This document shows positions 1 to 64,000 of a stretch of DNA of 64,000 nt, piece after piece. Position numbers and translations under genes: made by a program. Within the stretch, counting starts at the first letter, position 1, and each line of letters opens with the position of its first letter. This stretch comes from Clostridia bacterium (GTDB lineage Bacteria > Bacillota > Peptococcia > DRI-13 > SM3-B62), in NCBI GenBank assembly GCA_018432615.1, contig JAHDSQ010000001.1, positions 62,001-126,000 on the forward strand, in the 5' to 3' direction. The notes under the pieces are model-generated. The model was not told where the DNA came from and searched no databases. It saw nothing but the letters and a program-made list of their open reading frames with translations.

Positions 1-1
1 A

Positions 2-283
2 CGATACAAGGTGCCTATCGTTGTGGACGGGTTCATTGCGGGAGCTGCGGCGCTGGCGGCTGTGAGGATGAATCCGCTGGTCCGGGAATACATGCTGTCC
101 TCTCATGTTTCGGCGGAAAAGGGAGGCAGATTTATTTTAGACTGTTTGAGAATGGAACCCATGCTTTGCATGAATATGCGTTTGGGGGAAGGAACAGGTG
201 CAGCATTGGCTTTTAACCTGATCGATGCGGCCTGCAGGATCATTAATGAAATGGGTTCATTTGATGATCTGAAGAAGGGTTAA
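2..283 (+). CDS. cobT: Nicotinate-nucleotide-dimethylbenzimidazole phosphoribosyltransferase, C-terminal part
   Basis: The gene is cut by the left window edge; the open frame runs from base 2 to a TAA at 281-283 and shows only the last ~93 residues. The visible part carries the CobT C-terminal signature: PIVVDGFIAGAAAL, then SHVSAEKG, then MRLGEGTGAALAF, with the conserved Glu of the last motif being the family's catalytic residue. CobT transfers phosphoribose from nicotinate mononucleotide to 5,6-dimethylbenzimidazole (or another lower ligand base) in cobamide nucleotide-loop assembly in the cytoplasm. The gene converges with the YitT-like gene; the two stop codons overlap. Confidence 0.93.
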   Translation, partial: RYKVPIVVDGFIAGAAALAAVRMNPLVREYMLSSHVSAEKGGRFILDCLRMEPMLCMNMRLGEGTGAALAFNLIDAACRIINEMGSFDDLKKG

Positions 284-1110
284 AAAGGTTTTTTAAAGCC
301 TTCTCCCATGACTTCATGAACATTATTGACGATAACAAAAGCCTCGGGATCCAGGTCTTGAATGATTTTTTTCAGACGCAAAAGCTGTCGTTTTCCCACG
401 ACAACATAGAGAATGTTTTTTTCGATGCCGGTGTAGGCTCCGTAACCTGTGACAATGGTAGCTCCCCTTTGCAGTTCGGTGGTAATTTTTTGGGTCAGGG
501 CGGCAGTGCATGTGCTGATGATAATGACCCCTTTAGAATCCCGGAGACCTTCTATGACCAAATCCAATACATAACTGGAAACATAGAGTGCGACCAAGGA
601 ATACAAGGCTTTTTCCAAGCCAAAGAGTATTGCCACCAAGGTTATGACACCCAGGTCGAAAAGGAGGAAGACCTTGCCGAAAGTGATGCCATACCTTTCG
701 TGTATGAAGCGGGCAATAATGTCCAAACCGCCGGTTGTGGCTCCGTTGCGAAAAACTATGCCGATACCCAGACCCGAAAAAACACCGCCATAGAGAGCAG
801 CCAGTAAAAGGTCGTTGGTGGGTAGCCCGTACTTGGCGGTTAAATCAACTGATATGGAAACCGCCAAGACACTCCAGAGGGTTTTAATGATAAAGGAACG
901 GCCCCATTTGAACCCGGCCAAAAGAAGTAGAGGAATGTTCAAAGCCAGTAAAATAGCGCCGACAGAGAAGTCGGAAAGATAGTGGATTATTAAGGCCAGC
1001 CCCGTAAAACCCCCTTCCGCCAAACCATTGGCGATAATGAAATAGTTAAGGCCGAAGGAGAAGATGAAGGAGCCCAATGTTATACCGATAAATGGTAAGA
1101 GAATATGCAC
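280..1110 (-). CDS. YitT family membrane protein (DUF161 + DUF2179)
   Basis: A 276-aa integral membrane protein read from a GTG at 1110, chosen because GGAG lies 7 nt upstream and family members start just before the first membrane helix; the frame is open further upstream but would then run into the divergent paaK. The N-terminal ~190 residues form several hydrophobic segments with the family motif NGLAEGGFTGLAL and a later GLGIGIVFRNGATTGGLDI. The C-terminal ~85 residues (from SKGVIIIST through a GYGAYTG motif to VHEVMGEGF) are the soluble DUF2179 domain. Function is not established for the family; a transport or sensing role is often suggested. It appears unrelated to the polyketide cluster. 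A -10-like TATACT lies on its strand near 1143-1148, but no convincing -35 accompanies it. Confidence 0.88.
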   Translation of the reverse strand: MHILLPFIGITLGSFIFSFGLNYFIIANGLAEGGFTGLALIIHYLSDFSVGAILLALNIPLLLLAGFKWGRSFIIKTLWSVLAVSISVDLTAKYGLPTNDLLLAALYGGVFSGLGIGIVFRNGATTGGLDIIARFIHERYGITFGKVFLLFDLGVITLVAILFGLEKALYSLVALYVSSYVLDLVIEGLRDSKGVIIISTCTAALTQKITTELQRGATIVTGYGAYTGIEKNILYVVVGKRQLLRLKKIIQDLDPEAFVIVNNVHEVMGEGFKKPF

Positions 1111-1157
1111 TTTATATCTCCGATCATATTCGTTCTGTTTGTAGTATACCTTAATTA

Positions 1158-1186
1158 TTGCAGTCAGAACAGTTATGTCATATACT
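1158..1186 (+). promoter_or_regulatory. Possible sigma-A promoter for paaK
   Basis: TTGCAG (1158-1163), a 17-nt spacer and TATACT (1181-1186). The -10 matches 5 of 6 consensus positions but the -35 only 3 of 6. It lies 55 nt before the paaK start in the divergent gap, so position and spacing support it more than sequence does. Confidence 0.42.
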
Positions 1187-1240
1187 TTAAGTTGGTGTTT
1201 AACATATATCAGTAAAGAGAAAGCTAGAGGTGGAGGAGTT

Positions 1241-2539
1241 ATGTATTGGAATAAACCATATGAATGCATGCCCCGGGAGCAGTTAGAAACATTGCAGCTA
1301 AAACGTTTGCAGAAAATTGTTGAGAAGGTCTTTCATAATGTCCCTTTTTACCGCCAAAAACTGCAGGAAGCGGGTTTTGAGCTGGGAGATATCAAGACCC
1401 TTGACGATATAAAAAGACTGCCCTTTACAACAAAACAGGATTTGCGAGATAACTATCCCTTCGGGATGTTTTCCCTTCCTATGTCGGAAATAGTGAGGGT
1501 GCATGTTTCCTCCGGTACGACCGGTAAACCTACGGTTGTTGGGTATACTCGGGGAGATATTAATAATTGGTCGGAGGTAATGGCACGGACTTTGACCTGC
1601 GGAGGCGCTACAAAGAATTCCATCGTACAAGTTGCTTTCGGTTACGGCTTGTTTACGGGCGGGTTAGGTGCTCACTATGGTGCGGAGAAGATCGGCGCAT
1701 CGGTAATACCCATCTCGGGAGGTAATACCAAAAGGCAGCTGATGCTGATGCAGGATTTTGGCACGACTGTTTTAGCCTGTACACCTTCTTATGCCATCTA
1801 TTTGGCGGAGGCTGTAGAGGAAGCCGGTATTGACCTCAGCACACTGAAATTAAAGCATGGTATATTTGGTGCCGAACCATGGTCGGAAAGAATGAGAATG
1901 GAAATTGAAAAGCGTTTGGGGATCAAGGCCATTGATATTTACGGACTGTCTGAAGTAATCGGGCCCGGAGTAGCCAGTGAATGCCAGGAGCAGAATGGGT
2001 TGCACGTTTTTGAAGACCACTTTATTCCGGAAATAATCGATCCGCAGACAGGAGAACCCTTGCCATGCGGCGAAAAGGGTGAGTTAGTATTTACGACCCT
2101 GACAAAAGAGGGGATACCTGTTATTCGCTACAGGACAAGGGATATTTCGATGCTGCATGATGAGGAATGTGCTTGCGGCAGGACCCATATCAGAATGCAT
2201 AAGGTCATGGGAAGAACCGATGACATGCTGATTATCAGGGGTGTCAATGTCTTTCCGTCCCAGATCGAATCGGCACTTCTCGAGGTCGGTGATACCCAAC
2301 CCCACTATCTGTTGATTGTCGATAGGAAAGGCAGTATGGACGAACTGGAGATCCAAGTCGAGGTATCCCGGGAAATGTTTTCCGATAAGGTAAAAGGCCT
2401 GGAGGGTCTGGAAGCGAAGATCAAGCATCAGATCGAGTCGCTGTTGGGGCTGTCGGCAAAGATCAAGCTTGTTGAACCCCATTCCATACCCCGCAGTGAA
2501 GGTAAAGCGGTTAGGGTTATTGATAAGAGAAAAATATAG
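1241..2539 (+). CDS. paaK: Phenylacetate-CoA ligase family protein
   Basis: A 432-aa acyl-CoA ligase that would activate phenylacetate or a related aryl/short acid with ATP and CoA. Length is typical for PaaK. Visible motifs: N-terminal [19 protein letters not shown] typical of the family, phosphate loop SSGTTGKPT (residues ~90-98), YGLSE about residue 240, YRTRD near 310 and the hinge [16 protein letters not shown] near 350. The ATG at 1241 is chosen over an upstream in-frame start because GGTGGAGG lies just ahead and the family begins here. The next gene encodes a tandem ACT-domain protein; paaK-ACT pairs recur in anaerobic Firmicutes and archaea, often linked to indolepyruvate or aryl-acid metabolism. 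It is not obviously part of the PKS cluster, though it could supply an aryl-CoA. Confidence 0.93.
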
Positions 2540-2550
2540 GAGGGGTTGTC

Positions 2551-2979
2551 ATGGTTAAGCAGATTTCTCTTTTTCTGGAGAACAAAAAAGGTCGGCTGGC
2601 TCATGTTTGCCGGGTTCTGGGGGATGCGGGGATCAATATCAGGGCACTTTCCCTTGCCGACACAGCTGATTTTGGAGTTTTGCGCCTTATTGTCGATGAC
2701 CCGGCTAAAACCAACAAGGTCTTGTCTGAAAACGGTTTTGTGGCAAGCATCACAGATGTAATGGCGATACAAGTTCCGGATGTACCGGGTGGATTAGCCG
2801 ATGCGTTGGAGAAAATGGACAAAGCCGGTTTGGATGTTGAATATATGTATGCCTTTATCGGCACGGCTTCCCAGGATGCCCTGGTTATCATCAGGGTAGA
2901 TAGTATCGAAGGCGCAGTCGAAATAATGGAAGGGTGCGGAATAAATGTACTTAAAGAGGAGCAGGTGTATTCCCTATGA
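2551..2979 (+). CDS. Tandem ACT-domain protein
   Basis: A 142-aa protein made of two ACT domains: residues ~3-68 (KQISLFLENKKGRLAHV, then GINIRALSLADT) and ~72-138 (AIQVPDVPGGLADALEKM, then GLDVEYMYAF). ACT domains bind small ligands, usually amino acids, and this subfamily commonly follows paaK. A strong AGGAGGGG lies ahead of the ATG, 11 nt after the paaK stop, so the two are surely co-transcribed. It probably senses an amino acid and modulates the ligase or a nearby enzyme; no catalytic domain is attached. The 3' end overlaps lgt by 4 nt (ATGA). Confidence 0.88.
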   Translation: MVKQISLFLENKKGRLAHVCRVLGDAGINIRALSLADTADFGVLRLIVDDPAKTNKVLSENGFVASITDVMAIQVPDVPGGLADALEKMDKAGLDVEYMYAFIGTASQDALVIIRVDSIEGAVEIMEGCGINVLKEEQVYSL

Positions 2980-3725
2980 GTATTGACCCGATTGCTTTCA
3001 CAATCGGCCCCTTGTCTGTTACATGGTACGGAATCTTAATTGCTTCCGCCGTTCTTATTGGGATGTTTCTGGCCTTGCGGGAGGCGGAGCGGCAAGGGAT
3101 CGACCCCGATATATTTCTTAATATCCTTGTTGTTTGTTTGCCCCTTGCCTTTGTGGGAGCAAGGGTATATTACGTTGTTTTCAACTGGGGATATTACAGT
3201 GAAAACCTGGCGGAAATCCCTGCCACATGGCATGGTGGGCTGGCAATCCATGGGGGATTACTTTTTGCCTTTATCGGTGGGTATTTTATGTTCAAAAAGT
3301 ATCGGCTCTCTTTTTGGAAAGGCGTTGATATAGCTGCGCCCAGTGTAGTGCTGGGACAGGCAATCGGACGGTGGGGGAACTTCATCAACCAAGAGGCCTA
3401 CGGCTATCCGGTAGATCCTGAAAAGATCCCTTGGGCCATGTATATTGATGGGGCTTATCGCCATCCGACCTTCTTGTATGAATCTTTGTGGAATGTGGCG
3501 GTATTTGCTTTTCTGTTGTGGCTTAGAAGGAAAAGGGGCTTGAAAAACGGCGATGTCTTTCTTTGCTATTTGCTCCTTTATTCGCTAGGCCGATTTATGA
3601 TTGAGGGGCTGCGTACAGACAGTCTAATGCTGACCCCTTCCCTGAGAGTGGCTCAGGTGGTTAGTATTCTTGCCGCTGTGACAGCAGCAGCACTTCTCTA
3701 TTTGAGACATAAACAGAATTCTTAG
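2976..3725 (+). CDS. lgt: Prolipoprotein diacylglyceryl transferase
   Basis: A 249-aa polytopic membrane enzyme that transfers diacylglycerol from phosphatidylglycerol to the lipobox Cys of prolipoproteins. The family signature GRWGNFINQEAYG is complete (residues ~130-142), preceded by the conserved HGGLAIHGGLL segment and followed by HPTFLYESLWN; about seven hydrophobic segments are visible. Length is normal. It starts inside the end of the ACT gene with an ATGA overlap, so it is translationally coupled. The next gene but one on this strand encodes a lipoprotein that would be a substrate, but this is a general housekeeping gene. Confidence 0.95.
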   Translation: MSIDPIAFTIGPLSVTWYGILIASAVLIGMFLALREAERQGIDPDIFLNILVVCLPLAFVGARVYYVVFNWGYYSENLAEIPATWHGGLAIHGGLLFAFIGGYFMFKKYRLSFWKGVDIAAPSVVLGQAIGRWGNFINQEAYGYPVDPEKIPWAMYIDGAYRHPTFLYESLWNVAVFAFLLWLRRKRGLKNGDVFLCYLLLYSLGRFMIEGLRTDSLMLTPSLRVAQVVSILAAVTAAALLYLRHKQNS

Positions 3726-3738
3726 CTATCAGATAAAC

Positions 3739-3768
3739 AAAAAACCGGGGGCTGAGCCTCCGGTTTTT
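3739..3768 (+). terminator. Rho-independent terminator after lgt
   Basis: An A-run leads into a GC-rich stem (CCGGGGG / CCTCCGG, one internal mismatch) around a short CTGAG-type loop, followed by TTTTT. It sits 14 nt after the lgt stop and ends the paaK-ACT-lgt unit. Confidence 0.85.
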
Positions 3769-3829
3769 GTCATAAAACTAACCCCCTCCCGTATATTTAT
3801 TAGTAATGAGTGGGAAGGGGGAAATAACA

Positions 3830-4429
3830 ATGAAAAAAACGATTCTTATTGCGGTTGTTTTAATGCTGGTCTTATTGATAACGGCAGGCTGTGGTTTAAC
3901 CGGTAAACTGGCTTCGTTGAAAGAAGGGTTTAACGGGGAAGAGGGGGTTTCTACAGAAAATCAGACTTCTACGGTGGTGATTGAAGGGTCTGAAACGAGT
4001 CCTGTCCTGCAGGAAGAAACAAAAGCGGTTCTTCTCTACTTTGTGGATGCTACCGGCAATAAACTGGTGGCAGAGGAGAGAATGATTCCTAAGGTAGAGG
4101 GTATAGCCAGGGCTGCCATGAATGAACTAATCAAGGGCCCGGCATTGCTCGGACTGCAGTCGGTAATACCGCCCAGTACTGTTTTATTGGATATCAATGT
4201 ACGTCCCGAAGGGTTGGCGATTGTAGATTTCAGTGCGAATCTGATTGAAGACATGCCGATTTCGGCCAATGCGGAAAAATTAGCTGTATATTCCATAGTC
4301 AACACCTTATGCCAGTTTTCTACCGTAGATCGCGTAGAAATGCGTGTTGACGGCAAACAGGTCGATACCTTACTGGGTTTTGTGGATTTCGGAGAAGAAA
4401 TAACCGCAAATGCTGATTTAACAGAATGA
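3830..4429 (+). CDS. GerM-like (GerMN domain) lipoprotein
   Basis: A 199-aa secreted lipoprotein. Residues 1-20 form a type II signal peptide (two Lys, a hydrophobic core, then TAG before Cys21). A low-complexity Thr/Ser/Glu linker follows, then a GerMN domain from ~residue 63 (AVLLYFVDATGNKLVAEER, then MNELIKGP, then TVEIR-like DRVEMRVDGKQV near the end). GerMN proteins occur in sporulation and germination (GerM) and in other envelope proteins; this supports a spore-forming Firmicute but does not prove a spore role. The ATG at 3830 is chosen over one 8 codons upstream because AAGGGGGA lies 6-8 nt ahead and the signal peptide begins there. The 3' end overlaps the convergent loaP gene by 12 nt. 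Confidence 0.85.
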   Translation: MKKTILIAVVLMLVLLITAGCGLTGKLASLKEGFNGEEGVSTENQTSTVVIEGSETSPVLQEETKAVLLYFVDATGNKLVAEERMIPKVEGIARAAMNELIKGPALLGLQSVIPPSTVLLDINVRPEGLAIVDFSANLIEDMPISANAEKLAVYSIVNTLCQFSTVDRVEMRVDGKQVDTLLGFVDFGEEITANADLTE

Positions 4430-4939
4430 ATCGTTGATTTTCATGATTATCTCTATGCCCACATCTATGATTTTTGGTTCTCCCGCGACCTTCAACAGTA
4501 TCTTAGCCCTTTTCCTGCGGGAATCAACCTTTCTTATAAGCCCTTCCAAGCCCTGTAAAGGGCCTGATTTAACCACGACTCGCGAATTAACGAGGTAGAT
4601 GTTGGAAATATCGATGGTTTCCTTATTCCCCATCAACCTGGTGATGGGGGCCATTTCTGCTGCAGTTACCTTGGAGAAGTGAGTTCCGGCGGAGAGGACC
4701 CTGTAATAACCGGGAATGTTTTTCAGCCTGAAATAAAAGGAATTGTCCATCGTGGCGTTGATGAACACGTAGCCGGGGAACAAAGCTTTGGTGATATACT
4801 CTGTTTTTCCATTCCGTTTTTCAGGAAGAAGCCTTTTGGGAACAAAAGGGGACAAGGTAGCCTCATCAAAAAGGTAACGCAGGCTTTTTTGTACCATTTC
4901 TTCTTTTCCTGTTTGTACAAAGAGCACGTACCAGTCCAT
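4418..4939 (-). CDS. loaP: NusG-family specialised antiterminator, LoaP-like
   Basis: A 173-aa NusG paralogue. The N-terminal ~110 residues are the RNA-polymerase-binding NGN domain (DWYVLFVQTGKEEMVQ, then LFPGYVFI, then IPGYYRVL); the C-terminal ~55 residues are a KOW domain (SGPLQGLEGLIRKVDSRRKRAK) rich in basic residues. The opening WYxLFVxTGKEEMVQ, the PKR segment and the RKRAKILL tail resemble LoaP proteins, which promote transcription through long polyketide operons in Bacillus by recognising an RNA hairpin in the leader. The second Met (4939) is chosen as start: AAGGTG lies 6 nt upstream and family members begin MxWY; an ATG at 4960 is an alternative. Divergent transcription from a >58-kb PKS operon makes it the likely pathway regulator. 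A housekeeping NusG is less likely, because there is no secE/rpl context. Confidence 0.85.
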   Translation of the reverse strand: MDWYVLFVQTGKEEMVQKSLRYLFDEATLSPFVPKRLLPEKRNGKTEYITKALFPGYVFINATMDNSFYFRLKNIPGYYRVLSAGTHFSKVTAAEMAPITRLMGNKETIDISNIYLVNSRVVVKSGPLQGLEGLIRKVDSRRKRAKILLKVAGEPKIIDVGIEIIMKINDSFC

Positions 4940-5002
4940 CAGCCTCACCTTCCAAGTCATGGATTTCCCTCTCCCGGGTGCTGATTACTACTGTTCAATT
5001 TA

Positions 5003-5031
5003 ATATTATTCGTAATTAGTGAGATAGTCAA
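5003..5031 (-). promoter_or_regulatory. Sigma-A type promoter for loaP
   Basis: On the minus strand: TTGACT (5031-5026), a 17-nt spacer, TAATAT (5008-5003). Both boxes are near consensus and spacing is ideal. Transcription would start near 4996, leaving a ~57-nt leader before the loaP start. Confidence 0.78.
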
Positions 5032-5077
5032 CGGAGAAAATGTCGAATAATGTAGAAATAACGTAAAATTAGAACTA

Positions 5078-5106
5078 TTGACACATTTGCAACATACTAG
5101 TATAAT
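5078..5106 (+). promoter_or_regulatory. Consensus sigma-A promoter of the biosynthetic operon
   Basis: TTGACA (5078-5083), exactly 17 nt, TATAAT (5101-5106): a perfect match to the sigma-A consensus. Transcription should begin near 5113. I see no other convincing promoter downstream in any intergenic gap, so this could drive the whole rightward operon. So strong an initiation signal implies that control acts after initiation, for example through LoaP and the leader. Confidence 0.9.
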
Positions 5107-5129
5107 CGAAATATCAGGAAAAAATTTTG

Positions 5130-5167
5130 GCGGCAAGCAATCGATGCTGAGGTACGTTGTTTGCCGC
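5130..5167 (+). promoter_or_regulatory. Leader RNA hairpin, candidate LoaP target
   Basis: Arms 5130-5140 (GCGGCAAGCAA) and 5157-5167 (TTGTTTGCCGC) pair over 11 bp with one G-U, enclosing a 16-nt loop (5141-5156). It begins about 17 nt after the predicted transcription start and ends 22 nt before the first gene. No U-tract follows, so it is not an intrinsic terminator. LoaP-controlled operons are known to need a small hairpin in the 5' leader; whether this one has the required sequence features was not tested. Confidence 0.7.
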
Positions 5168-5189
5168 AACGCAACAGGGGCTACTTGCC

Positions 5190-5945
5190 GTGGCGCGAGT
5201 ATACGCTATTTCCGACATTCATGTTGACTATCAGGAGAACCGGCTTTGGGTGGACAACCTGTCGCGGGTTGAATACAAAAAAGACACCCTGATTCTGGTA
5301 GGGGACGTGACGGATGACTTGAACCTCTTGGAGGAGACGTTCAGGAAACTTGGTCGCAGGTTTTATCGCGTCCATTTCGTTCCCGGCAACCACGATTTAT
5401 GGGTCAGGTCTTATCGGGGGATTGATTCCTTGGAAAAGCTGCGGTTAATCGGAGAGATTGCCGGAGCATGTGGTGTTTGCATGGAATCATGCAATTATGG
5501 AACCCTTTCCCTTGTCCCTCTCTACGGGTGGTATGATTACAGTTTTGGAACCCCCGGGGAGACAATGTTGGAAAGGTGGATGGATTACTATGCCTGCCGC
5601 TGGCCGGCAGGTTTTGATGAGGATGAAATAACCGGGCATTTTTTAAGATTAAATACCGACAGGCTCGGCATCCGGAATAAGCATGTCATAACTTTCTCCC
5701 ACTTTGTGCCGCGTATTGATCTCTTGCCGGCATTTATTCCGGAAAAAAGAAGAGAAGTCTACCCGATGCTGGGAAGCGTATTGTTGGAACAGCAAATAAG
5801 AGCGGTAAAACCCGCTTTGCACATTTTCGGGCACAGTCATATCAATCTGGAGGTTGCCGTTGACGGCATAAGATATCTGAATAGTGCCTTGGGATATCCG
5901 CACGAAACGTTGATTAGTGCACGCAAACTTCGGCGAGTTTTTTAA
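5190..5945 (+). CDS. Calcineurin-like metallophosphoesterase
   Basis: A 251-aa dinuclear-metal phosphoesterase with all family motifs: D9-x-H11 in ISDIHVDY, G38-D39 in LVGDVTDD, GNHD (66-69) in VPGNHDLW, a single His in FSHFVPR, and GHSH (214-217) near the end. Substrate cannot be told from sequence; family members act on nucleotides, phosphoproteins or phospholipids. The start is taken at GTG 5190 because relatives begin VYAISDIH and AGGGG lies upstream; a TTG at 5157 is possible but falls inside the leader hairpin. It is the first gene of the polyketide operon, 77 nt ahead of the PPTase, which suggests a pathway role such as removing a phosphate from an intermediate or protective group. That role is inference only. 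Confidence 0.85.
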   Translation: MARVYAISDIHVDYQENRLWVDNLSRVEYKKDTLILVGDVTDDLNLLEETFRKLGRRFYRVHFVPGNHDLWVRSYRGIDSLEKLRLIGEIAGACGVCMESCNYGTLSLVPLYGWYDYSFGTPGETMLERWMDYYACRWPAGFDEDEITGHFLRLNTDRLGIRNKHVITFSHFVPRIDLLPAFIPEKRREVYPMLGSVLLEQQIRAVKPALHIFGHSHINLEVAVDGIRYLNSALGYPHETLISARKLRRVF

Positions 5946-6022
5946 TTGACAAATGTCATAAGAAAGACAGAGTGCCTGACATGTGTGACCGGAGGTATGA
6001 TTTAGGAAGGAGGAAGGTAAGA

Positions 6023-6805
6023 TTGGCGGTGGACAATACTTCTTCGCTAATTTTGATAAACAGACTGATGATGAAGGAAGAAGACGGGGGCTATAGCCCT
6101 TCTTTTTGTCTTGCATGTTTGCCGAGGACCTATGAATATGAAAGATTGACGGAATATTTGCACCCGCAGGAATTGGGATACTATGAAACTCTTAGGTACG
6201 AAAAGAGAAAAAGGAGCTATCTGTTGGGAAGGTTTTGCGCCAAAATGTCTTTTGCAAAGGTAAGCGGTGAGAATAAGCCGGAAGAGATACTGATTAAAAG
6301 GGGGTTTTTTAACCACCCTGTTTTAATATATTCAGGAATAAGGGACAACCTTGAAGTTGGGATCACTCATTGTGATGAGATGGGAGCCGCCGTTGCATTC
6401 TACCAGTCTTACCCTTTCGGAGTAGACGTTGAAAGGACAAGTCCGGACAGGGCATCCGTAATGGACAGGGTCATGACTGAAGAAGAAAAAGTATTGTGGG
6501 AGGGTCTGGGGATTTCCGCTACAGTCGCTTTAACTGCGTTTTGGACAGCCAAAGAGGCCCTTTCCAAGGTTTTGAAGACGGGAATGAATACGCCTTTTTA
6601 TGTTTTTGAGATAAGTAAAATTGAAGAGCAAGAGGGGTATTATGTCAGCCGATATAAGCATTTCAGTCAGTATTGCTGTTTTACCTTCAACTGGGGTGGG
6701 TATGTCCTTTCTTTAACCTGCCCTCAGGGAACGAAACTGTCGGAAGAGTTCATCCGGGAGGTACAGGGTGTTGGGGCAAAGTTGAAGCTGCTTGACAAGG
6801 ATTGA
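6023..6805 (+). CDS. 4'-phosphopantetheinyl transferase (Sfp type)
   Basis: A ~260-aa Sfp-type enzyme that converts apo carrier proteins to holo form by moving phosphopantetheine from CoA to the carrier Ser. The two Mg/CoA-binding motifs are present: FGVDVE (residues ~132-137) and FWTAKEALSK (~173-182); the N-terminal half contains the RKRSYLLGRFCAK segment usual in Sfp proteins. The start is uncertain: TTG at 6023 has AAGGAGG about 9 nt upstream and is preferred; GTG at 6029 also works, and the frame is open to 5972. Size fits Sfp (~225-260 aa) rather than AcpS. It would activate the PCP and the ACPs encoded downstream. Confidence 0.93.
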   Translation: MAVDNTSSLILINRLMMKEEDGGYSPSFCLACLPRTYEYERLTEYLHPQELGYYETLRYEKRKRSYLLGRFCAKMSFAKVSGENKPEEILIKRGFFNHPVLIYSGIRDNLEVGITHCDEMGAAVAFYQSYPFGVDVERTSPDRASVMDRVMTEEEKVLWEGLGISATVALTAFWTAKEALSKVLKTGMNTPFYVFEISKIEEQEGYYVSRYKHFSQYCCFTFNWGGYVLSLTCPQGTKLSEEFIREVQGVGAKLKLLDKD

Positions 6806-6842
6806 GTATTGTAAAGGCGGTAAAAAGAGAGGGGCTGGTAAA

Positions 6843-9800
6843 ATGAGAAGCTCCCTTGTATTGATGTTTTCGGGTCAGGGCTCTCAATACTACGGGATGG
6901 GAAAAGAATTATTAGAAAATAACAAAAATTTCCGCGATAATATGTTTACCTTGGATCAAACGGTCAAGAGGCTGGTCGGGTATTCTGTTCTCGACGTCTT
7001 GTACGCGGACAAGGGAAAAAATGAAGAGTTTACGGAAACCCGCTATACCCATCCGGCTCTTTTTATGGTGCAATATTCCCTGGCGCGGTTGCTGTTGGCT
7101 GAAGGAGTGCAGCCGGATCATGTGCTGGGGGCAAGTTTGGGTGAATATGTTGCGGCTGCATTGGCGGGAGTGATGGAGCCCGGGGATGTACTGGAGGTCC
7201 TTTTAAAGCAAGCCCTGCTTTTGGAAGCACATTGCAAGCCAGGAGGAATGTTGGCGGTTTTTGCCGAGTGGGGGCTCTATCAGAAAGATTCTTTCGTTAG
7301 GGAAAACAGCGAATTGGCGGGAGTGGGTTTTGCGGAGCATTTTGTTCTGGCAGGGGAGAAAGAAAAACTAAAGGAGTTGGAGCAATATCTCCGAGGGCAG
7401 GAGATCATAACACAAATGATACCGGTGTCCTACGGGTTTCACTCTTTTCTGGTTGAGCCCATTGCCGAAGAGTATCTGTCCTTTATCAGGGAAAAGAGGT
7501 TCTTTCCTCCTGGAATCTCCATAGTTAGTAGCCTTGAAGGTTGTGAGATTTCTGAGGTCAGGCCGGAATATTTCTGGGAAGTGACCCGGCGGCCTTTCCA
7601 ATTCGCTAAAGCCATAGACTATTTACAAAAAAGAGGAAGGCACATTTACCTGGATTTAGGGCCTACAGGTACTTTGGCGGGTTATGTCAAGCGTAACCTG
7701 GGAGCAGGAGCGCAATCTTCGGCGTTCCCGGTGCTTACTCCTTTTGGGGGGGAATTAAAGAATTTGCGAGGGATATTCAGACTCCTTGCCGTGGGCAAGG
7801 GAATGAGAACAGAAGAAAAAAATATTGTAAAAAGGGAGGAGCGGGAAATGGCAGCCTATTTATTTCCGGGGCAAGGCTCCCAGCAAAAGGGCATGGGAGG
7901 AGAGCTTTTTGATGAGTTTAAGGAGTTAACGGCCCAGGCTGATGAGATCCTGGGCTATTCCATCAAAAAGCTGTGCCTGGAGGATGCGGACAACCGGCTG
8001 GTGCAGACCAACTACACCCAGCCGGCTTTGTATGTTGTCAATGCGTTGACTTATCTAAAGAAAATCCGGGAGACGGGTAAAAAGCCGTCATATGTAGCCG
8101 GACATAGTTTAGGGGAGTACAATGCCCTCTTTGCGGCAGATTCCTTTGATTTTGCCACCGGCTTGAGATTAGTCCAAAAGAGAGGGGAATTGATGAGCAA
8201 AGCCACCGGCGGCGGCATGGCGGCGGTAATCGGTTTGAGCCGGGAAGAGATTGAACAAATCTTACAGGAAGCGGGCTTTACAGGGCTAGATGTGGCAAAC
8301 TTTAACAGCCCTTCCCAAACCGTTATTTCAGGCGCCGCAAAGGATATCACCGAAGCAAAACCCGTTTTTGAAAAGGCCGGAGCGTCTATGTATGTTGTTT
8401 TGAAGGTGAGCGGGGCTTTCCATTCCCGTTATATGGAGCCGGCGCAAAAGGAATTCGCTGAATTTCTGCAGGATTTTCAGTTCTCTGACCCGGCGATACC
8501 CGTTATCTCCAATGTTCAGGCCAGGCCCTATCAAAAAGGTGAGGTTAAGAAAAATTTACTGGAGCAGTTCACCGCTTCCGTGCAGTGGACAGACAGCATC
8601 AGGTATCTGATGGGCAAGGGTGTTGAGGAAATGGAGCAAATCGGACCGGGGAAGGTCCTGACGGACTTGGTTAAAAAGATCAAAAAAGAAGCCGAGCCTT
8701 TGGTTATTCAGGAAAGTATTCCTTTAAGCATCGAAAGGCAAGGGAAGCAGGAACCAGCGCCGGTGGTAAATGCGCAATCTTTGGGGGATAGGGGATTTAA
8801 GGAAGATTATGGTCTGAAGTATGCTTACTTGGCGGGCTCCATGTATCAAGGGATTGCCTCGCAAAAAATGGTGGTAAGGCTAGGAAAAACCGGTATGCTG
8901 GGTTTCTTCGGTGCAGCGGGTCTGGACTTAAAGAGGCTGGAGGAGACAATTGTTGGGCTGCAAAAGGAACTGTCCAAGGGGGAGCCTTACGGCATGAGTC
9001 TCCTGCACAATCCCTTGCATCCGGAAGTGGAGGAAAAAACCGTTGACCTTTATCTCAAACACGGTGTTCGCATGATTGAGGCCTCCGCCTATCTGAGTGT
9101 GAGCGAGGCTTTGGCCAAGTACCGCTTGCAGGGTGTAAAGCGAGATAAAGAAGGAAAAGTCCGGCCTGCAAACAGGATAATTGCTAAGCTTTCCAGACCG
9201 GAAGTGGCGGAGATATTTATGAGTCCTATTCCTTCCGGGATAGTTGATAAGCTCAAGGCGAAGAAAAGGATAACCCCTGAGGAGGCGGAGCTTTCCCGAG
9301 AAATACCGCTGGCAGATGATGTCTGCGTGGAGGCTGATTCTGCCGGTCATACCGACCGCAGAGCGGCCTCTGTTTTAATGCCCGCTGTTTTAACGCTACG
9401 GGAAAAAATGATGCGGAAGTATGGGTACTCCCGCAAAATCAGGATAGGAGCTGCCGGTGGGATCGGCACGCCGGAAGCGGCTGCCGCGGCCTTGGTTTTA
9501 GGGGCGGAGTTCCTGATGACCGGATCTATCAACCAGTGTACGGTGGAAGCCGGTATCAGCGATACCGTCAAAGATATGTTGGAGGACATCAACGTGCAAG
9601 ATACCGACTATGCACCCTCGGTCGAATTGTTTGAATTAGGTGCCAGGGTGCAGGTGTTAAAGAAGGGAGTATTTTTCCCAGCCAGAGCGAACAAATTGTT
9701 TGAACTTTATCGCCAATATGATTCCCTGGAGGAACTGGGGATAAAGCATAAAGGGCAGCTTGAAGAACGATATTTTCAACGAAGCCTGGAAGAGGTGTGG

Positions 9801-10103
9801 CAAGAGGTGGCAGCATCTTATCCCCGGGATGAGGTGGAAAAAGCCCGACAGAATCCTAAACAAAAGATGGCGCTGGTTTTTCGTTGGTACCTGGAGCGTT
9901 CCACCGAGTGGGCCTTGGGGGGGCTTGTGCAAAGAAAGGTTGATTTCCAGGTGCAGTGTTCTCCAGCCTTGGGTGCCTTTAATCAATGGGTCAAGGGTAC
10001 CCCCATGGAAAAATGGAGAAATAGGCATGTTGATGAAATCGGGATCAAACTGTTGGAGGAAACCGCCTCTTTATTGCTGACAAGATACCGGGAGATCTGC
10101 TGA
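6843..10103 (+). CDS. Trans-acting AT-AT-ER fusion (acyl hydrolase-like AT, malonyl AT, enoylreductase)
   Basis: A 1086-aa three-domain protein of the kind that supplies trans-AT PKSs. AT1 (residues ~5-320): GQGSQYYGMG, nucleophile Ser98 in GASLGEY, His200 in GFHS. At the position of the Arg that binds the malonyl carboxylate it reads KQALLL (Gln123), which suggests an acyl hydrolase for clearing stalled chains. AT2 (~336-640): GQGSQQKGMG, Ser422 in GHSLGEY, Arg447 in QKRGELM and His527 in GAFHS, all as expected for malonyl-ACP loading. ER (~660-1086): PfaD-like FMN enoylreductase with EADSAGHTD and GAAGGIGTPEAAAAAL. The domain order matches known AT-AT-ER proteins of trans-AT clusters. The start is ATG 6843, after AGAGGGG. 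A second good start lies inside at 7848. Confidence 0.93.
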   Translation: MRSSLVLMFSGQGSQYYGMGKELLENNKNFRDNMFTLDQTVKRLVGYSVLDVLYADKGKNEEFTETRYTHPALFMVQYSLARLLLAEGVQPDHVLGASLGEYVAAALAGVMEPGDVLEVLLKQALLLEAHCKPGGMLAVFAEWGLYQKDSFVRENSELAGVGFAEHFVLAGEKEKLKELEQYLRGQEIITQMIPVSYGFHSFLVEPIAEEYLSFIREKRFFPPGISIVSSLEGCEISEVRPEYFWEVTRRPFQFAKAIDYLQKRGRHIYLDLGPTGTLAGYVKRNLGAGAQSSAFPVLTPFGGELKNLRGIFRLLAVGKGMRTEEKNIVKREEREMAAYLFPGQGSQQKGMGGELFDEFKELTAQADEILGYSIKKLCLEDADNRLVQTNYTQPALYVVNALTYLKKIRETGKKPSYVAGHSLGEYNALFAADSFDFATGLRLVQKRGELMSKATGGGMAAVIGLSREEIEQILQEAGFTGLDVANFNSPSQTVISGAAKDITEAKPVFEKAGASMYVVLKVSGAFHSRYMEPAQKEFAEFLQDFQFSDPAIPVISNVQARPYQKGEVKKNLLEQFTASVQWTDSIRYLMGKGVEEMEQIGPGKVLTDLVKKIKKEAEPLVIQESIPLSIERQGKQEPAPVVNAQSLGDRGFKEDYGLKYAYLAGSMYQGIASQKMVVRLGKTGMLGFFGAAGLDLKRLEETIVGLQKELSKGEPYGMSLLHNPLHPEVEEKTVDLYLKHGVRMIEASAYLSVSEALAKYRLQGVKRDKEGKVRPANRIIAKLSRPEVAEIFMSPIPSGIVDKLKAKKRITPEEAELSREIPLADDVCVEADSAGHTDRRAASVLMPAVLTLREKMMRKYGYSRKIRIGAAGGIGTPEAAAAALVLGAEFLMTGSINQCTVEAGISDTVKDMLEDINVQDTDYAPSVELFELGARVQVLKKGVFFPARANKLFELYRQYDSLEELGIKHKGQLEERYFQRSLEEVWQEVAASYPRDEVEKARQNPKQKMALVFRWYLERSTEWALGGLVQRKVDFQVQCSPALGAFNQWVKGTPMEKWRNRHVDEIGIKLLEETASLLLTRYREIC
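7837..7850 (+). promoter_or_regulatory. Internal ribosome-binding site and ATG before AT2
   Basis: AGGAG (7837-7841) with a 6-nt spacer precedes an in-frame ATG (7848) exactly at the start of AT2 (MAAYLFPGQG). Translation from here would yield a 751-aa AT2-ER protein like the separate AT-ER proteins of other trans-AT clusters. Confidence 0.45.
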
Positions 10104-10146
10104 TGTCAGTCACGAGATGCAGATATTACAGAAAGGAAATATGAGG

Positions 10147-10962
10147 ATGAATTTGGAGATATTGAGCTGTCTGCCGAAAGGAAGGCGACAAAGGGTTCCT
10201 TTGCTTTTTCTGCATGGGGCGTTTCACGGGGCCTGGTGCTGGCAAGAAAATTTTCTTCCATACTTTTCTGCCCAGGGGTTTCCTTCTTATGCCTTAAGCT
10301 TTCGAGGACACGGCAAGAGCGAGGGACGGGAGGAACTGAACACCTTCACCCTGGAGGATTATCTGGAGGATACCCTTCAGGCTATTGGACTTATTGGTGG
10401 AAAACCGGTATTGATCGGACATTCCATGGGCGGGGCGGTAGCGCAAATGCTTATCGGTTCACATCAGGACAAGATAGCGGGAGTTGTGTTGCTGGCCGCG
10501 ATCCCTCCCCATGGCATGTTGAAAGATATGTTTCGTTTGTGCTTTACAAAATTCAGGAGTGTGATGAGACTGGCCCTTTTCAATGAAGGGAAAGCAGAGA
10601 GTTTTCCTACAGAACTTCTTTTTTCTGAAGGATTGCCGGTGGAAAAAAAAGAGGAATTCGCGAAGCTCTCACAGCCTGAGTCAAGAAAAGCCCGGAACCA
10701 GTTCATGAAGAGGATCGTCACAAGGCGGTTCAATGGAGAAGTACCGGTGCTGGTGCTGGGTGGAGAAAAAGACTGCTTCCTTTCACCTAGGGCTCTATCT
10801 GCCACAGGGCGGATGTACAAAACAGAAGCAGTTATTCTTTCCGGTATCAGCCATGATATGATGCTTGACCCGGCGTGGAGAAGTGCTGCCGACGAGATTC
10901 TTAGATTTATCTCTTTACCTACTATCCAGAGTAAAAAAATTATAGGTGGTGATGAAAGATGA
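10147..10962 (+). CDS. Alpha/beta hydrolase (possible discrete thioesterase or acyl hydrolase)
   Basis: A ~271-aa alpha/beta-hydrolase with HGAFHGAWCW (oxyanion-hole HG), nucleophile Ser93 in GHSMGG, an acid in GGEKDCFLSP and catalytic His236 in ISHDMMLDP, so a full Ser-Asp-His triad. It resembles small lipase/esterase-type hydrolases rather than classical type II thioesterases. In the operon it could cleave an ester or thioester, edit misprimed carriers, or supply the starter acid to the adjacent acyl-AMP ligase. ATG 10147 is preferred (AAAGGA 9 nt upstream); ATG 10141 is equally in frame. It overlaps the next gene by 4 nt (ATGA), so the hydrolase and ligase are translationally coupled. Confidence 0.85.
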   Translation: MNLEILSCLPKGRRQRVPLLFLHGAFHGAWCWQENFLPYFSAQGFPSYALSFRGHGKSEGREELNTFTLEDYLEDTLQAIGLIGGKPVLIGHSMGGAVAQMLIGSHQDKIAGVVLLAAIPPHGMLKDMFRLCFTKFRSVMRLALFNEGKAESFPTELLFSEGLPVEKKEEFAKLSQPESRKARNQFMKRIVTRRFNGEVPVLVLGGEKDCFLSPRALSATGRMYKTEAVILSGISHDMMLDPAWRSAADEILRFISLPTIQSKKIIGGDER

Positions 10963-12143
10963 GTGATTTTTTTGACTTGGCGAGACATGGAACAAGGAGA
11001 GCCGTGGTAAATGATATGGGGGAAAGTTTTTCATATAAAGATGTAAATGAGATGTGTGGCAGACTGAGAGAGTTTATTGGTCCAGGCAAAAAAAAGCTTG
11101 TGATGGTATTGGCCAAGAATGATATCGGGACGCTCATCGGTTACCTGGCGGCTTTGCAAAGCAACAATGCGGTACTGCTTACTGATGCGGACTTGAATGA
11201 TGAAATTTTGGACAACCTAATCTACATTTACAGGCCGGATTTCGTTTGGAGGCCTCAGAAAAACAATAAGCTGGCTGCTTTTCGCTTCATGGAATATGAA
11301 TTGTTCGAATACGCCTGGTACAACGATTTAATCATTCACCCTTCCTTAAGTGTATTGCTTTCAACCAGCGGTCGTGTGGGCTGGCCTAAAATGGTAAGGC
11401 TGACGGGGGAAGGTGTTAAGGCGGATGCTTGTACGACCGCCTCGTATCTTAACCTGACTGAAACAGACAGGACCGCTACTACTCTGCCAATTTACTATTC
11501 CTATGGCTTGTCTGTTATCAACGGTAGTTTAAAAGCCGGGGCCACGCTGTTGTTGACCGGCTTATCGGTAGTAAGGGATGAGTTTTGGAGATTCTTTAAA
11601 AGGGAGGAAGGGACATCCTTGAGCGGTGTTCCATACACATATGAGGTCTACAAGGCGATAGGGTTTTTGAATATGGAGCTGCCTTCGCTTTGTTCCATGA
11701 TTCAGGTCGGAGGGAGACTTGACAGGCAAACGGCGTTGGAATTCGCCGCTCATGCCCGCAAGAAGATTTTTAACTTCTTTACAATGTATGGGGCAGCGGA
11801 AGCAACGGCTCATATGTCTTATCTCTACCCCGAGTACAATATCAAAAAAGCGGGCAGTATCGGCAAGGCTATACCGGGAGGAAAGCTCTGGCTGACGGAT
11901 AAGGCGGGGAAAACAATAACAGAACCATATACGGAAGGGGAGCTGTTTTACCGGGGAGTTAACGTAATGATGGGTTACGCTCAGGGTAATCAGGACCTTG
12001 CTAAAGGTGACGAACTAGGCGGAATATTGAGGACCGGCGACATTGCATACTTTGACGGGGATGGGTTCTTTTACCTGGTAGGACGAAAGGACAATAACCA
12101 AAAAGAGTTTAATCTGGAATATAAAAGGGAGAGAGATATATGA
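10959..12143 (+). CDS. AMP-dependent acyl ligase lacking the C-terminal subdomain
   Basis: A 394-aa member of the acyl-AMP synthetase superfamily. It has a variant phosphate loop, STSGRVGWPKMV (~residues 130-141; the usual form is TSGTTGxPKG), an aromatic/GAAE motif FTMYGAAEAT (~274-283) and LRTGDIAYFDGDG near 357-369. It stops right after the hinge motif GRKDN, where ~100 more residues with the catalytic Lys normally follow; instead the stop overlaps the start of the methyltransferase gene (ATGA). The overlap makes a sequencing error less likely, and no missing domain is visible in other frames here. It may activate the starter acid as an acyl adenylate for the free ACP, but lack of the Lys-bearing lid makes full activity uncertain. 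Confidence 0.8.
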   Translation: MSDFFDLARHGTRRAVVNDMGESFSYKDVNEMCGRLREFIGPGKKKLVMVLAKNDIGTLIGYLAALQSNNAVLLTDADLNDEILDNLIYIYRPDFVWRPQKNNKLAAFRFMEYELFEYAWYNDLIIHPSLSVLLSTSGRVGWPKMVRLTGEGVKADACTTASYLNLTETDRTATTLPIYYSYGLSVINGSLKAGATLLLTGLSVVRDEFWRFFKREEGTSLSGVPYTYEVYKAIGFLNMELPSLCSMIQVGGRLDRQTALEFAAHARKKIFNFFTMYGAAEATAHMSYLYPEYNIKKAGSIGKAIPGGKLWLTDKAGKTITEPYTEGELFYRGVNVMMGYAQGNQDLAKGDELGGILRTGDIAYFDGDGFFYLVGRKDNNQKEFNLEYKRERDI

Positions 12144-12904
12144 ACCAGAGCTTTGTTGTCAAGGAACAATTTAATAAACAGGCCGGCAACTTTGATAACT
12201 GGTCTCTCACGCAAAATGAGAAAATATATCAATCCTTATACAATTTCTTCGGTGTTGAGCCCCAGGACCGGTTGTTAGATGTGGCATGCGGGACAGGGGC
12301 GTTTTCCGTTTATGCCGCCCAAAGGACCAAGGATGTGTGGGGTGTGGATATTTCCGAGGGGATGATTGGGATAGCCGAGGAGCATGTGAAACAGCGCGGT
12401 TTGCAGAACACAACTTTTCTATGCTGCGATGTGCAGGAGATACCTTTGCCCCCTGGTTCCTTTGACTGTGTGGTTTCAAAATCAGCCTTTCATCATATGA
12501 GAGAGTACAAAAGAATATTCGCGGAAATGGTCAAATGCTGTAAAAAGGGGGGGCGGCTCGGCCTGCATGACGTTATTCTATATGATGACGAAGAGGTTGA
12601 CGGGTTTTTTGAAGAGCTTGAGATGGCCGTTGATGCGAGCCATCATTTTTCACTGTCGGCAGCACAGATAGTCGAGTTGTACAGGGAGAATAATATTGCA
12701 ATCTATCGTGTGTATGAAGCGATATCCGAATTGAATTTTCATGAATATCTCAATCACGCCGTGCAAAGCGAGGAAGATAAAAAAAAGATTGAGAGAATGC
12801 TGAACATGGGTTTGAAAGACAAAAAGATTTCGTCATGGCTTGTTCAAAAAAACGGTGTTCTCTATTGGAGGAGGAAAACTTTTACCGTAGCCGGTAGGAA
12901 ATAG
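12140..12904 (+). CDS. Class I SAM-dependent methyltransferase
   Basis: A 254-aa methyltransferase with the SAM-binding motif I LLDVACGTGAFS (~residues 44-55), acidic residue at the end of strand 2 (GVDISEGMI), motif CCDVQEIPLPPGSFDCVVS and LHDVILYDD further on. This is the UbiE/MenG-like small-molecule type. It could O-, N- or C-methylate the starter or a tailoring position; nothing in the sequence fixes the acceptor. It overlaps the ligase gene by 4 nt and is followed 11 nt later by the NRPS-PKS gene, so it is firmly within the operon. It is distinct from the three cMT domains embedded in the PKS proteins. Confidence 0.88.
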   Translation: MNQSFVVKEQFNKQAGNFDNWSLTQNEKIYQSLYNFFGVEPQDRLLDVACGTGAFSVYAAQRTKDVWGVDISEGMIGIAEEHVKQRGLQNTTFLCCDVQEIPLPPGSFDCVVSKSAFHHMREYKRIFAEMVKCCKKGGRLGLHDVILYDDEEVDGFFEELEMAVDASHHFSLSAAQIVELYRENNIAIYRVYEAISELNFHEYLNHAVQSEEDKKKIERMLNMGLKDKKISSWLVQKNGVLYWRRKTFTVAGRK

Positions 12905-12915
12905 AGGAGATAGTA

Positions 12916-15900
12916 ATGGGTGGTGTTAATATGAAAAAGACGGTTGTTGGCGGCATGACACGCCAGGAACTGCTTCTCGCTTATCGGGAAGGGGAAATAT
13001 CGGCCCAGGAGGTGCGAAGCGGACTGGAGCGTCTTAAAGGAGAAGGTCATAAAAGCCCCTTGTCTGAAGGTCAGAAGGGGTTGTGGGCCTTGCAAAAAAT
13101 GTTTCCCGAGACGAGTGCATATAACGTACCTTGCTGCTTACAGCTGCGGGGAAACCTGGATAAAGCGGCCTTGGAAAGAGCCTGCCGCTATACTCTGGAG
13201 ACGTACCCAGTACTTAAGAGCGTTTTTCGGGAGGAAAAGGGTGTTCCTTACCGGGTGGTACAGGATGTTTCGTCCTTCTTCTGGAGAGAAGAGGATATAA
13301 CAAAGCTGGCAGACCATGAAGTGTCGTCGTATTTGCAAAAATGGGTAGAGGAGCCCTTTTTTTTGGAAAAAGGGCCGTTAGTACGTTTCCATTTGCTTTT
13401 GCGAGGTACAAACGAGTATCTCTTTTTATTTGTCGTACACCATATCGTCTTTGACGGTTTTTCCACGGCCGTATTTTTGAAGGCTTTATTCAGTGCCTAT
13501 CGTAAGCTGTCGGGGGAGGAAGAGCCCGGAGAAGACCCTGTTGTGTATAACTACGACGAGTACGTGGAGTGGGAAAAGAAAATATTGACCTCTCGGGCAG
13601 GAGAGGGGCAGCGTTTGTACTGGAAAGAACAGCTGAGCGGAAAGCTGCCTGTGCTGGAATTGCCTGCGGATTTTCCCCGTCCTCTGACACCAAGTTTTAG
13701 TGGTCAAACCTACAGTGACGAAATGCGGCCGGAAGTGAGCAAGAGGATCAAGGAACTGGCGCAATCCCAGGGTGTCAATCCCTCGGTAGTGCTTTTGGCA
13801 GCCTTTAAGGTTTTGCTGTTTCGCTACACGGGAGAAGAGGATATTATCGTCGGTATGCCCACGCTGGGGAGAGAAGAGGAAAGGTTTCAAAAACAGATAG
13901 GCCTGTTTATCAATATGCTTGCCCTGCGCAGTCGGCTAAGGGCGGAAGATTCCTTTATTTCCCTTTTGCAAATCATACAAGAGAACCTGCTGGATGGCTT
14001 GGAACACTCCTCCTATCCCTTTCCTGCTTTGCTCAGAGAACTGGATACATCTCGTACCCAGGCCTTTTCGCCGGTATTTCAAGTAGCGTTTTCTTACCAG
14101 AACTTTCTTGGACCGGCAAGCCCCGCAAAGCTTCTGGAGGAATTCGCCGACATGTTTGCGCTGGAATACATTCCGGACGTCCGACAGCAGGGCGAATATG
14201 AATTGGAGTTAGAGGTTTTTGAACGTGAAGGAGCATTTGTTTTAAACTTTAAATACCATCCGGATGTTTTCAAACCTGCCACAATTACTAGCATAAGCAA
14301 GGCTTTACAAAGTCTTCTGGCAGGTATGGCCGAAAATCCCGGCTTACCTGTGTCTGACTATCCTTTACTATCCCAGGCTGATAAAAAGATAATCCTGGAG
14401 GACTGGAACGCCACCCGGACAAGCTATCCCGCCGATTCATGCTTTTATGAGCTGTTCGAGCAGCAAGCCCAAAGGACACCGGATGCTCTGGCCGTAGTCT
14501 ATGAGGAGAAAAGCCTGACTTACCGAGAACTGGACCGCAGGAGCACTGCCCTGGCGCTGTATTTGCAGGCCCAAGGTGTCGGACCGGAATGTCTGGTGGG
14601 AATCTGTGTGAACAGGTCACCGGAGATGATCTTGGGCTTATTGGGAATCATGAAGGCCGGAGGCGCTTATGTACCGTTAGAGCCGGATTATCCGGCTGAA
14701 CGGCTGCGCTACATGCTGCAGGACAGTAAGCCCCGGCTGGTGGTGACCCAGGCGGAGGTTGTTTCCCACATAGGCGGGCTGTTGAATGATGAAACCACCG
14801 TTGTACTACTGGACCGGGACTGGAAGGAAATAGAAAAAACCTCGCGGCGGAGAAAGGCTAAACCGACGCGAAAAGTGAAGCCCCTTAATCTGGCCTACGT
14901 AATGTATACGTCGGGGAGTACGGGGAAGCCCAAGGGAGTTATGGTCACCCAGCGAGGCCTGACCAATTTCCTCTGTTCCATGAGCCGGACCCCCGGCCTT
15001 ACGGCGGATGATGTCCTGCTTGCCGTGACTACATATTGCTTTGACATTGCAGGGTTGGAACTCTATTTGCCCCTGCTGAAAGGGGCTTGCTGCCATCTTT
15101 GTAGTAAGGAAAAGGCCAAGGATGCCGATAAACTGCAGAAAAGGATTGCAAAGATTAAGCCCACTGTGATGCAAGCCACACCAGCCACCTGGAGCATGCT
15201 CTTTCATAGCGGGTGGCGTAACGAAGAAGGGGTGAAGATACTGTGTGGTGGAGAGGCCCTTCCCCTTGCCTTGAAGCAACAATTTGTCGCCGCAGGCTGC
15301 GAGGTTTGGAATATGTTCGGCCCGACGGAGACAACCATTTGGTCCACAATCAAGCGAATCACTGAGGAAGAGCCCATTACCATCGGCAAGCCCATTGCTA
15401 ACACTCAGATTTACATCCTTGATAATAATATGCAGCCTGTTCCCGTCAGTGTCCCGGGCGAGCTTTGTATTGCCGGGGACGGACTGGCCAGGGGCTATTT
15501 AAACCTACCGGAACTAACAGCAGAAAAGTTTGTTGACAATCCCTTTGCCGACGGGCAAAAACTGTATAAAACCGGAGATCTGGCCCGCTGGCTTCCGGAG
15601 GGAGAGATCGAGTTTATCGGACGTATCGATCACCAGGTGAAGGTACGCGGTTACCGTATCGAACTGGGTGAAATAGAAGCAAGGCTTAATGAGCATCCCG
15701 CTATTAAGGACTGCGTTGTTATCGTTAAGGAAGATGAACACAATAAACAGCTAATAGCCTATTATACCGGGGATGATAAAGGTGTCTTGTCCCGACAGGA
15801 ACTGCGTTCGTACCTCAGCCTCAGCTTACCCGAATATATGGTGCCTGCGCACTTTATCCCTTTAGAAGAAATACCGCTGACCCCTTCCGGCAAGGTGGAC

Positions 15901-18900
15901 CGCAAAGGACTGGGGGCACGCAGGATTGGAACAAAGAGGAAAGAAAAGCTTGAGCTGCCCCAATCGGAAATCGAAGAGAAGGTCTTTAAAATATACCGGG
16001 AGATCCTTGATTGTGATGAAATAGGCAGGGAAGAGGGCTTTTTTGATATCGGCGGGAACTCTCTTGCGGCGGTAATTGCAGCAGAGCGGATCAACAAGGA
16101 GTTTGGCGTCGAGATACCGGTGACCGTCCTTTTTAAATACCCTAATATCAGCGGTTTGAGCGCTTACTTGGCAACAATCAAAGGGGAAGACGTCCCAGTG
16201 AGTGAAGAAACCGAAGAGGTCAAGGAAACCGAAGAAACGAAGGCGCTGGGGGCGGATACGGTCAAGATAAAAGAGCTTTCTCAGGATGGTGAATACCCGC
16301 CCTATTATAACGATAGTCTGGCCGTCATTGGGATCTCCTGCTGTTTTCCCGGAGCGGAAAGCCATGGGGAGTTCTGGGAAAACTTGAAAGAAGGAAAAGA
16401 AAGCGTTCGGCGTTTCTCCCGGGAGGAATTGAGGGGACTAAGGCTGCCTCCTGAAATCCTGGAGGATCCCCAGTATGTTGCGGTGCAGTCGACAATTGAG
16501 GGCAAAGAATTATTTGACCCCGGGTTTTTCAACATTTCTCCCCGGGACGCAGAGGTCATGGATCCTCAATTAAGACTCCTCTTGCTTAATTCCTGGCAGG
16601 CCATAGAGGATGCCGGGTATACTCCCCGCAGTATTCCGGAAACAGCTGTATTCATGGCGGCGAGCAGCAATCCATATCGGGTGATGCACTCAGGTGAGGC
16701 AGGAGAAAATGCCAGGGTCTTAAAGAAACCGGAAGAGTACGTTTCCTGGGTTATGGCCCAAGGAGGCACCATTCCCACCATGATATCTCACAAGCTTGGG
16801 TTGAAAGGCCCCAGTTTCTTCATCCATTCAAACTGTTCCTCATCACTGGCAGGGCTGTATGCCGCCTATCACAGCTTAAGTTCCCGGGAGGCAAAGTATG
16901 CCTTGGTGGGTGCGGCTACGGTGTATACCACGACAAACGCCGGATACATTTATCGTCCGGGTATGAATTTCTCAGCCGGTGGACGGGTGAGGACATTTGA
17001 CGCCGGGGCAGACGGGATGGTGGCAGGGGAAGGAGTTGCGGTCATTCTGCTCAAAAACGCCCTGGAGGCAATCAGAGACGGCGATCACATTTATGCGCTT
17101 GTACGTGGTATCGGTGTTAATAATGACGGGGCGGACAAGGTCGGGTTTTATGCCCCCGGCATCATTGGACAGACAGAGGTTATTGTCAAAGCCCTGGAGA
17201 AAACCGGAATCGATCCCACGACGGTTAGTTATGTGGAGGCTCACGGGACCGGGACGGAGTTAGGTGATCCTATTGAATTTACTGCCCTTTCTGACGCCTA
17301 TCGCCGTTATACGGAGAAAAAGCAGTTCTGTGGGATCGGTTCAGTAAAAACAAACATCGGTCATCTCGATACGGCAGCCGGTCTGGCCGGTTGTATCAAG
17401 GTGGCTTTAAGTCTGTATCACAAGGAAATTCCTCCGACCATCAACTATGAAAAGCCGAATCCTAAGCTGAGCTTGGAACAATCCCCCTTTTATGTGGCTG
17501 CGGAATCGCATCCCTATCCGGATGGCGTTGAGCCGATCCGGGCAGCCCTGAGTTCCCTGGGGATGGGGGGGACAAACGCCCACGCTATTTTTGAAGGGTA
17601 CGTTCCTGCCGAAAGGGCGGCAGGCGGTATGCGAACAGGTGAAGGGGAGGACAGGAAATACCTCGTACCCTTGTCGGCTAAAACAGGGGAACAGCTTATT
17701 GCCTATGCCAAAAAGATGTTGGCTTACCTGCAAAACAAAGGAGAAAAAGACCTGCCGGCCTTAGCCTATACCCTGCAAGTGGGACGGGAGGCTATGGAAA
17801 ACAGGGCTCTCTTTCTTGTTACGACAGCTCAGGAGTTGGAGGAAAAGCTGACGAGATTTGTCAAAGGCGAGGAAAGGATAGAGGGCTGTTTCAAGGGTGA
17901 GGTTAGGAAGGACGATGAGGCCGTCCGGTTGTTTGAAAGGGATCAAGATTGCCGGAAGGTTATTCAAAAATGGCTTGATCAGGGGGAATGGCAGAAGCTG
18001 GCCGAACTGTGGGCCAGAGGCCTGCAGATAGATTGGAGCATGTTGTATTTAGAGGGGAAGCCCTCAAAACTCAGCTTGCCCACTTATCCCTTTAATCTCA
18101 AACCCTATCGTTTACATAATCCGGGACAAGAAAGCGGGGAAGGACGGTCAGTTGGCTATGCGCTGCCCTCTTCCCCTGTTTACTCCCCTGACAATGAAAA
18201 AAGGACAGAGGAGTTTACGCCAAAAGGCGTGATGCTTCTCCCAGCTTGGGAGGTTGTGGATGTACCCCAAGAAAAAGCCTGGCCGGATGGGGCAGAGCGC
18301 ATCATAGTCAGCGGGGGTCTCAAGAAGGACAAAGAAGCCCTCAAACAGCTCTATCCGCAAGCACGCTTTTTAATGGTACAGGGGAATCAGACAACCAAGA
18401 AACTTGAGGAGATGCTCAAGGAAGAACTTAAGGAATCTAAGGGGTTTAACGAAGACGAAAGCAAGACGCACCTTTTTTGGCTTGCTTCATCTTTTTCACC
18501 TGAGTATACAACTGCCGATCTTTCTCCCGCCGAGCAAGAAAAGGAAGCATTGCTGGTCTTTCGTACTATCAAAGCCCTGTTGGAGCTGGGCTATGGGGAG
18601 CGTACCCTTGGCTGGACCTTTATTACTGTGGGTACTCAGCCGATCACTGCTGATGAAAAGGGCAATACGGCCCAGGCGGCCCTTCATGGTCTGGTAGGCT
18701 CCTTGGCCAAAGAATATCCGTATTGGCGGATCCGTCTGGTGGATGTCGAAGAAGACGAAAGGGGCGAAGATGGGCATGAGTGGCCGTGGCAGGAAATTTT
18801 GAGGCTGCCGGCTGATCCCGAAGGGAATGCCTGGGTCTATCGCAGGGGAGAATGGTACCGGCAAAAGCTTTCCCTTGTGGAAGACCTGCCCAAAGACCGT

Positions 18901-21900
18901 CTGCTGTACAAGGAGCAGGGTGTGTATCTGGTAATCGGAGGGGCTGGGGGCCTGGGAGAAATCTGGAGCGAGTATATGATTCGCAATTACCGGGCTAGAT
19001 TGGTCTGGCTAGGTAGAAGACCGCAAGACGGGAAAATTCGGGGTAAGCTGGACAGGTTGGCTGCAATAGGCAGGGCTCCGCTCTATCTAGAAGCGGATGC
19101 AAAAGATGAAGCCTCTTTGAGAGAAGCGTATCTGAAGGTTAAAGAAGAATACGGAAGGGTTAACGGAGTGGTTCACTCCGCGGTGGGCGTACTTGATGAG
19201 AGTCTGGCTAAAATGACGGAACAAGGCTTTCAGGATACCCTGGCGGCGAAGATCGCTATCAGTGTGAGAATGGCTCAAGTCTTGGCACAGGAGCCTCTTG
19301 ATTTCATGCTGTTTTTTTCTTCCTTGGATGCCTTTTCCAAAGACCATGGCAAGAGCGGATATTCTGCCGGCTGTGTTTTTACGGATATTTTTGCCCAGCG
19401 GCTTTCTCTAACAGGAAAATGTGCGGTCAAGGTGATGAACTGGGGGTATTGGGGGGATATCGGCATCGGCGGTGTTGTGCCGGAGGCCTTTAAGAAACGC
19501 CTGGCCCAAGCGGGTATCGGCGGTCTCGAACCCTCCGAAGGAATGGAGGCCTTGGCAAGACTGCTGGCGTCACCTATCAGGCAAGCCGCCTTTTTAAAAG
19601 TAACCAAACCTTTGAAGCTTTCCGGGATGGTCTCTGCCGAGACGGTGCGATTTAATCCCCCGGTTGAGTCCATAGAACTTCAAGACTTGGAGATGCGTCT
19701 CAGGGGTAGTGTGCCGGTGCCGGGAGGCGGAAGTATCGGCTCACGGGATGATATACAGAAAACCCTGGCCAGCTGTGCGGCACAACTGCTTGCGGTACAG
19801 GTCGAGGAAATCGACGGTGAGGCCGAGGGCGAGGATTACGGCTTTGATCCCGCCAAATGGAGCGAATTTGCCGGGAAGTTGAATGAACTTTACGGTCTCG
19901 AGCTGACATCAGCCGTCTTTGCCGAGCACAGGTCCTTGAACTCTTTGGCCGAGTATTTGGCAGAGACATACGGCACTAGTCGGTCGGAAATCGTGGTGCA
20001 AAGACAGGAGATGGAGTTATTGCTCTGTCGCCTGCTTTGGGTGCGCCTGCAAGAAGCAGGTTTTGCCTGGGATGGGAAATCCGGAGCCATCGACAAGCTA
20101 AACCCTCCCTATAATAAGTGGATTTCAGAAACTCAGCGGATACTGGCCGGCTATGGCTATCTAACACATAACGAGGAATCGGTTTATGTAGCTGCCGCTG
20201 CAGAAGTGGATTCTCGGGAAGCCTGGCAAGAATGGGAAGAAAAGAAGGAAGCCTGGCTGCAGGTAGAGGGCATGGAAGCGGCGATAAAAACAGTAGAGGC
20301 TACTCTTTTGGCATTGCCGGATATCCTCAGGGGGAAGGTACAGGCTACCGGGATATTATTCCCCGATTCTTCCCCGAAGCTGCTGGAAGGTATCTACAAG
20401 GGGAATCCTGTCACCGAGTACTTTAACAAGATGGTGGCGGAGGCCGTAGGCCTGTATTTTGCAGAGAGGCTGAGACGTGACCCGGAGGCAAAGATCAACA
20501 TTCTGGAAGTGGGCGCGGGCACCGGCGGAACCAGTGCCGCAGTTTTGGCAAAACTCAATGAATATAAAGGCAGCGTGGGCGAATACTGTTATACCGATAT
20601 TTCCAAAGCCTTTTTGCTGCATGCCGCCGAAACTTACGGTCCCCAAAACCCGTATTTGTCGTACAAAATATTTAATGTGGAGGAAGAACCCGGCAGACAG
20701 GGTATCGGCCTGGGGGAATATGATTTGGTGATAGCGGCCAACGTCCTGCATGCCACAAAAAATGTCCGTCACGTGTTGCAAAACGTGAAGGCCACCTTGA
20801 AAAGAAACGGCCTGCTGGTATTAAATGAGATCAACGCCGGTAACCTTTTCTCCCATTTAACCTTTGGGCTTTTGGAGGGCTGGTGGCTGTCTGAGGATCA
20901 GGTCTTGCGTTTGCCCGGCAGTCCTGCCTTGTCGGCCGCAAGCTGGGAACACGTCCTGGTGAGCGAAGGCTTTAAGAGACCTGTGTTTCCCGCACAAACT
21001 GCCCATGAACTGGGACAGCAAATCGTTATTACCGCCGGTGATGGGATGATAAAAAGGGAATCGGTTTATGAGACTCCGCATCCGGGGCAGGAAAAGGTTG
21101 TGCAGGGCTCCGAAAGGGCAAGACAGCGGGGAGGGAATCGGCAGGGAGAGACCGCCGACGGGCAGGTTAACCGGGAGCGGGTGAAAGACCTTATCAGGAC
21201 AAGCATAGCCGAGGTCCTGAAGATGGAAGAAGGAGAAATTCGGGAAGATACCGGTTTTGCCGAATACGGCGTCGATTCAATTATTGCGGTGAATCTTGTG
21301 GGCCTACTTAATAAGAGGCTGAACATTGACCTGCCGACAACGGTACTGTTTGACTATCCCAGTGTGGACAAGCTGAGCAGGCATATTGCGGAGAAACACA
21401 GCAGTGAATTACCGCTGCCCTCGTGGGATGTTTCGGCAGAATCATCACTGCCCTCGTGGGATATGTCTGAGGAATTGCAGCAGGGGCATGTTGAACGACA
21501 GAAGGAGCCTATCGCTATTATTGGAATGAGCGGGCGGTACGCGAAATCGCCGACATTGCGGGAATTGTGGAAGCACTTAGCAGAAGGTACGGATTTGGTA
21601 GAGGAAGTGAAGCGTTGGGACCTGGCCCGCTGTTTGGCGGAGTTTTCACCGGAAACGACCAGGTATTGCCGGCACGGCAGCTTTTTAGAAGACATTGACC
21701 GCTTTGACCCGTTTTTCTTTAATATTTCCGGCTTGGAGGCAACATATATGGATCCGCGGCAGCGACTCTTTTTGGAGGAGAGCTGGAAGGCTTTGGAGGA
21801 CGCCGGTTACGCCGGAGACGAGTTGAAGGAACGTTCTTGCGGCATTTATGTAGGCTGTGGGGATGGAGATTACCAGCAGTTAGTGGGAAACAATCCTCCT

Positions 21901-24900
21901 GCCCAGGCCTTGTGGGGTAACGACGGTTCCTTGATACCGGCCCGTATCAGCTATTTCTTGGATATGAAAGGACCGGCCATGACCATAGGCACGGCCTGTT
22001 CCAGTTCGCTGGTGGCAATCCATGTAGCTTGTCAGGGCTTGTGGAGCGGAGAAACGGAGATGGCCCTGGCCGGAGGGATTTACCTCAACTGTACCCCCGG
22101 GATATATCTGCCGGGTAACAAGACGGGGATGCTTTCCGTCAGTGGGCGTTGTTATGCCTTTGATGAACGGGCAGACGGGTTTGTACCCGGGGAAGGGGTC
22201 GGCGTGGTGGTGCTAAAAAGGCTGACCGAAGCCATCGCAGACGGCGATCACATTTATGGTGTCATCCGGGGTTCGGGAATCAATCAGGACGGGGCCAGCA
22301 ACGGGATTACGGCACCCAGTGCCCTATCCCAGGAACAGCTGGAAACCGGTGTTTATGAAGACTTTGGTATCGATCCCGCAGAGATTCAAATGGTTGAAGC
22401 CCACGGGACGGGTACGATACTGGGAGACCCCTTGGAATTTCAGGCCTTAACCCAGGCCTTTAAGAGGTATACCGACAAAAGAGGGTATTGTGCCTTAGGC
22501 TCCATCAAGTCTAATTTGGGCCATACGGTACATGCCGCCGGGGTCACCGGCCTTATCAAGGTGTTGCTGGCCTTGCGGCAGGGGAAAATCCCGCCCACCA
22601 TCAATTATCGCAGTATCAATCCCAATATCCGCCTTGAGGATACCCCCTTTTATATCAACACCACCCTGCGGGATTGGCAGGTTGAGCCAGGAACAAAACG
22701 CCGGGCTGCGGTAAGCTCCTTTGGATTAAACGGTACCAATGCCCATCTGGTTATTGAAGAAGCTCCGGTGTTGACGGAAGGGGCTGTAGAGAAGCCGGGG
22801 TATTTGATCGTCTTATCCGCCCTGACCCCAGGGCAATTAAAGGAACAGGCCAAACAGCTTAGCGCTTACTGTCGGGAGGAAGCCGGAGTGGATTGCGGAA
22901 ATATGGGCTTCACCTTGCTCTGCGGCAGAAAACACCTTACCTGCCGCCTGGCCTGTGTAGTCAAAAGCAGAGAAGAGCTTATAGCAGCTCTGGAAAAGTG
23001 GCTGCAAAACGGCAGCTCATCCCTGATCTATCAAGGGGAGATTCAGGAAAAAAACCGTCGCGAACAACAAGCCCTGAAGCGGTATGGCAATCGCTGTCTT
23101 GATAAGTGCCGGGAGGGGGAAGAAGCGGCTGAATATTTGGAGAACCTGCAGGTGGTTGCCGAACTGTATGTCCAGGGCTACGCCTTAGATTACCCAAGGT
23201 TGTTCCAAAACGACCGGTACCGCAGAATTCCGCTGCCCACATACCCCTTTGCCGGGGAGCGTTACTGGGTGGAAGAAACCGTCCCCCAAAAGCGCGTCGC
23301 TCTTGCGGGAAGAGGTTATGACAGACAAACGCCGGAGTCACAAACACCTAAACTGCAAAAAATGAGACTGCAAAAACCGGAACTTAACAAAAACTGGGAG
23401 CAGATCGACGAACTGCTGGTCAGAATTTTGTGGGGGCAATTGCAAGGCTTGGGGCTTTTGGCGGCCAAGGAGGGTGAGCTGGTCGGAGAGTTGGAGAAAG
23501 CGGGACTGAAAAAGGATTACGGCAGGTGGCTGGCGGAAAGCGCCGCTGTTTTGGCGCGTCACGGCTACCTGAAAGTCCGGGAGGGCAAATACAAGACGGT
23601 CCATACCCCAGGGGTGGATGTCAAGGAGGCTTGGGGGGAGTGGCACGAGAAAAAGATCCTTTGGCTCAAGGCACCTGAACTTGCCGCGCCGCTGGCTTTG
23701 GTTGAACGAGTCCTCCAGGTCCTGCCGAAAATATTGACAGGAGAAACCGCCGCGACGGATGTCATCTTCCCTGATTCATCTTTTGATCTGGTGGAGGATA
23801 TTTACAAAAACAACCCCATCGCCGACTATTTTAACGAAATCATGGCCAAGGCCGTTTGCTTATACGTAGAAGAGTTCATCAAGGGCCGCCCCGGGTCGAA
23901 AATCAGCATTTTAGAAATCGGTGCGGGAACCGGAGGGACAACTGCCGGAGTGCTCCGCAAGTTGAAGCCCTATCGTGGGAGAATACAAGAGTATTGCTAC
24001 ACCGATATTTCCCAGGCTTTTTTGACTCATGCGGCCGGGGAGTACGGACCGGAGAATCCCTTCTTGACCTACAAAATATTCAATGTGGAAAAGCCGCCGA
24101 CAGAACAAGGAATCGCTAAGGGAGGGTACGATTTGGTCATTGCCGCCAACGTCCTGCACGCCACAAGTAATATCAGACAGACACTGCGTAACACCAAAGA
24201 GACCTTAAAAGGAAATGGGGTCTTGCTGCTCAATGAGATGAAAGGCAACAACCTCTTTTATCACCTGACCTTCGGCCTCTTGGCAGGCTGGTGGTTGTAC
24301 GAGGATCAGGAATTAAGGATTCCCGGTTGTCCCGCTTTGTCCGGTGAGACCTGGCAAGAGGTTTTGCTGAGTGAAGGCTTCAAAGGCGTGGTGTTTCCGG
24401 CCAAGGAGGCCCATGATTTGGGTCAACAGATTATAGCCGCGGAAACCGGAGGCGTGGAAGGGTTACAAGTCGAGAGTTTGACACCGGGAGAACTGGAAGA
24501 GAAAGCCAGGGAATATTTCAAGGGACTGATAAGCGGGATGCTGAAAATACCGGCGGAAAGGATTGATGCGAGGACACCCTTGAGGGATTACGGCCTTGAT
24601 TCGATTCTGGTAGGGAAGCTTACCGCCGAGTTGCGGGAAGTCTTCGAGAATGTCACCAGTACCCTCTTCTTTGAATTGCAGACGATAGACGAACTGGTGA
24701 AGCATTTTAAAGAAAAGCAGGAAGAAGCCTTACGCAGGCTGCTGGGGGATGGATCAGGCCAAACCGGAGGGCTAAGTGCTATCCTGAGTGAAACAAAACT
24801 CCTGTCTTTTGCGCCCGACGATAATTTGTCTGAAGTGCCGCAGGTGCAAGTCATGAGGAAAGTAGAGGAAAAGCATCTGTCAAGGGTGGCGTCAGACAGG

Positions 24901-26712
24901 GATATTGCGGTGGTAGGGATTGCCGGCAGATATCCGGGGGCGCAAGACATCGAGGAGTTTTGGCAAAATCTGCAGGAGGGAAAAGACAGTATCACGGAAA
25001 TCCCCGGCGACCGTTGGGAGCATAGCCTCAGTCACAAGACCAAGTGTAAATGGGGCGGCTTTTTAAAGGGAGTAGATCAATTCGCCCCGGAGTTTTTCAA
25101 TATCACGCCTCAAGAGGCGAATATCATAGATCCTCAAGAACGACTGTTTTTAGAAATCGTCTGGGAACTGCTGGAGAACGCGGGGTATACCAGGGAGAGC
25201 ATAGCGGGTTTGTATGAAGGAAATGTCGGGGTATATGTCGGGGCTATGTACCAGCAGTATCATGACGCCAATACCATCATTCCGGAAGGTGCCGGCTTTG
25301 CCACATCTTCTTGCAGTTATGTAGCCAGCCGGGTCTCATATTACTTTGATTTCCGGGGCCCCAGTATGGCGGTGGATACCGCCTGTTCTTCATCCGCCAT
25401 GGCTGTTCATATGGCCTGTGAGAGCCTGAGACAGGGTGAGTGCTCACTGGCTGTAGCAGGAGGAGTGAACCTGACGCTGCGTCCCGAGAAATACCTGGCT
25501 CTAAGCAGAGCCAACATTTTGGGCAGCAGCCCGGATTGCCGGAGTTTTGCCGATTCGGACGGTTATCTTCCTGCGGAAGGGGTGGGCGCAGTGCTGCTGA
25601 AACCCTTGGGGGAAGCCCAGAGGGACGGGGACCATATCTGGGCGGTAATCAAGGCCACCTCCGTTAACAATGGGGGGCGCTCCGGCGGGTACGCCGTGCC
25701 AAACCTGCATGCACAGGCGCAATTGATGACAGAAAACCTTGCCAAAGCAGGGGTAGAACCGCGCAGCATCAGTTATATCGAAGCTAACGCCAACGGCATG
25801 CCTTTGGGAGATGCTCTGGAAATCGCCGCTTTGCAGAAGGTTTTCCGGGATGTCGGGAAGGGGGAGAAGTTTTGCGCCCTGGGTTCCGTGAAAGCCAATA
25901 TCGGTCATGCTGAAATTGCTTCCGGGATTTCACAGCTTACAAAGGTTATTCTGCAACTGCATCACCGGCAACTGGTACCCACCATTAAGGCAAAGACCCT
26001 CAATCCCAATATCAACTTGGCCGAAACGCCGTTATATCTCCAGCGGGAGCATGTGGCATGGGAGCGCCCGGTTATCGAAAGCGGGGGAATGAGGCAGGAG
26101 TGCCCGCGTCGTGCCACGGTAAGCTCCTTTGGAGGGGGAGGGACAAACGTGCACCTTGTTTTAGAGGAGACCCCCGATATCCATGGTGTCCGGGATGAGA
26201 AAGCTGAGAAAGAATTGTCGCAAGGCCCATATATCATGGTGTTCTCGGCCAAAAGCGAGGCAGAACTGGGAAGGCTGATTCGGCGGATGCTGGAGTATGT
26301 GGAGGAGCAAGGGGAGGTTAGTTTGGCGGAAATCGCCTATACCCTGCAAATTGGCCGGGAGGCAATGGGGAACCGGATGGCGGCAGTGGTTGAAGGAAAA
26401 GAACAGTTGAAAGGTCTTTTAGGGGAGTTTTTGAAAGTTTCCCCAAAAGGTAAGTCATTGCAGAAAAAAGGGGCTCTCTTCAGCGGTTGTGTTTCTGAAG
26501 AAACGCCTGATGTATTAAGGGTATTTTCCCAAGAGGCAGGCGAGAAAGAGTTCAAGAAGCTCCTGCAGGAAAAGAATTTCGAGAAAATCGCCGAGTATTG
26601 GACCCGGGGAGCCAAGATGCCCTGGGAGTTACTCTATGAAGGCCGGAAGGTCGCCAGGGTGCCTCTGCCGACCTACCCCTTCAGCAGGAAGAGATGCTGG
26701 AATAAGCCATAA
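12916..26712 (+). CDS. Hybrid NRPS-PKS, C-A(Gly)-PCP plus three trans-AT PKS modules
   Basis: A 4598-aa megasynthase. Residues ~8-40: helical docking-like segment. C ~47-475 with HHIVFDG at 175-181. A ~505-1000 with YTSGSTGKPKG and SGKVDRKGL; the specificity positions read D-I-L-Q-L-G-M-I-W-K, one change from a glycine code. PCP ~1015-1085 (Ser1049 in GGNSL). M1: KS1 ~1134-1560 (Cys1307), KR1 ~1772-2230, Ser-less ACP ~2276-2352, cMT1 ~2370-2705, ACP ~2755-2825 (Ser2788). M2: KS2 ~2864-3285 (Cys3028), cMT2 ~3495-3845, ACP ~3862-3935 (Ser3896). M3: KS3 ~3995-4420, Cys4157 present but the HGTGT motif replaced by NANGM. No AT domain anywhere, so extender units come in trans. The start ATG 12916 has AGGAGA 5 nt upstream. 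Confidence 0.96.
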   Translation: MGGVNMKKTVVGGMTRQELLLAYREGEISAQEVRSGLERLKGEGHKSPLSEGQKGLWALQKMFPETSAYNVPCCLQLRGNLDKAALERACRYTLETYPVLKSVFREEKGVPYRVVQDVSSFFWREEDITKLADHEVSSYLQKWVEEPFFLEKGPLVRFHLLLRGTNEYLFLFVVHHIVFDGFSTAVFLKALFSAYRKLSGEEEPGEDPVVYNYDEYVEWEKKILTSRAGEGQRLYWKEQLSGKLPVLELPADFPRPLTPSFSGQTYSDEMRPEVSKRIKELAQSQGVNPSVVLLAAFKVLLFRYTGEEDIIVGMPTLGREEERFQKQIGLFINMLALRSRLRAEDSFISLLQIIQENLLDGLEHSSYPFPALLRELDTSRTQAFSPVFQVAFSYQNFLGPASPAKLLEEFADMFALEYIPDVRQQGEYELELEVFEREGAFVLNFKYHPDVFKPATITSISKALQSLLAGMAENPGLPVSDYPLLSQADKKIILEDWNATRTSYPADSCFYELFEQQAQRTPDALAVVYEEKSLTYRELDRRSTALALYLQAQGVGPECLVGICVNRSPEMILGLLGIMKAGGAYVPLEPDYPAERLRYMLQDSKPRLVVTQAEVVSHIGGLLNDETTVVLLDRDWKEIEKTSRRRKAKPTRKVKPLNLAYVMYTSGSTGKPKGVMVTQRGLTNFLCSMSRTPGLTADDVLLAVTTYCFDIAGLELYLPLLKGACCHLCSKEKAKDADKLQKRIAKIKPTVMQATPATWSMLFHSGWRNEEGVKILCGGEALPLALKQQFVAAGCEVWNMFGPTETTIWSTIKRITEEEPITIGKPIANTQIYILDNNMQPVPVSVPGELCIAGDGLARGYLNLPELTAEKFVDNPFADGQKLYKTGDLARWLPEGEIEFIGRIDHQVKVRGYRIELGEIEARLNEHPAIKDCVVIVKEDEHNKQLIAYYTGDDKGVLSRQELRSYLSLSLPEYMVPAHFIPLEEIPLTPSGKVDRKGLGARRIGTKRKEKLELPQSEIEEKVFKIYREILDCDEIGREEGFFDIGGNSLAAVIAAERINKEFGVEIPVTVLFKYPNISGLSAYLATIKGEDVPVSEETEEVKETEETKALGADTVKIKELSQDGEYPPYYNDSLAVIGISCCFPGAESHGEFWENLKEGKESVRRFSREELRGLRLPPEILEDPQYVAVQSTIEGKELFDPGFFNISPRDAEVMDPQLRLLLLNSWQAIEDAGYTPRSIPETAVFMAASSNPYRVMHSGEAGENARVLKKPEEYVSWVMAQGGTIPTMISHKLGLKGPSFFIHSNCSSSLAGLYAAYHSLSSREAKYALVGAATVYTTTNAGYIYRPGMNFSAGGRVRTFDAGADGMVAGEGVAVILLKNALEAIRDGDHIYALVRGIGVNNDGADKVGFYAPGIIGQTEVIVKALEKTGIDPTTVSYVEAHGTGTELGDPIEFTALSDAYRRYTEKKQFCGIGSVKTNIGHLDTAAGLAGCIKVALSLYHKEIPPTINYEKPNPKLSLEQSPFYVAAESHPYPDGVEPIRAALSSLGMGGTNAHAIFEGYVPAERAAGGMRTGEGEDRKYLVPLSAKTGEQLIAYAKKMLAYLQNKGEKDLPALAYTLQVGREAMENRALFLVTTAQELEEKLTRFVKGEERIEGCFKGEVRKDDEAVRLFERDQDCRKVIQKWLDQGEWQKLAELWARGLQIDWSMLYLEGKPSKLSLPTYPFNLKPYRLHNPGQESGEGRSVGYALPSSPVYSPDNEKRTEEFTPKGVMLLPAWEVVDVPQEKAWPDGAERIIVSGGLKKDKEALKQLYPQARFLMVQGNQTTKKLEEMLKEELKESKGFNEDESKTHLFWLASSFSPEYTTADLSPAEQEKEALLVFRTIKALLELGYGERTLGWTFITVGTQPITADEKGNTAQAALHGLVGSLAKEYPYWRIRLVDVEEDERGEDGHEWPWQEILRLPADPEGNAWVYRRGEWYRQKLSLVEDLPKDRLLYKEQGVYLVIGGAGGLGEIWSEYMIRNYRARLVWLGRRPQDGKIRGKLDRLAAIGRAPLYLEADAKDEASLREAYLKVKEEYGRVNGVVHSAVGVLDESLAKMTEQGFQDTLAAKIAISVRMAQVLAQEPLDFMLFFSSLDAFSKDHGKSGYSAGCVFTDIFAQRLSLTGKCAVKVMNWGYWGDIGIGGVVPEAFKKRLAQAGIGGLEPSEGMEALARLLASPIRQAAFLKVTKPLKLSGMVSAETVRFNPPVESIELQDLEMRLRGSVPVPGGGSIGSRDDIQKTLASCAAQLLAVQVEEIDGEAEGEDYGFDPAKWSEFAGKLNELYGLELTSAVFAEHRSLNSLAEYLAETYGTSRSEIVVQRQEMELLLCRLLWVRLQEAGFAWDGKSGAIDKLNPPYNKWISETQRILAGYGYLTHNEESVYVAAAAEVDSREAWQEWEEKKEAWLQVEGMEAAIKTVEATLLALPDILRGKVQATGILFPDSSPKLLEGIYKGNPVTEYFNKMVAEAVGLYFAERLRRDPEAKINILEVGAGTGGTSAAVLAKLNEYKGSVGEYCYTDISKAFLLHAAETYGPQNPYLSYKIFNVEEEPGRQGIGLGEYDLVIAANVLHATKNVRHVLQNVKATLKRNGLLVLNEINAGNLFSHLTFGLLEGWWLSEDQVLRLPGSPALSAASWEHVLVSEGFKRPVFPAQTAHELGQQIVITAGDGMIKRESVYETPHPGQEKVVQGSERARQRGGNRQGETADGQVNRERVKDLIRTSIAEVLKMEEGEIREDTGFAEYGVDSIIAVNLVGLLNKRLNIDLPTTVLFDYPSVDKLSRHIAEKHSSELPLPSWDVSAESSLPSWDMSEELQQGHVERQKEPIAIIGMSGRYAKSPTLRELWKHLAEGTDLVEEVKRWDLARCLAEFSPETTRYCRHGSFLEDIDRFDPFFFNISGLEATYMDPRQRLFLEESWKALEDAGYAGDELKERSCGIYVGCGDGDYQQLVGNNPPAQALWGNDGSLIPARISYFLDMKGPAMTIGTACSSSLVAIHVACQGLWSGETEMALAGGIYLNCTPGIYLPGNKTGMLSVSGRCYAFDERADGFVPGEGVGVVVLKRLTEAIADGDHIYGVIRGSGINQDGASNGITAPSALSQEQLETGVYEDFGIDPAEIQMVEAHGTGTILGDPLEFQALTQAFKRYTDKRGYCALGSIKSNLGHTVHAAGVTGLIKVLLALRQGKIPPTINYRSINPNIRLEDTPFYINTTLRDWQVEPGTKRRAAVSSFGLNGTNAHLVIEEAPVLTEGAVEKPGYLIVLSALTPGQLKEQAKQLSAYCREEAGVDCGNMGFTLLCGRKHLTCRLACVVKSREELIAALEKWLQNGSSSLIYQGEIQEKNRREQQALKRYGNRCLDKCREGEEAAEYLENLQVVAELYVQGYALDYPRLFQNDRYRRIPLPTYPFAGERYWVEETVPQKRVALAGRGYDRQTPESQTPKLQKMRLQKPELNKNWEQIDELLVRILWGQLQGLGLLAAKEGELVGELEKAGLKKDYGRWLAESAAVLARHGYLKVREGKYKTVHTPGVDVKEAWGEWHEKKILWLKAPELAAPLALVERVLQVLPKILTGETAATDVIFPDSSFDLVEDIYKNNPIADYFNEIMAKAVCLYVEEFIKGRPGSKISILEIGAGTGGTTAGVLRKLKPYRGRIQEYCYTDISQAFLTHAAGEYGPENPFLTYKIFNVEKPPTEQGIAKGGYDLVIAANVLHATSNIRQTLRNTKETLKGNGVLLLNEMKGNNLFYHLTFGLLAGWWLYEDQELRIPGCPALSGETWQEVLLSEGFKGVVFPAKEAHDLGQQIIAAETGGVEGLQVESLTPGELEEKAREYFKGLISGMLKIPAERIDARTPLRDYGLDSILVGKLTAELREVFENVTSTLFFELQTIDELVKHFKEKQEEALRRLLGDGSGQTGGLSAILSETKLLSFAPDDNLSEVPQVQVMRKVEEKHLSRVASDRDIAVVGIAGRYPGAQDIEEFWQNLQEGKDSITEIPGDRWEHSLSHKTKCKWGGFLKGVDQFAPEFFNITPQEANIIDPQERLFLEIVWELLENAGYTRESIAGLYEGNVGVYVGAMYQQYHDANTIIPEGAGFATSSCSYVASRVSYYFDFRGPSMAVDTACSSSAMAVHMACESLRQGECSLAVAGGVNLTLRPEKYLALSRANILGSSPDCRSFADSDGYLPAEGVGAVLLKPLGEAQRDGDHIWAVIKATSVNNGGRSGGYAVPNLHAQAQLMTENLAKAGVEPRSISYIEANANGMPLGDALEIAALQKVFRDVGKGEKFCALGSVKANIGHAEIASGISQLTKVILQLHHRQLVPTIKAKTLNPNINLAETPLYLQREHVAWERPVIESGGMRQECPRRATVSSFGGGGTNVHLVLEETPDIHGVRDEKAEKELSQGPYIMVFSAKSEAELGRLIRRMLEYVEEQGEVSLAEIAYTLQIGREAMGNRMAAVVEGKEQLKGLLGEFLKVSPKGKSLQKKGALFSGCVSEETPDVLRVFSQEAGEKEFKKLLQEKNFEKIAEYWTRGAKMPWELLYEGRKVARVPLPTYPFSRKRCWNKP
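12937..16180 (+). other. NRPS module: docking segment, C, A (predicted glycine), PCP
   Basis: The C domain has an intact HHxxxDG (13438-13458), so it should condense an acyl donor with the amino acid on its own PCP. The A-domain motif A4 FDIAGLEL at 15040-15063 and later pocket positions give D-I-L-Q-L-G-M-I-W-K, aligned by eye to the standard pocket positions; DILQLGLIWK is a known Gly code. PCP Ser is at 16060. An upstream acyl donor is required but no loading domain precedes it in this protein. Confidence 0.85.
16312..21400 (+). other. PKS module 1: KS-KR-ACP0-cMT-ACP
   Basis: KS1 has Cys (16834, context SNCSSS), EAHGTGT and KTNIGH. KR1 (GGAGGLGE near 18940) has the YSAGC active-site version common in trans-AT KRs. 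A carrier-like domain reads GFDP where GFDS is expected (Pro codon 19849). cMT1 has ILEVGAGTGGT near 20500-20530. The final ACP has GVDSI (Ser 21277). Expected output: alpha-methyl-beta-hydroxy unit on the glycyl chain. Confidence 0.88.
21505..24720 (+). other. PKS module 2: KS-cMT-ACP
   Basis: KS2 is complete (Cys 21997 in TACSSS, EAHGTGT, KSNLGH). There is no KR: the post-KS linker (LPTYPFAGERYW) leads straight to cMT2 (ILEIGAGTGGT near 23905-23937) and an ACP with GLDSI (Ser 24601). Expected output: an alpha-methylated beta-keto unit, unless reduced in trans. Confidence 0.88.
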
Positions 26713-27018
26713 ACAAAGACAAAACGAGGAGTGAGCAGGATTATGGAAAAGAATAAAATGACAAATGGCGTCATCAAAGAAAAGATTAAGGGATTCCTGA
26801 GGGAAGACTTCTTAGTGGAATTCGGCGGCGACATTACCGAGGACAGCGATTTGTTCAAATCCGGAGTGATCGATTCTTTCAAGTATATCAAGCTGATAAT
26901 TTACTTAGAAAAAGAGTTTGGGATCAAATTCTCGGAGGAAGAGATTTTGGCCAATGTCTTTGTGACTCTTACCAGCATTGCGGACTGCATTACAAAAAAA
27001 GTTGGGGTGGAGAGCTGA
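24898..27018 (+). other. Module 3: non-elongating KS (KS0) followed by a separate ACP
   Basis: KS3 keeps Cys (25384, TACSSS) and KANIGH, but the catalytic HGTGT is NANGM (25786-25800), so decarboxylative condensation is unlikely. The protein ends after the post-KS linker (LPTYPFSRKRCW). The next gene is a free-standing ACP, suggesting a split transfer module. Confidence 0.82.
26743..27018 (+). CDS. Free-standing acyl carrier protein
   Basis: A ~91-aa single-domain carrier protein. The phosphopantetheine Ser lies in SGVIDSFKYIKLI, followed by the helix LEKEFGIKFSEEE; the fold is typical but the sequence differs from the modular ACPs (GxDSI/V) and resembles stand-alone carriers that partner with acyl-AMP ligases (DltC-like). 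ATG 26743 is preferred over the GTG at 26731, which has no room for a ribosome-binding site; GAGGAG lies 11 nt ahead. Its stop overlaps the next start by 1 nt (TGATG). Two roles are plausible: accepting the chain from the KS0 that ends the preceding protein, or carrying the starter acyl group made by the acyl-AMP ligase for the first C domain. Confidence 0.88.
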   Translation: MEKNKMTNGVIKEKIKGFLREDFLVEFGGDITEDSDLFKSGVIDSFKYIKLIIYLEKEFGIKFSEEEILANVFVTLTSIADCITKKVGVES

Positions 27019-30000
27019 TGAAAGGAAAAGGTATGTCAGGAATTGCTATTATCGGTCTTAGCCTTCGTTTCCCTCAGGCCGACAGCTTGGCAGAATTCTG
27101 GGATAACCTGGTGGCGGAAAAATCCCTGGTTACAAAAGTACCTGCGGACCGCTGGGGTGAGTCGGATAAAAGTGACATTGTATGGGGAGGTTTTATCGAG
27201 GATGCGGATTGTTTTGATGCCTCTTTTTTTAAAATATCGCCCCGGGAAGCAAACTTAATGGATCCTCAGCAACGGATAATCCTGGAATTAGCCTGGAAAG
27301 CCGTCGAGGATGCGGGGTATCGGGTGAAAACCCTGGAGTCCTCTCGGACAGGGGTGTTTATCGGCGTTACGAATACCGATTACACCGAAGCCATGGAGAA
27401 AGAGGTTAAGCAGGTAGATGCGTATATGCCAACGGGAACATCTTTGTCTATCCTGGCCAATCGGATTTCCTATCAGTTTGACTTGAAGGGTCCCAGTATC
27501 ACGGTGGATACTGCTTGTGCCAGTTCCTTATCTGCCATTCACTTGGCAACGCGGGCCCTGGAGAATGGGGAATGCGAGTACGCCTTAGCGGGAGGAGTCA
27601 ACCTTTGCTGGACACCTCGCCGCTTTATAGCCCTCAGTCAAAGTGGCCTTCTTTCCAAGGAGGGAAGGTGCAAATCCTTTGATGCAGAGGCCGACGGTTA
27701 TGTGCGGGGAGAAGGGGGAGCAGTGCTGCTCCTGAAACCGCTGCAGCAAGCGGCAGCGGATAAGGACCATATCTATGCCGTAATCAAAGGGGTAGGAACA
27801 AACCATGGGGGAAGGACCAACTCTCTTACCATCACCAATCCATTAGCTCAAGCCGCCTTGATAGAAGAAGTATATGAAAGGGCGGGGATCTCACCGGATT
27901 CGGTCAGCTATATCGAAACCCACGGACCGGGTACTCCCTTGGGAGACCCGATCGAAATACTGGGGCTCAAAACGGCGTTCAAGCAGTTAGGGGAGAAGTT
28001 TGGCAGGAAGCCGGCGGGTTCGGCTATCGGGTTGGGTTCGGTAAAGTCCAATATGGGTCATTTGGAGGCCGCGGCAGGTATAGCCGGGGTAATAAAGGTC
28101 ATTGCCGCGCTGAAAAACAAAACACTGCCGAAAACCCTCCATTTTCAAAGCTTGAACCCCGTGATCAATTTAACAGGTTCCCCTTTCTATATCGTCGATA
28201 AGACTATGCCCTGGGAAACAAAAAAAACCAGAGGGAAAGGTTTAGCTCTCAGAAGGGCTGGTGTAAGCTCCTTTGGTTTTGGGGGGAGCAATGCCCATCT
28301 TGTTTTGGAGGAATACCTTGCACCGGAGCCTGCCGTTGCGGGCCAAGTCTCGGAGGATAACAGGGCCGGATTGTCGGGTCCTTTTTTAGTACCTCTTTGT
28401 GCCCAAAATGCCGATCGTCTGCGGGAATATGCGGGTAGGCTACTGGAATATCTAAGCAGAGCCGGTGCTGATGAGTCTATTGCTAATATCGCCTATACCC
28501 TGCAAACTGGCCGGGAACCCATGGCACAGCGGGTGCTGTTTTTGGTGGAAGATACCACTGAATTGCTGGCGCAGCTCCGGTTGTTTTTAGAGAAAAAGGG
28601 TGAGCCTTCAGCCGGTATTTTTCAGGGTCAAGCCCGGCAAATTCCTGAGGTGGTCAGCCTTTTTGCCGCTGATGAGGACTATCGGGAATTGCTTAGCAAG
28701 TGGATCGAGAAGAGGGAGTACAAAAAGATGGCGGAGCTGTGGGTCCGGGGGGTTTCCTTTGATTGGCTGCTTTTTTATGAAAGACAGCTGCCCCGGCGCA
28801 TCAGTCTGCCGGGTTATCCCTTTGCCAGGGAGCGTTTCCGGTTGCCGAGTACTGCTGGGGACGGTACAAAAGAGGTAAAAGAGAGCTTTCGTGAGACCTG
28901 TTATTTAACAAAAGGGTGGCAGCCCGACGGCTCACGGCCCGCAAGGCAGCAGCCGTTAAAAAGAGAGCTTGGAATAGCTGCTATCTTAGCCACCAAGGAG
29001 ACTAAAAAACTGGCGACGGAGGTAGCGAAGTGCTTTTTAGCCAGTGACATTCTGGATGTAGATGAGCTTGAAGAATCGGAATTTGAGGTGGGGGAAGAAA
29101 ATCGGCAGGAATATAAGGTCTGTATTGATCTGGTGGGCTGCGGTCGGGGAAAAAGCGCATCCCTGGCCTGGCTGACTTGGTTGCAGCGTCTGATAGAACA
29201 AGGCCGTCAGGAAGGTCTCTTTTTACTGGGCGTGACGAAAGGACTGGAAGGGCATCAGAACACAGACGTCAATCTGACCGGCGCTACCCGGGCGGGTCTA
29301 TACCGTATGCTGCAAAGCGAATACAAGCATTTGCGGTCCCGCCATCTGGATGTGGCACCTTCTGCCGGCAAGAGGGAAATCAAACAGCAAATCCTGGCGG
29401 AATTGACGGCAAAGGCCGAGGATACAGAGGTGTGCTACCGGAAGAAGCAGCGCTATCGTGCTTTTCTGCAGGAACGGCGGTTGCCGGGGAAGTATTGGCA
29501 GGAAGGTCTCGAAGGAGTATCGTCGTTTCCTGCAGATTGTGTCCTCTTCATTACAGGTGGTACCCGAGGCTTGGGATACCTGTGTGCCCGTCACTTTGTT
29601 ACAAAGCATGGTGTTAAACGGCTGGTGCTGACAGGACGGACGGAGGTCTTAGACCAACAAAGGGCCAGAAACGTTAAAGCCTTGAAAGAACTCGGAGCAC
29701 AGGTCAAGGTCCTGTCCTTGCCTTTGACGGATGAAGAGACGGTGGAGCAGGCCTGTCAGGAAATCAAGGCTACGATGGGGCCCATCGGCGGAGTGCTTCA
29801 CTGTGCCGGTGTGGTGGATAAGGAGAATCCTGCCTTTATCCGCAAAAGCAGGGAGACATTCCAAAGGGTGCTGAGCCCTAAAGTGACAGGGAGCGAAGTT
29901 TTATACCGCTGTCTGCACAAGGGGCCGCTGCGGTTTTTTATCTTATTTTCTTCGGTTGCCACGGCAGTTCCGACCCTGGGAGCAGGACAAAGCGATTACG

Positions 30001-32126
30001 CCATGGCTAACGCCTATCTTGATTATCTGGCGGAGGCTTGTGCTCATGAATGTCCGCTGTTCAGTATCCAATGGCCCAGTTGGAAGGAGACGGGGATGGG
30101 TGAGGTGCAAACCAAGGCCTTTTTGAGAACCGGCTTGCTGAGCCTCAGGGACGAAGAGGGGTTGCGACTATTGGACTACGTCCTTGCCCATAAGCCGGGG
30201 CCCGTGGTCATGCCGGCAGTGGTGAACCCGGAGGTCTGGGAGCCGGAAGCCCTGTTACAATCTTCTCTTTCGGATAGCTCCGGTGAAAACCTACCGCAAA
30301 AAGCTGTTACAGCTGTTTCGGCTTTTGCTGCCTCTGCTGCAACTGAGGGAAACGGGAATAAAGAGGGGAACCGGAAAAAAGCGGTTATGGATTGGCTGCA
30401 GGTCTTGCTGGCCGGTGAATTGAAGCTTAAGCCCTCGGAGATGGACGTGGCTGTGTCCTTACAGGAGTACGGTCTGGATTCCATCCTCTTGGCCCAGGTC
30501 ATCACCAGAATGGAAAAGGAACTGGAGGGTGTAAGTCTGGAGCCGGCCATGTTTTTAGAATATCCGACGATAGAAGGGCTGGCTGAGTATTTATTAGGGA
30601 ACTGCCCTGCTTCGCTTTCCTCTTTATCGCCTCATGAAAAGGAGAACAGCGAGAAGGAGAACACCGGAAGAGAGAACAGAGGGGTGGTCATACGGGACAA
30701 GGTTGCTATCATCGGGATGGCCTGTCACTTCCCGGATGCGCCGGATATTGCCGCCTATTGGGAAAACCTCAAGGCCGGGCGGGAAAGCAGGCGGGAGGTG
30801 CCGAAATCCCGCTGGGACTGGGAAGAATATTATCTGCCCGGCGAGTACGTGGAGGGTAAAAGCATCAGTAAATGGGGGGCGTTTTTGGATGGGATAGAGG
30901 ATTTTGACCCTGAATACTTTCAAATCCCCGCAGATCTGGCCCCATATATCGATCCACTGCAGCGGCAGTGGTTGGAGGTAAGTGTGGAGGCGCTGGCAGA
31001 CGCCGGGTATAAGAAAAGCGACTTATGGGGGAAGCGGGTCGGTGTCTTTGCGGGAGCCAGGACGTCCGGTTTTGCCCATAAAATCTTTCCTCCCGTCAGG
31101 GAGACCATTGTGGGAACAGGGCAGAATTTTATTACTACGCATCTGGCCCACATTTGCAACTTTAAGGGCCCGAACCTTGTTGTGGACACGGCCTGCTCCA
31201 GTTCTTTGACCGCCGTTCATCTGGCTGCGCAAAGCCTTCTGCGGGGAGAGTCGGAATTAGCCCTGGCCGGAGGTGTGGAGGTCCTTTTGGATGAGTCCTT
31301 TTATCTCATCCTCAGTGCGGCCAAGATCCTATCCCCCGACGGGCGGTGCAAAACCTTTGCCGGGGATGCCGATGGAATCGGGCTGGGGGAAGGTTGTGGC
31401 GTGCTGGTTCTGAAACCTTTAGCAAAGGCTGTTAAAGACGGTGATAAGATTTATGGAGTCATTGACGGAACGGCCATAAATAATGACGGCAATACCATGG
31501 GGGTGACAACGCCGAACCCTACGGCTCAAGAGGAGTTGATCGAGGCAGCCGCCGCAGAGGCGGGGATAAATCCCGCTTCCATCACATATGTGGAAGCCCA
31601 CGGTACAGGTACCTTGATAGGGGACCCCTTAGAACTGCGGGGCTTGACACGGGTCCTGGCCAAACACACAAAAAAACGGCAGTTTTGTGGAGTCGGCAGC
31701 GTGAAAAGCAATATGGGTCATCTGCTTAGTGCTTCGGGAGCCGCTAGTATGATTAAGGTTTTGCTGGCGATAGCCCATCAAACCCTGCCCCCGACCCTGC
31801 ACTGTGATAAACCTAACCCGCGTTTTAACTTTCAGGAATCCCCTTTCTATCCGGTGCAAGAGCTGAGAACCTGGCAAGGGGAAAACGGCCTTTTACGGGC
31901 AGGGATCAGCGCATTCGGCTTAGGAGGAAATAACGCCCACATCATCGTCAGCAACGCAGGAGTGCCTCAAGAGCTAAGGGCTTCGTTACAATCACGAGCA
32001 CCGGAGCCGGTGGTTTTCAAAAAGAGCCGGTATTGGCCGACAAAAAACCCTCAGCATGAAGAGCAGGAGTTTTTGGAGCTCTTCGAGCCGGAAAGAGTGG
32101 AAATGGAGGGCGATAAGGAATGCTAG
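27018..32126 (+). CDS. Trans-AT PKS, KS-KR-ACP-KS
   Basis: A 1702-aa protein. KS4 ~6-435: Cys167 in TACASS, HGPGT variant of HGTGT with its His, KSNMGH. Post-KS linker ends LPGYPFARERF. KR2 ~640-1060: TGGTRGLGYL for NADPH, Tyr/Asn in DYAMANAY; the B-type Asp is absent (HCAGVVDK). ACP ~1124-1195, Ser1155 in GLDSI. KS5 ~1228-1645: TACSSS, EAHGTGT, KSNMGH, but IPADLA where other KSs have ISPREA, and a short end (FKKSRYWPT) like KSs that run into a DH. The protein stops 50-odd residues later and the matching DH opens the next protein. Starts 1 nt inside the ACP stop; overlaps the next gene by 7 nt. Confidence 0.95.
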   Translation: MKGKGMSGIAIIGLSLRFPQADSLAEFWDNLVAEKSLVTKVPADRWGESDKSDIVWGGFIEDADCFDASFFKISPREANLMDPQQRIILELAWKAVEDAGYRVKTLESSRTGVFIGVTNTDYTEAMEKEVKQVDAYMPTGTSLSILANRISYQFDLKGPSITVDTACASSLSAIHLATRALENGECEYALAGGVNLCWTPRRFIALSQSGLLSKEGRCKSFDAEADGYVRGEGGAVLLLKPLQQAAADKDHIYAVIKGVGTNHGGRTNSLTITNPLAQAALIEEVYERAGISPDSVSYIETHGPGTPLGDPIEILGLKTAFKQLGEKFGRKPAGSAIGLGSVKSNMGHLEAAAGIAGVIKVIAALKNKTLPKTLHFQSLNPVINLTGSPFYIVDKTMPWETKKTRGKGLALRRAGVSSFGFGGSNAHLVLEEYLAPEPAVAGQVSEDNRAGLSGPFLVPLCAQNADRLREYAGRLLEYLSRAGADESIANIAYTLQTGREPMAQRVLFLVEDTTELLAQLRLFLEKKGEPSAGIFQGQARQIPEVVSLFAADEDYRELLSKWIEKREYKKMAELWVRGVSFDWLLFYERQLPRRISLPGYPFARERFRLPSTAGDGTKEVKESFRETCYLTKGWQPDGSRPARQQPLKRELGIAAILATKETKKLATEVAKCFLASDILDVDELEESEFEVGEENRQEYKVCIDLVGCGRGKSASLAWLTWLQRLIEQGRQEGLFLLGVTKGLEGHQNTDVNLTGATRAGLYRMLQSEYKHLRSRHLDVAPSAGKREIKQQILAELTAKAEDTEVCYRKKQRYRAFLQERRLPGKYWQEGLEGVSSFPADCVLFITGGTRGLGYLCARHFVTKHGVKRLVLTGRTEVLDQQRARNVKALKELGAQVKVLSLPLTDEETVEQACQEIKATMGPIGGVLHCAGVVDKENPAFIRKSRETFQRVLSPKVTGSEVLYRCLHKGPLRFFILFSSVATAVPTLGAGQSDYAMANAYLDYLAEACAHECPLFSIQWPSWKETGMGEVQTKAFLRTGLLSLRDEEGLRLLDYVLAHKPGPVVMPAVVNPEVWEPEALLQSSLSDSSGENLPQKAVTAVSAFAASAATEGNGNKEGNRKKAVMDWLQVLLAGELKLKPSEMDVAVSLQEYGLDSILLAQVITRMEKELEGVSLEPAMFLEYPTIEGLAEYLLGNCPASLSSLSPHEKENSEKENTGRENRGVVIRDKVAIIGMACHFPDAPDIAAYWENLKAGRESRREVPKSRWDWEEYYLPGEYVEGKSISKWGAFLDGIEDFDPEYFQIPADLAPYIDPLQRQWLEVSVEALADAGYKKSDLWGKRVGVFAGARTSGFAHKIFPPVRETIVGTGQNFITTHLAHICNFKGPNLVVDTACSSSLTAVHLAAQSLLRGESELALAGGVEVLLDESFYLILSAAKILSPDGRCKTFAGDADGIGLGEGCGVLVLKPLAKAVKDGDKIYGVIDGTAINNDGNTMGVTTPNPTAQEELIEAAAAEAGINPASITYVEAHGTGTLIGDPLELRGLTRVLAKHTKKRQFCGVGSVKSNMGHLLSASGAASMIKVLLAIAHQTLPPTLHCDKPNPRFNFQESPFYPVQELRTWQGENGLLRAGISAFGLGGNNAHIIVSNAGVPQELRASLQSRAPEPVVFKKSRYWPTKNPQHEEQEFLELFEPERVEMEGDKEC
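27033..30610 (+). other. PKS module 4: KS-KR-ACP
   Basis: Elongating KS (Cys 27516), KR of the YAMAN type (near 29998) and ACP (Ser 30480). No DH here, so a beta-hydroxyl is the direct product; the KR lacks the Asp typical of B-type enzymes, which predicts the A-type (L) alcohol. Dehydration by the next module's DH remains possible. Confidence 0.87.
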
Positions 32127-34650
32127 GCAAAAGAAAAGAGACATTTCTCCAAAAGATCAATCACGGCAATTACATTGTCCGTGACCATCACGTTCACGGG
32201 GTCAGGACCCTTCCGGGTGTGACCCTGCTGGATATGATTTACCGTCTGTCCCGGGAATATCTGGGGACTCAGGAAATCGAACTGCGGGATATCCTGTTCA
32301 GACAGGCGGTGGTGACGGCGGAGGAATTTGATAAACACCTTTATGTGACCTTTACTCCCCATCAGGATGAGTGGAAGGTCGTCATCGTCAGCCAAAAGAC
32401 TCATCAGGGGCGGGCCCTTGGAACCACCTTCGATGAGAACATGGAATGCCGCCTGCTGCGGCGTGAGCACGTGAAAAATCCAAAGAGGTTTGCGGCGGGG
32501 CAGTTCATTGAGCACGCGCCGCTCAAGTGGGATATGGACGCCCTTTATGAACTGGCTAGGCGTTCCGGCATAAACCATTATGAATTCATGAAAACCCTCG
32601 GCACGGTCTATCAAAAGGACGACGAAGAGGTGATAAATCTTCATTTAAGCGAAGTTGCAGAAAGCTTTCGCCGGAAATTCTACGCCCATCCGGCTTTTTT
32701 GGACGGTTCCACCTTTGCCGGTTTGTCCTTTAATCTCAGTGGGAAAAGCAACGATATTTTTTACGGCAATGTGCCTTATATCCCCTTCATGATTAAAAGG
32801 TTTTGCATTTACAAGCCTCTTCCCGGGGAAATATTCACCTATACGCAAAGAAAAAAGCGGTCCGACGAGAGCTCAGCGGCGGTTTTGGATATTGTGAAAA
32901 GCGATATCACTGTCTGGGATGAGACCGGCGAGATGCTGGTTGAATTTGAAGAATTGACCTTAAAACGCATCAGAGAACCCGGCCTGATTAAAAATCTGCT
33001 GAAGCTTGAAGCCCAGCCGGAGATTGTCGAGAGTTCAAGCTCAAGGGAGAAAAGGGAAAGTATTGTGGCAGAGCCGGCGGCGGAGTACGTGGCAAAAGAA
33101 GGCGGGAATATCACCGCGTATTTGCAAAAAGAAATAGCCGGGGTGTTGGAAAAAGACTCGTCTCAGGTCAACACCACAAGCGGCTTTTATGAGCTGGGGC
33201 TGGATTCGGCCCAGCTGTTGGGACTGGTTGGCTCTTTAGAAAAAAAGGTGGGAAAACAGCTTTATCCGACCCTGCTTTTTGAATACTCTTCGATCCACAG
33301 CCTGTCCGGATACCTGCGGGAAAACCATCCTGAGGCCTTTACGTCTGCAGAACCGGCAGAATCGTTGAAAGTGGTCCAACAACAGCAAGAGCAGCAAGAG
33401 GAAGGAAACAGTGCTTTGCTGTTTTATCGTTCGGTGTGGGATGAAGAAGAAACCCAACAGGTATCCTCAGCAAAGCCTGGGGTGAAAACCCATGTCGTGG
33501 TGGTGCTTTGTGAGGAGGGCAGCCCACTGCCGTCTTCTCTTCAGGAAAAACTGGGCGGGGCGGAGGTCTTGGGATTAGAAGCCCGGTCAAGTAAAAACAT
33601 AACGGAGTCTTTTGAGGATCGGTTCATCCGCTTGTTTGAAATCCTGCAGAAAATGCTGCGACGTAAGGAAAAGGGACAAGTGCTGCTACAGGTCTTGGCG
33701 GAAGCGGAAGGGGAAGGGCGACTCGCTTATGCTTGCGGAGGATTGTTGAGGACCGCTTGTCTGGAAAACCCCAAAATCAGTGGGCAAATCATTACGGTGG
33801 AGCAGATATCCGGGCGGACGGCGAAGGATCTTGCCCGTCTTTTGCAAAGAGAGGCTGCAGGCTATAAAGATGGGTGCCTGGAGGTATGCTATCGGGGAGA
33901 ACCCCTGCGGCGTTACCGGAAAAAGCTGCGGGAGATAAGGGCAAAAGCCGAAACAGAAGTTCCCTGGCTTAAGGAAAACGGGGTTTACCTCATCACCGGC
34001 GGTCTGGGGGGATTGGGCATTTTACTGGCCGGGTACCTGGCCGGTAAGGGCAAGGTCAAGCTTGCCCTGTTGGGACGACAAGAATTAAGTATTAAAACCA
34101 AGGAACAACTCAGGCAATTGAGGAAGAAGGGCACAGAAGTTCTGTATTGCCAAGGGGATGTGGGTAAAAAAGAAGATGTGGTCAAAGCCCTTGAAGATAT
34201 CAAGAAGACTTTGGGGCCGCTTGCCGGGGTGTTTCACTGCGCCGGAGTGTTAAAGGATAAGGTGATTATTCAAAAAAAACAGGATGAAATCAAAGAAGTA
34301 TTTAGGCCAAAGGTCCACGGACTGTGGAATTTAGATGAAGCCGTCGGGTCGGAGAAGCTCGACTTTTTTGTGGCCTTTTCTTCCCTTTCGGCTGTGCTGG
34401 GAAACCTGGGACAGGCGGATTACGCCAGTGCCAACGCCTTTATGGACAGCTTTGCCGAGCTGCGTCGTCTGAGGGTCGAAAAAGGAGAAAGATTCGGCAA
34501 AACCATGACTGTGAATTGGCCCTTGTGGTCCGCAGGAGGAATGAAGGTCGATTATGAGACGGAGAAAAAGCTTTACCATGATTTGGGTCTGAGTCTTTTG
34601 CCGACGGTCTATGGTCTTTCGGCTTTAGAAGCAGTGATGGCTCAAGAGGA
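30693..34650 (+). other. PKS module 5, split: KS | DH-ACP-KR
   Basis: KS5 (Cys 31194) ends one protein; DH1 (DHHVHGVRTLPG, His codon 32186; Asp codon 32702 in HPAFLDGSTF) begins the next, followed by ACP (GLDSA, Ser 33206) and KR3 (TGGLGGLG near 33994; YASAN). The KS-DH-ACP-KR order is familiar from trans-AT systems. Expected product: an olefin. Confidence 0.85.
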
Positions 34651-37600
34651 AGTTCAGAGTGTGGTGCTTTACGGACATGAGGAAAGGATCAAAAAGCACC
34701 TGGATGGATACAACGAAGGCGGAGAGGCTACAGTAGTCGGAGAGGGCAGCAAAGCAAGGGCAGAGGCGGAAATATGGGTGAGTGAAGGCCGAAAGGCTAT
34801 CGATACTGATGAAGTGGCGATTATTGGGCTGGCGGGCCGTTATCCCCGCTCGGAGACCATCGAGGAATACTACCGTAACCTGCGGGAAGGGAAGGACTGC
34901 ATTACCGGTTTTCCCCGGGAAAGATGGAAGAACTACCGGTTTTCCTACGATGTGGAGAAGTTCTATCGATATGGCGGTTTTCTTGAGGGCATTGATTGCT
35001 TTGACCCCCTCTTTTTTAATATATCTCCCCGTCAGGCGGAGAGGATGGATCCCCAGGCCAGGTTGTTCCTGGAAACAGCCTGGGAGGCTTGTGAGGATGC
35101 AGGATGGTGTCAGGACAGGCTTTTGCACCATTACCCCTCGTCAAGTGAGAAAAGCGTGGGAGTCTTTGTCGGGGTGTTTTGGAGCCACTATGAGCTGTTT
35201 GGAGCGGAAATTACCCAAAGGGGTATGCCCCTTTCCTTCGGGATAGGGGCGGCGGCCATAGCAAACTGGGTGTCGTACTGCCTCAACCTGCACGGGCCGT
35301 CGATGGCTATCGACAGCATGTGCTCATCTTCACTGACGGCCCTTCACTTGGCCTGTGAGAGCCTGAGAAAGGGTGAGTGCCATTATGCCATTGTCGGCGG
35401 CGTGAATCTTGTTACCCATCCCCATAAGTACATTGCCTTACAGGAAGCGGGTTTTTTGGCTTCAGACGGAGTCAGCCGTAGCTTCGGGAAAGGCGGAGAC
35501 GGGTACGTGCCGGGAGAAGGTGTCGGGGCAGTGCTGGTTACTTCCCTGTCCAGAGCGGAGAAAGAGGGTTATCCGATTTACGGCCTGATCAAAGGCTCCG
35601 CCCTCAACCATGTCGGCAAGACAGCGGGAGTGACGGTGCCGGATCCTGTAGCCCAAGCAGAGGTGATTGCGGATGCCATTAAACGGGCGGGGGTAAACCC
35701 GCGTACCATCGGGTATCTTGAGGCTCACGGTACTGGGACCTCCTTGGGGGATCCCATTGAGGTGCAGGGCTTACAGAGAGCTTTTGCGAGGTGGACTGTG
35801 GATAAGCAGTTTTGTGCCATAGGTTCCTGCAAGTCGAATATCGGCCATCTGGAAGCAGCTGCGGGGATGGCCGGCTTAACAAAAGTCCTGCTGCAGTTTA
35901 AATACCGGGAAATATTCCCCTCCTTGCATGCCCGGGAACCAAACCCGCACATACCTTTCGGCGAGACACCCTTTGCGGTGGCCCAAGAGTTGAGAGCGTG
36001 GCAGCCATACTTGGCAGGGACAGATAAAGGCACCGTGGTTTATCCACGGCGTGCCGGTATCAGTGCCTTTGGGGCTAACGGCAGCAATGCCCACTTTATA
36101 GTTGAGGAATATATCAAGCCGGAGCAAATCCGGCTTAGAGAAAGCCCGGTTAACAAAAAGGTTCTCGTACCCCTTTCCGCCGCAAGCAAGGGACAACTGC
36201 TGCGTTATGCGGAAAAGCTGCTGGCCTTTTTACTGAAAGAAGGAGGGGGCGGCACCGGTGACGGCAAGGGCTTTGCCATGGCTGGCAGGGTAGCCGACAG
36301 GTTGCTTTTGGAGAAACTGGAAGCGGAAATACAGGAAGTTCTCGCGTCCTTACTGGGTGTTGAAGAAAAGGAAATATCTCCACAGCAGGAGTTCGGTGAA
36401 TTGACCATAGCCTATCCTGAGCTACTCGCTTTACACCGGGCCTTGTGTGCGAAATGGGGGATAGGGCTGGAGGAGAAAACCGTCCTCACTGCCGGTTCTG
36501 TCAGCGAATTAGCCGCAGAAACAATGAACAGGCATGGGGATGAACTGGCGGAAGAATCAGATAAGCCTACTGTTTCTTTCCTGAAGGAAGAGGACCTTCG
36601 GTGGCTTGATCCGGTCTCCCTGGCCTATACCTTGCAGGTGGGCCGGGAAGCCCAAGAGGAAAGGGTCGTTTTTTTGGTCGGGGATATTAATGAGTTGGTG
36701 CGGGAATTACAAGCCTTTATAGCTAGAAAAGGAGATACCGGTAATGCCGGCAGTTGTTTTGTGGGGTCGGTCAAGAAAGGCCTGACAGAACCGGAGGAAA
36801 CATCCGGGAGGGAAGATAAGGAGACAGAGGCTGCGACAGCCGCATGGCTCAAAGAGGGTAAGGGGGAACAGTTGGCCGAATTGTGGGTACGGGGAGTGAA
36901 AATACCTTGGGAAAACCTCTATGGCCAGGAAAAACCCCGGCGTATCAACCTGCCTACTTATCCCTTTGCAAAAGAGAGTTATTGGCTGCCGGAGACAGCC
37001 GGCCTGGAAGTGGACGGGGTAGCGGCAGCAGGTAGAATGCCGCTTTTGACGGCAGGTTCTGCTCTTCATCCCCTGCTTCAACAAAACACCTCCGACCTTT
37101 ACGAACAGAGATATACCACAAGCTTCAGCGGAGAGGAGTTCTTTCTGGCAGATCACCGGGTGAAGGGCAAGAAGGTTCTGCCGGCAGCGGCCTGCCTGGA
37201 AATGGCCAGAGCGGCGGCAGTACAGGCCACCGGAGTGCAAAGCGGGGTAGTGCTGCTTAAAAATATTGTCTGGCTCCGGCCCCTGGTGGTTGATGAAGCG
37301 TTGCTGCAGGTAGAGATCGGGCTTTCACCCGGTAAGGAGGGCGAGATTGCCTTTAGGATATATCAAGGGGAGACAATTTACAGCGAGGGAACGGCTATTG
37401 TTACAGGTGAGGCGGAAAATTCATCGACTGTAGATATTTCCAGGCTTCTGGAGCAATGCGGGGAAGGGGTCCTTGAGGCCGCAGAATGTTATGAGATTTT
37501 TAAAAGGATGGGTTTGGAGTACGCTCCGGGACACCAAGGCCTGGAAGGGATTCATCTCGGAAAGGAAGAGGTGCTGGCCAGGCTGGTCCTGCCTTCTTTC

Positions 37601-40600
37601 CTGGAGGATACCCTGGATGAATATGTGCTGCATCCCGGTATGCTGGATGCGGCTTTGCAGGCGTCACTGGGCTTATTGATAGCCGAGACGGAAGGCCGGG
37701 ACACAGATAAACCCCTACTGCCCTTTGCGTTGGAGGAAATGGAAATCATAAAGAGCTGTACCAGAAAGATGTGGGCAGTGGTGCGGCAAAGTGGCAAAAG
37801 TCCGGTCGGAAGCGGAAGCAGGAGATACGATCTGGAGCTGTGCAGTGATGACGGAAACGTGTGTGCCCGCTTAAGGGGTTTAACGGTGAGAGAAGGAACA
37901 AAGCGGGAACTAGCCTTTTATGTCCCCAGCTGGCAAGAAAGCAATATCGCCCAGGAGGGTACCGTAAAAATGGAAGATGGGCAGCACGTGGCAGTGTTGT
38001 GTGGAGGAGATGAACAGTGGTGTAGGGGTGTGGCAAAAAGCCTGCAAGAGCAAAGAGCGGGTATAAAGTGTATTGTCATACCTTCCCCACAACAGGAGGT
38101 AGCCGCAAGATTCCAGGATTGTGCTGCCATGGTGCTGGAGGAAGTTTCCCGTATTTTTAAGGAAAAAGCCAACGAGGGGGTTTTGCTGCAAGTCGTTGTT
38201 CCCAATGAGGGAGAGGATCAGGTCTTGGCCGGGCTTTCCGGTTTCCTGAGGACGGCCAGGTTAGAGAATCCCCGGTTGGTGGGACAGGTGGTAGAAGTGC
38301 CGCAAGAACTCGCTGAAGACAGCCTAGTAAAAGTTCTGCGGGAGAACGACGCAAGGACTCATGAGGATTGGGTGCGTTATAGGGATGGGAAAAGGTTTGT
38401 AAAGTGTTGGCACGAGGTCACGCCAACATACAAAGAGGAGAAGATACCCTGGAAAAAAGGCGGAGTCTATCTTTTAAGCGGTGGTGCCGGCGGTTTGGGA
38501 AGGATCCTGGCAGAGGAAATCGTCAAGCGGGTCGGGGACGTGACCTTGATCCTTTCCGGTCGTTCGCTGTTGTCGGAAAAGAAAGCGGCCTGGCTTAAAG
38601 AGCTTGGGAAGGAACAGGGCAGGGTAATATATCGGCAGGCGAATATCGCCGATAAAAAAGAGACCGTTAAGTTAATCAAAGACATTGTCAAAGAGTATGG
38701 TCCCCTTAACGGGATCATTCATTGTGCCGGTGTACTCCGGGACTCCTTCGTTATAAACAAGACCGGGGAGGAACTGCGGGAGGTGATGGCCCCGAAGGTG
38801 GCCGGACTGGTCAATTTAGATGAGGCCTCAAAGGATTTGCGGCTTGATTTCTTCCTGCTGTTCTCTTCCGGAGCGGCGGTTCTGGGAAATATAGGCCAGG
38901 CCGACTATGCGGCGGCCAATGCCTTTATGGATGTGTATGCTGATTTTCGCCGGGAATTAGTGAACAAGGGGCAGCGCCGGGGCAGGATGCTGTCTTTGAA
39001 CTGGCCCCTGTGGAAGGATGGAGGTATGCAGCCGGACGAGAGGACCATGGGAGTTATTGAAGAAAACATGGGTATGGCGGCCCTGACAAGAGAAGAAGGG
39101 CTCCGGGCCTTGTATCGCTCTTTTGCCGGTGAAGAGAGCCAGGTCATGGTGACAGGAAGTGAGTTCAGACTGCCTGCTTTTCTCCGGGGAGAAAAAGAGG
39201 TAAGGGCGGAAAACACGGTCAGCTATGCCGACGGGGAAGGAGCAGGGGAAGGCGCTGAAGGCATTGGGCCGGAAAAAGTGGAGGGTTTTTTGAAGAAGCT
39301 TCTTTCCGCCGAACTGAAGCTGCCGCCGGAACGAATAGAAGCAGATGCCCTGTTGGAGAAATATGGGATAGATTCGGTGATGGTTTTACGATTGACTAAC
39401 GAACTGGAAAAAACCTTTGGTTCCTTGTCAAAAACCCTCTTCTTTGAATACCGGAGCATTCGGGAGTTAAGCGGATACTTTCTGGAATTCCACCGGGGAC
39501 GGTTGTTTGAATTGATAAAAACGGGGCAAGAGACTCCGGTGGGAACAATGCTGAGAAACGGCGGGACTCCAAGGTTTACGGCAGAGAGCGGCAAGGCTGC
39601 CGAGCCGTACGGACGGCGGCGGTTTTTAACAAAGGCAGACAGTGTTGTCGGGCTGCAAAAGGAATCGGCACCGCAGAACAAGGAGATAGCCGTGATCGGG
39701 CTGGCCGGGCGCTATCCCGGGGCACGGAACATCAGGGAGTTTTGGCAGGTTTTGCGGGAGGGTAGAGATTGTATTACCGAGATCCCGCGAGAACGCTGGG
39801 ATCACAGTCAATACTATGACGAAGAGAAGGGCAGAGCAGGCAAAACCTACAGCAAGTGGGGCGGCTTTTTGGAGGGCGCGGATGAATTTGATTCCCTCTT
39901 TTTCAACATCTCGCCCCGGGAAGCGGAACTTTTGGATCCACAGACCAGGCTGTTTCTGGAATGTGCCTATGCGGTCATGGAAGATGCCGGATATACTCGT
40001 AAATCCCTTGCCACCCGCAGCGTGGCAGGCTTAAAAAACAATGTCGGCGTTTATGTCGGGGTGATGTACGAGGACTATTTATTGCTAGGAACCCGGGGAG
40101 AAAAGAGGCAAAACGGCGGGATCATTTTCCCGAACACTTCTTCTATTGCCAACCGCGTCTCATATTCAGGCGATTTTCACGGCCCCAGCATGGTGGTCAA
40201 TACCATGTGTTCTTCCTCCTTAACTTCTCTCCATTTAGCGTGTCGGGGTTTGCAGCGGGGCGAATGTGAGGTTGCCCTGGCGGGCGGTGTCAACCTTTCC
40301 CTTCATCCTCAAAAATACCTTTCCCTGGCTCAGGCTAATTTCATGTCCAGCAAGGGACGTTGTGAAAGCTTTGGGAAGGACGGGGACGGGTATGTACCCG
40401 GGGAAGGAGTCGGAGCCATACTTCTCAAACCCTTGGCGCAGGCAGAGGAGGACGGAGATCACATCTACGGCGTCATCAAGGGAACTGCTCTTAACCATGG
40501 CGGGAAAACCAACGGCTATACCGTACCTAACCCTCAAGCCCAGTCTGCGGTCATCATCTCGGCTTTGGAGGAAGCGGGGATCGATCCGCGGCTGCTTAGT

Positions 40601-43600
40601 TATCTGGAAGCACACGGTACAGGGACGATTTTGGGTGACCCTATAGAAATCAACGCCCTGACCGCTGCTTTTCGTAAGTACACCCAGGATGTTGGTTTCT
40701 GCGCCATTGGATCGGTCAAATCAAACATTGGTCACTGCGAAAGCGCGGCGGGGATTGCCGGAGTGACAAAGGTGCTGCTGCAATTGAAATATGGTCAACT
40801 TGTACCTTCCCTGCACTCTGAGCTGCTTAACCCCCATATAGATTTTGACCGCACGCCTTTTGTGGTGCAACGGGAAGGGGCAGAGTGGAAAAGGCCCCAG
40901 GACGGGATGGAAGGCGGGAAACAGGGACAAGAGCAGGCCAGAATCGCAGGTGTCTCTTCCTTTGGAGCCGGTGGTGCAAACGCTCATGTGGTGATTGCAG
41001 AATACATACCGGAAAAAGGGACCAGGGAAACCAGGGGGACGGTTCCGGTGGTGCTTTCCGCCAAGAACGAGGAGCGCCTGAAAGAACAGGCGGCCCAGTT
41101 GGCAGAAGCCCTTGCCAGGGAGGAGTACATGTCTGCTGAGCTTGAAGATGTAGCCTATACCTTGCAGGTCGGGCGTGAAGCCATGTCAGAAAGGCTGGGG
41201 ATAATAGCGGGTTCTGTCGGAGATCTGGCGGATAAACTGCGGGCTTTTGCAAAGGGCAACGATGAGCCGGAGGGGATTTACAGGGGACAGGCCAAGGACA
41301 GCCAAGAGGAATTTGCCCTATTCTCCTCCGATGAGGATATAAAAGAGGCTGTGGATAAATGGATCGCCGGCAAGAAATACGCCCAGCTTCTTCAAATGTG
41401 GGTCAAAGGCTTTGCTTTTGATTGGCTCAAGCTTTATCCGGGAAGGAGGCCGCGCCGCATCAGTCTGCCGACATATCCTTTTGCCCGGGAGCGCTTCCCA
41501 CTGCCTGAAATTGGGAGTAGTAGGGCTGGCGGGTCGTTAAGTGTACCGTCAGTGACTTCAAGTGGCTCCGGGGACCTTCATCCCTTGCTGGCCCGCAATA
41601 CGTCGGATTTGTCGGAGCAGCGGTATACCACTGTCTTTACGGGCCAGGAGTTTTTCCTGTCCGATCATGTCGTCAAGGGACGGCGCATCCTGCCGGGAGT
41701 GGTTTATCTGGAAATGGCCCGGGCTGCGGTAGCGTTAGCTGCAGGGGATTTTCACGGCAGGGAAGAAAGTTGGTCTTGGCAGAACGTTGTATGGAGCCGA
41801 CCCTGCGAAGTGTCGGATATACCCCAAGAAGTGCATGTCGGGCTTTATCCTGTAGGGGAGAAGGAAATAGCCTTTGAAATATATTCAACAGCGGTAGAGG
41901 ATCCGGAGGAAAGGGTGGTATACAGTCAGGGCTCTGCGTTGCTTCTGCCGTTTAAGGAACCGAAGCACGTGGATATTGAGGGATGGAAGCAGGCCTGCAG
42001 CCGGGAAGTCATTCTTGCGGAGGATTGTTACGAGGCCTTCAGGAAAATGGGGATCGAATATGGCCCGGGACACCGGGGGATTGAACGGATATATAAAGGG
42101 GAGGGAGTTGTGCTGGCTAGGCTGGCTTTGCCTGATGCTGTGAGCGGAACTCTTAAACAGTATGTGCTGCATCCTGCTTTATTGGATGCTGCGCTGCAGG
42201 CGGCAGTCGGTTTTAGCCTGAAAGAGTCTGCGCTTCCGACGCCGGCACTGCCTTTTGCTTTGGACAGTTTGGAAGTCTTCGGCAATTGTACTCAAGTAAT
42301 GTGGGCCTTACTGCAGGCCAAGGAGCAAGACCTTGGTCATAGTGGAAATCCTGTCATCGAAATTGAGTTGAGTGACGCCCAAGGTGTGGTGTGCGCCAGG
42401 ATGAAAGGCCTTGTCACCAGACCTGTTGCTGAAAAGAAACCGCCGAGAAAAACGGCGGACGTCAACCCGGTTCGAGATGCCATGTCGCCGGAGGCTATGT
42501 TACCGGAGGGGTCAAAGGAAAAGCTACAGGGCAAAGTGATGCTGTTGCCGGTTTGGGATGCGGTTACACCTGCCAAAGGACGGGAGTTTCCGGCGGCTAC
42601 TCAGCGGGTAGTGGTTATCGGCGGTCAAAGCAGTCTTCTCAAAGCGGTACAGCTACAGTATCCCCAAGCAGCTGTCTTGTCTTTTCAACCTGGCGAGAAA
42701 GTGGAAGAGATAGCTAAGAAGCTGGGGGCCCAGGGTGAGGTGGAGCATCTTATCTGGCTTCCCGCGGTGACCCGTAACGGTTCGCCCCAGGACGAGCAGT
42801 TGTTTAAGGAACAAAAGGATGAAGTCATACAGGTGCTGCGGATTATCAAGGCCTTGCTGGGGCTGGGGTACGGTGATAAAGGATTGGGCTGGACACTGCT
42901 TACAGCGGGAGCCCAGGCGGCTGTCCACGGCTTAAGCGGCGTCCTGGCCAAGGAATATCCCCATTGGCAAGTGAGGGTCGTTGAGCTGGGAGCCGGTGAT
43001 GACCGGGGACTGGCGGAGGTGTTTAAAATATTGCCGCATCCCGGAGGGGAACCTTTCTGTTACCGGAACGGTGAGTGGTTCAGACAGAAGTTGATTCCCC
43101 TGGAGTATGCCGAGGGAAAACAGACCCTTTACAGAGAGGGCGGAGTATATGTCGTAATCGGTGGTGCAGGGGGTATCGGAGAAGTCTGGAGCGAGTACAT
43201 GATCAAGACTTACCGGGCCCAAATCATCTGGTTAGGCAGAAGGAAGCAAGATCACAAGATTGAGGAAAAAATCGAGAGGCTTGCCCGTTTAGGCCCTGCT
43301 CCCATCTACATTCAAGCCGATGCCACGAAGCTTGAGGATATGGAAAAGGCCTATGGCCTAATCAAAGAAAGCCACCCACAAATCAACGGAATCGTTCATG
43401 CAGCCATCGTTTTACGGGATGGGACGCTGGCAAATATGCAGGAGAGTGATTTTCTGGAGGCCTTTGGGGCGAAGGCCGATGTATGTCTGCGCCTGGCCCA
43501 GGTCTTCAAGGGTGAAAAACCAGACTTTGTCCTTTTCTTCTCCTCGGCTCAGTCCTTTGCCAAGCCGCCCGGACAGGGGAACTACACCGCCGGTTGTCTT

Positions 43601-46600
43601 TTCAAGGATGATTTTGCCAAACGAATCAGCCGGGAATGGGGCTGTCCCGGGAAGGTGATGAATTGGGGATATTGGGGCCAGGTGGGTGCCGTGGCTTCCT
43701 CTGACTATGAAAGACGCATGGCACAGGCGGGAATAGCCTCAATCGTTCCTGACGAAGCTATGGAAGCTTTGGAAGGGCTGCTTTCCGGTTCATGGGATCA
43801 GTGCGTACTGCTCAATACGACTGGACCCTTGGCAATGGAAGGAGTAACGACCGAAGAGGTAATCACTGCTTATCCCGCCAAACTGCCTGGAGTTGTTGAC
43901 CGCCTGCCCCGGGAAGTCCTGCCGGAAGACAGCCGCCTGCAATTAGCGGTTGCTTCGAGAAAACAGCAGGAGGAGATGGAAGAGCTGTTAGGCAGGATAC
44001 TTTTGGCCAAAATCGCAACCAGGGCGGGGATCCTTCCCTCCTACGAGAGATGGCTGGGCGAAAGTATCGCCAGGATAACCCAGGTTCGGGGGGAAGGTCC
44101 TGCTTCAACCGAAGATGAGGGCGAGCTTTGGCAGGAATGGGAGGAAAAAAAGGCGGGCTGGCCGGAAAATACGGGGCTTAAAGCGCGAGCCGTGCTGGTA
44201 GAAAGAACCCTGGCAGCCTTGCCGGATGTGCTTACCGGGAAAAGGGCGGCTCCGGATGTGGTCTTTCCTGAGGCTTCCTTTGAGCTGGTGGACGGGATCT
44301 ATAGGGACAATCCCCTCGCCGATTACTGCAATGAGGTGCTGGCAAAAACAGCAGCATCATATATCAAAGAGCTTCTGGGACAAGAGCCAAAAGCCCGCCT
44401 GCGCCTTTTGGAAATCGGGGCGGGGACCGGGGGCACTACCTCCGTTGTTTTAGAAAAGCTGCAGCCTTATCGGGAGCAAATCGCGGAATACTGCTACACC
44501 GATATATCGCGGTCGTTTTTACTGTATGGGGAACGAGAATTCTCTTCCCGGGCTCCCTATTTGACTTGTCAGGTTTTTGATGTGGAGAAGCCGCCGACAG
44601 AACAGGGTGTGGCGGTGGACCATTACGACCTGGTGATTGCCGCCAATGTCCTGCATGCCACCCGGAACATGCGGCAGACCCTGGGCAATGCCAAAGCGGT
44701 GTTGAAACAAAACGGTCTGTTGCTCATAAATGAGATAAGCGAAAGCTCTCTGTTCCTTCACTTAACTTTTGGTCTTTTAGAGGGCTGGTGGCGGCATGAA
44801 GACCCCTTGTTGCGGATCTCGGGTTGCCCGGGTTTGTATCCTCACGGCTGGCAAAATGTTTTGGAGGCAGAAGGTTTCAGGCAGGTATTCTTCCCGGCCG
44901 AAGGCGCTCATGATCTGGGACAGCAAATAGTGGGGGCTGCAAGCGACGGTCTCATCCGGCAAAAGTCCACTAAGCCTTCCAAGGTAGAGAAGCAGGTTAT
45001 TCCTTTAAGAATTGCTCCGGTACGACAGGGTTTAGAGGCAAGCGATGATTTGCTGCGCCAAAGGTTAACGGCATATCTGAAAGGGCTGGTGGGGGAGACC
45101 TTAAAAATAGCGGAGGATAAGATCGATACGAGGGAGGACTTCAGAGATTATGGTGTAGATTCGATCCTTGTCATCCAACTGACAAACGCTCTGCGTCAAG
45201 TATTGGCCGATGTGAGTACTGCCTTGTTTTTCGAGTATCCGACAATCGATGCCTTGTCAGAGCATTTTCTGCGGACCCAAAGGGATGCGCTGCTGAAGCT
45301 GTGGGGCGGGGAGGAAAGGGAAAGCCCGGCGGAAAAAAAGGCTCAACAAGAAGAAAAAGGACTTTCCCGGCTATATTCCCCGGGTACGGTACCCTATGGC
45401 TCCAGACGGCAGCAGGGACGTTTTCTGCAACGGCGTGAACATAAAGACGGCATTGCCGTAATCGGGCTGGCCGGACGCTATCCTCAGGCGGAGGATGTTT
45501 ATGAGTACTGGCTTAACCTAAAGGCCGGAAAAGACTGTATCAGGGAGGTCCCGCGCCAGAGGCGGGAAATAGCGGAAGAGGAGTGGTCCAACAGCTGGGG
45601 CGGTTTTATGGACGAGATAGATAAATTTGATCCGTTGTTTTTCCGGATCTCTCCTCAAGAGGCGGAAAAAATGGATCCCCAGGAACGCTTGTTTCTGCAG
45701 ACGGCCTATGCCTGTATCGAGGATGCCGGGTATAGGCCGGATAGATTGTGTCCTTCCGGGAAGACAGGGGTTTTTGTAGGGGTCATGAACGGAAATTACT
45801 CCGCCGGAACGCCTTACTGGTCCATTGCCAACCGGGTTTCATACTGCTTGAACCTGCAGGGGCCGAGTATGACTGTGGATACAGCCTGCTCTTCTTCGCT
45901 GACGGCACTGCATTTAGCTGTAGAGAGCCTCTCTAACGGGGTGAGCGAGTGTGCCCTGGTAGGAGGGGTCAACTTAGTCGTTGATCCTGTGCACTATCGA
46001 AGATTGACTGCCATGAATATGCTTTCTGTCCAGGGAAAGTGCAGGGTGTTCGGAGAAGGTGCGGACGGATTTGTCGTGGGCGAGGGCGTCGGTGCGGTAT
46101 TATTAAAACCCTTGGCTCAAGCAATTGCTGACAAGGATCACATTTATGGCGTCATTAAGGGAACCGGTATCAACGCTGGAGGGAAAACAGGAGGATATAC
46201 CGTTCCGAATCCTCAGGCTCAGGCCCGGGTGGTTCGTGAAACCCTGCAAAAAAGCGGAATCCACGCCCGCAGGGTCAGCTATTTAGAAGCCCACGGTACA
46301 GGCACGGCTCTGGGAGACCCCATTGAAATAGCGGGTTTGTGCAGAGCCTTTGGCGAGGATACTCAGGATAAACAGTTTTGTGCCATCGGTTCGGCAAAAT
46401 CGAACATAGGACACACTGAGAGCGCATCGGGCATTGCCGGGTTAACAAAGGTGCTGCTGCAGTTAAAATACGGGCTGCTTGTGCCTTCCCTGCATTCCCG
46501 GGAGCTCAACCCCGAGATAGATTTTGCCGGGAGCCCCTTTGTGGTGCAGCAGGAGTTGAAGGAGTGGAAACGTCCGGCTTTAGAGATAGACGGTGTAAGG

Positions 46601-49600
46601 AAGGAGTATCCGCGTATCGCCGGTATTTCCTCCTTTGGTGCCGGTGGCGCTAATGCCCACGTCATTGTCGAAGAATATGTACAAGAGGAGCAAGGGGTCA
46701 GCGCCACGACAATGAACACCAGCGAACCGGTGATGATTGTCCTTTCGGCCCAAGATGAAGAAGGCCTTATTGCGAGAGCCAAGCAGCTATTAGCTCTGCT
46801 GGCAAGAGAGGAGACACAAACAGAGTTTGGCTTAAAGGAAATGGCCTATACACTGCAGGTGGGGCGTATGCCCCTAGAGGAGAGGCTGGGCCTTCTTGCT
46901 TCTTCCCGGGGAGAGCTTGCGGAAAAGCTGCAGGATTTCTTGTGTGAAAAACAGGGGAGCGCCGGTCTTTACCGCGGACAGGTTAAACGCAAAAAAGGAG
47001 CGCTGGCTGTGCTGGCTGCGGATGAGGAAATGCAGGAGACCCTTAATAAATGGCTGCAGCGCAAGAAGTACGGTCGGATCTTGGAAATGTGGGTCCAGGG
47101 CTTGGATTTTGACTGGAACCAACTGTATCAAGGGGAGAAGCCCCGCCGGATGAGTCTTCCCACTTATCCCTTTGCTAAGGAGAGCTATTGGCTGAAGGGG
47201 GAGCAAAAGGTCTCGGTCTGGGTAGAACATCTCCATCCGCTGCTACACCGTAACACCTCGGATTTGACGGAACAACGGTTTAGCACTGTGTTTACGGGAA
47301 AAGAGACCTTCCTGATAGATCATGTGATAAGGGGCAAGAGCGTTTTGCCGGGGGTCGTCTATTTAGAAATGGCCCGGGCGGCGGCGGAACATGCCGGGGC
47401 TGTCTTATGGGGTGAAAAAGCGCCTGTGATGCTGCAAAAAGTAGTATGGCTGCGGCCGTTGGTCGTGGAAGAGGGTCCGGTGAAAGTGGATATCGGTCTG
47501 TATCCTCAGGAAAACGGTGAGATCGGTTTTGAAGTTTACAGCGGGACAGACGGGGGAACAGAGGAAAACAAGGAGCCTGTTGTCTTTTGCCGGGGCGAAG
47601 TGAAGGGCCTTCCGTCCATGACGGGAGGAAGATGCGAGATAGCCGCCCTGCAGGAGGCCTGTGGGCAAAGGATCATGACTAAAGAAGAGTGTTACGAAGC
47701 TTTTTGCGGTATGGGGCTGGAATACGGACCGGGGCAACAGGGTCTGGAGAGGATTGAAGCGGGTCAAGGGCAAGCCCTGGCCAGGCTCTTTCTACCTTCT
47801 GTTGGAACAGTCCCGGTGGCGGGCAGCGTACGATCAGGGTACGTGCTGTCTCCGGGTATTATGGATGCCGCCTTGCAGTCCGTTCTGGGGTTAAGTGACG
47901 GACAGGGGGAGTTGAAACCTGCCTTGCCCTTTGCTTTAGAGGAAATGACGGTGTTCGGCGCTTTAGCTCCCTCAATGTGGGCGCATGTGCGGTACAGCCA
48001 GGGCAGTACAGCCGGGGATCGGATTCGCAAGTTCGATATTGATGTGTGTGATGAAGAGGGAAACATCGCCGTGATGATCAAAGGCTATTCAACCAGAGAG
48101 ATGGCAGGCGGTGTGGAGTTGAAGGTTTTGCCCCTTACGGAAACATTTTTACTGAAGCCCGCTTGGCGGGAAAAAGCTCTTGGCACGGAAAAGGAGGCTG
48201 AGGGAAAGGGTATTTCCCTCAAACCTCCGTCTCAGCGTTTAATCATTTTTTGCGAACCGTCAGAGGAATTCACAGGGCGCTATCACCTAAAAGGTGAGGG
48301 ATTTATCGAGGGAGGACGCACTTTGCTTTTTGCTTCCCGGGAAAAGAGCCTTGCGGATAGGTTTCAGGAATATGCCGCTGGCCTTTTGGAGGAAATCAAA
48401 AAGCTGTGTCTCCAAAAGACAGAAGACGAGGTACTGATACAAGTGGTGGTCTCTTCGGGTAAAAAGAGGCGGCAGGCTAAAGAGGCCGAGGTTTTAGGTG
48501 CTTTGGCGGCTATGCTGAAAACAGCCCGGCTGGAGAATCCCCGGTTCAGGGGACAGGTGATTGAAATAGAGGATTTGACGGATATCGAAGGGATCCTGGC
48601 GGAAAACAGCAGATATCCCCTGGAAACAAGGATCAGCTACCGGGAAGGGAAACGTTTGGTGGAGTCTTGGCAGGACGAAGGTGAGCCGGTCAAGGCCGAG
48701 GCTGCCCTCCCCTGGCGGGAAGGGGGCCGGTATTTGATTACCGGCGGTTTGGGCGGTCTGGGGTTTATTGTAGCCCAAGACATCGTCCAAAAAGCCCCGG
48801 GGTCGTTAGTTATTCTCACAGGCCGCTCCCAGCTTGACGGTCACAAAAAGACGAAGCTGCAGGAACTGCAAAGGTTAGGGGAGACAGGAAAAAGAGGTAC
48901 GCGGATAGAGTACAGACAGTTGGATGTTAACGACCGGCAAGCGGTAGTCAGTCTGTTTGCCGAGATCAGAAAGGAATTCGGCGGTTTGGAAGGGATTATC
49001 CACAGCGCCGGGGTCATTCGTGACAGCCTGATTCTCAAGAAGACAAAAGAAGACCTTTTAGAGGTGTTGTCGCCTAAAACAACGGGTTTGGTCAATCTTG
49101 ACGAAGCCGGTAAGGAGCTGACCCTTGATTTTATTGTGGCCTTTTCTTCGCTTGCGGGTGCGTTTGGCAACGTGGGACAGGCCGGTTATGCTGCCGCTAA
49201 CTCCTTTATGGATGTCTATGCCCTTTACCGGAAGGAGCTGACGATGAAAAAGCAGCGTCAGGGCAGGATGATTTCCATCGCCTGGCCCCTGTGGGAAGAG
49301 GGCGGCATGGGTGTGGATGAGATAACCAGGGCGGGGATGAAAGACAGGACCGGCCTTTGGCCTTTGGACAGTAAGAACGGACTGCAAGCCCTTTATCAGG
49401 CTGTGGCTTTTGGGGAGGAAAGGGTGCTGGTGGCTAAGGGAGACCCTGCTGAGATCAGGGATAAACTGCTACAATCGGAAGCGGTTGAGGCAAAAGCTGA
49501 GACAAGGGCTGAGACCAGGACTGAGATAAGACCCGACGTAACCGGAGGCCCAGCCTGTGAAACAAAACAGGAAGAGAGTGAGGGAGAAGCGGCAGGTCTG

Positions 49601-52600
49601 GAAAGGGAGACAGCGATATATTTAAAAACGCTCTTGTCGGAAGTGCTCAAGCTGCCTCCTCAGAAGATCGATGAAGAAGCGCCTCTGGAGAAGTATGGGA
49701 TAGATTCCGTCATGGTCATGCAACTGACCACTGAATTGGAAAAAACCTTTGGGGCATTGTCAAAAACCTTGTTCTTCGAGTATCAGAGTATTCTGGAGCT
49801 GGCGCAATATTTTCTTGAAAACCACCGGGGGCATCTGTCCCGGTTATTAAGAAAAAAAGCAGAGCAGACGGCAGTAAGCCATGACAAAAATGAAGGGTAT
49901 AAAGAGACGTATAAAGAAGCGGTGGCGGTAGGCACTACACCTGAGGATAGCGGAGAGCCGCGTAAGGTTCGCTTTACCTACGGTATTGGTCGTACTCCGG
50001 GGCGTTATCCGGGATTTTACCCGGGGCCTTCTTCCGGGGAGACGACAGGTGCAATGGATATTGCCGTAATCGGGCTGGCCGGGCGCTATCCCGGAGCGAG
50101 AAACCTCAGGGAGTTCTGGCAAAATCTTTGTCAGGGGGTAGATTCCATTACGGAGATTCCCCGGGAACGCTGGGATTATAGCCAGTACTATGATGAAGAA
50201 AAAGGCAAGCCGGGGAAAACATACAGCAAATGGGGCGGCTTTTTGGAGGGTGCGGCGGAATTTGATCCCCTCTTTTTTAACATTACGCCGCGAGAGGCTG
50301 AATTAATGGATCCCCAGGGGAGGTTGTTCCTGCAATGTGTTCATGAGGTCTTGGAGGATGCAGGTTATACCCGGGGGAGACTGAAGGGATACCGGGGTAA
50401 TGGGCTGGAAGGCAATGTAGGTGTTTACGTGGGTGTGATGAACGAAGATTATGCTCTTTTGGGGGCCCGGGAACAGGCTTGGGGTAGACCGGTGGTTCTG
50501 GCGGGGAATCCTTCGGCGATAGCCAATAGGGTCTCATACTTCTACAATTTCCATGGCCCGAGTATGGCGGTGGATACCATGTGTTCATCTTCCCTGACGG
50601 CGATCCATCTGGCTTGCCGGGGTATACAAAAGGGTGAGTGTGAAATGGCTCTGGCCGGAGGGGTCAATCTTTCCCTGCATCCCGGTAAATACATCATGCT
50701 CGGAGAGAACAACTTTGTTTCTAGTAAAGGACGGTGCGAGAGTTTTGGGGAGGGGGGCGACGGTTACGTGCCCAGTGAAGGCGTGGGCGCAGTGCTTCTC
50801 AAACCCCTGACCAAGGCTATTGCGGAGCAGGATCAGATATATGGGGTCATTAAGGCGACGGTGGTCAATCACGGTGGGAAAACCAACGGCTATACAGTAC
50901 CAAATCCCCAAGCCCAGGCCGATGTAATCGGTAGGGCTTTCAGGGAGGCTGATATCGACCCTCGGACCATCGGTTATGTGGAGGCCCACGGGACGGGGAC
51001 GATCCTGGGGGATCCCATTGAGATAACCGGTTTGAGTAAAGCTTTTCGAGAGTATACTCAAGATGCGCAGTTTTGCGCCATCGGTTCCGTCAAGTCGAAC
51101 ATTGGACACAGCGAAAGTGCGGCGGGAATCGCCGGATTGACAAAGGTGCTGTTGCAGTTGAAGTATGGTCGTCTGGTACCTTCGCTCCACTGTGCTAAGC
51201 TGAATTCTCACATCGATTTTGCCCAGACACCCTTTGTTGTTCAGCAGGATTTGGCAGAGTGGAAACGACCACTGCTCGAAGAAGGCGGCAAGATGAAAGA
51301 GTATCCCCGTCTGGCAGGGCTTTCGGCCTTCGGGGCGGGAGGTTCCAATGCTCATTTAGTGGTGGAAGAATACCGGGAGCAGGACCAACTGCAGACGAAG
51401 GACAAGGAATTTGCAGAACCGGCTGCAATCGTATTGTCGGCGAAAAATGAGGCAAGGCTTCAGGAACGGGCAGAACAGCTTATTGCTTTTCTTGAGGAGC
51501 TGGGGCCTGACGGGGTCGCTTTGCACGATTTGGCCTATACCCTGCAGATTGGGCGGGAAGAGATGGAAGAACGTCTGGCCTTGGTGGCAGGAACGATCCC
51601 GGAATTGGTGGAGAAATTAAAGGGCTTTTTGGAGGGCAAGGAAGAAACGGAGCTTTATCGGGGGCAGGTGAGAGTAAGCAGTGGTCTGCCTGCAGTTTTT
51701 GCGGCGGATGAGGATCTGGAGAAAACCATTGCTGCTTGGCTTGCCAAGAAAAAGTACGGTAAGCTGCTGGAGTTCTGGGTTCAGGGGGCGAGCCTAGATT
51801 GGGAAAGGCTCTATGAAGAGGTAAAACCAAGACGTATCAGTCTTCCCACCTATCCCTTCGCGCAAGAAGAATACTGGGCACCCCAGTCAAAGAGAGGCAA
51901 AACCGTGGGCGAGGCAGCAGGAATAGGGGGTCTTGCGGTGCTCCATCCTCTGCTACACCGGAACACCTCTGATTTTAAGGAGCAGAGGTACAGCAGCCGC
52001 TTTATGGGCGGCGAATCCTTCTTGGCCGAGCACATAGTTCGGGGCAAGGCTGTTCTTCCCGGGATCGCCTATCTGGAGATGGCACGGGCAGCCCGGGAGC
52101 AGGCCTTAGGGGAAGGTGACAGTCTTTCGGCGGGACTTTGGTTTAAGAAGCTGGTCTGGTCACGCCCGTTGGTGGTGGCGGAACAGACAGCCCCGGTACA
52201 TATCAGGCTTTTCCTCAAAGAGAGGGAGGAAGTCGCTTATGAGATTTACCGCGCTTCATCCCAAAAAGGCGGGGAGGTGCTGGTATATGGGCAGGGTGTT
52301 ATGGCCGGCGGAAAGGGACTGAAAGGCCCCGGGCTGGAGATAGAAGAATTAAAGGGGCAGTGCGACCAAAATGTCATAGAGGCAGCCCAGTATTATGAAT
52401 CCTGGCAAAAGAAGGGATATGAATTCGGTCCGGTATATCGGGGGCTGGAGAAACTCTATCTGGGGAGGGGACAAGTGCTGGCCAAGGTGAGTCTGCCGGC
52501 TTCTCTGGTTGATACACAGGAACGATATGGGCTTCATCCCGTTTTGTTGGAGGCGGTACTGCAAGCCGGTGTGATGCTGAGTAAGGAGACGGAGAGACCC

Positions 52601-52828
52601 GGGCCGCTCTTGCCCTTGGCTTTAGAGGAGGCAGAGTTCTACGGCACGTGTCCTCCGATTTTGTGGGTGCTTATCAACCGTGACGAGGGAGGACAAGGAA
52701 AAGGAAATCTGCTGAAGCTCGATCTTACGCTGGCCGCCGAGGACGGAACCCTCTGGGCGGCAATCAAAGGTTTTACGGTCAAGCCGACGAATGGGCCGGT
52801 GTTAGAACCGGATAAGGGGGGTGTTTGA
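32120..52828 (+). CDS. Giant trans-AT PKS spanning the end of module 5 to the DH of module 9
   Basis: A 6902-aa megasynthase. Order by residue: DH1 1-295, ACP 330-405, KR3 430-860; KS6 897-1335, ACP-like insert ~1374-1500, DH2 1647-1930, KR4 1935-2350, ACP 2390-2460; KS7 2521-2965, DH3 3150-3440, KR5 3470-3900, cMT3 3935-4275, ACP 4315-4390; KS8 4444-4860, DH4 5037-5330, KR6 5335-5770, ACP 5832-5905; KS9 5979-6420, DH5 6607-6895. All four KSs have Cys, HGTGT and KSNIGH. DH2-DH4 have HxxxGxxxxP and DAALQ; DH5 reads LLEAVLQ, so Asp is Glu6811. The ATG follows GGAGGG by 9 nt and overlaps the previous stop by 7 nt. The gene ends 1 nt before the next start. No AT or TE domain. Confidence 0.96.
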   Translation: MLGKRKETFLQKINHGNYIVRDHHVHGVRTLPGVTLLDMIYRLSREYLGTQEIELRDILFRQAVVTAEEFDKHLYVTFTPHQDEWKVVIVSQKTHQGRALGTTFDENMECRLLRREHVKNPKRFAAGQFIEHAPLKWDMDALYELARRSGINHYEFMKTLGTVYQKDDEEVINLHLSEVAESFRRKFYAHPAFLDGSTFAGLSFNLSGKSNDIFYGNVPYIPFMIKRFCIYKPLPGEIFTYTQRKKRSDESSAAVLDIVKSDITVWDETGEMLVEFEELTLKRIREPGLIKNLLKLEAQPEIVESSSSREKRESIVAEPAAEYVAKEGGNITAYLQKEIAGVLEKDSSQVNTTSGFYELGLDSAQLLGLVGSLEKKVGKQLYPTLLFEYSSIHSLSGYLRENHPEAFTSAEPAESLKVVQQQQEQQEEGNSALLFYRSVWDEEETQQVSSAKPGVKTHVVVVLCEEGSPLPSSLQEKLGGAEVLGLEARSSKNITESFEDRFIRLFEILQKMLRRKEKGQVLLQVLAEAEGEGRLAYACGGLLRTACLENPKISGQIITVEQISGRTAKDLARLLQREAAGYKDGCLEVCYRGEPLRRYRKKLREIRAKAETEVPWLKENGVYLITGGLGGLGILLAGYLAGKGKVKLALLGRQELSIKTKEQLRQLRKKGTEVLYCQGDVGKKEDVVKALEDIKKTLGPLAGVFHCAGVLKDKVIIQKKQDEIKEVFRPKVHGLWNLDEAVGSEKLDFFVAFSSLSAVLGNLGQADYASANAFMDSFAELRRLRVEKGERFGKTMTVNWPLWSAGGMKVDYETEKKLYHDLGLSLLPTVYGLSALEAVMAQEEVQSVVLYGHEERIKKHLDGYNEGGEATVVGEGSKARAEAEIWVSEGRKAIDTDEVAIIGLAGRYPRSETIEEYYRNLREGKDCITGFPRERWKNYRFSYDVEKFYRYGGFLEGIDCFDPLFFNISPRQAERMDPQARLFLETAWEACEDAGWCQDRLLHHYPSSSEKSVGVFVGVFWSHYELFGAEITQRGMPLSFGIGAAAIANWVSYCLNLHGPSMAIDSMCSSSLTALHLACESLRKGECHYAIVGGVNLVTHPHKYIALQEAGFLASDGVSRSFGKGGDGYVPGEGVGAVLVTSLSRAEKEGYPIYGLIKGSALNHVGKTAGVTVPDPVAQAEVIADAIKRAGVNPRTIGYLEAHGTGTSLGDPIEVQGLQRAFARWTVDKQFCAIGSCKSNIGHLEAAAGMAGLTKVLLQFKYREIFPSLHAREPNPHIPFGETPFAVAQELRAWQPYLAGTDKGTVVYPRRAGISAFGANGSNAHFIVEEYIKPEQIRLRESPVNKKVLVPLSAASKGQLLRYAEKLLAFLLKEGGGGTGDGKGFAMAGRVADRLLLEKLEAEIQEVLASLLGVEEKEISPQQEFGELTIAYPELLALHRALCAKWGIGLEEKTVLTAGSVSELAAETMNRHGDELAEESDKPTVSFLKEEDLRWLDPVSLAYTLQVGREAQEERVVFLVGDINELVRELQAFIARKGDTGNAGSCFVGSVKKGLTEPEETSGREDKETEAATAAWLKEGKGEQLAELWVRGVKIPWENLYGQEKPRRINLPTYPFAKESYWLPETAGLEVDGVAAAGRMPLLTAGSALHPLLQQNTSDLYEQRYTTSFSGEEFFLADHRVKGKKVLPAAACLEMARAAAVQATGVQSGVVLLKNIVWLRPLVVDEALLQVEIGLSPGKEGEIAFRIYQGETIYSEGTAIVTGEAENSSTVDISRLLEQCGEGVLEAAECYEIFKRMGLEYAPGHQGLEGIHLGKEEVLARLVLPSFLEDTLDEYVLHPGMLDAALQASLGLLIAETEGRDTDKPLLPFALEEMEIIKSCTRKMWAVVRQSGKSPVGSGSRRYDLELCSDDGNVCARLRGLTVREGTKRELAFYVPSWQESNIAQEGTVKMEDGQHVAVLCGGDEQWCRGVAKSLQEQRAGIKCIVIPSPQQEVAARFQDCAAMVLEEVSRIFKEKANEGVLLQVVVPNEGEDQVLAGLSGFLRTARLENPRLVGQVVEVPQELAEDSLVKVLRENDARTHEDWVRYRDGKRFVKCWHEVTPTYKEEKIPWKKGGVYLLSGGAGGLGRILAEEIVKRVGDVTLILSGRSLLSEKKAAWLKELGKEQGRVIYRQANIADKKETVKLIKDIVKEYGPLNGIIHCAGVLRDSFVINKTGEELREVMAPKVAGLVNLDEASKDLRLDFFLLFSSGAAVLGNIGQADYAAANAFMDVYADFRRELVNKGQRRGRMLSLNWPLWKDGGMQPDERTMGVIEENMGMAALTREEGLRALYRSFAGEESQVMVTGSEFRLPAFLRGEKEVRAENTVSYADGEGAGEGAEGIGPEKVEGFLKKLLSAELKLPPERIEADALLEKYGIDSVMVLRLTNELEKTFGSLSKTLFFEYRSIRELSGYFLEFHRGRLFELIKTGQETPVGTMLRNGGTPRFTAESGKAAEPYGRRRFLTKADSVVGLQKESAPQNKEIAVIGLAGRYPGARNIREFWQVLREGRDCITEIPRERWDHSQYYDEEKGRAGKTYSKWGGFLEGADEFDSLFFNISPREAELLDPQTRLFLECAYAVMEDAGYTRKSLATRSVAGLKNNVGVYVGVMYEDYLLLGTRGEKRQNGGIIFPNTSSIANRVSYSGDFHGPSMVVNTMCSSSLTSLHLACRGLQRGECEVALAGGVNLSLHPQKYLSLAQANFMSSKGRCESFGKDGDGYVPGEGVGAILLKPLAQAEEDGDHIYGVIKGTALNHGGKTNGYTVPNPQAQSAVIISALEEAGIDPRLLSYLEAHGTGTILGDPIEINALTAAFRKYTQDVGFCAIGSVKSNIGHCESAAGIAGVTKVLLQLKYGQLVPSLHSELLNPHIDFDRTPFVVQREGAEWKRPQDGMEGGKQGQEQARIAGVSSFGAGGANAHVVIAEYIPEKGTRETRGTVPVVLSAKNEERLKEQAAQLAEALAREEYMSAELEDVAYTLQVGREAMSERLGIIAGSVGDLADKLRAFAKGNDEPEGIYRGQAKDSQEEFALFSSDEDIKEAVDKWIAGKKYAQLLQMWVKGFAFDWLKLYPGRRPRRISLPTYPFARERFPLPEIGSSRAGGSLSVPSVTSSGSGDLHPLLARNTSDLSEQRYTTVFTGQEFFLSDHVVKGRRILPGVVYLEMARAAVALAAGDFHGREESWSWQNVVWSRPCEVSDIPQEVHVGLYPVGEKEIAFEIYSTAVEDPEERVVYSQGSALLLPFKEPKHVDIEGWKQACSREVILAEDCYEAFRKMGIEYGPGHRGIERIYKGEGVVLARLALPDAVSGTLKQYVLHPALLDAALQAAVGFSLKESALPTPALPFALDSLEVFGNCTQVMWALLQAKEQDLGHSGNPVIEIELSDAQGVVCARMKGLVTRPVAEKKPPRKTADVNPVRDAMSPEAMLPEGSKEKLQGKVMLLPVWDAVTPAKGREFPAATQRVVVIGGQSSLLKAVQLQYPQAAVLSFQPGEKVEEIAKKLGAQGEVEHLIWLPAVTRNGSPQDEQLFKEQKDEVIQVLRIIKALLGLGYGDKGLGWTLLTAGAQAAVHGLSGVLAKEYPHWQVRVVELGAGDDRGLAEVFKILPHPGGEPFCYRNGEWFRQKLIPLEYAEGKQTLYREGGVYVVIGGAGGIGEVWSEYMIKTYRAQIIWLGRRKQDHKIEEKIERLARLGPAPIYIQADATKLEDMEKAYGLIKESHPQINGIVHAAIVLRDGTLANMQESDFLEAFGAKADVCLRLAQVFKGEKPDFVLFFSSAQSFAKPPGQGNYTAGCLFKDDFAKRISREWGCPGKVMNWGYWGQVGAVASSDYERRMAQAGIASIVPDEAMEALEGLLSGSWDQCVLLNTTGPLAMEGVTTEEVITAYPAKLPGVVDRLPREVLPEDSRLQLAVASRKQQEEMEELLGRILLAKIATRAGILPSYERWLGESIARITQVRGEGPASTEDEGELWQEWEEKKAGWPENTGLKARAVLVERTLAALPDVLTGKRAAPDVVFPEASFELVDGIYRDNPLADYCNEVLAKTAASYIKELLGQEPKARLRLLEIGAGTGGTTSVVLEKLQPYREQIAEYCYTDISRSFLLYGEREFSSRAPYLTCQVFDVEKPPTEQGVAVDHYDLVIAANVLHATRNMRQTLGNAKAVLKQNGLLLINEISESSLFLHLTFGLLEGWWRHEDPLLRISGCPGLYPHGWQNVLEAEGFRQVFFPAEGAHDLGQQIVGAASDGLIRQKSTKPSKVEKQVIPLRIAPVRQGLEASDDLLRQRLTAYLKGLVGETLKIAEDKIDTREDFRDYGVDSILVIQLTNALRQVLADVSTALFFEYPTIDALSEHFLRTQRDALLKLWGGEERESPAEKKAQQEEKGLSRLYSPGTVPYGSRRQQGRFLQRREHKDGIAVIGLAGRYPQAEDVYEYWLNLKAGKDCIREVPRQRREIAEEEWSNSWGGFMDEIDKFDPLFFRISPQEAEKMDPQERLFLQTAYACIEDAGYRPDRLCPSGKTGVFVGVMNGNYSAGTPYWSIANRVSYCLNLQGPSMTVDTACSSSLTALHLAVESLSNGVSECALVGGVNLVVDPVHYRRLTAMNMLSVQGKCRVFGEGADGFVVGEGVGAVLLKPLAQAIADKDHIYGVIKGTGINAGGKTGGYTVPNPQAQARVVRETLQKSGIHARRVSYLEAHGTGTALGDPIEIAGLCRAFGEDTQDKQFCAIGSAKSNIGHTESASGIAGLTKVLLQLKYGLLVPSLHSRELNPEIDFAGSPFVVQQELKEWKRPALEIDGVRKEYPRIAGISSFGAGGANAHVIVEEYVQEEQGVSATTMNTSEPVMIVLSAQDEEGLIARAKQLLALLAREETQTEFGLKEMAYTLQVGRMPLEERLGLLASSRGELAEKLQDFLCEKQGSAGLYRGQVKRKKGALAVLAADEEMQETLNKWLQRKKYGRILEMWVQGLDFDWNQLYQGEKPRRMSLPTYPFAKESYWLKGEQKVSVWVEHLHPLLHRNTSDLTEQRFSTVFTGKETFLIDHVIRGKSVLPGVVYLEMARAAAEHAGAVLWGEKAPVMLQKVVWLRPLVVEEGPVKVDIGLYPQENGEIGFEVYSGTDGGTEENKEPVVFCRGEVKGLPSMTGGRCEIAALQEACGQRIMTKEECYEAFCGMGLEYGPGQQGLERIEAGQGQALARLFLPSVGTVPVAGSVRSGYVLSPGIMDAALQSVLGLSDGQGELKPALPFALEEMTVFGALAPSMWAHVRYSQGSTAGDRIRKFDIDVCDEEGNIAVMIKGYSTREMAGGVELKVLPLTETFLLKPAWREKALGTEKEAEGKGISLKPPSQRLIIFCEPSEEFTGRYHLKGEGFIEGGRTLLFASREKSLADRFQEYAAGLLEEIKKLCLQKTEDEVLIQVVVSSGKKRRQAKEAEVLGALAAMLKTARLENPRFRGQVIEIEDLTDIEGILAENSRYPLETRISYREGKRLVESWQDEGEPVKAEAALPWREGGRYLITGGLGGLGFIVAQDIVQKAPGSLVILTGRSQLDGHKKTKLQELQRLGETGKRGTRIEYRQLDVNDRQAVVSLFAEIRKEFGGLEGIIHSAGVIRDSLILKKTKEDLLEVLSPKTTGLVNLDEAGKELTLDFIVAFSSLAGAFGNVGQAGYAAANSFMDVYALYRKELTMKKQRQGRMISIAWPLWEEGGMGVDEITRAGMKDRTGLWPLDSKNGLQALYQAVAFGEERVLVAKGDPAEIRDKLLQSEAVEAKAETRAETRTEIRPDVTGGPACETKQEESEGEAAGLERETAIYLKTLLSEVLKLPPQKIDEEAPLEKYGIDSVMVMQLTTELEKTFGALSKTLFFEYQSILELAQYFLENHRGHLSRLLRKKAEQTAVSHDKNEGYKETYKEAVAVGTTPEDSGEPRKVRFTYGIGRTPGRYPGFYPGPSSGETTGAMDIAVIGLAGRYPGARNLREFWQNLCQGVDSITEIPRERWDYSQYYDEEKGKPGKTYSKWGGFLEGAAEFDPLFFNITPREAELMDPQGRLFLQCVHEVLEDAGYTRGRLKGYRGNGLEGNVGVYVGVMNEDYALLGAREQAWGRPVVLAGNPSAIANRVSYFYNFHGPSMAVDTMCSSSLTAIHLACRGIQKGECEMALAGGVNLSLHPGKYIMLGENNFVSSKGRCESFGEGGDGYVPSEGVGAVLLKPLTKAIAEQDQIYGVIKATVVNHGGKTNGYTVPNPQAQADVIGRAFREADIDPRTIGYVEAHGTGTILGDPIEITGLSKAFREYTQDAQFCAIGSVKSNIGHSESAAGIAGLTKVLLQLKYGRLVPSLHCAKLNSHIDFAQTPFVVQQDLAEWKRPLLEEGGKMKEYPRLAGLSAFGAGGSNAHLVVEEYREQDQLQTKDKEFAEPAAIVLSAKNEARLQERAEQLIAFLEELGPDGVALHDLAYTLQIGREEMEERLALVAGTIPELVEKLKGFLEGKEETELYRGQVRVSSGLPAVFAADEDLEKTIAAWLAKKKYGKLLEFWVQGASLDWERLYEEVKPRRISLPTYPFAQEEYWAPQSKRGKTVGEAAGIGGLAVLHPLLHRNTSDFKEQRYSSRFMGGESFLAEHIVRGKAVLPGIAYLEMARAAREQALGEGDSLSAGLWFKKLVWSRPLVVAEQTAPVHIRLFLKEREEVAYEIYRASSQKGGEVLVYGQGVMAGGKGLKGPGLEIEELKGQCDQNVIEAAQYYESWQKKGYEFGPVYRGLEKLYLGRGQVLAKVSLPASLVDTQERYGLHPVLLEAVLQAGVMLSKETERPGPLLPLALEEAEFYGTCPPILWVLINRDEGGQGKGNLLKLDLTLAAEDGTLWAAIKGFTVKPTNGPVLEPDKGGV
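34805..39500 (+). other. PKS module 6: KS-[ACP-like insert]-DH-KR-ACP
   Basis: KS6 Cys 35321 (DSMCSSS). Between the KS and its usual linker end sits an extra ~125 residues (36240-36615) shaped like a carrier domain without Ser. DH2 (ADHRVKGKKVLP near 37148; HPGMLDAALQ near 37630), KR4 (GGAGGLG near 38480; YAAAN) and ACP (Ser 39374) follow. Expected product: an olefin. Confidence 0.87.
39680..45300 (+). other. PKS module 7: KS-DH-KR-cMT-ACP
   Basis: KS7 Cys 40208 (NTMCSSS); DH3 (SDHVVKGRRILPG, HPALLDAALQ); KR5 (GGAGGIGE near 43160, YTAGC type); cMT3 (LLEIGAGTGGT near 44406-44440); ACP Ser 45161. The only methylating module with a DH: expected product an alpha-methyl olefin. Confidence 0.88.
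45448..49830 (+). other. PKS module 8: KS-DH-KR-ACP
   Basis: KS8 Cys 45887 (DTACSSS); DH4 (IDHVIRGKSVLPG; SPGIMDAALQ with the catalytic Asp and Gln kept); KR6 (TGGLGGLG near 48738, YAAAN); ACP Ser 49706. Expected product: an olefin. Confidence 0.88.
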
Positions 52829-54440
52829 GATGAAAGGACAACAGGAGAGGGCTCCTTTAGCCGCAGTGCCGGGGAAGACGGGGGTCATGCTGTACAAGCC
52901 TTGTTGGCTGGAAAAAGCGATAAAAGGGCAGGAGAATGTGATTGGGACGGACTTCAGGCGGTTGGTGGTTTTTTGCGAACCGCAAGGTCTTAAGAAGGAG
53001 GATATTACCGAGAAGATAGAAGGGACAGGCTGTCTGATCCTGCAATCACGGAAAAAGGAAATTGAAAAAAGGTATCAGGAATATGCCTTGCGGTTGTTGC
53101 AAGAGATCCAGGCCATCATGGGGGAGCAGGACACGTCACGGGTGCTGATCCAGGTCATGATATCCTCCCGGGGAGAACAGCGCTTATTCGGCGGACTATC
53201 CGGGTTGCTTAAAACAGCTCAAGCCGAGTCCTCCCGCCTGTGGGGGCAGCTCATTATGACCGATGACTGGGGGGAAAAGGGCGTGATCGAAAAGCTGAGG
53301 GAGAACGGCTTATTCCCTCATGATGCCCTGATCCGTTACCGGGAAGGCAAACGGCAGGTGGCCGGTTGGGAGGAAGTAACGGGAGCGGCCCAGGGAGAGA
53401 GCCTTCCCTGGCAAGATAAGGGCGTTTACCTTATTACCGGAGGCGCGGGGGGCTTAGGACTGATCTTCGCCTCAGAAATAGCAAGAAGGGTCGAAAACCC
53501 GGTCATCGTTTTGACCGGGCGTTCTTCTTTGGATAAGGCGGGGGAAAAGCTGGCGGAAAAGTTTGCTGACATTAAAGCCAGGATCGTCTACAGACAAGCG
53601 GATGTGACACAAAAAAGGGAGACGGTTGACCTTGTTGCAGGCATCAGAGAGGAATTTGGCAGGCTGGACGGCATTATCCATGCAGCCGGTGTCACCAGGG
53701 ACAGCCTGATAATTAACAAGACTGCGGAGCAACTGCGGGAGGTTTTCGCTACCAAGGTGGAGGGGCTGTTGAATCTGGAGACGGCCTGTCGGGGAAGGGA
53801 GCTTGATTTCCTAGTTCTCTTTTCTTCCCTGGCGGCGAGTCTGGGCAATCCGGGACAGGCTGATTACGCTGCAGCCAATGCTTTCCTTGACTGTTATGCT
53901 GAATACCGCAACGAACTGGGGACAGACGGAGAAAAGCAGTTCGCTCGTATCATTTCGTATAACTGGCCCCTTTGGCAGGAGGGGGGAATGCGAGTGCCGC
54001 AAGAGGCGGAAAGGAGTATGCGGCAGAAGGGGCTTGTTCCATTGAAGACTGCCGGCGGAATCAGTTCCTTTTATCAGGGTTGGGCTCTTGGCGGGTCGCG
54101 GGTCATGGTAGTGGAGGAGGATAGCCTCCAACTGAGAGAAGGAATGTCCGCTCAAGCCTATCCCCGGTTGTCCGACCGGAAAAATCCGGTGCCGGTCAAG
54201 CCGGAAAAGCTGCGGCAAGAAACGCTGCGTCGTTTGAAAGAGGTGTTTGGCGAAATCACCGGTTTAAGCAGTGATCAGATAGATGCCCAGGAAATACTGG
54301 AAAGCTACGGGATAGATTCTGTCATGATAAGCAAATTGAACAGCAGGCTGGAATCGGTTTTCCGGGAGGTATCCAAAACACTGTTCTTTGAAGGCCGTAC
54401 CTTGGAGGCTGTAGCCCGTCGTCTTTGTGAGGATTATCCA
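50052..54440 (+). other. PKS module 9, split: KS-DH | KR-ACP
   Basis: KS9 Cys 50582 (DTMCSSS) and DH5 (AEHIVRGKAVLPG; catalytic Asp replaced by Glu, codon 52550) end one protein; KR7 (TGGAGGLG near 53440, YAAAN near 53865) and ACP (Ser 54318) open the next. Expected product: an olefin if DH5 works, otherwise a beta-hydroxyl. Confidence 0.85.
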
Positions 54441-57400
54441 GAGGAATGTATGGCGTGGGCTCATTTACAGGGCGGCAAGGAAGAGAACGAGGACAAGGAT
54501 ATCTTTAGTGATGATGTTTTGGAATGGGAAGAAGATGAAGGATTTCCGCTTTTGAAGCCTTTGAAGGCCCCGCAGATGAGGGCAGGGGCATTTGAACCGA
54601 TTGCCGTAATCGGTCTAAGCGGGAAGTACCCTCAGGCGGAAAACTTGACGGAATACTGGGAGAATCTGCAAACTGGCAAGGACTGCATCACGGAAATACC
54701 TTCGGAACGCTGGTCTCTGGAGGGGTTTTACCTTCCGGATCAGCAAAAAGCGGCGGCTACGGGGAAGAGCTACTGTAAGTGGGGCGGCTTTATAGATGGG
54801 TTTGCCGACTTTGACCCCCTCTTTTTTAACATTTCTCCCCGGGAGGCCTTAAACATGGATCCCCAGGAACGTCTGTTTATTGAGCATTGCTGGCAGGTTC
54901 TGGAGGACGCGGGGTATACCAGGCAGCAGCTGACAGAGGAATACGGCGGCAGGGTCGGGGTTTTTGCGGGTATCACCAAAACCGGTTTTGCATTGTATGG
55001 TCCGGATTTGTGGAGGCAGGGGGAGCAGGTTTTTCCCCGAACTTCCTTTAGTTCTCTGGCCAATCGGGTCTCTTACCTTTTTGACCTGCGGGGGCCCAGT
55101 ATGCCGGTGGATACGATGTGTTCCTCCTCCTCGACGGCAATCCATGAGGCCTGCAGGTGCATCCAGCGGGGTGAATGTGAAATGGCCATTGCCGGCGGGG
55201 TCAATCTTTACCTCCATCCCGCCAACTATAACGAGCTGTGCGTGCAGCAGATGCTGTCGCCAGATGGGAAAAGCCGGGCCTTTGGTGACGGGGCCAACGG
55301 TTTTGTACCGGGAGAAGGGGTCGGTTGCGTCCTCCTGAAACCGCTGTCCCAGGCGGTTGAAGACGGTGATAATATTTATGCCGTCATCAGAGGAACGGCA
55401 GTTAACCATGACGGAAAAACCAACGGCTACACCGTGCCCAACCCCCAAGCCCAAAGTGAGGTTATTCGGGCCGCTCTGGACAAGGCGGGAATCAAGGCCA
55501 GAGAAGTCAGCTATTTCGAGGCCCACGGCACGGGTACCAGATTGGGTGACCCTATAGAAATTACGGGGGCTAAACAGGCCTTTGAGGGTGATACCAAAGA
55601 AAGAGGCTACTGTTCCCTGGGCTCTGTCAAGTCTAATATCGGGCATTTGGAGGCGGCGGCAGGGATTGCGGGGCTGACCAAAATAGTATTACAGATGAAG
55701 CACAGAAAGCTTGTGCCGAGTTTGCATGCCCAAGTTTTAAACCCAAACATCAATTTTGCCAAAACCCCCTTTGTCCTGCAGCAGGAGTTAGCCGATTGGA
55801 ACAGTGAGGAATATCCCAGGATTGCAGGGCTTTCTTCTTTTGGAGCGGGAGGAGCCAACGCCCACATTGTGCTGGAGGAATACCTGTCTGCCGAAAGAGA
55901 ACATCCCGTTTCTGTCTTTGATGATAAGAGGCCGGCAGTGATCGTGCTTTCCGCGCGGAATAAAGAGGATTTAAAGAAACGGGCGGAGGGGCTTTTGTCT
56001 TGGCTCAAGGTCCGGGAATATTCCGAGGCGGACCTGGCCGCTCTTGCCTATACCCTGCAGGTGGGGCGCGAGGCGATGGAAGAAAGGCTGGGGATGACGG
56101 TTACTTCTTTGCAGGGGTTGGAGGAAAAGCTGCAGGACTATTTGGAGGGCAAGGAAGAAAATAATGACCTTTATTGCGGCCGAGTCGAAGAAAACAAGGA
56201 AAAATTGGCGGCCCTGGCAACAGACGAGGTAGTACAGGAAAACGTCAGTCGGTGGTTGGAAAACGGGGAATATGGCAGGCTTCTAAAGATGTGGGTCCGG
56301 GGAATGAACCTGGATTGGAACAGGCTCTATCAGGGGGAAAAACCAAAGCGAATCAGTCTTCCCACCTACCCGTTTGCCCGGGAACGCTACTGGCTGTCTG
56401 AAATGCAGGAGGGAGAAAAAAGAGCGGAGTTTGTTCATTCTTCACTGCATCCCTTACTGCATAGGAATACGTCGAATTTGACAGAACTGCGGTATACTTC
56501 GGTTTTTACGGGAAAAGAGTTCTTTTTACGAGATCACATGGTGCAGGGACGGCATATTTTACCGGGAGTAGCTTATCTGGAAATGGCTCGGGCAGCAGCA
56601 GAACTGGCGGCGGGAGAGATGCAGGGGATGAAATCCTGCTTAACACTGAAAAACGTGGTGTGGGCACAGCCTGCCCTTGTAAAAGAGGGAGAGGAGCTGT
56701 GCCTGCATCTGGGACTTTATCCCACAGAGGAAGGGGAGCTGACCTATGAGGTTTACGGCACTCCCGAGAAAGAGGTTGATAAGCCTCTTATCTACAGCCA
56801 GGGTACGGTCGAGATTGAGGGGGAAAAAACCAGGCCGAAAATGGATGTGTCGGCGGTCAGGGCGGCTTGTTCCAAAGGTATGCTGACCGGCCAACAGTGC
56901 TACGAGATATTTTCCCAAATGGGGATCGACTACGGCCCGGGTCATCGGGCTATTGAAGAGGTCTATCTGGGGGAGGAAGTGGCGGTGGCAAAACTGGTGT
57001 TACCCTCTGCCGTCAAAGAAACTGCCGAAGGATTTGTCCTGCACCCGGCCATGCTGGACGGCGCGCTGCAGGCCTCTTTAGGGCTGGCCTTGGCCGCGGG
57101 TGCATCCGCTCCTCTGGTGCCATTTGCCTTGGAGGAGTTAGAGGTCTATACCGCCTGTGTTCCAAGGATGTGGGCCTTGCTGCGCCGCGGTGCGAAGGAG
57201 GGCACCGGAGCCGGAACAGAAAGCCTTGATATCGATTGCTGTGATGAGGAGGGAAATGTCTGTGCCCGGCTGAAAGGGTATTTTCCCAGGACACTGAAGG
57301 GAGAAGAAAGAAAGACGGAGGAAACGATGCTGCTGGAGCCCTGTTGGCGGCAAGATGATATCGCCGCATCTGATGTTTTGCCTCCGACGGCAGGTTCGGA

Positions 57401-60400
57401 AAACTATGAGCAGCATCTTGTTATCTTGTGTGAAGCGGTTAAGGTAAAGCCAAAGGACCTGGAGGGTCTTTGGCCCGGAGTACGGTGTCTGGTGTTGCAC
57501 TCCCGCAAAAAGGATCCGGCCGTAAGGTATAAGGAATATGTCCTGGGAGTCCTGCGGGAGATTCAAGGAACCTTGCGGCAAAAGCCTAAGGGCCGGGTCT
57601 TGCTGCAGGTCGTTATTTCAAGCCACGGGGAAAGCAAGCTCTTTGCCGGACTGGCCGGGCTGCTGGTAACCGCGGGATTGGAGAATCCTCAATTATGCGG
57701 ACAATTAATCGAACTTGAGGATTGGCAGGGGCTTGAGAGGATACTGCAAGAGAACAGGGAAAAGCCCACATCCGGAAGGGTTCGTTACCGTGAAGGCCAA
57801 AGACATGTGGCAATCCTGGCAGAGTTGGAGCCTTCCCGAGAGATACCGCGAATTCCCTGGCGGGAAGGCGGCAGATATTTGCTGACAGGAGGGGCAGGCG
57901 GGTTGGGTCTGCTCTTTGCCGCAGAGATAGCGCGGACGACAAAGAATGTGACGCTGATCCTGACGGGTCGTTCCTTGCCTGATGCAGCTCGAGAAAACAA
58001 AATCAAAGAGCTGTGGGAAGCGGGTGCCCAGGTTGTTTACAGGCAGGTGGATGTCACCGATCAAAAGGCGGTGGAAAACCTTATACATTCAGTTGTCCAA
58101 GAGTTCGGCGGACTTGATGGCATCATGCACAGCGCCGGTGTCATTCGCGATTCCTTCATCCTTAATCAAAGTGAGGCGGAGAGTCTGGAAGTCTTGTCTC
58201 CCAAAGTTAACGGCCTGGTGAACCTGGATGTGGCAACCCAAGCCTTAAAGCTGGATTTCTTCCTGCTCTTTTCCTCCCAGGCGGCTGTTCTCGGCAATCC
58301 GGGGCAAGCTGTCTACGCTGCTGCCAACGCCTTTTTGGATAGCTATGTTGAGTATCGCAACGACTTGGTTGCTGCCCAGGAAAGGCATGGGGCGACACTT
58401 TCCGTCAACTGGGCCCTCTGGCAAGAAGGTGGGATGGGTATTGAGGCCGTAGCCGAGAAAATCATCAGGGAGAATACGGGAATGATACCTTTGCGGACCT
58501 CCAGTGCTTTTTTGGCCTTGTATCAGGGGATGGAGCAGGGTAAGTCCCGCCTGATGGTCATGGAGGGCAGTCGTCCTCTGATGGCAAGGTGGCTGTCTGA
58601 CCGGCGGGATGCGGCCGTTTTGGAACCAAACAGGGTTGTCGAAAGGCCCCGGACCGGACAGGAAAGCGAGGGGATTCGCAGAATTACAGAGGACCTCTTG
58701 GCAAAGGCAGCCTCTTTGCTGAAGGTGGGGGTTGAGGACCTAGAAGAGGATGCGGCTTGGGACGAGCACGGCTTCGATCAGGTCATCCTGACCAAACTGC
58801 TTGGAGAACTCAATCGGGAATACGGTTTACAGCTTTCCTCTGCCGTCTTTTCCTCTTATCCTACCTTGGGGAGCCTGGCCGGGTATTTGGCCGGACAATT
58901 GTCGCGGGAACAGTCAGGTGCAGCCCTATCCGTGCCTGCACATGCAACCGGGGACGCAGCAGCGACCCCGGAAGGGGAATTGGCGGAAGGTGCGGTGGAA
59001 TATCTCAAAAAGCGGCTGTCCGCCGTTATCAAGTTGCCGCCTCACAGGATAGAAGAGAATGCCCCGTTGGAGAAATACGGGATCGACTCCGTCATGGTCA
59101 TGCAGCTGACCAACGAACTGGAAAAAACCTTCGGGTCTTTGCCTAAGACCTTGTTTTTTGAGTACCAAAACCTCCGGGAATTAACAGGGTATTTCTTGGA
59201 TAATCATCGTGAAAGGTTGTTGACAGTCCTTGATGTGGGAGTAGGAAGGGGAGAAGAGAATAAGCCCGTCGCCCCAGCGCCTCTGCGTGAGGAGATGTCC
59301 CACCGGGTTTACGAAAGACCGCGCTTTTTCTCGCAGTGGGTGAAACGCCGACAGGAGGAAACCCCGTTATCCTCCGACATTGCCATTATCGGTTTGGCCG
59401 GGCGTTATCCGGGGGCCCGCAACCTGCGGGAGTTTTGGCGTAATCTGTCTGAAGGGAAAGACTGTATCACGGAGATACCTGCAGGGCGTTGGGATCATAG
59501 CAGGTATTTCGATGCAGACAGGAACAAGCCGGGTAAGACGTACAGCAAGTGGGGAGGATTTCTAGAGGGTGTGGATGAGTTTGATCCGTTGTTCTTTAAT
59601 ATTTCTCCCCGGGAAGCCGAAATTATGGATCCTCAGGAACGGCTTTTCCTGGAGTGTGTTTATGAGACCTTAGAGGATGCCGGATATACCAGGGGGTCTC
59701 TTGCCTCCTACCGGGAGAAGGAACTGGAGAGTAATATCGGGGTTTATGTGGGGGTCATGTACGAGGAGTATCAGCTTTATGCGGCCCAGCAGCAGCTTTT
59801 GGGCAAACCGGTGACGGTGTCGGGAAATCCATCTTCGGTGGCCAACAGGGTTTCATACTTCTGCAACTTTCATGGTCCCAGCATAGCACTGGATACCATG
59901 TGCTCTTCTTCGATTACTGCTATTCATTTGGCTTGCCGAAGTCTGCAAAACGGGGAATGCCGGCTGGCTATAGCAGGCGGGGTCAATGTCTCGCTTCATC
60001 CTAATAAGTATCTTTTCCTCGGTCAGAGCAACTTTGTATCCAGCAAGGGGTTATGCGAGGCTTTCGGAGCAGGCGGGGACGGTTATGTGCCGGGTGAAGG
60101 CGTAGGTGCCGTGCTGTTGAAACCTCTAAATGAGGCTATTAAGGACGGTGACCACATTTATGGGATCGTGAAGGGTACCGCCCTTAATCACGGCGGAAAA
60201 ACCAACGGTTATTCGGTGCCCAACCCCAATGCCCAAGCGGCGGTCATCGGGCAGGCGCTGAGGAACTCGGGTGTTGATCCCCGGGCAGTCAGCTACCTGG
60301 AGGCTCACGGGACCGGAACCATCTTAGGCGACCCTATTGAAATTGCGGGTCTGACCAAGGCTTTTCGGGAGTATACAAAAGATAGGCAGTTTTGTGCCAT

Positions 60401-63400
60401 CGGTTCTGTCAAGTCGAATATCGGGCACAGCGAAAGTGCCGCCGGGATTGCCGGGTTGACAAAGGTGCTTTTGCAGATGAAACACCGCCAATTGGTGCCT
60501 TCACTGCATACAAAAACCCTTAATCCCAATATCGATTTCGCCACAACACCTTTCGTGGTGCAGCAGAAAAAGGCGGAGTGGAAGCGTGCGGTACTGGATG
60601 AGGGCGGCAGGAAGAAGGAGTATCCACTGATCGCCGGGATTTCATCTTTTGGGGCCGGCGGTTCCAATGCCCATTTGGTGGTTCAGGAATACATTCCCGA
60701 AGGGCAAAGGGCTTTGCCGGAAAATCTTTCCCGGAAAAGACCGGTTCTGATCGTGTTGTCGGCTAAAAATGAGGAGCGCCTCAGGGAAAGGGTACTTAGT
60801 TTCATCAATATTTTGCAAGAGGAAGGCTTGGGCGAAGACGACCTGGTTAATGTGGCCTATACACTGCAAGTGGGGCGTGAAGCCATGGAAGAAAGACTGG
60901 CGGTGCTGGTGGAATCTGTGGATGAATTGGTTGATAAATTACAGGGCTTTCTTTCGCAAAAGAAGGATGAACCCGGTATTTACCATGCTCACATCAAGCA
61001 GAGTAGGGAAACGATAAATGTTTTTGCAGCGGACGAGGATATGGAAAAAACCCTTGCCGCCTGGATCGAGAAGGAGAAGTATGGGAAGCTGGCCAAGTTG
61101 TGGGTCCAGGGTCTGGATTTTGATTGGCAGCGGCTCTATACCGCCGGCTTGCCTCAAAGGGTCAGTTTACCCACCTATCCCTTCGAACGGGAACGTTACT
61201 GGATACCGGGGCAGGAAGCTTTAGAAGAAGTTTTAAATGGTACTTGGCAAGGGGTTTTACCTTTGGGAGACGGCGGGGCAACCAGGAAGACTTGTTTTTT
61301 GCAAAAACAATGGGAAACCTGTCCTGTTGTTGCCGGCAAGAACTTTGCAGGAAAAGTTGCGATTTTGGCGACAAAAGAAACTCGTAGTTTGGCAGAAAAG
61401 CTGTCCCGGCATTTTTCGCCGGGAATGGTGTTTGAAGAGGAACAGCTTGTGGCGGAAAAAGATGTTTTGCAAGAGGAAGGATCAGGTTGGAAGGGCTTTA
61501 TTGACCTGACCGGCTGTGGAAAAGAGGAGCAGGGATCCCTGGCCTGGCTTTCCTGGCTGCAGAAACTGATTGAAAACGGAAAAGACCGAGGGTTGGTCAT
61601 CTTGGGTGTGACCCGGGGATTGGAAGCCTTTTTGCAGATAGAAGTCAATCTAACCGGTGCTTCCCGGGCCGGGCTGTACCGCATGCTGCAAAGCGAATAT
61701 GGCCGTCTGAAGTCACGGCATGTGGAGCTGGACCCTGATCCCGCTATTGACGAAAGTCAATTGGCAGAACAGATCGTAGCAGAGTTTTTTGCGGCGGGGG
61801 ACGAAGCGGAGGTTTGTTACAGGGACGGTAAACGGTATCAGGCTGTTTTACGGGAGATTCCAACGGAGATGAAAGAAAAGAAAGGCGAAGAGAATGAAGG
61901 GGTTTTGGCGGGAGGATTCCCGGCAGAACAGGTTTTATGGGTCACCGGCGGAACCCGGGGACTTGGCTACTTGTGCGCTCGGCATTTTGTGGAGCATTAC
62001 GGTGTTAAACGTCTGGTCTTGACAGGTCGGGAAGAACTTCCGCCCCGCAGTGAGTGGGAACGTTATCTTCGCCAGGATGACGGGGTCGGCAAAAAGCTCA
62101 GGAATATTCTTTATCTGGAGGAAGAAGGAGTACAGGTAATGACTCCCAAGGTTTCGCTGACGGATGGTGAATCTTGCAAAAAGTGTGTGCAGGAAATCAA
62201 GGATACTCTGGGGCCGATAGGTGGAGTGATTCATTGCGCCGGTAGCAGTGATAACAAGAACCCGGCTTTTATTCGCAAGCCGCTGCAAAAAATAGCGGAG
62301 GTGCTGGCACCCAAGGTCACAGGCATAAATGTCTTATGCGAGGCCTTACGAGGGGAGCCCTTGCGGTTTTTCGTTACTTTTTCGTCTGTTGCCGGTCTTA
62401 TTCCCACTTTGGGGGTGGGACAGAGCGATTATGCCATGGCCAATGCCTATCTGGATTACTTCGTCCAGGCCAAGGAGAAGGAGTTCCCCCTGATAAGTAT
62501 CCAATGGCCAAGTTGGAAAGAGACGGGTATGGGAGAGGTAAGAACCAGGGCATTTCAGGAAACGGGGCTTTTGAGCCTGACCGATGCGGAAGGGTTAAGG
62601 CTGTTGGATACCATGCTAGCGGCAAAGTTGGGGCCGGTGGTGATGCCGGCGGTGGTACAAACGGGTCTATGGAAGCCCCAGCGTTTGATGAAGGCCAGAA
62701 TCGAACAAGAGCCTGTGGCCGTGATCGGGCCCAGCCGTTCGCTGACTGCAAGGGAGACGAAAGGGGAGGAAGGGGATGATTTCAGTCGAGTCCAGGCCTG
62801 GCTGGTCGGCTTGTTCTCCCAGGATCTGAAAATTCCTCCTGCCAAACTGGACGTGGATACCCCCTTCCAGGAGTATGGGGTTGATTCGATTCTGCTGGCC
62901 CAACTGCTGCGTTCCGTCAATGAACTGCTCCCCGAGGAAATAGATCCTTCCGTGTTTTATGAATACTCTACAATTAGCCTTTTGACCTCGTGGCTGGTGG
63001 ATAACCACGCCGAAACCTTCCGGGAGGCGGCGGCTTCTGCTGCCTGGGAGGAAGCAGAAGCTGGAGCAAGCCGGGGGCAATCTCAAAAGGCAGATCGGGA
63101 GGTGCGCCGGGAAGTGCAGGAGAGACCTTCCGGGCAGATGTCGGTTCAAGAGATACGATCCAAAGCTGCTGCAGATGCTGGGCCAGTGACGGTTTCTGCG
63201 AGCATACCGACAAGCGCTTCAGAGATTGTGGTTGTCGGTATGTCCTGTCGCTTTCCGGGGGCAAGTAACCTGGACGAATATTGGCAATTGTTGTCCCAGG
63301 GGAAAGCAGCCATTCGTCCCGTACCGCCAGGTTGGCGGGATTTCTCCCAGGAGTTCTGGGGGGGATTCATCGCAGACGCTACATATTTTGATCCGGAATT

Positions 63401-64000
63401 CTTTTTGCTTCCGGAAGAAGATGCGGCGGAGATGGACCCTCAGGCCTTGTTGGTGCTGGAGGAGAGTCTGAAGGCCTGGCACCACGCTGGTTATTCCCTT
63501 GCAGAGTTGCAAGGGAGGCCTGTAGGGGTCTATTTAGGGGGCAGGGCACGTTACCAGCCTGGTGAAGCGGGACTGGACAAGACACGTAACCCCATTGTGG
63601 TTGTAGGGCAAAACTACCTGGCCGCCAATGTCTCACAGTTCTTTGACCTGCGCGGGCCCAGTCTTGTTGTCGATACGGCGTGTTCCTCCGCTTTGGTAGG
63701 AATGCACATGGCACTGCAGGCCTTGGTGAGCGGAGAGGTGGAAGCAGCCTTGGTGGGAGGAGTCAGCTTATTGCATACGGACAAGACCCACCTGATATTT
63801 GAGCAGAGGCGGCTTCTTAATCCTGAGAATCGTTTTCATATCTTTGACCGGCGTGCTGCCGGGATCGTTTTGGGGGAAGGGGTAGGCATGGTTGTTCTGA
63901 AAACAAAACAGCAGGCACTGAAGGATAAGGACCGGATTTATGCGCAGATCAAGGGGTTGGCCGTTAATAACGATGGTCGTACTGCGGGCCCGGCTACTCC
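52830..64000 (+). CDS. Trans-AT PKS, KR-ACP plus modules 10, 11 and start of 12 (runs off the window)
   Basis: Open from ATG 52830 (AGGGGGG upstream, 1 nt after the previous stop) to the window end, at least 3723 aa. Order by residue: KR7 15-430 with ACP 455-535 (Ser497), completing module 9; KS10 589-1020 (Cys764), DH6 1206-1490, KR8 1500-1925, Ser-less carrier 1950-2025 (Gln1984), ACP 2050-2125 (Ser2087); KS11 2184-2625 (Cys2358), KR9 2810-3275, ACP 3312-3390 (Ser3353); KS12 from ~3465 (Cys3618 in TACSSA), cut off before its HGTGT region. DH6 has RDHMVQGRHILPG and HPAMLDGALQ. KR9 is of the same type as KR2 and lacks the B-type Asp. No terminal thioesterase is in view, so the assembly line continues beyond the window. 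Confidence 0.95.
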   Translation, partial: MKGQQERAPLAAVPGKTGVMLYKPCWLEKAIKGQENVIGTDFRRLVVFCEPQGLKKEDITEKIEGTGCLILQSRKKEIEKRYQEYALRLLQEIQAIMGEQDTSRVLIQVMISSRGEQRLFGGLSGLLKTAQAESSRLWGQLIMTDDWGEKGVIEKLRENGLFPHDALIRYREGKRQVAGWEEVTGAAQGESLPWQDKGVYLITGGAGGLGLIFASEIARRVENPVIVLTGRSSLDKAGEKLAEKFADIKARIVYRQADVTQKRETVDLVAGIREEFGRLDGIIHAAGVTRDSLIINKTAEQLREVFATKVEGLLNLETACRGRELDFLVLFSSLAASLGNPGQADYAAANAFLDCYAEYRNELGTDGEKQFARIISYNWPLWQEGGMRVPQEAERSMRQKGLVPLKTAGGISSFYQGWALGGSRVMVVEEDSLQLREGMSAQAYPRLSDRKNPVPVKPEKLRQETLRRLKEVFGEITGLSSDQIDAQEILESYGIDSVMISKLNSRLESVFREVSKTLFFEGRTLEAVARRLCEDYPEECMAWAHLQGGKEENEDKDIFSDDVLEWEEDEGFPLLKPLKAPQMRAGAFEPIAVIGLSGKYPQAENLTEYWENLQTGKDCITEIPSERWSLEGFYLPDQQKAAATGKSYCKWGGFIDGFADFDPLFFNISPREALNMDPQERLFIEHCWQVLEDAGYTRQQLTEEYGGRVGVFAGITKTGFALYGPDLWRQGEQVFPRTSFSSLANRVSYLFDLRGPSMPVDTMCSSSSTAIHEACRCIQRGECEMAIAGGVNLYLHPANYNELCVQQMLSPDGKSRAFGDGANGFVPGEGVGCVLLKPLSQAVEDGDNIYAVIRGTAVNHDGKTNGYTVPNPQAQSEVIRAALDKAGIKAREVSYFEAHGTGTRLGDPIEITGAKQAFEGDTKERGYCSLGSVKSNIGHLEAAAGIAGLTKIVLQMKHRKLVPSLHAQVLNPNINFAKTPFVLQQELADWNSEEYPRIAGLSSFGAGGANAHIVLEEYLSAEREHPVSVFDDKRPAVIVLSARNKEDLKKRAEGLLSWLKVREYSEADLAALAYTLQVGREAMEERLGMTVTSLQGLEEKLQDYLEGKEENNDLYCGRVEENKEKLAALATDEVVQENVSRWLENGEYGRLLKMWVRGMNLDWNRLYQGEKPKRISLPTYPFARERYWLSEMQEGEKRAEFVHSSLHPLLHRNTSNLTELRYTSVFTGKEFFLRDHMVQGRHILPGVAYLEMARAAAELAAGEMQGMKSCLTLKNVVWAQPALVKEGEELCLHLGLYPTEEGELTYEVYGTPEKEVDKPLIYSQGTVEIEGEKTRPKMDVSAVRAACSKGMLTGQQCYEIFSQMGIDYGPGHRAIEEVYLGEEVAVAKLVLPSAVKETAEGFVLHPAMLDGALQASLGLALAAGASAPLVPFALEELEVYTACVPRMWALLRRGAKEGTGAGTESLDIDCCDEEGNVCARLKGYFPRTLKGEERKTEETMLLEPCWRQDDIAASDVLPPTAGSENYEQHLVILCEAVKVKPKDLEGLWPGVRCLVLHSRKKDPAVRYKEYVLGVLREIQGTLRQKPKGRVLLQVVISSHGESKLFAGLAGLLVTAGLENPQLCGQLIELEDWQGLERILQENREKPTSGRVRYREGQRHVAILAELEPSREIPRIPWREGGRYLLTGGAGGLGLLFAAEIARTTKNVTLILTGRSLPDAARENKIKELWEAGAQVVYRQVDVTDQKAVENLIHSVVQEFGGLDGIMHSAGVIRDSFILNQSEAESLEVLSPKVNGLVNLDVATQALKLDFFLLFSSQAAVLGNPGQAVYAAANAFLDSYVEYRNDLVAAQERHGATLSVNWALWQEGGMGIEAVAEKIIRENTGMIPLRTSSAFLALYQGMEQGKSRLMVMEGSRPLMARWLSDRRDAAVLEPNRVVERPRTGQESEGIRRITEDLLAKAASLLKVGVEDLEEDAAWDEHGFDQVILTKLLGELNREYGLQLSSAVFSSYPTLGSLAGYLAGQLSREQSGAALSVPAHATGDAAATPEGELAEGAVEYLKKRLSAVIKLPPHRIEENAPLEKYGIDSVMVMQLTNELEKTFGSLPKTLFFEYQNLRELTGYFLDNHRERLLTVLDVGVGRGEENKPVAPAPLREEMSHRVYERPRFFSQWVKRRQEETPLSSDIAIIGLAGRYPGARNLREFWRNLSEGKDCITEIPAGRWDHSRYFDADRNKPGKTYSKWGGFLEGVDEFDPLFFNISPREAEIMDPQERLFLECVYETLEDAGYTRGSLASYREKELESNIGVYVGVMYEEYQLYAAQQQLLGKPVTVSGNPSSVANRVSYFCNFHGPSIALDTMCSSSITAIHLACRSLQNGECRLAIAGGVNVSLHPNKYLFLGQSNFVSSKGLCEAFGAGGDGYVPGEGVGAVLLKPLNEAIKDGDHIYGIVKGTALNHGGKTNGYSVPNPNAQAAVIGQALRNSGVDPRAVSYLEAHGTGTILGDPIEIAGLTKAFREYTKDRQFCAIGSVKSNIGHSESAAGIAGLTKVLLQMKHRQLVPSLHTKTLNPNIDFATTPFVVQQKKAEWKRAVLDEGGRKKEYPLIAGISSFGAGGSNAHLVVQEYIPEGQRALPENLSRKRPVLIVLSAKNEERLRERVLSFINILQEEGLGEDDLVNVAYTLQVGREAMEERLAVLVESVDELVDKLQGFLSQKKDEPGIYHAHIKQSRETINVFAADEDMEKTLAAWIEKEKYGKLAKLWVQGLDFDWQRLYTAGLPQRVSLPTYPFERERYWIPGQEALEEVLNGTWQGVLPLGDGGATRKTCFLQKQWETCPVVAGKNFAGKVAILATKETRSLAEKLSRHFSPGMVFEEEQLVAEKDVLQEEGSGWKGFIDLTGCGKEEQGSLAWLSWLQKLIENGKDRGLVILGVTRGLEAFLQIEVNLTGASRAGLYRMLQSEYGRLKSRHVELDPDPAIDESQLAEQIVAEFFAAGDEAEVCYRDGKRYQAVLREIPTEMKEKKGEENEGVLAGGFPAEQVLWVTGGTRGLGYLCARHFVEHYGVKRLVLTGREELPPRSEWERYLRQDDGVGKKLRNILYLEEEGVQVMTPKVSLTDGESCKKCVQEIKDTLGPIGGVIHCAGSSDNKNPAFIRKPLQKIAEVLAPKVTGINVLCEALRGEPLRFFVTFSSVAGLIPTLGVGQSDYAMANAYLDYFVQAKEKEFPLISIQWPSWKETGMGEVRTRAFQETGLLSLTDAEGLRLLDTMLAAKLGPVVMPAVVQTGLWKPQRLMKARIEQEPVAVIGPSRSLTARETKGEEGDDFSRVQAWLVGLFSQDLKIPPAKLDVDTPFQEYGVDSILLAQLLRSVNELLPEEIDPSVFYEYSTISLLTSWLVDNHAETFREAAASAAWEEAEAGASRGQSQKADREVRREVQERPSGQMSVQEIRSKAAADAGPVTVSASIPTSASEIVVVGMSCRFPGASNLDEYWQLLSQGKAAIRPVPPGWRDFSQEFWGGFIADATYFDPEFFLLPEEDAAEMDPQALLVLEESLKAWHHAGYSLAELQGRPVGVYLGGRARYQPGEAGLDKTRNPIVVVGQNYLAANVSQFFDLRGPSLVVDTACSSALVGMHMALQALVSGEVEAALVGGVSLLHTDKTHLIFEQRRLLNPENRFHIFDRRAAGIVLGEGVGMVVLKTKQQALKDKDRIYAQIKGLAVNNDGRTAGPAT
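54594..59215 (+). other. PKS module 10: KS-DH-KR-ACP0-ACP
   Basis: KS10 Cys 55119 (DTMCSSS), EAHGTGT, KSNIGH; DH6 complete; KR8 (TGGAGGLG near 57885, YAAAN). Two carriers follow: the first reads GFDQ instead of GFDS (Gln codon 58779), the second is intact (GIDSV, Ser 59088). Expected product: an olefin. Confidence 0.88.
59377..63015 (+). other. PKS module 11: KS-KR-ACP
   Basis: KS11 Cys 59901 (DTMCSSS), EAHGTGT, KSNIGH; KR9 (TGGTRGLGYL near 61939, YAMAN near 62430) with no B-type Asp (HCAGSSDN); ACP Ser 62886 (GVDSI). Expected product: a beta-hydroxyl, predicted A-type. Confidence 0.87.
63219..64000 (+). other. PKS module 12: KS, partial
   Basis: The N-terminal ~260 residues of a KS with TACSSA (Cys codon 63681). 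Like KS5 it lacks the ISPREA motif (LPEEDA instead). The window ends shortly after a VNNDGRTAG-type segment, so the active-site His residues cannot be checked. Confidence 0.85.

Follow-up and report, generated by a model that had tools for sequence, protein, structure and literature searches.

A long biosynthetic operon, transcribed divergently from the gene of a NusG-like protein and preceded by a leader hairpin, raises the question of whether its expression is set at the promoter or along the path of the elongating RNA polymerase. The locus resides in the genome of a Clostridia bacterium (assembly GCA_018432615.1; GTDB lineage Bacteria; Bacillota; Peptococcia; DRI-13; SM3-B62), and was analyzed in a window, the whole stretch of 64,000 nt which corresponds to positions 62,001–126,000 of the forward strand of contig JAHDSQ010000001.1. 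Coordinates are numbered from the first base of the window. Goodson (2017) and Elghondakly (2021, 2024) reportedly described the LoaP of Bacillus velezensis together with the leader hairpins of dfn and mln. A sequence-only reading of the window had placed a regulator of this kind, an RNA element and their target in one interval of a clostridial lineage. LoaP, hairpin and operon do lie together, and binding of the protein to the hairpin is predicted. The locus is very probably a LoaP-controlled biosynthetic operon, in which LoaP bound to the hairpin would act by antitermination and sustain processive transcription over 59 kb.

The operon is of the hybrid NRPS/trans-AT PKS type, and is divergent from the adjoining loaP. 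Genes run contiguously from 5190 to 64,562 (window-based numbering; the end lies 562 bp past the window), and the operon measures ~59.5 kb from the predicted transcript start, in agreement with the >58 kb estimated earlier. Gene 1 (5190–5945, +) encodes a calcineurin-like phosphoesterase (PF00149), and has a GTG start, kept in relatives, 22 nt past the hairpin. Gene 2 (5972–6805, +) encodes a 4'-phosphopantetheinyl transferase (PF01648). An AT-AT-PfaD-type enoyl reductase follows (6792–10103, +; TIGR02814, TIGR00128, and PF00698 in two stretches), which carries the trans-acting AT. Profile matches identify next alpha/beta hydrolase, AMP-binding enzyme and methyltransferase genes (10117–12904, +), and a 4598-aa NRPS/PKS with a C-A loading region, 3 KS and no AT (12916–26712, +). 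Three PKS genes (1702, 6902 and 3913 aa) fill the remainder of the window (27018–64000, +), the last of them ending at 64,562; integrated AT domains were not found in the two genes of this region (27018–64,562) which were scanned. The 306-bp gap at 26712–27018 does not break the operon; a small frame with acyl-carrier-protein-like sequence sits inside it.

The regulator is encoded on the opposite strand. The ORF at 4418–4960 (−) measures 180 aa, and an internal ATG at 4939 (MDWYVLF...), preceded by the SD-like GGAAGGTGAGG, yields a protein of 173 aa (4418–4939, −). A −35-like TTGACT at 5023–5031 (−) may belong to the loaP promoter, as judged by consensus match; the corresponding GTCAAC of the + strand is conserved in 4/4 relatives. 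The 173-aa protein features an NGN domain (PF02357), and the LoaP model (NF033641, antiterm_LoaP) spans NGN and KOW end to end, at 166/166 positions, with a full-length score of 202.7 bits (cut-off 125). Scores fall under the cut-offs of the models for housekeeping NusG (TIGR00922, 76.1 vs 135.7 bits), UpxY (NF033644, 58.1 vs 100) and RfaH (TIGR01955, 45.8 vs 144.5). The protein, described earlier as an NGN-KOW protein similar to LoaP, is LoaP. RfaH and UpxY are likewise specialized paralogues of NusG, which act on long operons or lie next to them; RfaH is recruited through DNA, and UpxY through other signals. The window protein lies far under both cut-offs.

The assignment agrees with a tree of 99 sequences, in which long branches make the deeper joins unsure. 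The four LoaPs of the source class group together (support 100/99) within a 31-row clade (94/99) of Bacilli and Alkaliphilus LoaPs. The housekeeping NusG of the same genome, encoded in contig C50 with the L10 leader close by, falls in a separate 43-row clade (100/100), and the clustering of the window protein with housekeeping NusG, named in the sequence-only reading as an outcome against its case, is not observed. Thermoanaerobacter-type LoaPs are placed elsewhere in the tree. The RNA-contact residues of B. velezensis LoaP are E40, R41 and I143 (PMC12691694). The window LoaP has E40, K41 and I135 at the aligned positions, Lys thus replacing Arg at position 41; residue numbers are from PMC12691694, and the equivalence of I135 to I143 is deduced from an 8-residue insertion seen in Bacilli LoaPs. 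E40 alone is not diagnostic, because housekeeping NusG also has Glu there.

The operon is served by a promoter, TTGACA-17 nt-TATAAT (5078–5106, +), which matches the consensus at 12/12 positions, and is the sole exact site with 16–18 nt spacing on both strands of the 64 kb. It is kept in three relatives (L005, L008 and L009), one of which has CATAAT as −10. The sequence-only reading had noticed this perfect promoter facing the PKS genes, and had concluded that it is unregulated, the switch being elongation. The first point stands, as the consensus is exact. The second is not secure, because conserved Spo0A-box-like sites lie upstream, and Spo0A is encoded in the genome (157.9 bits). TGTCGAA (5041) is a perfect Spo0A box, and forms with TGTAGAA (5051) a putative tandem site (5041–5057, +); both motifs precede the −35 by 20–40 bp. 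L005 and L008 retain them, the spacing in L008 being 10 bp longer, which corresponds to one helical turn. Expression might hence be controlled mainly at initiation, by Spo0A acting through the tandem boxes, LoaP and the hairpin only maintaining elongation constitutively. We consider this rather unlikely: an exact consensus promoter should need no activator, one 7-mer is weak evidence, and the boxes are missing in L009, though promoter and hairpin are kept there.

The hairpin (5129–5168, +) begins ~17 nt past the predicted transcript start. It consists of an 11-bp outer stem (5130–5167) and of 2 and 3 inner pairs, separated by single-nucleotide bulges (U and A), and carries a UGAG tetraloop. 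The fold has an MFE of −21.1 kcal/mol vs a shuffle mean of −11.0 (z = −4.5), and 0/200 shuffles are as good; the 11-bp hairpin first noticed in the sequence-only reading near the transcript start is thus sound in fold and position. A strong stem so close to the 5' end could be a generic hairpin which stabilizes the mRNA, and has no relation to LoaP. This is hardly credible, in view of the base conservation among sites and of the genome-wide co-occurrence with LoaP reported below. In the intergenic regions of four genomes of the class a near-invariant core, CAATCGNTGYTSAGGYACGTTG, is found; the outer stem varies, and pairing is largely kept. A descriptor search identified the same fold, with the same core, beside the LoaP genes of Thermoflavimicrobium and Paenibacillus (L066, L069, L079 and others), before PPTase, PKS or NRPS genes. 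In an alignment of 11 sites, 83.5% of the cells pair, vs 29–49% in slid registers, and 29 cells are changed on both sides (0/500 shuffles as high), the signal being register-specific. In 47 matched sites (46 distinct sequences) 119 cells are changed on both sides, in an alignment which was fitted to the model and hence leans towards structure. Unpaired and core bases are near-invariant in the 47 sites, and bulges are present in all. All loops are of the YNMG type: UUCG (34 sites), UGCG (4), UACG (2), UCCG (1), UUAG (2), UCAG (2) and UGAG (2).

The covariance model R1 matches the window hairpin with 47.4 bits (E 1.4e-10), and the model R2, made from 7 Bacilli sites only, recovers it with 30.3 bits (E 1e-4). 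In the whole source genome the hairpin is found by R1 in single copy (E 1.3e-9). Searches of Rfam with the window region and the Bacilli leaders gave no meaningful match. The window hairpin is a conserved LoaP-linked RNA element, and the sole one in the source genome. It belongs with UNCG-type leader hairpins, the loop UGAG fitting YNMG and not strict UNCG; its identity with the dfn hairpin follows the published description (UNCG-type), not a comparison of sequences.

The sequence-only reading had tied its case to conservation of the hairpin in related clusters, and this is borne out both by the covariation and by the distribution in genomes. In the source class, LoaP is above cut-off in 4/46 genomes, and the hairpin was found in exactly these 4 and in 0/42 others, a coincidence partly circular because those four hairpins are in R1. 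The hairpin was found in 28 of 399 Bacilli genomes, LoaP in 29, and both in 26 (Fisher p = 3e-35); one of the 399, the centre genome G428, had contributed to R1. The first genes past the hairpin encode elsewhere phosphopantetheinyl transferase, trans-AT acyltransferase, KS, condensation, thioesterase, P450 or metallo-hydrolase proteins. Thermoanaerobacter-type LoaPs (closest solved chain 8f5g) have a NusG-like fold and are over the cut-off of the LoaP model, as the window protein, but differ in their tree position and in the leader: R1-type hairpins were not found in the tested genomes (L073–L075, L080–L082), and searches of these loci with R1 and filters off gave chance matches only. The RNA signal of these LoaPs, if any, would therefore be different.

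According to the mechanism we favor, RNA polymerase would initiate near 5113, from the strong promoter, and the emerging RNA would fold into the UNCG-like hairpin after ~55 nt. The divergently encoded LoaP would bind the hairpin through both its domains, load onto the elongation complex in the place of NusG, and remain there; NusA-aided pausing and intrinsic termination would thereby be suppressed over the length of the 59-kb NRPS/trans-AT-PKS operon. In B. velezensis, LoaP requires a UNCG-type leader hairpin and antagonizes NusA; the dfn leader measures 417 nt, and has past the hairpin a NusA-aided terminator, where LoaP counters NusA (PMC12691694). An attenuated leader of the dfn/mln type was not found here, as the 22 nt between the hairpin and the GTG of gene 1 hold no intrinsic terminator. 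A search for Rho in the source genome, estimated 100% complete, gave no match over cut-off, the best match being the flagellar ATPase FliI. Should LoaP act here as it does in Bacillus, its benefit would have to derive from pausing and from termination, intrinsic or intragenic, on the way through the operon, and neither from a leader attenuator nor from protection against Rho. Within the operon, 38 terminator-like sites were counted, vs 34 on the antisense strand. Intragenic terminators as LoaP targets were set aside as evidence, as there is no enrichment over the antisense strand.

The hairpin might alternatively recruit LoaP in the manner of RfaH, mainly for the coupling of ribosome and polymerase, or for translation start at the weak GTG, rather than for antitermination. 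The position of the hairpin end, 22 nt before a GTG with a modest SD, would suit such a role, as would the lack of a leader terminator, and RfaH targets have poor ribosome sites and alternative starts (PMC12691694). We judge it improbable, since many related Bacilli have the hairpin 100–190 nt or more upstream of the first gene, and the LoaP of B. velezensis is active in vitro in the absence of ribosomes (PMC12691694). Points counted against antitermination by hairpin-bound LoaP, the preferred reading, are the absence of a leader terminator, the UGAG loop in place of UNCG, the lack of the second leader element described below, Lys 41 for Arg, and operon terminators which are not enriched.

The window locus is a clear, somewhat stripped-down case of the known LoaP system, with a reduced leader. 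It shares with the dfn/mln system a NusG paralogue of the LoaP family, with E40, K/R41 and an Ile equivalent to I143 at the contact positions, a long polyketide operon and a UNCG-type leader hairpin. It differs in the UGAG loop, in the leader of ~77 nt vs 417 nt for dfn, and in having no leader terminator; one target is present vs two in B. velezensis, Rho was not found, and the host is clostridial. With a single target and a single hairpin, a leader close to the minimum, an ideal promoter and no Rho, the locus offers a clean test, set by nature, of the requirements of LoaP. The covariance models make the hairpin known from the literature searchable, and thereby predict LoaP-controlled antibiotic operons across Bacillota.

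The LoaP system with its hairpin was already known; an additional element emerged here from the leaders themselves. In their alignment a second conserved block, hereafter element 2, follows the hairpin in Alkaliphilus and in most Bacilli, with the consensus GUAGUGUGUAU..AUACAGACGANNNGGGCGAAGCURUGYCC. It was found in leaders of L148, L153, L155, L158, L160–L164, L166–L174, L180, L182–L185 and L188–L190. Element 2 is made by two covarying stems, in which 42 cells are changed on both sides (0/500 shuffles); the signal is register-specific, and comes mostly from the first stem. With the model R3 (E < 1e-4) element 2 was found in 23/399 Bacilli genomes, 21 of which have LoaP (p = 2e-26), some of the sites counted belonging also to the model; the element is nearly restricted to LoaP genomes. 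The distance from the hairpin is 20–25 nt (~22 nt) in 23/23 paired sites. Element 2 is not in Rfam, and neither the window nor the checked relatives in the class have it. In contrast to most Bacilli leaders, which carry this structured element ~22 nt downstream, the leader of the window lineage thus retains the hairpin alone, 17 nt past the transcript start, with neither leader terminator nor Rho. Element 2 may mark a pause or attenuation part of the Bacilli leaders. LoaP leaders could then be modular, hairpin and element 2 being joined in most Bacilli and some clostridia, and the hairpin by itself being enough, as a portable loading site, for a LoaP function that is purely processive and independent of terminators. 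We advance this tentatively, as a reading with somewhat less than even chances.

Two Bacilli genomes, G516 (L173) and G647 (L171), carry hairpin and element 2 and have no LoaP over cut-off; draft gaps, a lost loaP or another reader protein are candidate explanations. The sole plasmid match with >40% identity is a record labeled Klebsiella grimontii plasmid pNY3A (CP079755.1, L191), in which loaP is divergent from fabD/PKS-type genes, and which carries the LoaP hairpin (19820–19849, −) and element 2 (19738–19795, −). Contamination or misassembly is likely, because the gene content looks like Bacillota. Element 2 also adjoins LoaP in Clostridium puniceum (L076:5561–5603, +) and in L042 (2080–2123, +). 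At these loci, of Clostridium-type loaP, it is preceded by divergent UUCG hairpins (~5510–5545 and ~2025–2065, respectively) missed by R1.

Besides one LoaP above cut-off and one housekeeping NusG, the source genome encodes a third NusG paralogue, just under the LoaP cut-off (L002:1480–1995, +; G000:C36), found also in a sister species (L006). It lies next to polysaccharide (CapD-like) genes, is followed at 1.4 kb by another, partial copy, and is possibly a capsule-operon antiterminator.
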